Positions 1 to 37,402 of a stretch of DNA of 37,402 nucleotides are shown here, one piece after another. The DNA is from a virus: the IMG/VR virus record IMGVR_UViG_3300031669_000107, positions 1-37,402 of that record; one strand, given 5' to 3'. A program made the translations under genes and the position numbers. The notes beneath the pieces were generated by a model. It saw only the letters and a list, made by a program, of their open reading frames with translations. It was not told the DNA's origin and made no database searches. The stretch's first letter is position 1. The number at the start of each line of letters is the position of its first letter.

Positions 1-270
1 TGAATCAATTTCACCATCTTTGTTATAATAGTAGACTTCATAGATGTTGCGTCCGGCTAACGTAAAAGGGAACTCACACAATTCTATTGCTGGTATCATC
101 GGCTTTCCGATGATGTGTGTGCACCTGAGTTTTCTTATCCTGTTACCATCATGAATCAAATGACGCACGTTGACTTCTGACCGGTGTGTTATGAGCGCAA
201 ATTGCTTGACCGTGTAATACTTCACGTCGTCTATTACGTGCGGTTCAAGTAGGAACTTTTTCTGTTTCAA
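1..270 (-). CDS. Excisionase/MerR-like helix-turn-helix protein, 5' part (gene spans the join)
   Basis: This is the first 90 codons of a 105-residue protein; the last 15 codons lie at 37228-37275. The likely start is TTG at 270-268, overlapping the TGA stop of the upstream gene as TTGA; a second TTGA overlap occurs at the portal gene. Residues about 17-62 follow the order of a small winged-helix DNA-binding domain of the excisionase/HTH_17 type: an YYTVKQFA start, a RSEVNVRHLI recognition-helix-like stretch, a DGNRIRKLR wing, then IGKPMIPAIEL. Such proteins bind DNA as excisionases or transcription regulators. There is no integrase here, so a regulatory role is more likely. The fold assignment is by pattern only. 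Confidence 0.6.
   Translation of the reverse strand, partial: MKQKKFLLEPHVIDDVKYYTVKQFALITHRSEVNVRHLIHDGNRIRKLRCTHIIGKPMIPAIELCEFPFTLAGRNIYEVYYYNKDGEIDS
2..127. repeat. Left copy of the 126-bp terminal direct repeat
   Basis: Bases 2-127 are identical to 37277-37402. The preceding base differs (T at 1, C at 37276), so the overlap is 127 positions with one mismatch at its edge. The repeat lies inside a coding sequence, and the mismatch is silent there (TCA or TCG, both Ser). Read as an overlap of a circular assembly, the unique genome is about 37,275 bp. A true short terminal repeat of a linear virion genome is the alternative, but a length this close to 127 is a common assembly k-mer size, which favours an assembly overlap. 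Confidence 0.9.
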
Positions 271-626
271 AGTAGACAACCTATATTGTAAAGTTCTGTC
301 CTCAGATCATTCATGTTATGAAACAATCTGACCATTTTTGGTGAATCCTTGCGTAGACTCAGATAAAGTTTCCAATGCCGTGGAGTGTCCAGCGTGAAAT
401 GCTCTTTTGTTTCCGGCACGTCGGCATAGATGAATGTGCAGCCTTGATAGTAGGCAATGAACACATTGTTATTTTTCGTCATTTCCTTCTGAATGTCTGC
501 CATTTCCTGTTCCTTTTCGTACTGGACTTGTTCATTAAACATAAATATTGTTTTCAAAAGTGCAGTAAACATTGCGACAATACATAACCCGGCAAGTACT
601 ACTTCGGTAATGTCATGTGCGTCCAT
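267..626 (-). CDS. Small membrane-anchored protein, unknown function
   Basis: A protein of 119 residues. A hydrophobic helix spans about residues 8-30. It is followed by a short charged segment rich in Glu, Lys and Gln (about 32-52) that could form a coil, then a soluble domain of about 65 residues with no motif I recognise. The topology suggests one membrane anchor near the N terminus. The start overlaps the end of the 34-codon gene upstream by 14 bases, and the stop overlaps the TTG start of the HTH gene, so it sits in the middle of the leftward early operon. Many phage early genes of this shape alter the host envelope or exclude other phages, but nothing here shows that directly. Confidence 0.7.
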   Translation of the reverse strand: MDAHDITEVVLAGLCIVAMFTALLKTIFMFNEQVQYEKEQEMADIQKEMTKNNNVFIAYYQGCTFIYADVPETKEHFTLDTPRHWKLYLSLRKDSPKMVRLFHNMNDLRTELYNIGCLL

Positions 627-717
627 GCCGTTTCATCCATCTGACAAGCCGAATTATTGCAAGAACAACAACACAGCCGGGTAACAGAAACGCAAACAGA
701 AAAAACCCTATCAACAT
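613..717 (-). CDS. 34-residue small membrane protein
   Basis: ATG at 717 follows a strong ribosome binding site, AGAAGGGG, seven bases upstream. The product is almost entirely one hydrophobic helix (residues about 2-24) with a basic tail (RLVRWMKRHGR), so it should insert with the tail in the cytoplasm. An LPGC tetrapeptide inside the helix resembles a lipobox, but there is no basic N terminus before it, so lipidation is doubtful. The gene overlaps the next one by 14 bases. Its 5' leader is highly structured (see 727-814) and part of the ribosome binding site falls in a stem, suggesting translational control. Confidence 0.6.
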   Translation of the reverse strand: MLIGFFLFAFLLPGCVVVLAIIRLVRWMKRHGRT

Positions 718-726
718 GATGAACCC

Positions 727-814
727 CTTCTAAAAGCTGCATCCGAGTGGATGAAGTTTTTAGAAGTGCCGGACGCGCTTGATAACTGCTACGCTATTTT
801 GCATCGTCCGGCAC
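727..814 (-). promoter_or_regulatory. Two-hairpin structured leader upstream of the 34-codon gene
   Basis: Read on the - strand, hairpin 1 has a perfect 10-bp stem (GTGCCGGACG with CGTCCGGCAC, at 805-814 and 766-775) closing a 29-base loop. Hairpin 2 follows directly: outer stem of 9 bp (758-766 with 727-735), a symmetric 4+4 internal loop, inner stem of 5 bp (CATCC/GGATG) and a 4-base loop. The last bases of the outer stem are the start of the AGAAGGGG ribosome binding site of the gene starting at 717. No T-run follows, so this is not a plain terminator. It is more likely a translational control element; the pairing is seen directly and the function is inferred. Confidence 0.55.
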
Positions 815-893
815 ACACAATATTGATTCTAAAATATATTTACCCTTTCGGGCGGACTACGTATTCGCTCCATACTCTGCCTTTACACAGTCC

Positions 894-1463
894 TTAAATG
901 TAAAGGCTAAAGTATGAATCGTCCAGATGTTCACGGACGAAACGCTTCGGATCTTCAAGCACGTTGTTTACAAACCGAAGCTTTTCGCGTGCGTTCTTTG
1001 CCGCCTCTTCAGCTTTCTTCGCAACGGCAAGCTCTTCAAGTTCGGCCATTTCCTTCTTTTCGTCACCCCACCGGACAATCAGAAAGAGTTTCTTCTCTTG
1101 CTTCTCTTCGGTGCGTACACCAACCGCAAATGGATCTGTTGCATTGTTGTTGTAATGCACCTTGATTTCATCGAAGCAATCCATGTCACGCGCAAGAAGG
1201 ATAAGCGCAAGCGCGTCGTATGGAATCGGTGAGAACTTATACTCCGACACCTTGCATTCATTCGGACACAGGGTAGAGACAATGTTTTTGATCCTGTTCG
1301 TCATGGGCAGAAACGGCACGGGCACAACGTTTCTTGCATCCGATGAAACAAGCTCTTTCTGTCCTTCAAGTTCAAGCCTGTTAACCAATTCTTGCCACTG
1401 TGCTGCCTTGTCTGCATCCGTGACAAGTTCTCCGACCTCTTCAATCAAGTAACTCTGCACCAT
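894..1463 (-). CDS. Hypothetical early protein with charged C-terminal helix
   Basis: A protein of 189 residues with no family I can name. ATG at 1463 directly follows the TAA of the upstream gene, and GGAGG sits eight bases before it. The first 125 residues look globular and mixed in composition. Residues about 126-165 are rich in Glu, Lys and Ala and likely form a long helix or coiled coil. No membrane segment or metal-binding motif is seen. It is the last member of a four-gene overlapping block (2667 to 894), so it probably works with or is co-expressed with those neighbours. Confidence 0.7.
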   Translation of the reverse strand: MVQSYLIEEVGELVTDADKAAQWQELVNRLELEGQKELVSSDARNVVPVPFLPMTNRIKNIVSTLCPNECKVSEYKFSPIPYDALALILLARDMDCFDEIKVHYNNNATDPFAVGVRTEEKQEKKLFLIVRWGDEKKEMAELEELAVAKKAEEAAKNAREKLRFVNNVLEDPKRFVREHLDDSYFSLYI

Positions 1464-1817
1464 TTAATTTTCCTCCATTGATTTCTTTTCGACTTTGCAT
1501 GTATTGCTTTCTTTCGATGAAAAACGACCAGACTTCGGCAATGCAAAAATACTTAGTTCGCTTTGTTTGCCAACGTCTGCAGAAGCTATTTCTGCAGATT
1601 TTACAGATCGCTCTTCCTTCGCTTTACGCTCTGCCTGTTGCCGATCATACGCGGATCTAACAAAAGCTCTTCGCACCGCCGAATCGCGCACGGCAATAAT
1701 CACTGGTGCCGCAATCTCGTGCGTTGCAGTGAGTTTTTCGACAGGTGGTAATGCTGGAAGAGCGTTGTTGATTGACTGCATGGCTTGTTTGCGTTTGTTG
1801 CGTTCGGCTTTGTTCAT
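1464..1817 (-). CDS. Small basic, probably disordered early protein
   Basis: A protein of 117 residues, strongly basic at both ends (KAERNKRKQ near the start, many Lys and Arg at about 58-75) and rich in Ala, Ser and Glu. Low complexity suggests much of it is disordered or helical. The start ATG overlaps the stop of the upstream gene as ATGA, preceded by AAGGAAA. The 3' end (ATGGAGGAAAATTAA) also carries the ribosome binding site of the next gene. No family is recognised. A nucleic-acid-binding role would suit the charge but is not shown. Confidence 0.65.
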   Translation of the reverse strand: MNKAERNKRKQAMQSINNALPALPPVEKLTATHEIAAPVIIAVRDSAVRRAFVRSAYDRQQAERKAKEERSVKSAEIASADVGKQSELSIFALPKSGRFSSKESNTCKVEKKSMEEN

Positions 1818-2383
1818 GACTGCATTTCCTTGGCTACTTGATCTACAAGGCGGTGAAGCATTTCAGTAACAACTTTGAATGGAGCTTCTTTTTTCTCTTT
1901 CTTCGCGATGTAGAGCTTTATGCTTGCTTCAACGAATCTGTTATGCATTATCACGTATGCATTTTCAAGCGTGTTCAACTCGTCAACGGCACGACGTGCA
2001 TTTATTTTGTTTGATATATAGAATGCCGTGCCGATTGATCTATTTCCAGAATATCTAACTGCACCGGTTTCCGCATCCCATTCCCATTCCTTTACGTCGT
2101 GCTCTGTTGATTCTTGAATGATTGCTTCAGGTTGCTTATTTTTTTCGGCAACAAGTTGCATGATTTCTTTCTTCTGTTGCTGGACGATCTTTGAAGATTC
2201 CGACAAATCAATAGCACGCTTTGCAAGCTGCTTTTCGAGATAGTTTAGCCGTGCTGCGATTGCTTCGCCAACAAAGAAAACCTTGTCAGTATGGATACCC
2301 TTCAAGCAACAAAGAACTTCCGAATTATCGTGTCTTTTGACATTCCTCGTTCCCGCTTGGAAAAACCACCAATTATCACTCAT
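1814..2383 (-). CDS. Hypothetical early protein with coiled coil
   Basis: A protein of 189 residues. The N terminus is aromatic (NWWFF), and residues about 42-82 contain heptad-like leucines and many Lys, Gln and Glu that predict a coiled coil. A mixed domain follows (about 95-135), then a second helical segment (about 135-189). The ATG overlaps the stop of the upstream gene as ATGA, and the stop overlaps the next start the same way, so it is part of a coupled four-gene set. No known family, membrane segment or catalytic motif is visible. Confidence 0.7.
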   Translation of the reverse strand: MSDNWWFFQAGTRNVKRHDNSEVLCCLKGIHTDKVFFVGEAIAARLNYLEKQLAKRAIDLSESSKIVQQQKKEIMQLVAEKNKQPEAIIQESTEHDVKEWEWDAETGAVRYSGNRSIGTAFYISNKINARRAVDELNTLENAYVIMHNRFVEASIKLYIAKKEKKEAPFKVVTEMLHRLVDQVAKEMQS

Positions 2384-2667
2384 GATTTGGAATCTTCCTC
2401 TATCTCTTCAACGGTCGGAAGATAGTGTGCGCTCAAGTTCTGCACTGCTTTCATATCGTGATGCTTAGGCTTTATGATGTTGCCACCATCCGCGTACAAC
2501 TTCACAAGTCCGGCTAAAGCTTCGTCGATAGGGGTTTTTTCATATCGACACCGATCTGCGAATGCACGAAATGTTTCAGATTTCACCGTTGCATAGACTT
2601 TGCGGAACGGTCGAAACGTGTCACTCTCGTGCATGTCCGTTTTTCTGTCTGCCTTTTTTGTGTCCAC
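2380..2667 (-). CDS. Possible ribbon-helix-helix regulator
   Basis: I place the start at GTG 2667, because GGAGGT lies exactly seven bases upstream (2680-2675). A TTG at 2712 and an ATG at 2682 are in frame but lack such a site. The product is then 95 residues. Residues about 20-55 (KVYATVKSETFRAFADRC followed by a helix with LAGLVKLYADGG) fit a beta strand and two helices of the MetJ/Arc/CopG class, which bind DNA as dimers. The match is by pattern only. It is first in a block of four overlapping genes and follows an intrinsic terminator at 2783-2811, so it may have its own promoter, though no convincing one was found. Confidence 0.5.
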   Translation of the reverse strand: MDTKKADRKTDMHESDTFRPFRKVYATVKSETFRAFADRCRYEKTPIDEALAGLVKLYADGGNIIKPKHHDMKAVQNLSAHYLPTVEEIEEDSKS

Positions 2668-2782
2668 CGTGTGAACCTCCATGAATCGATACTTGAGTGT
2701 ATCACAATTCAACCCAGCGTGCGCATAACATTTTGTTATAATTTCTTGAATATGTAAATACAGTTTCTGATTCGAGCAAAGA

Positions 2783-2811
2783 AAAACCGCCCTTGTGTGA
2801 TAGGCGGTTTT
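2783..2811 (-). terminator. Intrinsic terminator after the Cys-rich protein gene
   Basis: AAAACCGCC (2783-2791) and GGCGGTTTT (2803-2811) form a 9-bp stem with an 11-base loop. On the - strand the stem ends in a run of five T. It lies six bases beyond the stop of the gene at 2817. The A-tract on the other side means it could work in both directions. Confidence 0.8.
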
Positions 2812-2816
2812 AACAT

Positions 2817-3278
2817 TTAGCTGATAATGATGTCAAAAGCGTAGATTCCACCGAGTGACCGGTAATGAATCGCTGCGTTGTCGGCGCTCTGCAGCCGGTA
2901 GATTCTTGAAATGTTGTACTCTCCGCCCTCAAGGTGTAAATATTCATCCGGTCGCATTTCGTTGAATGCACTATTCTGCTTTTTCGCATCGATCTGGACA
3001 ACTGCAATGTCGATCATAAGCAACTTGGAGTCAATAGTTGACGGTGCACATTGTGCAACGTCAACTTTCAGGATTTCATTGATGTTGGAAAAGATCATTT
3101 TTTCCTCTTTGTTTTCGAACAGCAAGTCATATTGCCTTGCTTCAAGGTTTTCTATTGCCTGTCGCAAGCCAACCCCGTGATTCACTCCACCACAAATACA
3201 AGTGCATCGCATGCTTTTTGCATTATAGCATTTTTCATCGCATTTGTGTGCACCATCTGAACTAATTAGAATAATCAT
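2817..3278 (-). CDS. Cys-rich putative metal-binding early protein
   Basis: A protein of 153 residues. The N-terminal 35 residues hold a cluster of possible metal ligands: C13, C17, C25, C27, C29 and H34, in the string CTCICGGVNHG. I have seen similar CxC-GG-NHG segments in conserved phage and bacterial proteins of unknown function, and zinc or iron-sulfur binding is plausible. The remaining 115 residues are a mixed alpha/beta region without a known motif. ATG at 3278 has GGAG nine bases upstream. The gene stands alone between two intrinsic terminators (3301-3332 and 2783-2811), so it is either reached by read-through or has an undetected promoter. Confidence 0.65.
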   Translation of the reverse strand: MIILISSDGAHKCDEKCYNAKSMRCTCICGGVNHGVGLRQAIENLEARQYDLLFENKEEKMIFSNINEILKVDVAQCAPSTIDSKLLMIDIAVVQIDAKKQNSAFNEMRPDEYLHLEGGEYNISRIYRLQSADNAAIHYRSLGGIYAFDIIIS

Positions 3279-3300
3279 TTGTTATTTCTCCACAAACAAA

Positions 3301-3332
3301 AAACCCGTATACCGTTGTCGATATACGGGTTT
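3301..3332 (-). terminator. Intrinsic terminator after the 175-residue early protein gene
   Basis: AAACCCGTATA (3301-3311) pairs perfectly with TATACGGGTTT (3322-3332), giving an 11-bp stem with a 10-base loop, and is followed on the - strand by a run of six T. It lies about 20 bases after the stop at 3354. Confidence 0.85.
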
Positions 3333-3353
3333 GAAATGTTGATCGTGATCTTT

Positions 3354-3881
3354 TTACAGCTGTCGCGCTTCTGCCGGAAGATAGCCGATCCAGCCGGTCG
3401 GCGCTTCCGCACCGGCACCTTTCACGCGGTACAGCTCTGCCTGTTCGTCGAACTCGATCCAGATTCGATCTTCAGGATTCGGCACAAGTATCAGCTTGCG
3501 GGTGACAGCAACCATTTCTGGCCGACCGATATGAAACGTTTTGAAGATGTCCATTTCGGAAAGCACATGGTCAGTGGCTGCAAGGAACGCGGAACGGATC
3601 TGAACGTTGATGTTCACACCGACGGACCGTGAAGTTCGGCCAGAACCCTTGCCGATAAACAGCGTGATGTCGTCAACCAGTGTGCCAAGTTCAGCTTTGT
3701 TTCCTGTGACGAACTTTGCGATTCGCGCACGCGCTGCACGTCGTGCTTCAACTTTCGCTTTCTTGGCTGCAAGCTCTTCAGCTGTCAGAGTGACGGTTGG
3801 CACGGTGCCGGGTACCACGGACGTCTGTGCGGACTTTGCGGACTTTGCTTCGGTTGACGGATTGTCGTTTTCTTTTGCCAT
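3354..3881 (-). CDS. Abundant-type early protein, unknown function (own promoter and terminator)
   Basis: I use ATG 3881 (start MAKENDN), which has AGAGG seven bases upstream; an in-frame ATG at 3923 lacks a site and would fall in the leader hairpin. The product has 175 residues: a Ser/Thr/Ala-rich tail (about 1-40), a basic helix rich in Ala, Arg and Lys (about 41-65), then a globular domain. It has a near-consensus promoter at 3941-3969 and a strong terminator at 3301-3332, so it forms a monocistronic unit, a layout often seen for strongly expressed early proteins. No family is recognised. Confidence 0.75.
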   Translation of the reverse strand: MAKENDNPSTEAKSAKSAQTSVVPGTVPTVTLTAEELAAKKAKVEARRAARARIAKFVTGNKAELGTLVDDITLFIGKGSGRTSRSVGVNINVQIRSAFLAATDHVLSEMDIFKTFHIGRPEMVAVTRKLILVPNPEDRIWIEFDEQAELYRVKGAGAEAPTGWIGYLPAEARQL

Positions 3882-3907
3882 AGTAGAACCTCTTTCCATC
3901 GAAAATG

Positions 3908-3927
3908 CAGCTTGCATACACAAGCTG
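3908..3927 (-). promoter_or_regulatory. 7-bp inverted repeat in the early leader
   Basis: CAGCTTG (3908-3914) and CAAGCTG (3921-3927) flank a 6-base loop. It lies just downstream of the expected transcription start of the 3941-3969 promoter and upstream of ATG 3881. It could be an operator or a stabilising 5' hairpin. Confidence 0.5.
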
Positions 3928-3940
3928 TTACGTTGCTACA

Positions 3941-3969
3941 ATACTAATGGATATTTCTCGTTCTGTCAA
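3941..3969 (-). promoter_or_regulatory. Sigma70-type early promoter
   Basis: On the - strand: TTGACA (3969-3964), a 17-base spacer, and TAGTAT (3946-3941). The -35 box is a perfect consensus and the -10 box matches four of six. It drives the gene starting at 3881, about 60 bases downstream. Confidence 0.8.
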
Positions 3970-3973
3970 CCAT

Positions 3974-4279
3974 TCAGCACAACCTACCTTTTATTTCGCT
4001 GAATACCTGCACTTCAAAATCTGGCCGAATCAACCAGTCATCATCTTCGAATGCGACACCATTGTCATACTGCACAAACTCACGTCTGTTTAGTAAGTAT
4101 CCAGCCTTGTCAGAAATTGCTTCTATAGTAGGTGCAATTTCCTCTGTGCGGACTATCAGTTCACCACAATGCGCGTGGTTGATCCAAAGCACCACTATCG
4201 CGTGCCATGTGCCGTATGGACGCACAGCAACGTGTGTGAAGGGTTTTCGGAACATCCTGTATTCAATTCGTTCGGACAT
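3974..4279 (-). CDS. Hypothetical early protein, 101 residues
   Basis: I choose ATG 4279 (MSERIEYRM) because GGAGG lies eight bases upstream at 4292-4288; an upstream in-frame ATG in the same ATGGAGG string would overlap that site. The protein is a small mixed alpha/beta domain with several aromatic residues and an acidic EDDDW patch near residue 80. No family, membrane segment or metal motif is seen. It is followed at once by the promoter of the next gene, so transcripts from 4856 would run through that promoter. Confidence 0.7.
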   Translation of the reverse strand: MSERIEYRMFRKPFTHVAVRPYGTWHAIVVLWINHAHCGELIVRTEEIAPTIEAISDKAGYLLNRREFVQYDNGVAFEDDDWLIRPDFEVQVFSEIKGRLC

Positions 4280-4430
4280 AGGTCGAACCTCCATTGTTGA
4301 TTGTTTCCTTCTCTCATCACACGGCACCGTTGCCGCGCACTCTGTCAAAGATCAAGATGGATGTTACAGCGTATTAGTCGTGGTCATCAGCAATAATCAA
4401 ATCGGCAGTTATACCGTGCTCTTCTCGGTA

Positions 4431-4502
4431 TCATTTCTCGTTTTCGGGTCTTTGCGATGATTTCCGCACAGCTGCCAATTTTTCCGTGTCAAATCTGTTC
4501 AT
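4431..4502 (-). CDS. 23-codon small ORF with strong ribosome binding site
   Basis: ATG at 4502 is preceded by GGAGG nine bases upstream, inside the last codons of the gene at 4489-4809, which it overlaps by 14 bases. The product is a short charged peptide (MNRFDTEKLAAVRKS start). The ribosome site is the same GGAGGTTCGA string used for the gene at 4279, which is the main support. Without a homologue it could be a real small protein or a translational relay. Confidence 0.4.
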   Translation of the reverse strand: MNRFDTEKLAAVRKSSQRPENEK

Positions 4503-4809
4503 TTTTTCGAACCTCCATTTGTTTGATTGCTTCGTCGATACTGAAGTCAATGAATGTGCACCATCGTGCAAAGTCCACTTGATGCAAGTAACAAACTTGA
4601 ATTGAATCCGGCTCAAAGTAGACTGGACCATTGTTGGCGAAGTAGAAATAGCCGTTACCACGCACAAGTTCTAATCCGTACGTCGGATACTTTTGGGCAA
4701 TGTGTGCGTTTAGATTTTTCATTGTGGCTTTCATTTCGGATGGATGACGGAGCACCTGTTCAGAAATCTTTTCAACGGACGTGATATCAGAAACTGTTGC
4801 TTTTTGCAT
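4489..4809 (-). CDS. First gene of the leftward early operon, unknown function
   Basis: A protein of 106 residues, start ATG 4809 with AGAGG six bases upstream. It is the first gene after the promoter at 4828-4856, so probably among the earliest made. The N-terminal 35 residues look helical (SVEKISEQVL and following) and the rest looks like a small alpha/beta fold with aromatic strands (GYFYFANNGPVYF). No membrane segment or known motif. Its position next to the control region suits a host-takeover or regulatory role, which is inference. Confidence 0.7.
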   Translation of the reverse strand: MQKATVSDITSVEKISEQVLRHPSEMKATMKNLNAHIAQKYPTYGLELVRGNGYFYFANNGPVYFEPDSIQVCYLHQVDFARWCTFIDFSIDEAIKQMEVRKNEQI

Positions 4810-4827
4810 TTCTAACCTCTTGATGTA

Positions 4828-4856
4828 ATAGTATCATATTTTGATATGTGCGTCAA
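4828..4856 (-). promoter_or_regulatory. Sigma70-type promoter for the leftward early operon
   Basis: On the - strand: TTGACG (4856-4851), a 17-base spacer, and TACTAT (4833-4828), each close to consensus. The spacer holds a short palindrome CATATCAAAATATG, a possible operator. It lies about 20 bases upstream of ATG 4809 and about 55 bases from the first TGTGACA element. Confidence 0.8.
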
Positions 4857-4911
4857 GTAAATGTTTATATTAATTTGATCAAGTTCATCCAGACAACAAG
4901 AATAGACGCGG

Positions 4912-5391
4912 GTGTCACAGCCGGGTACAGGGAACGATGATGTAAGTGTATATGCTGTAGTGATTTAACTTGTGCGTTTTACATTTTAGAGGAAGTGGAT
5001 GTGTCACAAGATAAGTTGTTGTATTATAACGAATTATTTTTCGCAGTGTCACAGCTGGCACAGTGGTGTCACAGGCTATTTTGTTGTGTTGTATAGAGTT
5101 GCGTGATTTTTTGCCTCTGTGACACGGTTTTTCTCTCAAAAAATCGGAAAAAGGAATCACATATTTTGGAGATATTTTATTATGGAGGATTATCAAGTGA
5201 AAAATGAATCTCAAGTAAGTCACTTGAGATAGGTGGGTTTCCCTTACTCGGTCACTTTCGAAAATGCTGTCACAACTGTCACAAATAGGCTAAATCTTTA
5301 TGTGATAGGGAGATAAGCTGTGACACTCCTGTGACAGCTGTGACACTGCGAAAAATATCTCTATATATTATAAGAACTTATTTTGTGACAC
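4912..5391. repeat. Iteron-like array of eleven TGTGACA elements (candidate origin/operator region)
   Basis: The gene-free stretch 4810-5495 holds eleven copies of the 7-mer TGTGACA or its complement TGTCACA, mostly inside the 9-mer CTGTGACAC. As TGTCACA: 4912-4920, 5001-5009, 5046-5054, 5066-5074, 5268-5274, 5277-5283. As TGTGACA: 5117-5125, 5318-5326, 5329-5337, 5338-5346, 5383-5391. Two at 5046 and 5066 are 20 bp apart, the spacing of two helix turns. An AT-rich stretch (5347-5382) lies between the last two copies. Clustered short repeats with an AT-rich flank are typical of iteron origins, and also of multi-site operators between divergent promoters; both readings are open. The array separates the leftward early block from the rightward late block. 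Confidence 0.75.
5208..5230. promoter_or_regulatory. Perfect 9-bp palindrome in the control region
   Basis: ATCTCAAGT (5208-5216) and ACTTGAGAT (5222-5230) flank five bases. It sits in the gap between the two halves of the iteron array and resembles the palindrome at 26085-26105, at 16 of 20 positions in the aligned part. Likely a dimeric protein binding site; a hairpin in RNA is also possible. Confidence 0.6.
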
Positions 5392-5432
5392 CTCCGTTCT
5401 CTCCACTATGTGGAAAATATGGCGCTTTCGAG

Positions 5433-5450
5433 CACCAGAAACACCAGAAA
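5433..5450. repeat. Tandem 9-bp repeat upstream of the terminase genes
   Basis: CACCAGAAA occurs twice in tandem (5433-5441, 5442-5450), about 45 bases before the first late gene. It is short but exact. It could be a terminase (pac/cos-type) or regulator binding site given its place directly before the small terminase gene. Confidence 0.4.
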
Positions 5451-5495
5451 TGAACCGAAATCTTCTATTATACGCTCTTTATAGATGGTTAATAT

Positions 5496-6026
5496 ATGAT
5501 TGCTCAGATTCATGTTACCGGAAAGTCGTGCATAGATTCCCATGATACTCTATACTATAGCTTGAGTATGGAAAACATTGCGGTTCGGTCAACAGAGCAA
5601 CTTTCACTTCAGTCTGCCCAGTCACGCCATGATGACATGGTCGCGTTTGTATTTGAGTCATTCAAGCAGACATTTGATTTAGACGTGTCGCTTGATCTTG
5701 CACCGTTGCAGGATGACAGGGAACGGGAAGAGGTTGCAAATGATCCGCTTTTGCGTGCGCTCATTGTTCGTGAAGTGGCATCGCTTAAATCGAGTTTGAC
5801 ACAGGGTTTGTACAGTCTCGCAAGTTCAGCTAAAAACGAAGGTGTAAAACTTTCGGCGATACTCAAGTTTGGTGGTCAACTGTATCCAGAGCGGTTCAAG
5901 GAAGAAACCGTAAACATGCGCCATAGCGGATCTGTCACGTTGCAACCTGCTTTGGACTTATCCAAATTGTCAGATGATGAACTTCGACAATATTATATGT
6001 TGCTTGATAAGGCGCAAGGAAGATGA
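5496..6026 (+). CDS. terS: Small terminase subunit (candidate)
   Basis: Up to 176 residues, directly before and overlapping (ATGA) the large terminase gene, the usual place for the DNA-recognition subunit of the packaging motor. The C-terminal end (DLSKLSDDELRQYYMLLDKA) is a pattern common at the end of small terminases. The middle is helical. The start is uncertain: ATG 5496 and ATG 5568 (giving 152 residues) both lack a good ribosome site. The first 24 residues look less like the rest, so 5568 may be the true start. Assignment rests mainly on position. Confidence 0.65.
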   Translation: MIAQIHVTGKSCIDSHDTLYYSLSMENIAVRSTEQLSLQSAQSRHDDMVAFVFESFKQTFDLDVSLDLAPLQDDREREEVANDPLLRALIVREVASLKSSLTQGLYSLASSAKNEGVKLSAILKFGGQLYPERFKEETVNMRHSGSVTLQPALDLSKLSDDELRQYYMLLDKAQGR

Positions 6027-7456
6027 TAGCAGCAACGTCAAGAGTACCAACAAAGCGTGATGTTCTGTGTGAACTTGCACGTCGTCATTTTTGGGATTTT
6101 TGTGTTGCTGTTGATCCAGATTTCTACACGATAGATAAAGTACATCTTGTCAAGCTTTGCAACACGCTGGAACAATTCGCATTAAATCAGTTGCTCGATG
6201 CAAACGACGAACCATATCTAAACCTGTTAATTCAAATGCCCCCGCGTCACGGAAAGTCGAGAACACTTGTAAACTTTACCGCGTGGCTGTTCGGACGTGA
6301 TGAATCAGAGCGCGTCATAACGTCAAGTTACAATGATGAACTCGCGCAGGATTTTTCGAAGTATACACGTAACACGATTCAACAGAAGCATGAAACAGAT
6401 GATCCGAGTGAGATTGTGTACTCTGATATCTTCAATGCTGCTATCAAATACGGTGATGCATCATTCGGACACTGGGCGCTAAATGGACAATTTTTTTCGT
6501 ACAAAGGTTCGGGTTTGGGTGGAACGATAACCGGAAAAGGTGCTAAATGGCTGATAGGTGATGATTGGATCAAAGGTGCAGAAGAGGCTTTTAATGAGAA
6601 TCACTTAGATTATGTTTGGCGCTGGTACACAGGTACATGGATATCACGTAAAGAAAGTGGAGCGCATGAAATTCTATGCATGACCGCATGGGCTAAAAAA
6701 GATCCAGCCGGTAGATTGCTTGATTCCGAACCCGAACAATGGTACGTGCTGCAGTTTGAAGCTTACAATGAAGAGCAAGGTATGTTATGTCCGGCCATAT
6801 TGTCGAAAACAGAATATGACAAGCTAAAATCGAAAATGGACGAAGTGATATTTGCAGCGAACTATCACAACAAACGAATTGACGTTAAAGGTTCACTTTA
6901 TGGAACACTCCAAACTTACGAACAACTTCCCGTTGATAGTAATGGGAATCTACTTGCTGAAAGAAAAATCAGTTACACAGATACAGCTGATACCGGTGAC
7001 GACTTTCTATGTTCTATATCAGCAATTGTACACCAAAAACTTGTCTACGTCACCAATGTATATTTCACTCAATTAGCGCAAGAAGTGACAGAGCGCGAAA
7101 CAGCAAAGCGTATTGTTGAAAACGACATGCGCGAAATAATAATTGAGTCTAACAACGGTGGACGCGGGTTTGCACGCAACGTTGAAAAGATTTGTCGTGA
7201 AGAGCTGCATTATCTGAAAGCTATCTTCACATGGAAGCATCAAAGTAAAAACAAGATATCGCGTATTTTGACTGAAGCAACAAATGTGAAAAACAATATT
7301 CGTTTTCCTGTTGATTGGTCGGTACGTTGGCCGGAGTATTACGCTGCAATGCGTGACTATCTACGTTCAGGAAAGAACGCACATGACGATGCACCGGATG
7401 CAACAACAGGGTTGATTGAGCATTCTACAAATAATGTTCGTTGGGGTGTTCAATGA
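6023..7456 (+). CDS. terL: Large terminase subunit (ATPase and nuclease)
   Basis: A protein of 477 residues, the packaging motor that pumps DNA into the prohead and cuts it. Walker A is MPPRHGKS at 72-79, and Walker B is WLIGDD at about 176-181. The C-terminal RNase H-like nuclease shows acidic residues in YTDTADTGDD (D320, D323), IIIESNNGG (E375) and HDDAPDA (454-460). Length and motif order fit the Terminase_6 type. Start ATG overlaps the small terminase stop and the stop overlaps the next gene, both as ATGA. Confidence 0.95.
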   Translation: MIAATSRVPTKRDVLCELARRHFWDFCVAVDPDFYTIDKVHLVKLCNTLEQFALNQLLDANDEPYLNLLIQMPPRHGKSRTLVNFTAWLFGRDESERVITSSYNDELAQDFSKYTRNTIQQKHETDDPSEIVYSDIFNAAIKYGDASFGHWALNGQFFSYKGSGLGGTITGKGAKWLIGDDWIKGAEEAFNENHLDYVWRWYTGTWISRKESGAHEILCMTAWAKKDPAGRLLDSEPEQWYVLQFEAYNEEQGMLCPAILSKTEYDKLKSKMDEVIFAANYHNKRIDVKGSLYGTLQTYEQLPVDSNGNLLAERKISYTDTADTGDDFLCSISAIVHQKLVYVTNVYFTQLAQEVTERETAKRIVENDMREIIIESNNGGRGFARNVEKICREELHYLKAIFTWKHQSKNKISRILTEATNVKNNIRFPVDWSVRWPEYYAAMRDYLRSGKNAHDDAPDATTGLIEHSTNNVRWGVQ

Positions 7457-7632
7457 AAGTCAAGATAGCAGATAAAATCTATGATGCAAATGACCAACCG
7501 ATAATGGTTATTTTAACAAACGCGGAAAGAAAACAAATAGCGGATATGGACCTGAATAGTCAAGGCAAATATTGTCAATATCCAGAGGGAATGAATCGAA
7601 AAGAAATTAGCGAATGGATGGATAAAACTTGA
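7453..7632 (+). CDS. 59-residue protein between terminase and portal
   Basis: ATG 7453 overlaps the terminase stop as ATGA, and its stop overlaps the portal TTG start as TTGA. The product is a small, charged protein with a middle segment MVILTNAERKQIADMD and a C-terminal ISEWMDK. Small genes in this slot occur in many siphoviruses and have no settled function. No motif is recognised. Tight coupling on both sides supports it as a real gene. Confidence 0.7.
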   Translation: MKVKIADKIYDANDQPIMVILTNAERKQIADMDLNSQGKYCQYPEGMNRKEISEWMDKT

Positions 7633-9911
7633 AACTTCAATCGCCAATTGTATTTAGAAATAGAAACAATCCAGATAACGCGAAAGCGTTGTACCAGATG
7701 GTCTATCAACGCATGACAACTTGGATCGGAACATTGATGAATCGCACACGACGTGATTATTCAGCGATGTTGCAAGATCCAACTTCATCTTCTTTGATTA
7801 TGGCTGTTGTGTTGTGGATGGTTCGACGTTGGCCGGAAGCGCCTATTTATCTCGAAGACGCAAACGAAGAGCCACAATACAGGCATCCAATGCTTGAAAA
7901 GATTCAGTATCCTAACAAGTTTTATGGTGGCAACATTCTTTGGTGGGGAACGATAATGTCCCTCGTTTGGGATGGAAACGGTTACTGGGTAAAGGTACGT
8001 GATAAGCAGTTACGTGTTGTTGAACTTTGGTACGTTCCGCATTTCATGATTCGGCCAATGATCAACAATGCATCAACAAACTTTATAGATTACTATATGT
8101 ATTCTCCGGGTGGTCAACAGATTCAACTCGATCCTTCAGACGTTGTGCATTTCCGATATGGCATCGACCCATATGATCCGCGTAAGGGAATGTCGCCGTT
8201 GAAGAGTATTGCACGTGATGCAGTTTCAGACGAAGAGGCAGACAACTTCAGCACTTCACTACTTTTGAACTTAGGTGTTCCGGGTTTGATGTTGACACCC
8301 GATCCGACGATAATTGCAGCACTCGGTTCATCACCATCGGACGAGGATACAAAAGCTTTGAAATCATATCTGAAAGAAAACTTCTCAAATGACAAACGTG
8401 GTGAACCACTTGTCAGTGCTGGACCGTGGAAGATTCAACAGTTCGGACTTTCGCCAAAAGATATGGATTTGTCAAGCTTGCGTGGAATATCAGAAGAGCG
8501 TATTACAGCTGTTACCGGTGTTCCGGCTGCAGTTGTTGGTTTCGGTTCTGGACTTGCACAAACAAAAGTCGGCGCGACAATGAAAGAACTTCGTGAAATG
8601 GCATATGAGGATGCAATTATTCCGATGCAGCGTTTGATCGGTCCAGAACTCAAGACGCAGTTGTTAGATGATTATGAAAAGAATCCGCAAGAATGGAATG
8701 TGTGTTTTGATCTTTCAAACGTTCGTGTTTTGCAGGAAGATCAAAACGCATTGCACACACGCGCGACCGCAGATTTTAATGGTGGTCTCACCACGTTGAA
8801 TCAAAGTCTAATGATGATTGGTGAAGAGTCCGTTGCAAATGGCGATGTTCGGCGCATTCCGTTCAACATGACAGAAATACCAATAGGGCAAACAGGGCAG
8901 TCAGTAACATCAACTGAACCTTCAGCACCTGTAGTACCTGCAAAAGGTGATCAAGGCGTATATAAGTTTTTACTTGCACACAATTGTGCAGAGCACAAAC
9001 AAGCAGAGTTGAAAGGCTGGAAACCCGCACCGCGCAGCAAACTTGTACAGGCTTTTTTGAACTCTGTGAATCGCATTCACAATGAAACAAGTGCAAAGTA
9101 TACACTGATACTTGAGAAAGGCTTTTCGAATGTTGCACAACGTGCAGTAGAAGCGTTCAACTATCTGAATGAGAACGGTCAATTGAACTTCGAAGCACGG
9201 CCAACAAAAGCAGATAACGGTTTGTCCGATGCGGATCTAATGGCGATTGAAATTGACGCTCACAACATTTTGATGCAGATGACAGAATCGGGTGACTTGT
9301 CAAATGAACTTGCATGGAAAGCACAATACTTGAGCATTACACAAACAATGTACGAAGATATCAAAGTTGTGTACGGTGTAAGTTTCAATTTTCCCGATCC
9401 TGCAATGCAGGAAGTTGTTGCCAAAGGCGGCAAGCATATCGCGCTTGTTGGTTTGAATGCACAAACACAAGATGCAATATTCGCTGCACTTAGTGATGCT
9501 AAAGCTCTCGGTGTTGGACCGATTGAAGCTGCACGATTGATCCGGTCGAATGTTGAAGGTAAAGCATTGTTCCCGGGTATGTATTCCGACGCTATAGATA
9601 GTGCGGTTGCACGAGGATTCAGCGAAGAGAAAGCAACAGCGTATGCAGACAAGATTGTCAAACAGTATAGAGCACAGGTTATTTCACGAACTGAAATGAA
9701 ATATGCACAAAATGTTTCAACAACCGAAATTGCAAAATCGTCTGGAACGTTCAACGCGATGCAGTTGGTCGATGGACAACTCGGACCGCCACGGTCATGT
9801 GAGATATGCTTAGCACGTGATGGTGAAATAGTTGACTTCGCACAGGCTGAAGTTCTTAGTTCAGAAGAACATCCGCAAGGTACCATGTCGATGATACCTA
9901 TCATTCAGTAA
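7629..9911 (+). CDS. Portal protein fused to a MuF-like minor head protein
   Basis: A protein of 760 residues. Residues about 1-420 are an HK97-type portal (the dodecameric DNA channel at the head vertex), including the conserved region around SPLKSIARDAVSDEEADNF and the GVPAAVVGFG stretch. A Pro/Thr/Ser-rich linker (about 420-440) follows, then a helical region, and residues about 640-745 show a MuF/SPP1 gp7-like C-terminal signature (VISRTEMKYAQN, then CEICLARDGE at about 724). These are usually two genes. The start is TTG 7629, overlapping the previous stop; no ATG fits near the conserved N terminus. The TTG overlap implies coupling to the upstream gene. Confidence 0.88.
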   Translation: MKLQSPIVFRNRNNPDNAKALYQMVYQRMTTWIGTLMNRTRRDYSAMLQDPTSSSLIMAVVLWMVRRWPEAPIYLEDANEEPQYRHPMLEKIQYPNKFYGGNILWWGTIMSLVWDGNGYWVKVRDKQLRVVELWYVPHFMIRPMINNASTNFIDYYMYSPGGQQIQLDPSDVVHFRYGIDPYDPRKGMSPLKSIARDAVSDEEADNFSTSLLLNLGVPGLMLTPDPTIIAALGSSPSDEDTKALKSYLKENFSNDKRGEPLVSAGPWKIQQFGLSPKDMDLSSLRGISEERITAVTGVPAAVVGFGSGLAQTKVGATMKELREMAYEDAIIPMQRLIGPELKTQLLDDYEKNPQEWNVCFDLSNVRVLQEDQNALHTRATADFNGGLTTLNQSLMMIGEESVANGDVRRIPFNMTEIPIGQTGQSVTSTEPSAPVVPAKGDQGVYKFLLAHNCAEHKQAELKGWKPAPRSKLVQAFLNSVNRIHNETSAKYTLILEKGFSNVAQRAVEAFNYLNENGQLNFEARPTKADNGLSDADLMAIEIDAHNILMQMTESGDLSNELAWKAQYLSITQTMYEDIKVVYGVSFNFPDPAMQEVVAKGGKHIALVGLNAQTQDAIFAALSDAKALGVGPIEAARLIRSNVEGKALFPGMYSDAIDSAVARGFSEEKATAYADKIVKQYRAQVISRTEMKYAQNVSTTEIAKSSGTFNAMQLVDGQLGPPRSCEICLARDGEIVDFAQAEVLSSEEHPQGTMSMIPIIQ

Positions 9912-9924
9912 AGAGGGTTGAACG

Positions 9925-10701
9925 ATGGAACGCAAAATATTCAAAGCCGAAAATGTACAGCTTAGTGATGAAGGAAATATAAGCTTCAACTTTGCAACGT
10001 TGAACGTGAAAGATCATGGTGGGGACATCATTCCTAATAATGCGATTGAAAATGGAAAAACTGTGCTTCTTTCATCTTGGAATCATACATCATGGAACGC
10101 AGGTTTGCCGATAGGCAAAGGCACAATTAATGAAAAAGGTGACAAACTTGTTTTTGATGGTGCGTTCAATCTCAAGACGCAAGCCGGACGTGATCATTAT
10201 GAAACAGTAAAATTCAATGGCGCACTTCAAGAATACAGCTTCGGTTTCGATGTGCTGAAAAAGTCAACAACTACCGACACGGAAACAGGCGACAACGTGC
10301 GTTTACTTGACAAGCTGAATGTGTTTGAAGCATCACCTGTGTTGCTTGGACAGGGAATCAACACCGGAACGAACAGCATCAAAAGTGCCGACGGTGAAGA
10401 TCCTGAACATGGCGAAGTAAAATCAATCAGATACAAAGAGCATACAGAAAAAGCTCTTGCATATATTGTGGATTTCGTTGAACGGACACAGAGTATTTCC
10501 GAACTGCGAAAGGCTGAAGGAAAGTCCGCAATGAATGAAACTAATTCGATGAATCTAAAAGAAGTGGTGACAGAACTGCGAAAGGCTGCAGATACCGTAG
10601 CACTTTTGATAGAAGAAAAATCGGTTTCAGACACTGCAGACGAAGAAATTGCTGCATTGTTTATGCAGATCGAAACAAATCAGTTGATTAGGAGTTTGTA
10701 A
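9925..10701 (+). CDS. Prohead protease (HK97 gp4-like, S78 family)
   Basis: A protein of 258 residues, start ATG with AGAGGG upstream. The N-terminal half is the serine protease that trims the capsid scaffold domain: histidine H54 in SSWNHTSW and the likely nucleophile S105 in QEYSFGF, then a FEASPVLLG strand at about 134-143 as usual in this family. The C-terminal 100 residues are charged and helical (about 185-255) and may act as scaffold or targeting tail. It lies directly before the capsid gene, as expected. Confidence 0.88.
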   Translation: MERKIFKAENVQLSDEGNISFNFATLNVKDHGGDIIPNNAIENGKTVLLSSWNHTSWNAGLPIGKGTINEKGDKLVFDGAFNLKTQAGRDHYETVKFNGALQEYSFGFDVLKKSTTTDTETGDNVRLLDKLNVFEASPVLLGQGINTGTNSIKSADGEDPEHGEVKSIRYKEHTEKALAYIVDFVERTQSISELRKAEGKSAMNETNSMNLKEVVTELRKAADTVALLIEEKSVSDTADEEIAALFMQIETNQLIRSL

Positions 10702-10702
10702 C

Positions 10703-11959
10703 ATGAGTGTACAATCGGATCTTGTAGCGAAGCGGAATGAACTTGACGCGGTAAACGCAAGAGTCAAGAAAATCCGTGAACAGTCGAACGTCGGTAACAA
10801 TGAGTTTGATCTAACAAAGTCAAGCGAATTGTCGGGAACAAAAGAAGAGCGCGTAAACGAAATGCGCAAGCTCAAGACTAAAATGGATGCACTCGGCGCA
10901 GAAGTTGACGCGCTTGTCGCGGTTGTCGAAGCGTTCAAGGAAGATACCGGTTCAGAAACGCAGCATGAACAGACGCACGGACAGTTCGATGCAAAAGGTG
11001 AACGACGCGGAGAACAGAAGTCAATCGGACAGCGTTTTATCGAAAGTCCATCATTCAAGTCTTTCCGCGAAGGAAAGATTGCGATGAATCAGGTGAAACT
11101 TGATCTTCCCGATATTGAAGTGAAAACTTTGATGACGGAATCAGCCGGATTTGCACCGCAAGCAATTCGCACAGGGTATGTTGAAGGTTATCCGGTTGAA
11201 CCGATCGGACTTTTCAACTTGATTCCGAAGGGAACAACTGGACAGATTGCCGTTGTTTATATGGAAGAAACTACACGAAACATGGCTGCAGCTGAAGCAA
11301 CAGAAGGTAGTGGGGCATATGCAGAATCCGCAATTGCATATACAGAGCGAAGCGAATCAGTACAGAACATCGGACATTTCATTCCTGTCACCGGTCAACA
11401 GCTCGAAGATGTGCCAATGATCCAGAGTTTGATTGACAATGATATGAGAATGGGACTCATGGAACGGTTGGACTCTCAGCTGATAAACGGTGATGCAGCT
11501 GCGCCAAATGTACGCGGATTCCTGAACGTTACCGGAAGATTAACGCAGAGCGCAGCCGGTGTATCAGCACTCGATGCACTTTACAAGGCAATCACGCAGA
11601 TCGGCAAAAATGCATTCGTTCCGGCAACAAACATCGTGCTTAATGGTGAAGACTGGGAACCTATTCAGCTCATGAAAGATGATGACGGTGGGTACATCTG
11701 GGGTCACCCGGCAAACATCGGACCGACGCGGATTTGGGGACGACCGGTAACGGTAACATATCGTCTTGCGAAGGGTACTGGACTTGTCGGCGCGTTCAAC
11801 AAAATGAGCTACTATGAAAGACGCGGAATCGTGATTGAGATTTCAGACTCACACGACACGTACTTTATTTACAACAAGCTTGCAATTCGTGCGTCGGTCC
11901 GTGCGTGCTACGTCTGGACACGTCCGCAAGCGTTTTGCGAAGTAGATTCCTTGAGCTAA
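10703..11959 (+). CDS. Major capsid protein (HK97 fold) with N-terminal delta/scaffold domain
   Basis: A protein of 418 residues, start ATG with AGGAG nine bases upstream. Residues about 1-100 are highly charged and helical, the coiled-coil delta domain that acts as built-in scaffold and is removed by the protease just upstream. Residues about 125-418 form the shell, with typical order: N-terminal arm, a conserved VYMEETTRNMAAAEATEG stretch, a long spine-helix region and a C-terminal strand region with a GRPVTVT element. No separate scaffold gene is present, which agrees with the built-in domain. Confidence 0.92.
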   Translation: MSVQSDLVAKRNELDAVNARVKKIREQSNVGNNEFDLTKSSELSGTKEERVNEMRKLKTKMDALGAEVDALVAVVEAFKEDTGSETQHEQTHGQFDAKGERRGEQKSIGQRFIESPSFKSFREGKIAMNQVKLDLPDIEVKTLMTESAGFAPQAIRTGYVEGYPVEPIGLFNLIPKGTTGQIAVVYMEETTRNMAAAEATEGSGAYAESAIAYTERSESVQNIGHFIPVTGQQLEDVPMIQSLIDNDMRMGLMERLDSQLINGDAAAPNVRGFLNVTGRLTQSAAGVSALDALYKAITQIGKNAFVPATNIVLNGEDWEPIQLMKDDDGGYIWGHPANIGPTRIWGRPVTVTYRLAKGTGLVGAFNKMSYYERRGIVIEISDSHDTYFIYNKLAIRASVRACYVWTRPQAFCEVDSLS

Positions 11960-11961
11960 GG

Positions 11962-12011
11962 CAAGCCGATAGGCTTGTAAAATCTAAACTGCGTCGAAAT
12001 AAATAGACGCA
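11962..12011 (+). promoter_or_regulatory. Two small hairpins after the capsid gene
   Basis: CAAGCC/GGCTTG (11962-11967 with 11972-11977, 4-base loop) and TGCGTC/GACGCA (11990-11995 with 12006-12011, 10-base loop). No T-run follows either, so they are more likely RNA processing or stability elements between two highly expressed genes than terminators. Confidence 0.5.
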
Positions 12012-12025
12012 AAGGATGGTTTTTT

Positions 12026-12631
12026 ATGGGTATTCCTGCACACGTAGCCGGGTTTCAATCAAACGGCTATAAGACTCAGAATGCAGCGACTGTGATACAG
12101 TTCAATCTGCCGGGTGTAAATGGGCAGCGTCTTGGACTTTCCGAACTATTGTATCTTGCAGCTGCGACTGCACACACTGCAACGTTAATGGTGCCGGGTT
12201 CAAGCGCTGGCTGCAAAAATAGCGCTTCGGCTGCAGCTGCAGCCGGACAGAAGGTTATCAACGTTGTTTCAGATCCGCTCGACCCATCGGGCAACGCTGC
12301 AGCTGCAGCCGACTGGGTTGCATATCAGGATGCTTCCGGTACGTGGAACTTCGACACGGTAAACGGTGTTGTCGGAAAAGCTGTCACCATGACGAACAAC
12401 ATTGTTGCAGCTGGAATTGCTGCGGGTGGACTTGTTCGATTCTTCGGTGTAGCCGGTGATTTGAACGGTGCGCAGCTTTCACTTCCAGCAAGTTCAACAA
12501 CTGAGTATGGTAACGGAAGGCTTGTTTGGGTACATCCGGACAGAAGCGAACCGGCAATACTGCAGATCAACAACATCACGAACGCGGGTTTTCACCTGAA
12601 CAGCCTTTTCCTTTACTTGGATAACAAGTAA
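12026..12631 (+). CDS. Head decoration protein candidate
   Basis: A protein of 201 residues, start ATG with AAGGA upstream. It is rich in Ala, Gly, Ser, Thr and Asn with few charges, has Ala-rich runs at about 70-76 and 92-96, and looks like a beta-rich exposed structural protein. It stands alone between RNA hairpins (11962-12011 and 12647-12678), directly after the major capsid protein, the usual place for a decoration or auxiliary capsid protein. No homology is claimed; the call rests on position, composition and expected high expression. Confidence 0.5.
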   Translation: MGIPAHVAGFQSNGYKTQNAATVIQFNLPGVNGQRLGLSELLYLAAATAHTATLMVPGSSAGCKNSASAAAAAGQKVINVVSDPLDPSGNAAAAADWVAYQDASGTWNFDTVNGVVGKAVTMTNNIVAAGIAAGGLVRFFGVAGDLNGAQLSLPASSTTEYGNGRLVWVHPDRSEPAILQINNITNAGFHLNSLFLYLDNK

Positions 12632-12646
12632 ACGTCGAATAAAATT

Positions 12647-12678
12647 AGTACCGGAAAGCGCAAAAACTTTCCGGTACT
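12647..12678 (+). promoter_or_regulatory. Perfect 12-bp hairpin after the decoration gene
   Basis: AGTACCGGAAAG (12647-12658) pairs fully with CTTTCCGGTACT (12667-12678) around an 8-base loop. No T-run follows, and the next gene's ribosome site (GGAG) starts three bases beyond the stem. It may protect the upstream mRNA from exonucleases, weakly attenuate transcription, or regulate the next gene. Confidence 0.65.
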
Positions 12679-12693
12679 TTGGAGATAGTTGCC

Positions 12694-12885
12694 ATGCGTA
12701 TAATGAAGCATGTAGAAGAAGATTTGAAAGCGCTTCGGGATTTTTCGTCAAAACATTTTGACTTCAAGAAATCAGACAAAACTGAAGAGACAAAAGCAAC
12801 TGAAACAGAAGATACCGAAGTCGAAGAGACTGAATCAACGGGCAATCCGAAGATGAAGTTGAAGGTACCAGAAGAGAACAAGTAA
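12694..12885 (+). CDS. Small acidic protein, unknown function
   Basis: ATG 12694 (MRIMKHVEEDL) with GGAG upstream gives 63 residues. The first 25 look helical; residues about 28-53 are a Thr/Glu low-complexity run (repeats of TE and EE) predicted to be disordered. Small proteins of this kind between head genes and connectors are often unknown or have a minor scaffold-like role. No family is recognised. Confidence 0.6.
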   Translation: MRIMKHVEEDLKALRDFSSKHFDFKKSDKTEETKATETEDTEVEETESTGNPKMKLKVPEENK

Positions 12886-12886
12886 A

Positions 12887-13447
12887 ATGCCGTCACTGAT
12901 AACACCTACGCAAGTTCAAGCATTCATAAAAACACCACTTTCAACAACCGTGCTTCAGCAAATAATTGATGCTGAAGAGCAAGTTATAGTTGAACGGTTT
13001 GGAGCGCATGTGCTTGTTGTCGAACAGTTTGAAGATGATTCACCCGGTGACAGACTGTTCACGAATCGCGGAATCGCAAGCGTACAGGAAATAAAAGAGA
13101 CTGTCGTTTACCGTGTCGGGTTGTACCAGTGGGGTGAAACAGAAACGATTCTTTCTGCGAATGACTATGAAATATGGGCTGATTTGAAATCTGTTCGTAG
13201 ACTTACAACAGGTGATCATGAACGCTACGGTTGGGGACAGCGTGTGAAAATCACGTATGTTCCGAACGATACAACTGCGACGAGAATACTTGTGCTGCTT
13301 AATCTTTGTAAGATCAACATTCAGTTTTCTGGACTTGATAGGGAAATGGTAGGCGGTAGAGAGTATCAAGCGGAAATGGCAAGTTATGCACAGAAAAGAA
13401 GGGAAGTCTTGAATCTTCTGAATAGTTCGCATAGGTCGCTGTCATGA
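12887..13447 (+). CDS. Head-tail connector (adaptor) protein
   Basis: A protein of 186 residues starting two bases after the previous stop. The mostly helical N terminus, beginning TPTQVQAFIKTPL and with a IDAEEQVIVERFG helix, fits adaptor proteins of the HK97 gp6/SPP1 gp15 class, which dock under the portal. The next gene overlaps as ATGA. Order (capsid, adaptor, then three small neck and tail-completion genes) supports the call. Confidence 0.65.
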   Translation: MPSLITPTQVQAFIKTPLSTTVLQQIIDAEEQVIVERFGAHVLVVEQFEDDSPGDRLFTNRGIASVQEIKETVVYRVGLYQWGETETILSANDYEIWADLKSVRRLTTGDHERYGWGQRVKITYVPNDTTATRILVLLNLCKINIQFSGLDREMVGGREYQAEMASYAQKRREVLNLLNSSHRSLS

Positions 13448-13797
13448 GCAATCTTCAATGGAACTCTGCAGAACTACTTGCAGAAATATATCAAAACTTG
13501 AAAGAAGGTATAGATAAAACATCTTCAGAAGCAACAGCACTTGCGAAGCAGGAAGTTCATGTGCGCACAGGATACTTGCAGGGTTCTATTCGTTCAGATC
13601 CTGCTAAGATCATTAATGGTCAAGTTGTTGGACAGTTTGGCACACACATGCCGGTGCCACCCGGTGCGGAACATGCATACGATTTTTGGCAAGAGTTTCT
13701 ACCCACTGAACGTGGTGGAAAACCATACATGCGACCGGCACAACAGCTTGCAGGTGAAGTCTTGATGAAAAACATCATAGACGCACGGAATAAATAA
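13444..13797 (+). CDS. HK97 gp10-like neck/tail-completion protein
   Basis: A protein of 117 residues. The pattern EVHVRTGYLQGSI at about residues 37-49, followed by a beta region and a C-terminal PYMRPA element at about 98-103, is typical of the HK97 gp10-like family, found between head adaptor and tail terminator genes. Starts with ATGA overlap and its last base is the first base of the next start. Confidence 0.75.
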   Translation: MSNLQWNSAELLAEIYQNLKEGIDKTSSEATALAKQEVHVRTGYLQGSIRSDPAKIINGQVVGQFGTHMPVPPGAEHAYDFWQEFLPTERGGKPYMRPAQQLAGEVLMKNIIDARNK

Positions 13798-14108
13798 TGG
13801 GTATAGAAACACGTTTCACAGATTCAATAGATATTCAGAGCGTTTCAACTTCCTATGATGGAACACAAACTTTTACCACGCGCGGAACGTGTAGCGGTTA
13901 TGTCAAAATGTTGAAGTATGCTGAACGTGTTACGCTTGCGCAGCAAACAGTTTTTGCAACGCACAAGTTCACAATGGACTTGACTGTTGTGCCAAAATAC
14001 GGTGAATATCTGAAATGGAACGGTTCGCTTTTCGCGGTAAAGATAGTAGATAATCACCCTGTGAGTGGTGACAGTTTTCAAACGGTTGACGCGGAAATAA
14101 TAACATGA
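13797..14108 (+). CDS. Head closure (stopper) protein candidate
   Basis: A protein of 103 residues, mainly beta strands (for example TFTTRGTCSGYVK and GEYLKWNGSLFAVKIVDNH). Size, beta content and position after the adaptor fit head closure proteins such as SPP1 gp16, which plug the portal channel after packaging. The start ATG shares a base with the previous stop and the next ATG overlaps its stop. Assignment is from context and fold impression. Confidence 0.6.
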   Translation: MGIETRFTDSIDIQSVSTSYDGTQTFTTRGTCSGYVKMLKYAERVTLAQQTVFATHKFTMDLTVVPKYGEYLKWNGSLFAVKIVDNHPVSGDSFQTVDAEIIT

Positions 14109-14500
14109 TTGAAGATGCATTGTGCCTTTACTGTACACCAATTCTCGCAACGCTAACACCGGCAGTCCCTATCTATTGGCAACTCGTGCCAAATGGCATT
14201 GAAGAGTATGTGTCAATATCGAGTGTTTCTGATTCGATGGTGATAGAGGAAGATTTAGCCTCAGATCATAAACAGTTTAACATTGTAACAAAGGGTGTCG
14301 CAGGTGTAATAGGAGCAGCCGGAAGAGCTGGACAGATACGGGAACTGCTAAAAACACACTTGCAAAGGTTGAAAGGTGTTTTTAGTGGTGTGCCGATCTT
14401 AGGAATGTCATACGTGCGAAGCGTGGAATTGCCGAACCCGGCAACAGGTGAAGCAATAATAGTTTCGGAATACCAAATCAATTATATGGAGGAAATCTAA
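14105..14500 (+). CDS. Tail terminator protein
   Basis: A protein of 131 residues, alpha/beta: an N-terminal helix, YWQLVPNGIEEYVSIS strands, an AGRAGQIRELLKTHLQR helix, and C-terminal strands ending in YQINYMEE. This order resembles tail completion proteins (DUF3168/gpU-like) that cap the tail tube where it meets the head. It lies directly before the tail tube gene. Its end (ATGGAGGAAATCTAATG) supplies the ribosome site of that gene. Confidence 0.65.
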   Translation: MIEDALCLYCTPILATLTPAVPIYWQLVPNGIEEYVSISSVSDSMVIEEDLASDHKQFNIVTKGVAGVIGAAGRAGQIRELLKTHLQRLKGVFSGVPILGMSYVRSVELPNPATGEAIIVSEYQINYMEEI

Positions 14501-15366
14501 TGTCAACATTCCAGACGCAGTTGCAGGATGCAACAGCACGGATGAAGGGTTCAGGTGTGCTATACGTCATGCCATATGACTCAGCGAAAGCGATAGCGCT
14601 TGCAGCCGATGGCGGTGATGCATATGTAGACTGGGTAAACGTCGGATCAATCACCGGATTGAACCCGAAAGAAAACATGACGGCAACACAGCTGAAAGGT
14701 GACAATGCAGAAGAGGACAAGTATGTTTCTGCACAGTCGCTTACAGTTGCATTGAATCAGCGTGAATCCGCACGTGAAGAAGTGCGTGCAGTTGTGCGTG
14801 GAGCATTCGACACGAAAATAACCGTCGCGGGTGCAGCTGTCATAGCCTACACTGGGCAGTCATACCTTGCAAATACGCTTACTGAAGGTGTGTTTGTGCC
14901 GTTCGCAAAACAGAATGGTGATGGCAGTGTGCCGACATCAATCGTTATCACACAGGATGCAGCCGGTGCGAACACAACGTTGACAGTTGACACTGATTAC
15001 GTTGTTGTAAAAAGCAGTAGCCTTTGGGGTGTCGTATTTGTTTCCGGTAGCACGTTTGACGCAACGAAAACACAGGGGTTCAGCTACACGTACACACCGA
15101 ACGCTTCAATTTCGATTCATTCGGGCGGAAAGACTTCCTTGCCTTACTTCATGTTCAAGATTGCTAACACGGATGAAAACGGGAAACTCATCGTGATCTA
15201 TGGCTACAAAGCTGCGATAGATCAAGGCTTTGACATTAAGTACAAGAAAGATGATGACGCAGACCCTGTCGGTGAAAATCCGTTGCAGTTCACCGCAATC
15301 ATTGACAACAACATTACGGCACTCGGAAAGCAACTGTATCACATCTATCAGGAACGCGGGTTCTAA
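14500..15366 (+). CDS. Major tail tube protein
   Basis: A protein of 288 residues, start ATG at 14500 overlapping the previous stop by one base, with GGAGG upstream. It has beta-rich composition, a GSITGLNPKENMTATQLKG segment typical of tail tube proteins (about 50-68), and a C-terminal domain with KYKKDDDADPVGENPLQFT. It lies between the tail terminator and the tail chaperone, where the tube gene is found in siphoviruses. The middle part (about 135-215) looks like an extra beta domain. Confidence 0.8.
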   Translation: MSTFQTQLQDATARMKGSGVLYVMPYDSAKAIALAADGGDAYVDWVNVGSITGLNPKENMTATQLKGDNAEEDKYVSAQSLTVALNQRESAREEVRAVVRGAFDTKITVAGAAVIAYTGQSYLANTLTEGVFVPFAKQNGDGSVPTSIVITQDAAGANTTLTVDTDYVVVKSSSLWGVVFVSGSTFDATKTQGFSYTYTPNASISIHSGGKTSLPYFMFKIANTDENGKLIVIYGYKAAIDQGFDIKYKKDDDADPVGENPLQFTAIIDNNITALGKQLYHIYQERGF

Positions 15367-15368
15367 AA

Positions 15369-15755
15369 ATGGCCGACGTTCTAAATCTTGACGAAATGCT
15401 ACCGGGTAAAAATCCGGTAGCGTTCACAGATCGTGCTGGACAGAAGCACACATTCGACGTCTCTTTTATACCTTTTGAAGCTGGATTGCTAATAATCGAA
15501 CGACTGCCTAAGCTGCAGAGTCTTGGCAGTGGCGAAACGATGGAAGCAGACGATTTCAAAATGATTATTGAACTTTTGTCTTTGGTTTGCATTCAAGAGG
15601 ATGCAAGTTTGACAGCTGATTTTCTGAAGAAAAATCTATCGCTTCAGCAAGCAATTGCACTGTTACAAGCAGCAATGAAAACGATAGGTGACTTTGTAAA
15701 ATCAAACGGATTAGGGGTGGTGGAAGTGGGCAAAGAAGGGAAGTTCAAAAAATAA
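15369..15755 (+). CDS. Tail assembly chaperone, short (G-like) form
   Basis: A protein of 128 residues between tail tube and tape measure genes, the place of lambda gpG-type chaperones that bind the tape measure protein during tail assembly. The protein is helical after a short beta start (NPVAFTDRAGQKHTFDVSF). It ends in GKFKK and TAA, with the codons AAA AAA TAA. The -1 frame is open from here to the tape measure start, which points to a frameshifted longer form (see 15752-15985). Confidence 0.8.
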   Translation: MADVLNLDEMLPGKNPVAFTDRAGQKHTFDVSFIPFEAGLLIIERLPKLQSLGSGETMEADDFKMIIELLSLVCIQEDASLTADFLKKNLSLQQAIALLQAAMKTIGDFVKSNGLGVVEVGKEGKFKK

Positions 15756-15985
15756 GGCTTTGGGCTATAGTTTCAGATCTTTGCGAGTGGTATGGTTGGA
15801 AAGTAGAGTATATTTTGAAGTCACCTTTTATATGGATGATGAGAATGTATGACTACGGGTGTGAAAAACATTATGAACGTCCAGCAAATCAGCAACCGGA
15901 CGCAGTAGATTACGAAACAGACGATATAGCAGAAATGAAAGAAAGGGTTGCAACCGCAATGCGCAGAAACGGACAGGTAGCATGA
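15752..15985 (+). CDS. Tail chaperone frameshift extension (T-like), -1 frame
   Basis: The -1 frame continues from the AAAAAA run at 15747-15752 for 77 codons to TGA 15983-15985, which overlaps the tape measure ATG as ATGA. The fusion with the upstream gene would have 205 residues. The extension starts IRLWAIVSDLCEWYGWKVEY and resembles a folded helical domain with an acidic tail. It has no good start: the first ATG is at 15836, without a ribosome site. Slippage of Lys-tRNA by one base on the A run before the TAA stop re-pairs perfectly. Lambda G/GT and many phages use -1 shifts at this site. Reading frame and synteny are seen; the shift is inferred. Confidence 0.75.
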   Translation: MRLWAIVSDLCEWYGWKVEYILKSPFIWMMRMYDYGCEKHYERPANQQPDAVDYETDDIAEMKERVATAMRRNGQVA

Positions 15986-18900
15986 TAGAAAATATATTAG
16001 GCAATCTTGTTGTAAAAATCGTAGGCGACAATACACAACTAATCGGTTCTCTTTCCGGTGCAAAGAGCGCGACGCAACAAGTCGGTGCACAGATTGAGAA
16101 CAATTTTAGCAACATCGCTTCCGGTTTGACATCAATGGGAACTGCCTTGACAGGTGCACTCACTGTCCCACTTACTGCACTTGCGGTTGCAAGTGTCAAA
16201 ACGTTTGCCGGATTTCAAACGTCGATGCATGAAATGATCGGTTTGGTAGGCATAGCGAAAGATCAAGTTGCAACATGGTCAAATGATTTAATAAAGTTAG
16301 GTCCAGAATTAGGACAGACACCGAAAGCGCTTGCGGATGCAATGTTCTATATTACATCTGCCGGTTTGCGTGGAAAAGATGCAATGGATGCGCTTGTTGA
16401 ATCCGCAAAAGCATCTGCGGGTGGACTCGGCGACATTACCAATGTAGCAAATGCAGCAACGTCTGCGATGAATGCATACGGGGCGCAGAATCTATCAGCT
16501 GCACAAGCAACAGATGTGCTTGTAGCAACGGTCCGTGAAGGCAAGCTGCAAGCTGCAGACTTAGCTGCAGAAATCGGCGTTGTAATTCCGACTGCCAATG
16601 CAATGGGTGTCAAGTTCAATGAAGTTGGTGCCGTGATCGCATCACTCACGCGCATAGGTTTCAACACTGCAGAATCTGTTACATCATTAAATCAAGTGTT
16701 GACGGCATTTCTGAAACCAACAACAAGTGCAGAAAAAGCGCTTGCGCAGTTTGGCCTATCGGCTGAAAGTGTACGCCAAGAGATAAAAGAGAAAGGATTA
16801 ATTGCAACACTTCAGGATCTGCAAACAAAACTCGGCAACAATGATGCTGTATTAGCGGAAATAGTTCCAAATGTTCGTGCTTTGCGTGGTGTACTCGGAT
16901 TGTTCGGAGACAACGCGGAAAACACTATCGGAATAATGCAGCGCATGACAGACAATACCGGTGCAACCGATGCTGCATTTCGTTCTGCATCTGAAACTAT
17001 AGAGTTTAAAGCTAAAGCAGCATTTTCTTCCTTTTCCGGCACCTTGACGGTACTGGGACAAACTATAGGAAGTAATTTACTACCTGTTCTGGAAAGCTTG
17101 ACAAAGGTTGCTCAGAGCATAACCGAGTGGTGGCAAAAGCTTGACGATGGTACTAAGAACTTTATTGTTACAATGGGTTTGTTCGTCGCTGCGATTGGTC
17201 CGGCAACGTTGGCAGTAGGGTTACTCGGAAAAGCTCTGTTGTTTTTCTCAGGTAACCCTGTAATACTTGCAATTGCAGGAATCACTGCCGGTGTTATTCT
17301 GTTGACCGGTGCAATAGTTGCTGCGTCAAACGCTGCAGAAGCAAACAAGATGCAGAAAGCTTTTCACGATGTAACGTCAAGTCTAAATGAATCCGTTGCA
17401 AGCGGTAATGATGTTGTAACAGCGATTCAGAATGTAGCGAAGCAAACAGGCTTTGCTGTCGGAACTGTCGCGGATCTTGCAGAAAAAGCTGGTCTTGTAA
17501 GTGTAGAAATGCAAAAACAAGTTAATGCACTTATCGAAGCAAACGCACAGACGGACAAGCAGAAAACAAATACATCTGAAATAGTAGATCAAAACAAGAC
17601 AATTCGCGACTTGTTAGGCGTTGCTGTCAATAGCGGAATTGACATGAACAAGGTTATTCAGAATGGTGTTGCGGCATGGGGTGTTTCGATTGACCGTGTG
17701 TTGTCGATTGCCGCGACGCTTGACAATATGACTGCGGCACAGAAAGAACAGCTTGCAACATTGCAGAAACAGAACACACTCGATTCCACATATCAACAAG
17801 GCATGATTGGTTGGGAACAGCAAAAGATTCAGCTGAAGCAGCAATATGAGGCTGAACAAAAGAAACAGCTGGAACTAACAGCACAGCAAGCTAAAGCGGA
17901 TCAAGATGCAGCCGATAAAGCGCTTGCACGTATTCAAGGTGTTGAAAAAGCACGCGATGCAGCAACATCGAAGTACAATCAAGATCAAGCCGATTCACAA
18001 GCACTTGCAAAAGCAGGTTTGCTTACTCAAGATCAATTGTTACAGGAAGAGCTGCAGCACACAAACGACTTGATAAACTCTTTGCGCTCAATTGGCTATG
18101 CATCACAGAAAGATGGTGAAATAGGCTATGCAATACTTGTGCAAGCGTTCGAACAGCAAAAACAGTTGACACAGGAAATAAAAAACCGACAGCAAGCTGA
18201 ACGTGATGCAACAGGTACGCAAAAAGACAACTTGAAAGAGCTTGAAGGTGCAAGTTGGAACTATTACAATACTATTTCAACATATGATGCAGATTTCCGC
18301 TCAGCTGAACAGAATAGAGCAAAGCAAGCTATTCAAACACAGAATGCATTTCTAAATGATCTTGCAGCAAATTGGAAATCATATGTGCAGCAAGCGTTGA
18401 CCGGATTGACACAGCTATTTTCCGGGTTGTCTGCTATGTATCAAGCGGATGCACAACAACAGATAAATGCTATAACTGCAAAAGAGAATGCGCTAAAGAC
18501 ACAGTATTCAGCACAGACGAAAGAAGAAAAAGCACTTGCAGATTACAATGCACAACAAAAAGCAAAAACGCAACAGGATCTTCAAGCAAAAATAACTGCA
18601 GAAGAGCAAGCGTTGTCAACTATAACGGATGAAACCGCAAAGGCTGCAGCCGAACAACAGCTAATTGCAGATCAAACTGCACTGCATCAACAGCAATTGC
18701 AAGATGCTGCAGCCGAATCGCGTACTGCAGCAAACACGGCAGAAGCACAGGCAACAGCGGATCTTGAAAAGCAAAAAGCGGAAATACAGTACAAAGCCGA
18801 TCTTGCATCATGGAATGCGAATCTTGCACAGGCTATAGCAGGTGCAGCGCTTGCGATAATTCAAGGATACGCACAACTCGGGCCAATAGGCGGTTCAATC

Positions 18901-19302
18901 GCTGCAGTTGTGACAGCTATTGCGACAGGCATACAGATTTCCGCGATGGAGTCAAATAAGCCTGTCGCACCATCACTTGCAACAGGCGGTATAGCAACAA
19001 AGCCAACACTTGCGGTTATCGGTGACGTTAAAAATGCAAATGAAGCTGTTTTGCCTTTGACAACTTCCGTGCTTTCGAAAATTGGCGATGGAATAGTAGC
19101 TTCACTTGCTGCGCGTTCACGTCCTGCAAGTATCACACCCGCAACAGCTGGAAGTCCATCTTTCGCATCGTCGGATTCAAAGCAGGGTAACGTAAGTATC
19201 AACGCGGGTGTGCTTGTTGCAGATTCTGCAGGATTGCAAAAATTGGCGCAGGTTCTTAGGCCACATTTGGCGAAAGAGAATGCACGCATAGGAGCAATCT
19301 AA
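15982..19302 (+). CDS. Tail tape measure protein
   Basis: A protein of 1106 residues, the length ruler inside the tail tube. The N-terminal third holds a TP901-type tape measure domain (about 70-260, with FAGFQTSMHEMIG and ITSAGLRGKDAMDALVESA). Hydrophobic segments lie at about 393-455, followed by Gln/Ala-rich coiled coil (about 580-960) and a Gly/Ala-rich hydrophobic region (about 950-990). At the usual ~1.5 angstrom per residue of helix, length predicts a tail of roughly 160 nm; this is a rule of thumb. Start overlaps the chaperone extension stop. Confidence 0.93.
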   Translation: MIENILGNLVVKIVGDNTQLIGSLSGAKSATQQVGAQIENNFSNIASGLTSMGTALTGALTVPLTALAVASVKTFAGFQTSMHEMIGLVGIAKDQVATWSNDLIKLGPELGQTPKALADAMFYITSAGLRGKDAMDALVESAKASAGGLGDITNVANAATSAMNAYGAQNLSAAQATDVLVATVREGKLQAADLAAEIGVVIPTANAMGVKFNEVGAVIASLTRIGFNTAESVTSLNQVLTAFLKPTTSAEKALAQFGLSAESVRQEIKEKGLIATLQDLQTKLGNNDAVLAEIVPNVRALRGVLGLFGDNAENTIGIMQRMTDNTGATDAAFRSASETIEFKAKAAFSSFSGTLTVLGQTIGSNLLPVLESLTKVAQSITEWWQKLDDGTKNFIVTMGLFVAAIGPATLAVGLLGKALLFFSGNPVILAIAGITAGVILLTGAIVAASNAAEANKMQKAFHDVTSSLNESVASGNDVVTAIQNVAKQTGFAVGTVADLAEKAGLVSVEMQKQVNALIEANAQTDKQKTNTSEIVDQNKTIRDLLGVAVNSGIDMNKVIQNGVAAWGVSIDRVLSIAATLDNMTAAQKEQLATLQKQNTLDSTYQQGMIGWEQQKIQLKQQYEAEQKKQLELTAQQAKADQDAADKALARIQGVEKARDAATSKYNQDQADSQALAKAGLLTQDQLLQEELQHTNDLINSLRSIGYASQKDGEIGYAILVQAFEQQKQLTQEIKNRQQAERDATGTQKDNLKELEGASWNYYNTISTYDADFRSAEQNRAKQAIQTQNAFLNDLAANWKSYVQQALTGLTQLFSGLSAMYQADAQQQINAITAKENALKTQYSAQTKEEKALADYNAQQKAKTQQDLQAKITAEEQALSTITDETAKAAAEQQLIADQTALHQQQLQDAAAESRTAANTAEAQATADLEKQKAEIQYKADLASWNANLAQAIAGAALAIIQGYAQLGPIGGSIAAVVTAIATGIQISAMESNKPVAPSLATGGIATKPTLAVIGDVKNANEAVLPLTTSVLSKIGDGIVASLAARSRPASITPATAGSPSFASSDSKQGNVSINAGVLVADSAGLQKLAQVLRPHLAKENARIGAI

Positions 19303-19671
19303 ATGGCTGTAGGTGATCTGTATTTAGGCTTAGCGGGTTCAGAAATACTTTTGCATCGTGCAGGGTACGCATTCAGAGAAAGTGATACAGAGATATCTGT
19401 TGAAGCACGTGCAGCCGATGGAACATTATTGTCAGACTTGACTGCAGTGAAAAAACATTTCGAAGTACCATATACGTTCATTGAAGATGATGATTTGACA
19501 GCAATACTTGCGTTGTATGCGCTTTCAAGTGAATTGAACTTCAAAATTACACGCAAAGACTTGTCTGTCGATCAATATACAGTGATGCTTCGGCCAATGG
19601 CACGTAAACGTGAACTTGTGCGCGACATCATTCTTTGGAGTGAGCTTGTAATAGTACTGGATGAAGTATAA
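19303..19671 (+). CDS. Minor tail protein after tape measure
   Basis: A protein of 122 residues, start ATG directly after the tape measure stop, AGGAG upstream. Its beta-rich N terminus with LYLGLAGSEILLHRAGYAFRE and strands to about residue 100 suggest a small tail-tip component. In this position siphoviruses encode distal tail or adaptor proteins, but this one is short for a Dit protein. No specific family is recognised. Confidence 0.6.
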   Translation: MAVGDLYLGLAGSEILLHRAGYAFRESDTEISVEARAADGTLLSDLTAVKKHFEVPYTFIEDDDLTAILALYALSSELNFKITRKDLSVDQYTVMLRPMARKRELVRDIILWSELVIVLDEV

Positions 19672-20823
19672 ATGCAAAATGTATCGAGCGCTTTTAAAAC
19701 AAGTATAGAACAGCGTAACAGACGCAAAGTTTTTGCGCGTGTAACGATTGACTACACAGATCCGACTGCAGATGAATCTGTTGCTGTTTTGTATACAGGA
19801 AAAGCCAATGAAGGGTATCCAGATCAAATACATGATGGCATAGAACTACCCACATACAAATATGCTGCGCTCGATGGGTCATGGATTCTTGATGGTACGT
19901 ATTCACTCATGCCGGAATCGCCTACACAAGCAAATTATATTGAAGTCGGCTATTGGTCCGACAGAATGTCAAAATCAGATAAAACGTTTCCCGTTATATC
20001 GAATGGTGTAATGCCGAATGGTATGTTAGGAAAAAGATTACTCGGAAAGAGTATCCCTGCTTTAAGTATAAGTGTTGTGTTTTCTTCGCGTGCAATTGAC
20101 TCTTTGAAGGTGGTTGGTGATAGTCAACGGAATGAATATCCTGAAGATTTCGTTGTGAATCTGTACGATAATACAGGTGCTATATCACACACAGAAACAG
20201 TTACAGGAAATACTGGGTACAGGTGGGCAAAAGATATTACGACAGTTCTGAACATCGCACGGCAAGAGCTTGTCATACAGAAATGGTGCGCTGCAAACAG
20301 ACATGCAAAAATACTTGAGTTTTTCACGGCTATCAGAGTTGTATATCTTAATTCAGATATCTTTTCAATCAACCTTATTGAAGATCGTGAAGTGCAAGAC
20401 GCTTCAACACCTATCGGGAATATCAGTGCAAATCAAGTAACGATTCGCTTGTCAAACAAAGATCGATTGTTTGATGCAGGAAATCTTGCATCTAAACTTC
20501 ACAACTTAGTAAAGCCAAATAGACGTGTCAAAGTAGATTTCGGGACATATGGCGTTGGCGGTGCAATTGAATGGGTGTCAATGGGTACATTTTGGTCAGT
20601 GAGTTGGAATGTACCCGACAATGATATTTACGCAGAAGTTGTTGCACAGGATCTTATAAACAGAATGGGAAATGCAGCATATAAATCATCTGAAATAATC
20701 GCATCACCGGCAGACGTAACAGTTTTCGATACAACAGACACGGATTTCGGTGCATGGACAAAGAGCGGTACAGTTGTAACTGTTGTGTCGGATGGCGAAA
20801 TAACACTAAAAGAGGTATCCTAA
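19672..20823 (+). CDS. Baseplate hub protein, N-terminal half (candidate)
   Basis: A protein of 383 residues. Start (SSAFKTSIEQRNRRKVFARVTIDY) and the following strands resemble the N terminus of large tail hub proteins of siphoviruses. Residues about 215-335 contain the internal hub-like element with RLSNKDRLFDAGN, VKPNRRVKVDFG and a TFWSVSWNVP strand. The last 35 residues (FDTTDTDFGAWTKSG) look like the start of a beta-sandwich that is cut off by the stop. The continuation appears to lie in the gene at 21981, separated by the adhesin-like gene at 20824. Stop and next ATG are adjacent. Confidence 0.6.
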   Translation: MQNVSSAFKTSIEQRNRRKVFARVTIDYTDPTADESVAVLYTGKANEGYPDQIHDGIELPTYKYAALDGSWILDGTYSLMPESPTQANYIEVGYWSDRMSKSDKTFPVISNGVMPNGMLGKRLLGKSIPALSISVVFSSRAIDSLKVVGDSQRNEYPEDFVVNLYDNTGAISHTETVTGNTGYRWAKDITTVLNIARQELVIQKWCAANRHAKILEFFTAIRVVYLNSDIFSINLIEDREVQDASTPIGNISANQVTIRLSNKDRLFDAGNLASKLHNLVKPNRRVKVDFGTYGVGGAIEWVSMGTFWSVSWNVPDNDIYAEVVAQDLINRMGNAAYKSSEIIASPADVTVFDTTDTDFGAWTKSGTVVTVVSDGEITLKEVS

Positions 20824-21981
20824 ATGGCTGAAGTCTTAGACGTTGACAAACTCGATTTGAACAGTTCCGCACCTGCAAGCGGAACATCTGTAACAGATGA
20901 ATTGCATACAGATGTCGGTTCATCTGCATTCAATCTGAATCATGATCTGTTTTTGGGAAGTACAGACTTAGTAATACGAACTGCAGCAAGTGGTGGTGGA
21001 ACATTGCTTGTTTCAGGAACAGATTACACAGTCAGTGGGCTTGATTCGGATGTTACAACATTGCTGGGTGTGAATGTCTACACACAGATTACTGTGATAA
21101 ATGGTGTGTATCAAACAGGTGACTTGTACTTTACATACAAGTGCATAGCAGATCAAGCACGCGCAGAAAGTTTGAATACGTTAGGTGCACAGCTTGATGT
21201 TTCGGGTGCAGATTTTACACTTGACGCAAAATGGCGCAATCCGATTGTACGTTATATAACAGGTGCATCTGACAGAACGTGCACATTACCGGATGCAAAT
21301 AGCAATGTCGGAAAGACCATAACGATAGTAAAAATGGACACCGGTGCAGGATCTGTATTGTGTGTACCTGCGGGTACTGACAAAATTGATTTCGTATTCA
21401 CATCAATAGAGTTGGATTCTATCGGCGCATCTGTTCAGATAATCAGCATCGGTTCTGGATGCTGGAAAGCAGTAAGCTATATTGACAGATCAAATATTGA
21501 TTTGTCCGGTGCTACATCTGATTACGATTTACAAATCGGGCAGACGGCTGTAATCAATTTTACGGCTGCCACTTCTGTTCCACTTCACATTGCTACCGGG
21601 GATGGTAGTGGATATGAAATATTCATTGTTTGTGTTGGTCAAGTAACGGCATTTTTATATCCAAATAACACGTTGTCAGGGTTAAGCATACTATCTCAAT
21701 ATTTATATGCATCCAACACGACAATGCAGTCTTCACGTGCAACCAACACAGGTTTTTCACTTGGAATAAATGGAACTGTGCAATTTTGGGGCACAATATC
21801 TAATTATACGCTGCAGAAAACAATGCTTGGCAATGCCGTGCGTATTCCGGGAACATCTACTTTACAATCAGCTCTTGATATTGGTTGGTGGAACGACACA
21901 ACAACGGTATGGTCATCACTCGGAACTATCATTTTGTCATCGGCAGTTAGCGGAAGAGTCCTCGTAAAGAGAATTGCTTAA
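20824..21981 (+). CDS. Tail fibre/adhesin-like protein inserted between hub halves
   Basis: A protein of 385 residues, rich in Thr, Ser, Gly and Val and poor in charge, with many short beta strands (for example LLVSGTDYTVSGLDSD and SDRTCTLPDANSNVGKTIT), the character of a trimeric fibre or surface-binding tail protein. Residues about 145-225 (a TCTLPDA element to a CWKAVSYIDRS end) resemble repeated fibre modules seen in other phages. The ATG directly follows the previous stop, and its stop TAA shares a base with the next ATG. I infer a structural adhesin at the tail tip. Confidence 0.55.
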   Translation: MAEVLDVDKLDLNSSAPASGTSVTDELHTDVGSSAFNLNHDLFLGSTDLVIRTAASGGGTLLVSGTDYTVSGLDSDVTTLLGVNVYTQITVINGVYQTGDLYFTYKCIADQARAESLNTLGAQLDVSGADFTLDAKWRNPIVRYITGASDRTCTLPDANSNVGKTITIVKMDTGAGSVLCVPAGTDKIDFVFTSIELDSIGASVQIISIGSGCWKAVSYIDRSNIDLSGATSDYDLQIGQTAVINFTAATSVPLHIATGDGSGYEIFIVCVGQVTAFLYPNNTLSGLSILSQYLYASNTTMQSSRATNTGFSLGINGTVQFWGTISNYTLQKTMLGNAVRIPGTSTLQSALDIGWWNDTTTVWSSLGTIILSSAVSGRVLVKRIA

Positions 21982-23225
21982 TGTTAGGAAAAGATATTCT
22001 GCGCAAAGCTTATCTATCACCAACTTTCCGTTTCGGAACTGCAACGCGCGCCATATCTATATCTTATACACCCGGACTTGCTATAACAGTAACACTTTCT
22101 TGGATTGCAGACGTTTATCTGAACACACAACTTGATGTTGAAATATCATTCGATGGTGGCACAACATGGGTAATTGCGAAAAACAACGCTACTGCAACAG
22201 GATTTATCATTGCATCTGTACCCGGAAGCTATGATATCCTTGTCCGATTCTGCTTCTACTCTACACGTCTTGATATTGCACCGGTACTTGAATCATTCAA
22301 TGCAACGGTTCATCAACAACCTTCTTTGTACTCTGTTGCGTTTCTTGTTCTGCAGGATTATGGTCTTAATCTGAATACAGATTTTTGGATTGATCCTGAG
22401 CTATTCGACTTTCTGATTGATTATGGCTGGATAGATCCTATCACGTATCGTGACGCGCTAAAGCTCATTGTGACAGCTGCGCTTGCCTATGTGTACGTGG
22501 ATAGAAACAATATTATTCGGATTGAAGGTTCAGACTATCTTGAAACCTACAGAGCATCTTCTGTCAAAACGATATCACGAAGTGAATACTTTGAACGCGC
22601 GAATCCAGATGTTTGGGACTCGATAAAGAACTCAGTGGCTGTTACAACGCAACCGCTTGAACCCGACGCTACATCACAGGTATATGGCGCACAGATCGAT
22701 GTTGCAAAAGGCACGTCTGTAACAGTTACAGTCAAGTACACAAAAACACCTGTTCAAAATGCTGCGGCAACTCTGACAACTCCACCGACAGGTTGTAATA
22801 TCACGTCTGAAACTTATTACACATGGGGCGCTATTGTTACAATTTCAAATACAGATACGTCAGACCACACTGTTACACTTGATATAGAGGGTGAACAGTT
22901 GACTGTTAAAAACTCCACTGTAGTTGAAGAAATTGATTCTGCATCGATACGCGATTTCGGGGAAATTGTATATCAGTTTCCAAACAACAGTTTCGTACAG
23001 TCAACAGCGATTGCAAAGTTAATAGCGCAGAAACTTGTTGCAAGTATGTCGAATGCACGACGTGATATGTCAATGGCATGGCGTGGAAATCCTGCAATAG
23101 ATATTGGTGACAAGATAAAGACAGATGATTCACGAACAAGTCAAGCGTTTTATTGGATAACACATAGAGAAATAACGTTTGATGGATCATACAAAGAATC
23201 GATAAATGGGAGATTAGCACAATGA
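21981..23225 (+). CDS. Baseplate hub protein, C-terminal half (candidate)
   Basis: A protein of 414 residues. The N-terminal 110 residues look like the rest of a beta-sandwich carrying SFDGGTTW and ending in a LDIAPVLESF element, as found inside intact hub proteins. Residues about 112-190 carry the hub-type segment AFLVLQDYGL, a FDFLIDYGWIDPITYRDAL helix and a YVYVDRNNIIRIEG strand. The C-terminal part (about 310-414), with SMAWRGNPAIDIGDKIK, is also typical of hub ends. The gene lacks a separate promoter and starts on the last base of the fibre gene stop. Confidence 0.6.
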   Translation: MLGKDILRKAYLSPTFRFGTATRAISISYTPGLAITVTLSWIADVYLNTQLDVEISFDGGTTWVIAKNNATATGFIIASVPGSYDILVRFCFYSTRLDIAPVLESFNATVHQQPSLYSVAFLVLQDYGLNLNTDFWIDPELFDFLIDYGWIDPITYRDALKLIVTAALAYVYVDRNNIIRIEGSDYLETYRASSVKTISRSEYFERANPDVWDSIKNSVAVTTQPLEPDATSQVYGAQIDVAKGTSVTVTVKYTKTPVQNAAATLTTPPTGCNITSETYYTWGAIVTISNTDTSDHTVTLDIEGEQLTVKNSTVVEEIDSASIRDFGEIVYQFPNNSFVQSTAIAKLIAQKLVASMSNARRDMSMAWRGNPAIDIGDKIKTDDSRTSQAFYWITHREITFDGSYKESINGRLAQ

Positions 23226-23773
23226 GCACACAACCTGCAGGGTACCAAACACCAGTAACAGCATGGGATATCAGTAGAATACCTGTACCGTCTGATTTTA
23301 ACAGGATAGAACAGAATGTCAACGCAATAGAAGATGGAGACAGAACTGTAGATCCTTCTGTAGTTGGTACCGGCAATACCGCATCATTGCGCACGCTTCT
23401 TGATTGGATAGTCAACGCAATAAAGCGTGTAGCAGGTGTGTCTACGTGGTATGGTGCACCGGACATTGTGAGAACCGCCGATCTTACATCACTTTCAGCT
23501 TCACTTTCAGCGTCACTTGCAGCAAAAGCAGCAAAAGCACCTGGCTTATCTTTAGATTCGTTAGGTTTAGGGTTTGTCGGCGCTTCGTGGATACCACCTG
23601 TTGGGTGGTATATGGTTGCCGCAAATTACGCTGATTCCGCAGTAGTGCAGATTAATGTAAGCGGATGGCATGGGAATGATCCTGTAGGCGGTTTGATCTA
23701 TTCAGATGGATCGAATGTAAGAATATATGCAAATGCTGCCTGTACGCTTTATATAGGTCAATTGTCGGTGTAA
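23222..23773 (+). CDS. Tail fibre or receptor-binding protein
   Basis: A protein of 183 residues, ATGA overlap with the hub gene. The N terminus carries a motif common in phage fibre genes: TPVTAWDISRIPVPSDFNRIE (SDFNRIE at about 24-30), a likely attachment domain. Then comes an IKRVAGVSTWYGAP element (about 67-80), a short Ala/Ser-rich helical stretch, and a beta-rich C terminus that would be the binding head. Short for a full fibre, so it may be a simple tip protein. Confidence 0.65.
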   Translation: MSTQPAGYQTPVTAWDISRIPVPSDFNRIEQNVNAIEDGDRTVDPSVVGTGNTASLRTLLDWIVNAIKRVAGVSTWYGAPDIVRTADLTSLSASLSASLAAKAAKAPGLSLDSLGLGFVGASWIPPVGWYMVAANYADSAVVQINVSGWHGNDPVGGLIYSDGSNVRIYANAACTLYIGQLSV

Positions 23774-23793
23774 ATTAAAAAAGGGAACACAAT

Positions 23794-24468
23794 ATGCAAC
23801 TTCATGAGATACCAAGCCATGTATGGATTATAGTTAGTTCTGTACTTGTTGCACTGTTTGTTCTGATAACAGTTGTCGTAATTCGTGCGCTTCAAGGAAA
23901 AGCAAAGATCAAAACAAAGTGGGGTGAACTCACAGGAAACGTATCAAAAAGCGATAATGCACAAATTGCCGCAGCGCAAGTATATGATCCAGATTTAGCT
24001 GCACGCATTCAGTGTATGTTGGACAGATTGCCATTGATACGTGAAGCTAAATGGTCCTCTTTTCTTTCACTGCTTCGGCAGAAAGGTATTGAGTCTGTCA
24101 ATTTCGTAAGCAACGAAGATGCACAATACTATTATGAGTGTTTGGGCAATATCGTTTGGTCTGGAAACGGCATAAAGTCATATATGTCAATCGTGCAAAA
24201 AGCTTTGGCAGATCGATACTTTGAACGGTTTGATTCCGAAGTAGAGTTTGAAAGTTACATTGATGACGTAATGCTTCGCTTACTTGAAAATGAGAACAGG
24301 TATCTTGACCAAAGATATTTGACAACCATATCCACGGCAGAAGGTGCGTTTAGGCGTAGAGTAGTTGACCGTGATGAACTGTACAAACTCACAAAACAAC
24401 AGGTAACGGATACAAGAAAGTTTGTTCGTGATATTTTCGTGCACGCGAAAGAAATGGGGTGTATATGA
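23794..24468 (+). CDS. Membrane-anchored protein in the lysis region, unknown function
   Basis: A protein of 224 residues, ATG with AAGGGA upstream. A single hydrophobic helix at about residues 10-32 is followed by a KAKIKTKWGEL basic stretch and a mainly helical domain of about 180 residues with many charged residues. Basic residues after the helix suggest the large domain is cytoplasmic. It lies between the fibre gene and the putative lysin, overlapping the latter as ATGA. Possible roles are a lysis regulator or a superinfection-exclusion protein; nothing in the sequence decides. Confidence 0.6.
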   Translation: MQLHEIPSHVWIIVSSVLVALFVLITVVVIRALQGKAKIKTKWGELTGNVSKSDNAQIAAAQVYDPDLAARIQCMLDRLPLIREAKWSSFLSLLRQKGIESVNFVSNEDAQYYYECLGNIVWSGNGIKSYMSIVQKALADRYFERFDSEVEFESYIDDVMLRLLENENRYLDQRYLTTISTAEGAFRRRVVDRDELYKLTKQQVTDTRKFVRDIFVHAKEMGCI

Positions 24469-25004
24469 CAATACCAGACGGAATACTTTTTCAAAATGAT
24501 TCGAGATTACCATTGATGTTTCGCAAAGAAGGTTGCCGCGCTAAGTCGCTAATGGCAATGAGTGAAATAGCTTTGCAGAAAGCCTTGACCTATCTGCAGA
24601 TCGACTTGTGCATATCTGCAGCACAGCAAATACATTCCGTTTTGGGTACTGACTGGGTACTCGGACCGAATGAGCACAAGATAACAGAGTACGCTGCGAA
24701 ATTAATCGGTAATACATCGCTGTACTTTCGTCAAACAGGTGTTTTGAAGGGTGACACGTTTTTCACATGGAATGGAAATGCAATGAACAAAAGTCAAATC
24801 GCATACACCATTTTGCACTGGGAGACAGATTTTCCCTCCGGCCATTACACGTTAGGCGATAGAGACGGAAAAGAGATACTTGATTCATGGTGCACAGAAC
24901 CGGGTTTCAATCCATGGGATTCGACAGGAAAGATAGGATATACTATCAACAAGAAACGAATTGTTGATGTATTCACGTACAGCCAATTTTCTTTAGGAGT
25001 GTAA
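24465..25004 (+). CDS. Papain/C39-like cysteine peptidase candidate, possible endolysin
   Basis: ATG 24465 overlaps the previous stop (ATGA), giving 179 residues. A Cys in KEGCRAKSLMAM (C24) at the head of a helix, a His in SGHYTLGDRDG (H127) and an Asp in ILDSW (D140) have the spacing and local sequence of C39-like/papain-fold peptidases, where Cys-His-Asp form the active site. It may relate to the DUF261-type family, but I cannot verify this. No signal peptide is seen. It stands directly before a holin-like gene, so a peptidoglycan-cutting role is inferred. No lysozyme, amidase or muramidase was found in the window. Confidence 0.5.
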   Translation: MTIPDGILFQNDSRLPLMFRKEGCRAKSLMAMSEIALQKALTYLQIDLCISAAQQIHSVLGTDWVLGPNEHKITEYAAKLIGNTSLYFRQTGVLKGDTFFTWNGNAMNKSQIAYTILHWETDFPSGHYTLGDRDGKEILDSWCTEPGFNPWDSTGKIGYTINKKRIVDVFTYSQFSLGV

Positions 25005-25007
25005 AAG

Positions 25008-25382
25008 ATGACTTTGACTTTCAATATGCTATTTTTTGTGTTGTCTGTGTTCGCTGTAGTTGGTTTGGTTCAGTGGGTGAAATCATTCGCGCCTAACATT
25101 ATTTCAGGTTGGCGCATTCCTCTTGCGTCGCTTGTGCTGTCCTTCGGGATTGCTTTCATTGCGGGTGGTTCAATCAATCAGATTGTGATAAATGCTCTTA
25201 TCATCCTTGCAATGGTGGAACTTGCGTGGAGTTTGATTGTAAAAACAGTGCTAAATCTAATTGCAAATATCGGTGGAATATCAAGCGGAATAGATGCAGG
25301 AAGTGCAAAAGTTCTCGATACGTTGTCCAAAGTTCTGCCGAAAGAACAGACTACAGACGAAGGAAAGCCGACAGTAACATGA
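25008..25382 (+). CDS. Holin-like membrane protein
   Basis: A protein of 124 residues with three hydrophobic helices (about 5-25, 35-53 and 57-82) and a charged C-terminal tail (about 95-124), the topology of class I holins. Starts three bases after the lysin candidate with a GGAG site. Overlaps the next gene as ATGA. Position after a putative lysin and before spanin-like genes supports a membrane-pore role. Holins share little sequence, so the call rests on topology and context. Confidence 0.65.
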   Translation: MTLTFNMLFFVLSVFAVVGLVQWVKSFAPNIISGWRIPLASLVLSFGIAFIAGGSINQIVINALIILAMVELAWSLIVKTVLNLIANIGGISSGIDAGSAKVLDTLSKVLPKEQTTDEGKPTVT

Positions 25383-25723
25383 AAAACGTTGTTGCTTTTA
25401 TCAAGAAACACTGGAAGTTGCTGTTTACGCTTTTGGGTTTGCTAATAGGAATCAAAATTGTTCCCAAACTCATTGCAAGAGTAACAGAAGGTTTGACATC
25501 AAAGCCAACAAGTTTTGTGAAAGTTCCCGGCAACCCGAATGCTATCTTTGTGAAAGACGGTACAACATGGGTTGCACATGGATTATCAGATGGTGTTACG
25601 TCCGACACAGTGAAAGCTGCAGCAATTACACCATCCGGCACCGTGGAGGTTACTCTTGACCATAAAGTCACTGACCGCAAGTCTGCTTCTGGTAATAGCG
25701 ACAGTAGTCTCAATATCGGCTGA
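25379..25723 (+). CDS. Inner-membrane spanin-like protein (candidate)
   Basis: ATG 25379 overlaps the holin stop (ATGA), giving 114 residues. A basic start (KNVVAFIKKHWK) and one helix at about 12-30 imply an N-in, C-out anchor. The exported part is about 80 residues, mixed beta, without an obvious coiled coil. The next gene begins inside it, out of frame, and overlaps it by 68 bases, an arrangement like Rz/Rz1. A classic inner spanin is more helical, so the assignment is tentative. Confidence 0.5.
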   Translation: MKNVVAFIKKHWKLLFTLLGLLIGIKIVPKLIARVTEGLTSKPTSFVKVPGNPNAIFVKDGTTWVAHGLSDGVTSDTVKAAAITPSGTVEVTLDHKVTDRKSASGNSDSSLNIG

Positions 25724-26093
25724 AAACCAGTACACACCACTCACACCGGCACAGGCTAAATCGTGGTGGAACTCCCAGACAGAAGCGCAGCAATTGGACT
25801 TCATCGTCACCGCAGACGCTGTAGAGCATGCTGTGCCTGTTCTACCACAACCACGTTATGTTGCTGTGTTGTCGGGTTCGAATCTGTATCTTGATCCGTA
25901 CTACACGCAAGGAAAGTTATTCGACATTATGACGCTTGGACCGTGGAGTTTTGATATCAAGTGGAAACCGATTGTGCTGAAAGACTGGTACCGCCCACCG
26001 GGTGTGAATTGGACCGTGATAGGTGTGTCCTTCGGAGTTGGCGCAGCTGTCGGAATTGTCGCTGTCGTACTGATATCCACATTACTCAAGTGA
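25656..26093 (+). CDS. Exported protein with C-terminal anchor, spanin-like (TTG start)
   Basis: TTG 25656 has GGAGGT six bases upstream, inside the preceding gene in another frame. The 145-residue product has a signal peptide (hydrophobic about 5-20, cleavage near SISA-EN at 22-24), an exported domain of about 95 residues rich in Trp, Tyr and Pro, and a C-terminal hydrophobic helix (about 119-143). No lipobox Cys is present, so it is not a standard outer-membrane lipoprotein spanin. Signal plus C-terminal anchor resembles the topology of unimolecular spanins without the lipid. Last gene of the late block. Confidence 0.55.
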   Translation: MTIKSLTASLLLVIATVVSISAENQYTPLTPAQAKSWWNSQTEAQQLDFIVTADAVEHAVPVLPQPRYVAVLSGSNLYLDPYYTQGKLFDIMTLGPWSFDIKWKPIVLKDWYRPPGVNWTVIGVSFGVGAAVGIVAVVLISTLLK

Positions 26094-26122
26094 GTTACAT
26101 GAGTATAGCGATACTCATGTAA
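26085..26122. promoter_or_regulatory. Palindromic element at the end of the late block
   Basis: TTACATGAGTAT (26095-26106) and ATACTCATGTAA (26111-26122) form a perfect 12-bp inverted repeat with a 4-base loop. The left flank CTCAAGTGAGTTAC extends the resemblance to the control-region palindrome at 5208-5230. No T-run follows. It could be an operator or an mRNA-stabilising hairpin just past the last late stop. Confidence 0.6.
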
Positions 26123-26162
26123 GTCAAGTGGGTATCTTGCCATAGGGAAACCCGCAAGACTG

Positions 26163-26188
26163 ACCCGGCAGAGTCTGCCGGGTTTTTT
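26163..26188 (+). terminator. Strong intrinsic terminator of the late block
   Basis: ACCCGGCAGA and TCTGCCGGGT pair around a single central base (in practice a small loop), followed by six T on the + strand. It ends the rightward late transcription unit just before the convergent replication block. Confidence 0.9.
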
Positions 26189-26299
26189 CATACCCTGTCT
26201 ATCGAGCAGTAAGCTTTTCTACCGTTTGCAAATCACTGTCATGAAGAGAACTTCCCGAAAATGTCCATTTATACACCTGAAAAAAGGCTTTGCAAGTCA

Positions 26300-26761
26300 T
26301 TAATTCGGCCATTGTGTTATATGCGACAGAACAGACAATATTTCGTCCGCGACTTCTTGATTGTATGCAGCTGAATGTTTACCATCGATATTGTGTACAA
26401 TCAGTTCTGTTTCTTGCTTTAGCGTACAAAGATCGATGTACGCATACAATATATTGTAACCTTCTATGATGTGCAAGTCGTGTCCATTGTCTCGATTCTC
26501 GATAACGAGGAACAGAAATGTTTTGCCACCTAAGCGCTTGTGTGAATACAACCAATTGATTTGACCCGGACGAAACGGAACATAAATTGTTCCATCCTTT
26601 GTCACTTCTGCGATTTTTGATTCTATCCAGCCGGAAACCATCGATGTGCGATAGAAGATATCTGGTATTCCAGAATGTGCATGTGATTCAATCGGCTGTA
26701 CAATAATCGGGTACTGTTTCAAGATCCTTTTCAGCCATCTGCGTAAATCTGTTTCTGTCAT
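26300..26761 (-). CDS. VRR-NUC-like PD-(D/E)XK nuclease
   Basis: A protein of 153 residues, ATG 26761 with GGGAG upstream and ATGA overlap with the polymerase gene. Motif order is GIPD (31-34), then WIESK (45-49, the E-x-K), then RPGQ (64-67), as in VRR-NUC nucleases, which act on branched or flapped DNA. It is the last gene of the leftward replication block. Likely role: resolving branched DNA before packaging, or flap processing in place of the 5' nuclease domain that the phage polymerase lacks. Confidence 0.7.
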   Translation of the reverse strand: MTETDLRRWLKRILKQYPIIVQPIESHAHSGIPDIFYRTSMVSGWIESKIAEVTKDGTIYVPFRPGQINWLYSHKRLGGKTFLFLVIENRDNGHDLHIIEGYNILYAYIDLCTLKQETELIVHNIDGKHSAAYNQEVADEILSVLSHITQWPN

Positions 26762-28587
26762 GCTGTATACTCCCTTTTCAGCCCATCGAAATTAGCATCT
26801 TCAAGTTTTGCCCATGATGTACCGATTTCTGCGTCTGCCTGTATCGGAACTTTCAACTTGATGCATGTTTCCATGATATGTTTAGTTTCTTCGAAAGCCT
26901 CAATGCCAATGCGTGTTTTCGGAACCGACATATCAAGTTCATCATGCACTGTTAGATGTGGTGGCATGATATCAAACAGTCCAGCGTGGTATATTTCAAT
27001 CATCGCTTTTTTCATAAGATCGGCTGCAGATCCTTGCACAAGTCGGCAATACATGGTATATGCTTTGTCAGGATCAACAAGATGTTCACGTCGATTCAAG
27101 AATGTTCTTATATAGCCTCTTCTACGTCCGGTCTGTTCAACAAGATGCATTGTTGCTTTTACATACGGTGCGCGCGCGTGGTAGATATTCATTATCTCAT
27201 ATGCATACTCTATCGACCAACCAAAGAACTCTGCCATATGCCGAATACCCATTCCGAAAGCTACACCATAGTTCAGATTTTTGGATAGTGGACGTGTAAG
27301 CGATGTAAGCAGCATAACAAACTTGTGATAATCTGTTGTCGGATCTTCGTTATATGCTTTGCGCAGCTCTTCAGCACCTTCACCGACTGCAAAATGTGCC
27401 ATGAACCGGTATTCGATTTGCGAGTAGTCTATCTTGCCCCAAAGATGTTCCGGAAATGGTATAAAATCTTCCCTGCATTTTGTACCATAAAATTCATCAC
27501 GATCTTTTGACGGTTGTTGTTGCAAGTTCGGGTGTGTTGAAGAGAACCTACCGGAACGTGTTCCAACAAGTGCACCGAAGTTGTCATTACGCAGATTGTG
27601 AAATTGACAATGTATCAATCCGTCACCTGTCACATACTTGACATGACTGCCCATGATGAAGTTGTTGTTGATACGCGCAGCTTTGCGTATTTGTTCGATG
27701 TCATGTATCAACGGCACTGTCTCCGCGAAGCGTGTAAAAAACGCTTTGTCTATTTGCGGATTTCCTTTTGCTGTCTTTGGGTAGGCTATTCCTTGACTAT
27801 CGAGCAGTGTAGCTATCTGTTTCGAACTGTTGTAATTGAACTCTCCATACTGTTCGTATAACTTTATGCGTGATGATTCGATTATGTTTTGAATCTCAAG
27901 TCCGTTTCTATCACGTCTATCTTGATCGATCAACACACCGGTTTTACGCATGAGAAGCAACACGCGAATCAATTCACTTTCCATAGCGAAAAGATCCATC
28001 AAGTTCTGCTCTTCAAGCTTTTTCAATTGCAATCTAAAAATCTCTATTGGCAGATTTACATCTTCTTTCGCGTAACGTCTTACAAGTTCATAGGGCATTT
28101 TCCAAAGCCACTTTCTTGAATCACCTTCCAAACCGTTTTCGATGCAGAATCTATCTATTTCGGTTGTCTCTTTTCCTCGTTTCAGATACTTGAATCCAAG
28201 AAAATCAAGGTTGTATTCTTCCTGTGTTTCATCAAGCAACGCTTCAGCAATATCAATGCTTGCAAGTCTACCATTCACTTTGATATGATCCGGTCCATTT
28301 TCAAGCCAGTCCAGATCGTACATTATGCTTTGGCCGAGTTTCGGAATGTTTGAAGCAAACACATCGCGCAGATATTCAATATTCTGTTCGCGTTCCTGCT
28401 TTCCACAATCATAATGGCCTATGTTGTAATACTCAGAGAATCCTTCTCCATTCGAAATAGATACACCTAACAGCTTGCTTCCATCATCACGGAAAACACC
28501 CGGACCCATTTCAATCAAGTTCGGATCATACGTTTCAGTATCGAATGATATTATCTTAGCTTTACTCAAGTCTGGATAGTTCATCAT
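26758..28587 (-). CDS. polA: Family A DNA polymerase with 3'-5' exonuclease
   Basis: A protein of 609 residues. Proofreading motifs: DTE at 16-18 (Exo I), YDLDWL (Exo II) and YAKED (Exo III). Polymerase motifs: A, KIDYSQIE at about 384-391; B, around KNLNYGVAFG at about 435-444; C, HDE at about 548-550. There is no N-terminal 5' nuclease domain, as in T7 polymerase. ATG overlaps the upstream stop and lacks a ribosome site of its own, so translation is probably coupled. It is the replicative polymerase of the phage by inference. Confidence 0.95.
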   Translation of the reverse strand: MMNYPDLSKAKIISFDTETYDPNLIEMGPGVFRDDGSKLLGVSISNGEGFSEYYNIGHYDCGKQEREQNIEYLRDVFASNIPKLGQSIMYDLDWLENGPDHIKVNGRLASIDIAEALLDETQEEYNLDFLGFKYLKRGKETTEIDRFCIENGLEGDSRKWLWKMPYELVRRYAKEDVNLPIEIFRLQLKKLEEQNLMDLFAMESELIRVLLLMRKTGVLIDQDRRDRNGLEIQNIIESSRIKLYEQYGEFNYNSSKQIATLLDSQGIAYPKTAKGNPQIDKAFFTRFAETVPLIHDIEQIRKAARINNNFIMGSHVKYVTGDGLIHCQFHNLRNDNFGALVGTRSGRFSSTHPNLQQQPSKDRDEFYGTKCREDFIPFPEHLWGKIDYSQIEYRFMAHFAVGEGAEELRKAYNEDPTTDYHKFVMLLTSLTRPLSKNLNYGVAFGMGIRHMAEFFGWSIEYAYEIMNIYHARAPYVKATMHLVEQTGRRRGYIRTFLNRREHLVDPDKAYTMYCRLVQGSAADLMKKAMIEIYHAGLFDIMPPHLTVHDELDMSVPKTRIGIEAFEETKHIMETCIKLKVPIQADAEIGTSWAKLEDANFDGLKREYTA

Positions 28588-28901
28588 TCAGCCACATACA
28601 CATTGTTTTTCGGAAGAGTTTTATCGCTATCCTTCTCAGTAAAGACACCTATTTTTATCAAAGGCTTATCATCTAATTGGACAAGATAATGTATTTGACA
28701 ACCTGCAATGATAATGCTCTTATTTCCAGAACCTAATACAAGAAACCAATTTGTTGACGGTCGAATAGGGACGAATCCAAGTAGATCATCTATCTTGACT
28801 ATTTCAGCTTTTCCCCATGCAGCTTTGTATTGTTCACCGTCTGGACCAAAAAACCAACCATCCGATGTAACAAGATAATATTTTCCCTGTTCAATTTTCA
28901 T
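28584..28901 (-). CDS. Hypothetical protein between zinc-ribbon and polymerase genes
   Basis: I take ATG 28901 (MKIEQGKYYLVT), which has GGAGAAG upstream; a longer in-frame start at 28949 would overlap the upstream gene by 59 bases and lacks a site. The 105 residues form short beta strands (YYLVTSDGWFFGPDG; NWFLVLGSG; IIIAGCQIHYLVQL), suggesting a small beta-barrel. Barrels of this size often bind nucleic acid or protein, but no family is recognised. Stop overlaps the polymerase start. Confidence 0.65.
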   Translation of the reverse strand: MKIEQGKYYLVTSDGWFFGPDGEQYKAAWGKAEIVKIDDLLGFVPIRPSTNWFLVLGSGNKSIIIAGCQIHYLVQLDDKPLIKIGVFTEKDSDKTLPKNNVYVAE

Positions 28902-29268
28902 TTCTGTTTCTTCTCCTGCATTTCTCAGAACAGTATTTTTTACCGGCATGTGACGTTGTAAACGTCTTGCTGCAAATCGGGCATACTTTATCAGTTGGCA
29001 TTATCTTCTTGTATACGGTAGCCTTGCGCGCAAGTTGACACTCTGCACTACAATAAACTTTTCTTCTGTTGTTTGTCAAGAAGGATCTTCCACAATTCTT
29101 GCAAAGCTTTTCCCGTGTCGGTTTGTATTCATAGTATCTGTTTGATGGAAGCTTATTGTAGTAAAGTTCCCTGTGCTGGTTGTTGCAGAATATTTGATTG
29201 CCAACCAAAGGAACGAAACGCGCGTTACAAAACTTGCAAACTCTTTCCGGTGCGATTTTTAATTTCAT
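28891..29268 (-). CDS. Triple zinc-ribbon protein
   Basis: A protein of 125 residues made of three similar units, each C-x2-C-x13-C-x3-(C/H): C11/C14/C28/H32, C56/C59/C73/C77 and C96/C99/C113/C117. Each should bind one zinc ion. Units two and three share YCSxxC, and the protein ends in a basic KCRRRNRNEN tail. DNA or RNA binding is likely. It sits between helicase and polymerase genes (TAATG overlap with the helicase gene), so a replication or transcription accessory role is inferred. The exact x13-x3 spacing in all three suggests internal duplication. Confidence 0.7.
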   Translation of the reverse strand: MKLKIAPERVCKFCNARFVPLVGNQIFCNNQHRELYYNKLPSNRYYEYKPTREKLCKNCGRSFLTNNRRKVYCSAECQLARKATVYKKIMPTDKVCPICSKTFTTSHAGKKYCSEKCRRRNRNEN

Positions 29269-30680
29269 TATCGCATTCTCACATAGCCATCATAACCGTT
29301 CTTAGATGTTGACGCAATGATGTGCAGATTCTTTTTTGCACGTGTCACTGCAACGTACAAACAACGTAGTTCTGCATCCGGGTTGCGCTCCATGTTCAAC
29401 TTTACCGATTTCGTGAAATCCATTATTAGAACAACATTATCAGCTTCTCCGCCTTTGACTCCGTGTATTGTGTTCAGCATCACCTTGTTTGATGTGACAT
29501 CCGATTTCAGCCGAATCAAATCGCGGTAATAGATTATTTGTTCAGGTTCAAGCATCAACGTTTCGAACCATGGCTTTGATAGATCAATTGTACCTTGTGT
29601 GTACAGTTTCAACGAAACCTCTTCCACGTCTGTTAGTTTTCCTCGTTTCCGTGCACGCTCATAATCATTTATCGCTTTGATGTGTCGCGGATCTACTGAA
29701 GGTTTATCTTTGTCCATATAGACAATACCGTTCTTTTGCAAGTATTCTCGATGCAGAAACAGGAAGTAATTGTTTCGGGACAAGAAGTAGTACGTTTCAT
29801 CCGGGTTGACTTTCAATTCGTCAATATCATTATAGAAGTTTACAGTTCCGGCTGCACCTATCGCGTTGAACTTCTTGTCAACTCTCGTTCCGATTCTTTG
29901 ACTGATTGACTTTGCAACGTTCAAAACTTGATGCTGTAGTCTGTAGCTTTGCTGAAGGATTTCTTGACTTTGCGCAGCCATAGACAGGAACATATGCACA
30001 TCGGCACCATTCCATTCATAGATAGCTTGATCATCATCACCCGCGACATAAACACGTTTTGCATTTCTAAATGCAACTTCGCACATTCTCCATTGCAGCG
30101 TTGTCAAGTCTTGCGCTTCATCGATAATCGCAACCTCAACAGGTAACGGTTCATCGCGCATGATGAAAGCTTCGATGATGTCCGTGAAGTCAACAATCTT
30201 CTTGTGAAGTTTGAACCGGCTAAAGTTGCGTTCAACACCGTCGAGTTTCAACATATCAATATCAAAGTTTAAATCTTCAATGAATGTTTCCGACGCTTTC
30301 AGGTTGTTTCGTTTCAAGAAATGCAAAAACAGATATTTGTCATCATTGTTGAAAAACTCTTCGCTGTAGTATCCTACAAACTTCATCGACATTGCATCCG
30401 AAAACTCTTTGTAATCTGCTTTTGATATCATGTCATATTTCGAATATGATCCTGTACGGAACGCGATTGAATGGAGCGTGTGAAAGTAGGGAAGATCATT
30501 TTCAGTGTACTTGAATTGTTCCTGTGCGCGTTGAACACCCTCGTATGTACCTTTTCGTGTGAATGAACAAAAGGCGATCTTGTCTGGATCAACTTGCTTC
30601 AACTCTGTTTCAAGTATTGCCATTAACCGTGTCGTCTTTCCGCAACCGGGTGCGCCGAAAATCTTTGTCACATTATTCAT
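29268..30680 (-). CDS. UvrD/PcrA-like superfamily 1 DNA helicase
   Basis: A protein of 470 residues. Walker A is GAPGCGKT (9-16). Further motifs in order: IDEAQD (about 185-190), VAGDDDQAIYEWNGA (motif III), QQSYRLQ (IV), NTIHGVKGGEAD (V) and YVAVTRAKKNLHII (VI). Shorter than cellular UvrD (about 720), so the 1B and 2B insertions must be reduced. It probably unwinds DNA at the fork or in recombination, with the primase upstream. It is one of two helicases in the block; the other is SNF2-like. Confidence 0.93.
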   Translation of the reverse strand: MNNVTKIFGAPGCGKTTRLMAILETELKQVDPDKIAFCSFTRKGTYEGVQRAQEQFKYTENDLPYFHTLHSIAFRTGSYSKYDMISKADYKEFSDAMSMKFVGYYSEEFFNNDDKYLFLHFLKRNNLKASETFIEDLNFDIDMLKLDGVERNFSRFKLHKKIVDFTDIIEAFIMRDEPLPVEVAIIDEAQDLTTLQWRMCEVAFRNAKRVYVAGDDDQAIYEWNGADVHMFLSMAAQSQEILQQSYRLQHQVLNVAKSISQRIGTRVDKKFNAIGAAGTVNFYNDIDELKVNPDETYYFLSRNNYFLFLHREYLQKNGIVYMDKDKPSVDPRHIKAINDYERARKRGKLTDVEEVSLKLYTQGTIDLSKPWFETLMLEPEQIIYYRDLIRLKSDVTSNKVMLNTIHGVKGGEADNVVLIMDFTKSVKLNMERNPDAELRCLYVAVTRAKKNLHIIASTSKNGYDGYVRMR

Positions 30681-30683
30681 GGC

Positions 30684-32303
30684 TTAAAATTGTTCTCCAT
30701 CTTTCGAAAAGTCCGCTTTGAACGACTCATGTGTGATTTCAGAAATTGCATTCAACTCTGATTCACTAATGCTGTAAACGCGAATCTGTTTGTTTGATTC
30801 TGTCCGAAGTCGAAACGGAATAGCTTTGAAATCTCGAAGCAGTCCATGCAGTTCGCTTGATCCATAATGTCGGAAGTTTCGAACAGTCCAAACGTAATCA
30901 ATTAGATCGATGGATCTAAAGTAATAACGATCTTCACTTTCATCACGGTATACGCGCTTGCTCAATATCTGATCTTTCGTCACAGCCATTGCACGATTGA
31001 GAAGGAACTCTTTGAACATTTCCTTCAACATCGCCATAGGTGACGTGTCATAATCCTGTTCAACGTTGCGCACTTCAACATGCACAATAGCTTCGTTCAC
31101 AATCCCGAACCATACAGCTTGTTTCACCTTGACAGGAAGCACATGAAGTTCACGCATACAGAGCTGCAAAAACAAATCCTGCTTGATGATATCATTCTCA
31201 TTCCTGAAACGCAATAGCTTATAATCGCTTGCTGATTGTGTCTTTACTTCCCATTCGTAATAAGGTTCATACGCACGAATCTGGTAAAGCTTCCCGAACT
31301 CTAATTCGGAAAAGTATCCGCCTTCTTTGCCAATCCCGTATTCCTTCTGTTTGCATACAGCTTTCCGGCAGAAGTCAACACAGGGTGTATCAAGGCATTT
31401 GTATGTGTAGTCCTTCTTTCTCAAGGATGCAACAACAGAACTCTCAAGTTCACCTTTTTCAAGCGGTTCGAGCATGTTTGCATTGATTTCAAACAAACGT
31501 TGTTCCCAGAAATCTGGATCTTTTTTCTTCAGATACACACCAAACGAGAATAAAAAGTTATTGCGTCCGCTGTTTTTGTCCATGATATTCAATAACGATA
31601 TTGTTTGCAAGCACGGTGGACCATCTGAAAAAGCCAAGTTCCGAAGAAAGGCTTTCACTTCATCTGCAGTTAGTTGTTTCTCGTGAATGTAGGAAAGAGC
31701 TGCATCAAGCGATAACGCTTTACCGGCTTTCATCGCGTATTGTCGCGTTTCGGTTGCATTGTAGTATGGTAGATTGATCCAATTGCCGATCTTCCCATCA
31801 CCTGCTTTTGACTGCTTTGGAAAGATTTCGAGTATCCTGTTCAGCTTTCGTTTCACATATAGATCTATTGCTAACACACTACTCATTGACTGAAGCAATT
31901 CGATAACCGTTTTCGCTTCTGTCTCGTGCTTCAGGAACAGATATATATGCAAACCGCCCGACTTCGAACGAAACGGAATAAGTGGGAAATTGTTTTTCTC
32001 AATTGCAAAAATGTAAGCATCTAAATCCGCGTCATAAACATCAACGTCTATAACACCGAAGTTACACTTTCCTTGCTCATTGATTGGTATTACACCCAGC
32101 CCCATTTTACCGGATAGGTGTGCTTTGTATTGTTCGGCTGTTATCAGCCTATCAGTCAAAGTTTTGTTTTTACCAGATTCCTTGCCCGACTTAGCAAAAT
32201 TGTATTCATGCTGTCCGTAGTTGTGCGTGTTGCCACGGAACAGGTGCATATAATCGGCAAGCAGAACTGTTTCAACATCGTTTGTGTTTTCAGCATCGGA
32301 CAT
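30684..32303 (-). CDS. Archaeo-eukaryotic-type primase (PrimPol-like)
   Basis: A protein of 539 residues. Residues about 65-200 form an AEP-type primase domain: GVIPINEQGKCNFGVIDVDV with metal ligands D86 and D88, SKSGGLHIY (about 113-121) with H119, and D147 near EIFPKQ. This resembles the AEP primases of TOTE systems and mobile-element PrimPols. A Cys cluster C-x4-C-x3-C-x4-C in about 300-320 may bind zinc. The C-terminal part (about 330-539) is probably a helical or winged-helix region. It likely makes primers for the phage polymerase. ATG 32303 has AAGGA upstream. Confidence 0.85.
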   Translation of the reverse strand: MSDAENTNDVETVLLADYMHLFRGNTHNYGQHEYNFAKSGKESGKNKTLTDRLITAEQYKAHLSGKMGLGVIPINEQGKCNFGVIDVDVYDADLDAYIFAIEKNNFPLIPFRSKSGGLHIYLFLKHETEAKTVIELLQSMSSVLAIDLYVKRKLNRILEIFPKQSKAGDGKIGNWINLPYYNATETRQYAMKAGKALSLDAALSYIHEKQLTADEVKAFLRNLAFSDGPPCLQTISLLNIMDKNSGRNNFLFSFGVYLKKKDPDFWEQRLFEINANMLEPLEKGELESSVVASLRKKDYTYKCLDTPCVDFCRKAVCKQKEYGIGKEGGYFSELEFGKLYQIRAYEPYYEWEVKTQSASDYKLLRFRNENDIIKQDLFLQLCMRELHVLPVKVKQAVWFGIVNEAIVHVEVRNVEQDYDTSPMAMLKEMFKEFLLNRAMAVTKDQILSKRVYRDESEDRYYFRSIDLIDYVWTVRNFRHYGSSELHGLLRDFKAIPFRLRTESNKQIRVYSISESELNAISEITHESFKADFSKDGEQF

Positions 32304-32348
32304 TTTTAGTATGTTCCTTCACAATACAGGATATCACGAGAAAGAGAA

Positions 32349-32367
32349 AGCCGGGTTGAACCCGGCT
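32349..32367 (-). terminator. Hairpin terminator after the SSB-like gene
   Basis: AGCCGGGTT (32349-32357) and AACCCGGCT (32359-32367) form a tight stem. On the - strand TTCTCTTTCTC follows, T-rich though not a pure T-run. It lies 18 bases after the stop at 32385, so it may reduce read-through into the primase and polymerase genes. Confidence 0.65.
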
Positions 32368-32384
32368 ATGGTGAAGAAACGTTC

Positions 32385-33146
32385 TTAGAATGGTGTCTCT
32401 GCGTCGTTCGCTTCGGAAGCACCTTCAAGCTGTCGATAGTCAATCTGTCGTGCAGGAAGCGCCTTGCGTTCGTCTTTGACGGCAAGATATTCCTGTTCCT
32501 GTACGTACCTTGAGAACATCGGACGTGGCCGGTACCACGTACCTTTATCATTCTCTTGATACTCTGTAACCAGTTTCCAAACGAGATAGTACGGCAGTGC
32601 ACGCTGTCCATTTGGCATGACGTGCGTACTCATGAGCCGATTCCACTCACGTGCAACCTTCAGTGCTGTTGACGCAAGTGACAGTACACAAATACCCTCT
32701 TTTTCATGTCCGGCAACAAGCACCATATACACGTAGTTTTCCTGCAGAATGTTGCCGGTCGCTGTTTTCATCTGTCCGAAAGCTCTTGTTGCTGCAAGAC
32801 GTTCTGCATTTTCTGGGCTGTGATACCCGGCAAATCCTCCACGGTCCGGTCTCCATTCGATGAAAATCTGTTCAAACTTTCCAACAACAACTTCAATTTC
32901 ATTTCCGTAAACCTCGTGCGTGATTGTGTTGAAAAACATTCCCTCTTCAGCTTCTGCGATATATTCCGGCTTTCTCTTGTCAAGCTGCGGTGAAAGCTTC
33001 TGCAGAACTCGAATGAACGGAATCGCCATTGTTCCGGTATTGATCTGTTCAAAACCATCTGCCTTGTCATCACCGGACAGGAATGAAAAAGCCTCTTCAG
33101 CTTTCTTTGCTGCGTCTGCAGCATCACTTGCATTGAACTTGCCCAT
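32385..33146 (-). CDS. Single-strand DNA-binding-like protein
   Basis: A protein of 253 residues, ATG with AGAGGG upstream. The middle (about 40-140) resembles a phage family with MAIPFIRVLQKLSPQ, then GMFFNTITHEVYG and a IEWRPDRGGFAGYH element, found in replication regions. The C terminus is acidic and ends DAETPF, the kind of tail (as DDIPF in bacterial SSB) used to recruit partner proteins. It stands amid replication genes with its own terminator after it, fitting a protein needed in quantity. OB-fold assignment is inference. Confidence 0.6.
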   Translation of the reverse strand: MGKFNASDAADAAKKAEEAFSFLSGDDKADGFEQINTGTMAIPFIRVLQKLSPQLDKRKPEYIAEAEEGMFFNTITHEVYGNEIEVVVGKFEQIFIEWRPDRGGFAGYHSPENAERLAATRAFGQMKTATGNILQENYVYMVLVAGHEKEGICVLSLASTALKVAREWNRLMSTHVMPNGQRALPYYLVWKLVTEYQENDKGTWYRPRPMFSRYVQEQEYLAVKDERKALPARQIDYRQLEGASEANDAETPF

Positions 33147-33175
33147 TTGTAACCCTCTTTCCTTATTGAATTGTC

Positions 33176-33192
33176 AATGTACAACGTACATT
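33176..33192. promoter_or_regulatory. 7-bp palindrome upstream of the SSB-like gene
   Basis: AATGTAC and GTACATT flank three bases. It lies about 30 bases before the ATG at 33146 and overlaps the end of the upstream gene. It could be an operator for the SSB-like gene. No convincing promoter boxes were found beside it. Confidence 0.4.
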
Positions 33193-33832
33193 AAAAAGTT
33201 GCATGTTTCTTTTTTGAATTGGTAACTTTCGCTTCGCTGTAAATGTAGATTTTTAGCATGTCGGAAAGATCCTCTACACGTTTGTACAATCCAGCTGCAA
33301 TGCCTTTTTCCCGGTCCTCTTCGCTTGCGTCAAGCCCCAGAAGTTCAGTCACGTACTTTTTCAGCGTCGCAGCGTGTATTGCTTCTTTCGTCTCATAATC
33401 GACACCCTGTTCGGAGAGTTGATTAAGCATAGAGAAAAGTTCTTTCCGTTTTTCTTCTTCCATCCGGTCAAATGCAACAGTAAACTTGATGATGTCCGTT
33501 TCATTTCGTTCAGCAAGGAAGCGATAGAACTCAGCTTCTGTTAATTCAGGAACAGAAACCTGTACGCCACGCTTCACAGAAACTTTTCGACCATCTGCAA
33601 GCGTGACTTCGGCAAAGCCGTACTTGTTCATCAACGCGGGAATCAATGTCAAACGCAGCAAGTTAGCGCGTTTGTTCCATTCTGCAAGTCGCTCTGTAAG
33701 AAGTGCAAGTGCGTTGTTCGCTGTGTCAAACATCGCCATGTATTTTTGCAGCTCTGCAAGTGCATCCTCTTTACCCTCTTCCTTGTCTGTCTCGGCATTG
33801 TTTGCCAAGAAATCCGGTACAATTTCGCTCAT
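33191..33832 (-). CDS. Conserved phage replication-region protein, unknown function
   Basis: A protein of 213 residues with GGAGG before ATG 33832. Residues about 20-65 form a coiled coil, followed by IPALMNKYGFAEVTLADGR, a KVSVKRGVQVSVPE beta hairpin, and a C-terminal part with EAIHAATLKKYVTELL (about 150-165). This order recurs in many phage proteins found near nucleases and family A polymerases and is superficially like Gp157-type proteins. No catalytic motif. It may be an accessory or ssDNA-associated factor. Confidence 0.65.
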   Translation of the reverse strand: MSEIVPDFLANNAETDKEEGKEDALAELQKYMAMFDTANNALALLTERLAEWNKRANLLRLTLIPALMNKYGFAEVTLADGRKVSVKRGVQVSVPELTEAEFYRFLAERNETDIIKFTVAFDRMEEEKRKELFSMLNQLSEQGVDYETKEAIHAATLKKYVTELLGLDASEEDREKGIAAGLYKRVEDLSDMLKIYIYSEAKVTNSKKKHATF

Positions 33833-33843
33833 TCTTGAACCTC

Positions 33844-34062
33844 CATTAAAAGTTATCTTTCATCAAAATCGGGAACTGACATAACATCGTCGGCAATACT
33901 ATTTCCGAATACAGATCGAATATAGTCTACAATGTATCTGCGCTCTGCTTTGTGTGCGTCCTTGTGCGCTTCCTGAAACTGTCGGCGTAGTTCGACATTT
34001 TCAGAGAGAATATCTGGAGCTGAAGCGATAAGTAGCGCGTTCGCTTTTGTTTTCCGTTCAAT
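33844..34062 (-). CDS. Cryptic small phage protein, apparently ATT start
   Basis: An open frame of 72 codons fills the gap between two genes. It contains KANALLIASAPDIL near its start, a motif very common in small phage proteins (ANAxLIAxAPDLL), then a charged helix (ENVELRRQFQEAHKDAHKAE). No ATG, GTG or TTG exists before this motif back to the upstream in-frame stop. ATT 34062-34060 overlaps the TGA of the nuclease gene as ATTGA, just as ATGA elsewhere. The last 20 codons look atypical, and another frame there reads more naturally (DDVMSVPDFDER), so a 2-base indel at about 33899 is possible. Confidence 0.45.
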
Positions 34063-34687
34063 ACAGACCGAACGTTGTTTTGTAAAGTCTCGAAAGCTCT
34101 TCGTCGTCTGATATGAAACCTATCGTGTTTTTCACCTGCGTGATAAGCTCTTCCTTGAGCGATTCACGTGACACGACGAAATACGGAATGTTGTGCACGT
34201 CAACAATGGTGTTCCCTGTCTTTGCGAACTCCACGACAACATAGTGAAACTCTGTGATTTGTTCGTTGTAACAGTACATCTTGTGTTGCACTGTTGACAG
34301 GTAATGATCTTCACCACGGTAGTTGCGCGTTGTCTTTATGTCAATAAGAAACTCAGGGAACGCTGCATCAATTTTACCATACAGACAATATTCAATGCCG
34401 TCAATTTTGACGTACGAAGTTGTCTTTTTCTGGAATATAGCACCTTCGCACATCTGGACAACTTCGTTGAAAAACTTGCTTCCATCGTGCGGTTTTCCTT
34501 TTTGCGCAGCTGCGTAAACTGCATCTTCAAACTGCTTGCCAAGTTGTATTTCCGGCTTTGGTGAATCGTCCCATATCCGTGAAAGTTGATTGACAAGATC
34601 CTGTCTTGCTTTTTCCTTGTAAGATGGTGGACATTTAATGTTCCACTCTACAGAGCCAACAAGCGATGGTGTGATCAATGCGGACAT
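34058..34687 (-). CDS. PD-(D/E)XK exonuclease (Cas4/RecB-like fold)
   Basis: A protein of 209 residues, ATG 34687 with GGAG upstream. Active-site pattern: E54 in GKQFEDAV, D107 in GKIDAAF, then D116 and K118 in LIDIKTT, and Q134-x3-Y138 in TVQHKMYCY, the usual order in RecB/Cas4-type nucleases. No Fe-S cysteine cluster is seen. Probably a single-strand or end-processing nuclease for recombination, working with the SSB-like protein and helicases encoded nearby. Confidence 0.8.
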   Translation of the reverse strand: MSALITPSLVGSVEWNIKCPPSYKEKARQDLVNQLSRIWDDSPKPEIQLGKQFEDAVYAAAQKGKPHDGSKFFNEVVQMCEGAIFQKKTTSYVKIDGIEYCLYGKIDAAFPEFLIDIKTTRNYRGEDHYLSTVQHKMYCYNEQITEFHYVVVEFAKTGNTIVDVHNIPYFVVSRESLKEELITQVKNTIGFISDDEELSRLYKTTFGLY

Positions 34688-34696
34688 CTTTTACTC

Positions 34697-34855
34697 CTAT
34701 AAATTGAATGTGAGAACTATTATAGCAGCACCAATTACGAACGGCACAAGCTGTTGTTTTATGGAAAGCTCTTTCGCAAATGACATTGCAGTCAAGCCGA
34801 CGATATAGCCTATTACAACCTTGCTTGTCAAAAATGAAATCAAGAATTGAATCAT
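34697..34855 (-). CDS. 52-residue membrane protein
   Basis: ATG 34855 (MIQFLISFL) overlaps the previous stop as ATGA and has AAGGAA upstream, which is better than a start 9 codons earlier. Two hydrophobic helices (about 2-24 and 33-51) are separated by a short basic loop. A two-helix hairpin of this size could be a small holin-like or membrane-perturbing early protein. Its place in the early replication block and not the lysis block argues for another role. Confidence 0.6.
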   Translation of the reverse strand: MIQFLISFLTSKVVIGYIVGLTAMSFAKELSIKQQLVPFVIGAAIIVLTFNL

Positions 34856-35073
34856 TTTTCTGTTCCTTTGTTCCATGCACAAACTGCAAGCCGTTCCGTT
34901 TCAGCTGAAGGACCGCGTGCACCGCATGAACAGCTTACATAGAAAGCAATAAGCTGTATATTCAACCGACGGCTAAAAATCGCCATTTCATCCGGGTGAA
35001 GCGTGTGACAGAATGGACACGGTGAAACAGCGTACAGAATACCCTTTGACGAAGGTATTTGTATTTGTTTCAT
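34852..35073 (-). CDS. Lar-like zinc-ribbon protein (restriction alleviation family candidate)
   Basis: A protein of 73 residues. CPFC (C19, C22), then C48 and C50 in SCSCGARGPSAET, and AVCAWN near the end match the Lar/restriction-alleviation pattern (CPFC ... CxxCGARGP ... WN). Rac-prophage Lar modulates type I restriction-modification; many phage members of the family are untested. It is co-transcribed with helicase and nuclease genes. Zinc binding is likely; anti-restriction is a family-based guess. Confidence 0.7.
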   Translation of the reverse strand: MKQIQIPSSKGILYAVSPCPFCHTLHPDEMAIFSRRLNIQLIAFYVSCSCGARGPSAETERLAVCAWNKGTEK

Positions 35074-35075
35074 TG

Positions 35076-35357
35076 CTATTCCAAACCAAAATACAGGGGT
35101 GCGGAAGCCATTTGCTGATTCAGTTGTGCAATTTCAGCATTTAGCATAATTATTTCAGCATTTTTTCCACCAAGATACGTCCATAGTTCGTTCATTTTCT
35201 TTTTGTAGTCCAGAATCTTCTGCGTTGCATCCTTCACAAGTTCACGCTCCGACATTGTGACATACAGTGATGTCTCAATACTTTCAGGGTGCACAGCGTT
35301 TATCAGCTGCAACACGTCCTCTTCACGCGCTGGATCTGTCCGGTGATTACTGAGCAT
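35076..35357 (-). CDS. Small coiled-coil protein
   Basis: A protein of 93 residues, ATG 35357 inside the end of the helicase gene, with GGAGG six bases upstream. Residues about 38-82 (ELVKDATQKILDYKKKMNEL, then IIMLNAEIAQLNQQM) predict a coiled coil with a short break. No family is recognised. It may dimerise and act as an accessory to a neighbour; the stop lies just before the Lar-like gene. Confidence 0.6.
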   Translation of the reverse strand: MLSNHRTDPAREEDVLQLINAVHPESIETSLYVTMSERELVKDATQKILDYKKKMNELWTYLGGKNAEIIMLNAEIAQLNQQMASAPLYFGLE

Positions 35358-37014
35358 CTTCGTCCTCCATTTCTATTTCTGCAAAAAGCTCTTTGACTGA
35401 AACGTCTTTGAAATAATCGTTCAGGTTGCGACCGGCCGTAATGTTCTCGTATATGCGTTCATCTATCGTACCTTTCATAATGATATCCTTGTATACAACA
35501 GTACCTTTCACGCCAATTCTGTGTGATCTATCTTCAGACTGTAGGCGTTCTTCGGTCATGAACGTATTTGAGTAGAAATACTGCAGCGTCGAACATTGCA
35601 GGTTCAGACCGAATCCGGCTGTTGCCGTGTTGCCAATAAAGATACGGTATTTTCCAGCTATGAAATCACGTTTGATGTTCTCTCGTTCGTTGTTTGACGT
35701 TCCACCGTAGTACAGAGCGCACGTGTAGAGTTTTGACATTTCAGCATACAGCATTTTCAGCTCTGGGACAAAGTGCGCCCAGATAATCAACTGTGTATCT
35801 TCTGAAGTTTCTTCCATGTCATCTATTATTGCGCGAAGCTTTGTGTTCGCACTGCCGATCGGTTCAGCTTTGGCAATGTCTGCCATATAGTGAAACTTTC
35901 CATCAATACGCTCTTCCTGTCCGGTATAAGGAAAAAAACCACCAACTATCTGCATCAAGCGCGTTGTAAGCGAAACCTTGTTCTGCACGGTCAATTCTTT
36001 GTCTGCATACTGTGCAAGATACGTTTTACGCAGATCGTTATATACCTGCTTCTGTTCTTTTGTCATGTCAACAAAAATCTTTTCATACACTTTGGGCGGT
36101 AAATCAAGGCAATCTTCCTTTCGAACGGAAGATACGTCCTTTGCAATAAACTCTTTCAATTCATCAAGTCGTTTGAATCGGGTGAATGTTTCCTGTGTTT
36201 CGATAAAACGCACGTTCTTTTCTGACGTACCTGTGATAGCTGCAAGTGCTTCATAGTCGTTCGGCTGCAACTGCCCACCACGATCTTCTTTCATGTACTG
36301 TATTTTAGATTTAACAAGATTGAATTGCTTTTGATCTATCAGTGTATTGAACTGCGCACCTGTTTGGCCGTTGACACCTTTTATGAGCACACCATATCGG
36401 TGCTGAAACACAAAAAAGTTGCATTGAAAATAGTTGGCTTGCAAGAACTCCATCATTGACCATAGGTCAAATGGACTCTTAGCTGTCGGTGTGCCGGTGA
36501 GAATTGCACGTTGTCCGTACTTGTTGAGTTTGTGTATTACCTTCGTCCTCTTCGCTGTGTGATGCTTTATTCGCGTTGCTTCATCTATTACAATGAACGT
36601 TCTATTTGTCTGGACGTATTCAGCAATGAAAGGTACAACGCTGTTCGACTGAAACGCTTCAACGTTCACCGAAAACACCTTCAGGAATGGCATAGGTTCG
36701 GAACAGAAGTCGTTCCAGTATTCACGCCAATGCTTCGTGCTGTACCGTGACGCGCTCCATGTCACATGTCGATAGATCACGCTGCAGTGCAACGGGAACT
36801 GCTCTTTGATCCACTGCTCATGTACGTGGTTCGGCGCAATGATAAGCACTGCGTCAATCAAGCCGTGAACGTATTTGTACGCAGCAATGTCAATCACAAT
36901 CTTTGTTTTACCTGTGCCCATGTCATTAAACAAGGCAAAGTGCTCTGCGTCTTTGTGCCGTTCAAACTGTGCAAGTTGATGTGCATACGGTTGTGTTTTG
37001 AAATCAAACTGCAT
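35347..37014 (-). CDS. SNF2-family (superfamily 2) helicase
   Basis: A protein of 555 residues. Motif I is DMGTGKT (31-37), motif II is IDEAT (143-147), motif III is LTGTPTAKS (172-180). The C-terminal RecA domain has IGNTATAGFGLNLQ (V) and QSEDRSHRIG (VI), typical of SNF2-type translocases. Phage members are common in replication modules and may remodel forks, displace proteins or aid recombination. ATG 37014 has AAGGA upstream. Confidence 0.93.
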   Translation of the reverse strand: MQFDFKTQPYAHQLAQFERHKDAEHFALFNDMGTGKTKIVIDIAAYKYVHGLIDAVLIIAPNHVHEQWIKEQFPLHCSVIYRHVTWSASRYSTKHWREYWNDFCSEPMPFLKVFSVNVEAFQSNSVVPFIAEYVQTNRTFIVIDEATRIKHHTAKRTKVIHKLNKYGQRAILTGTPTAKSPFDLWSMMEFLQANYFQCNFFVFQHRYGVLIKGVNGQTGAQFNTLIDQKQFNLVKSKIQYMKEDRGGQLQPNDYEALAAITGTSEKNVRFIETQETFTRFKRLDELKEFIAKDVSSVRKEDCLDLPPKVYEKIFVDMTKEQKQVYNDLRKTYLAQYADKELTVQNKVSLTTRLMQIVGGFFPYTGQEERIDGKFHYMADIAKAEPIGSANTKLRAIIDDMEETSEDTQLIIWAHFVPELKMLYAEMSKLYTCALYYGGTSNNERENIKRDFIAGKYRIFIGNTATAGFGLNLQCSTLQYFYSNTFMTEERLQSEDRSHRIGVKGTVVYKDIIMKGTIDERIYENITAGRNLNDYFKDVSVKELFAEIEMEDEDAQ

Positions 37015-37231
37015 CGGGATTTTTCCTTGCTATGTGAAACCATGATAGATTGAGCTTGTAGTCATCTTCATCAAGATATGATGAAAACATAATGCCAATA
37101 GAAGCCGAAGATAAATCAGAATATCGTAACATATATTCTCTTTCAGCAATCGGCAGAATTATGTCCATGACAACAAAACCCATTCCTTCAATAAGTTCTA
37201 TTTGCTTTTTTATTTCTTCTATGTCGATCAC
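37004..37231 (-). CDS. Hypothetical protein, 75 residues (GTG start)
   Basis: GTG 37231 overlaps the stop of the join-spanning HTH gene as GTGA. The N terminus is a helix (IDIEEIKKQIELIEG), followed by a small mixed domain with an acidic SYLDEDDYKLNL strand. Overlaps the helicase start by 11 bases. No family is recognised. Coupled starts on both sides support translation. Confidence 0.6.
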   Translation of the reverse strand: MIDIEEIKKQIELIEGMGFVVMDIILPIAEREYMLRYSDLSSASIGIMFSSYLDEDDYKLNLSWFHIARKNPDAV

Positions 37232-37402
37232 GTCTTTTCAACTCCCATGTTAAATACCGAATCTTTGTCACGTTCCGAATCAATTTCACCATCTTTGTTA
37301 TAATAGTAGACTTCATAGATGTTGCGTCCGGCTAACGTAAAAGGGAACTCACACAATTCTATTGCTGGTATCATCGGCTTTCCGATGATGTGTGTGCACC
37401 TG
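37228..37402 (-). CDS. Excisionase/MerR-like helix-turn-helix protein, 3' part (gene spans the join)
   Basis: This is the 3' end of the gene that starts at base 270. The unique part, 37228-37275, codes for the last 15 residues, ending in GVEKT and TGA at 37230-37228. Bases 37277-37402 repeat codons already present at 2-127. The stop overlaps the GTG start of the next gene as GTGA, so the two are probably translationally coupled. The join therefore falls within an operon and not at its boundary. Confidence 0.6.
   Translation of the reverse strand, partial: RCTHIIGKPMIPAIELCEFPFTLAGRNIYEVYYYNKDGEIDSERDKDSVFNMGVEKT
37277..37402. repeat. Right copy of the 126-bp terminal direct repeat
   Basis: Exact copy of bases 2-127. 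Joining the copies restores one uninterrupted - strand gene of 105 codons, which supports a circular or circularly permuted genome. Confidence 0.9.

Follow-up and report, generated by a model that had tools for sequence, protein, structure and literature searches.

A mirror-symmetric array of heptamers and palindromes in a tailed phage: a candidate replication origin accompanied by a predicted winged-helix protein

Origins of the lambda type and those of iteron plasmids are characterized by clustered binding sites (palindromic in lambda) beside AT-rich DNA. Omega heptads adjoin one another without gaps, and the protein that binds them is of the ribbon-helix-helix type. In pSM19035, these omega (ParB) sites are 7 bp long and occur in both orientations (PMC9499535). 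The stoperators of Cluster A mycobacteriophages are a short site, present in many copies, to which a phage repressor binds (PMC9283540). At oriV of RSF1010 (IncQ), RepC iterons and the RepA helicase are combined with the RepB' primase at the ssiA/ssiB hairpins, and a stem-loop origin with a primase-polymerase has been shown for pRN1 and proposed for phage BIP-1 (PMC4234260, PMC4434180).

Here, we describe an intergenic array of short heptamers (H) interleaved with palindromes (P) in a tailed phage. The window analyzed is a whole IMG/VR virus record of 37,402 bases; contigs and genomes of relatives are denoted by L- and G-numbers. A literature search on the motif and on this type of origin found nothing relevant, and how replication starts in phages with a cassette of primase-polymerase, PolA and SNF2 helicase is, to our knowledge, not known. 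The closest working model is that of RSF1010, with an initiator on the repeats, DNA that opens and an archaeo-eukaryotic-type primase that starts at a hairpin. The oriV of RSF1010 resembles the array in its repeated initiator sites (putative in the phage), its opened region and its stem-loops for a primase of this type (PMC4234260, PMC4434180). The array differs in having two kinds of site in a mirror dyad, a central hairpin that is not constant and other helicase types, and its candidate binder is not RepC-like by any search. Replicons of the pRN1/BIP-1 type are like the array phages in their primase-polymerase, winged-helix DNA-binding part and stem-loop, with bidirectional forks proposed (PMC4234260). 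In pRN1, however, the origin consists of one stem-loop of 100 bp that follows the replication gene on its downstream side, whereas the array is multi-site and intergenic.

Lambda-type and iteron plasmid origins share with the array the clustered sites beside AT-rich DNA, but they rely on uniform direct iterons in or beside the initiator gene and on a DnaB-type replisome, whereas the array has two interleaved elements in a fixed 19/25-bp geometry and no DnaB system was recognized. Of the features expected of an iteron origin, the window has clustered repeats (11 H and 5 P in 480 bp), which are putative initiator-binding sites, and adjacent AT-rich DNA; since no cognate initiator of a known Rep family was found among its scanned proteins, we do not assign the array to any of the known iteron families. 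Whereas stoperators are dispersed throughout the genome, sites above background are confined here to one locus. Compared with omega heptads, the array has 9/11-bp spacing, is interrupted by P and has a winged-helix protein as its universal partner.

Genome organization of the window

The 126 bp from position 2 onward are repeated at the end of the window, which leaves a unit of 37,275 bp and implies a circular or terminally redundant map. The array occupies a divergent intergenic region between a leftward replication operon, running from 4809 down and across the map end to 26.3 kb, and a rightward structural operon from 5496 to 26.1 kb with terminase, portal, protease, capsid and tail genes, which agrees with the first-pass annotation in placing it between early and late transcription units. 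The following features flank or accompany it:

3354–3923, minus strand: predicted winged-helix protein, proposed array-binding initiator or regulator (P preferred), whose family accompanies the arrays in all ten lineages
4489–4809, minus strand: first gene of the leftward operon, adjoining the array; phrog_9154 (function unknown), for which a role in H binding is a guess
4828–4856, minus strand: likely early promoter outside the array, TTGACG-17-TACTAT with an extended -10 TG; a consensus match only
5496–6026, plus strand: probable terminase small subunit, first gene of the rightward operon, preceding the large terminase gene; relatives exist
26300–37014, minus strand: replication cassette co-inherited with the array, encoding VRR-NUC-like, PolA, UvrD-like helicase and TOTE-type primase-polymerase proteins, Pam3 gp34- and gp33-like proteins, a PD-(D/E)XK-like protein and an SNF2-type helicase

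Among the scanned proteins of the window, PHROGs and Pfam searches recognized no known initiator, in line with the earlier remark that a typical iteron initiator is missing, and no DnaB loader, integrase, repressor or ParA/ParB-like protein; neither Rfam families nor tRNAs were found in the window. Good promoters of sigma-70 type are found outside the array, on its early side, in L013 (TTGACA-17-TATATT), L016 (the same) and L018 (TTGACT-17-TATATT), with a weaker one in the window, and L020 has one on the other flank. Given these canonical early promoters outside it, the array need not be a promoter.

A change of GC skew at the array, suggested earlier as a check, is present as a minimum at or near the array in the window (~4.5 kb), G010 and G013. 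Because this minimum coincides with the switch in gene direction, it does not decide between an origin and a switch. The maximum falls where the operons converge (69% around G013) and not opposite the array, so that transcription could produce the skew.

Several minor features were observed elsewhere in the window. A small protein encoded at 34852–35073 resembles Lar-like restriction alleviation proteins (phrog_599), and CTGCAGC reaches a local density of 8 in 686 bp at 11651–12836, a stretch that includes the gene at 12026–12631 and its surroundings, where it probably reflects alanine-rich coding sequence. Another small protein (2817–3278) carries the conserved Cys-rich motif CDxxCYxAkxxxCxCICGGxxHGxGL; the copy in the window has no Pfam match, and the protein is also encoded near the winged-helix gene in L013, L016 and G010.

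Heptamers, palindromes and their geometry

All eleven TGTGACA copies counted in the first-pass annotation are present, with exact TGTGACA/TGTCACA starts at 4913-, 5002-, 5047-, 5067-, 5118+, 5268-, 5277-, 5319+, 5330+, 5339+ and 5384+, against about 0.2 expected in the 686-bp region, and nowhere in the window does another 7-mer reach this density over 686 bp. The count against a shuffled background that had been recommended gives 19 in the entire 37.4 kb versus 10.9 expected from dinucleotide shuffles, with the excess in the array; the 8 copies in the other 36.7 kb are therefore background. Copies 20 bp apart occur as two pairs, 5047/5067 and 5319/5339, where such a spacing had been noted. The earlier description of copies in both orientations holds in that both strands carry them, but TGTSACA is palindromic save for its central base, so that the distinction hangs on a single position and orientation assignments are weak. 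GTGACA resembles a -35 box, and a -10-like hexamer follows some copies at 18 bp.

Three further features had been overlooked: a twelfth H site with one mismatch (5056, TGTGCCA), the P element and the exact mirror symmetry of the two halves, whose H sites are spaced by 11, 9 and 45 bp on each side. The array consists of the following parts:

4913–5390, no strand assigned: composite array in two mirror-image halves, with 11 exact and 1 near TGTSACA heptamers and 5 P palindromes
4943–4967, no strand assigned: far left P, 14.0 bits, with no H at the standard distance
5002–5073, minus strand: H sites of the left half at 5002, 5047, 5056 (TGTGCCA) and 5067; spacings 45, 9 and 11
5012–5036, no strand assigned: outer left P, TAAGTTGTTGTATTATAACGAATTA, 19.7 bits
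5077–5101, no strand assigned: inner left P, 12.5 bits, 65 bp from the outer left P
5125–5267, no strand assigned: dyad centre, with an AT-rich block (28% GC, 5140–5229) and the hairpin 5208–5230
5268–5283, minus strand: H pair inward of the inner right P; the left-hand partner, 5118–5124 (plus), is less regular
5291–5315, no strand assigned: inner right P, 14.5 bits
5319–5390, plus strand: H sites of the right half at 5319, 5330, 5339 and 5384; spacings 11, 9 and 45
5356–5380, no strand assigned: outer right P, TATCTCTATATATTATAAGAACTTA, 20.1 bits, 65 bp from the inner right P

A 19-bp stretch, TGTGACACTGCGAAAAATA, is common to 5339 (plus) and 5047 (minus), and the steps of 9 and 11 bp place the H sites on nearly one helix face.

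P is a 25-bp AT-rich palindrome, five copies of which stand between the H groups of the window. Its matrix, iterated over eight loci, converged on the consensus TAATTCCTTATACTATAAGGAATTA with 44 sites. For the window, a matrix built without the window's own sites was used, with a cut-off of 12 bits and first-order Markov sequences as background; it gave exactly five matches of at least 12 bits in the entire window (4943, 5012, 5077, 5291 and 5356), all within the array, where 0.1 were expected. P was also found in two genomes that took no part in defining the matrix (three sites in G017, two in G018), and control contigs lacked it. Across relatives, P is conserved and H drifts (TGTGACA, GGTGACA, GGGTACA, CGTGACA and TGTAACA), so that the most conserved element of the array is the palindrome and not the heptamer.

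H and P keep fixed distances from each other. Among exact motifs within 15–29 bp of a P, 31 of 35 H centres lie 18–20 or 24–26 bp from the P centre, whereas 5000 cyclic shifts of H against P averaged 6.9, never exceeded 19 and so never reached the observed value; the test addresses relative placement, and its classes are post hoc, since the same loci served to define both distance classes, the heptamers and the P matrix. When the window is omitted, 25 of 28 distances fall into the classes (0/5000), and the window alone gives six of seven (22/5000). Neighbouring P elements 65 bp apart share one H triple in the window (5012/5077 and 5291/5356) as well as in L013 and L016, and L015 and L019 likewise have P elements spaced by 65–66 bp. 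At the core, two P elements mirror each other with their long (25-bp) sides inward, separated by 134–149 bp in most relatives and by 214 bp in the window. That P is conserved and H drifts while their geometry stays fixed suggests that they are bound by two proteins whose rates of evolution differ.

The AT-rich block and the perfect palindrome described earlier were both recovered. Low GC content is found in the centre and in a second block at 4810–4869 (27% GC), compared with 43% for the genome, and the hairpin has 9-bp perfect arms and a 5-bp loop. When the centres of ten loci were folded as single-stranded DNA and compared with dinucleotide shuffles, a hairpin clearly beat the shuffles in three (L015, z -4.4; L019, -3.3; G018, -2.9) and was weak in four (the window, -1.2 despite its perfect 9-bp stem, L012, L016 and L018); in the remaining three of the ten it was absent (L013, L020) or insignificant (G017).

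Relatives and the candidate binding protein

An array at the same place in related phages, which the first-pass annotation had proposed to look for, was found. A scan of IMG/VR with the spaced triple TGTGACA-N4-TGTGNCA-N2-TGTGACA yielded six contigs, two of which (L012 and L013) encode relatives of the 3354–3923 protein, and a scan with the family of this protein (A1) yielded further contigs; wherever these include the region upstream of the winged-helix gene, a dense short-repeat array lies close by. The heptamer is GGTGACA in L016 and L018, GGGTACA in L020 and L023, and of GTGACA type in L019 and L015. A scan with the SNF2 protein added two genomes, G017 and G018, both with the winged-helix protein and with P near its gene. 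Altogether, ten independent lineages were distinguished (the window, L012, L013, L015, L016, L018, L019, which equals G010, L020, available at greater length as G013, G017 and G018); L021–L023 are closely related to L020, and L017 is the reverse of L013. All relatives are metagenomic or uncultured, and several are fragments.

The array, the winged-helix family and the PrimPol/PolA/UvrD/SNF2 cassette occur together in the window, G010 and G013, and the family is encoded by each of the five genomes recovered with this cassette (PrimPol or SNF2-type helicase), namely these three, G017 and G018. G013 shares the cassette with the window at 53–57% identity for the large proteins and has no match to its capsid, portal or large terminase. 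The array and the winged-helix protein thus go with the replication cassette rather than with the structural genes. An association of the array with the terminase was considered and rejected, as phages found by the large terminase alone (L001–L004) lack the array. The public phage record MW202510, whose primase is 32% similar, has neither P nor the winged-helix protein. L046, an 8,080-bp contig of a Mycoplasmatota metagenome bin, encodes a 55% identical SNF2 helicase and carries no P; as the sole genome contig with a related SNF2 gene it may hint at a host, or it may be a stray phage contig.

The 3354–3923 protein is predicted to comprise a low-confidence N-terminal part, which is probably disordered in view of the model, a long helix and a well-predicted winged helix (AlphaFold2 pLDDT 85–89 over residues 91–160) with the helix-helix-turn-helix-beta-hairpin wing. 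Its fold matches the BirA N-domain (Z 7.4), NiaR, PurR and OmpR-type domains; the Z values are modest, so the assignment is made at the level of fold. No sequence match was found in Pfam, PHROG or PDB, and relatives were absent from phage and plasmid records and from genome contigs, an absence that is weak for the genomes, which were scanned with one narrow peptide pattern. The first-pass annotation had expected a binder that is new or host-encoded; a new phage-encoded family does accompany the array, and its binding is proposed here. Since the recognition region of the family (IGRPEM...) and P are both highly conserved and H drifts, we infer that the winged-helix protein binds P and that another protein binds H.

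Two other proteins were rejected as binders. A small second winged-helix-like protein (alignment A5), encoded downstream of the array in L015, L016, L018 and L019 and matched on the minus strand in L012, was not found in the window, L013 or G013 and was therefore not taken as the general binder. The 110-aa protein at 2380–2712, by eye a ribbon-helix-helix regulator, has no significant family match and a relative in G010 alone, so it is not a universal H binder.

Origin, control region and other explanations

Of the two functions raised in the first-pass annotation, origin or master switch, the pair was well chosen, and the data lean to an origin without settling the matter. We see about even chances that the array serves as a composite replication origin with dyad symmetry, to which the winged-helix protein would bind. 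The winged-helix protein would bind P as a dimer, a second factor would bind H on nearly one helix face, ~19 and 25 bp from P, and the mirror-image halves would wrap or bend the DNA such that the AT-rich, often hairpin-forming centre opens. The primase-polymerase, the SF1 and SNF2 helicases and PolA would be loaded at the opened centre, and forks would depart both ways, along the early and late operons. The constancy of the H-P geometry across phages with differing H sequences counts for an origin. So do the joint inheritance of array, winged-helix family and replication cassette, the restriction of P matches in the window to the array, the mirror pairs of P, the hairpin in the centre of some loci, the early promoters outside the array, the position of the skew minimum, and the lack of a recognized initiator, DnaB loader, integrase or repressor among the scanned proteins of the window. 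More tentatively, and with somewhat less than even confidence, a new class of phage origin is suggested, in which a conserved 25-bp P and a fast-drifting H are interleaved in fixed mirror geometry, recognized by an undescribed family of winged-helix initiators and served by a primase-polymerase/PolA/SNF2 replisome without a DnaB-type loader.

A divergent control region is a serious but, in our view, clearly less probable explanation. It would be an enhancer or operator complex in which the winged-helix protein and a second factor, on P and H, govern the early and late operons through repression, activation or timing. Counting against an origin, several loci have a weak central hairpin or none, and transcription could account for the skew. 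H and P also look like -35/-10 boxes in the window, where they would double as two outward promoters (GTGACA-18-TATAAT, 11/12, minus; GTGACA-18-TATATT, 10/12, plus), and in L013 (GTGACA-18-TATACT). The array stands at the start of the operon encoding the winged-helix protein, a layout of autoregulation, and a lone strong P of 29.5 bits just upstream of polA in G013 (33566–33590; L029 13566–13590), away from the array and overlapping the ribosome-binding region in the polA leader, suits an operator. However, the promoter reading is not conserved: none lies inside the L020 array (H = GGGTACA), where TGTGACA as a -35 box and thus a pure promoter function fails, and L013, L016 and L018 have good early promoters outside their arrays. 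For an operator the sites are numerous, with as many as about ten P and a dozen H at one locus; both are hardly present at other genes, and, as neither an integrase nor a known repressor was recognized among the scanned proteins of the window, a lysogeny switch is unlikely. The two functions, origin and control region, may also be combined in one site.

A pac or cosB-like packaging site, at which the small terminase encoded beside the array would bind the repeats much as lambda terminase binds the R sites that precede its own gene, would agree with the position of the array upstream of that gene in the window, L013, L015, L016 and L019 and with small-terminase relatives in most loci. We nevertheless consider it improbable: the winged-helix gene and others intervene between array and terS in L012, L018 and L020, P and the geometry persist in G013 despite an unrelated large terminase and a barely similar terS (E 0.0085), and we know of no pac or cos layout with a mirror dyad of 134–214 bp and an AT-rich centre. 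Some phages persist as plasmids, and a partition, centromere-like or other nucleoid-type site, for example of an extrachromosomal prophage, was weighed as well. Heptamer arrays bound by the omega repressor/ParB of pSM19035 offer a precedent (PMC9499535), but no ParA/ParB-like protein was recognized in the window, and palindrome-plus-heptamer geometry with mirror symmetry is unlike contiguous heptad arrays, which makes such a site the least probable of the explanations considered. An origin bound by the winged-helix protein is thus the preferred reading; a defined site, a candidate initiator family and strict spacing rules in about ten lineages provide a direct basis for assays of binding and origin function.

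The P matrix can also serve as a marker for this phage group in metagenomes. In L043 (G017), the P elements of the region 6400–7100 are flanked by another repeat, of the type TATACAA/GTATACA and with steps of ~9 bp. Clusters of TGTGACA with 9/11-bp steps occur in four seemingly unrelated phage contigs that have neither P nor a relative of the winged-helix protein (A2), at L009 7952–8041, L010 12001–12057, L011 6153–6414 and L014 1069–1294; L009 and L010 also encode, by eye, CsgG-like and IscU/SufA-like proteins.
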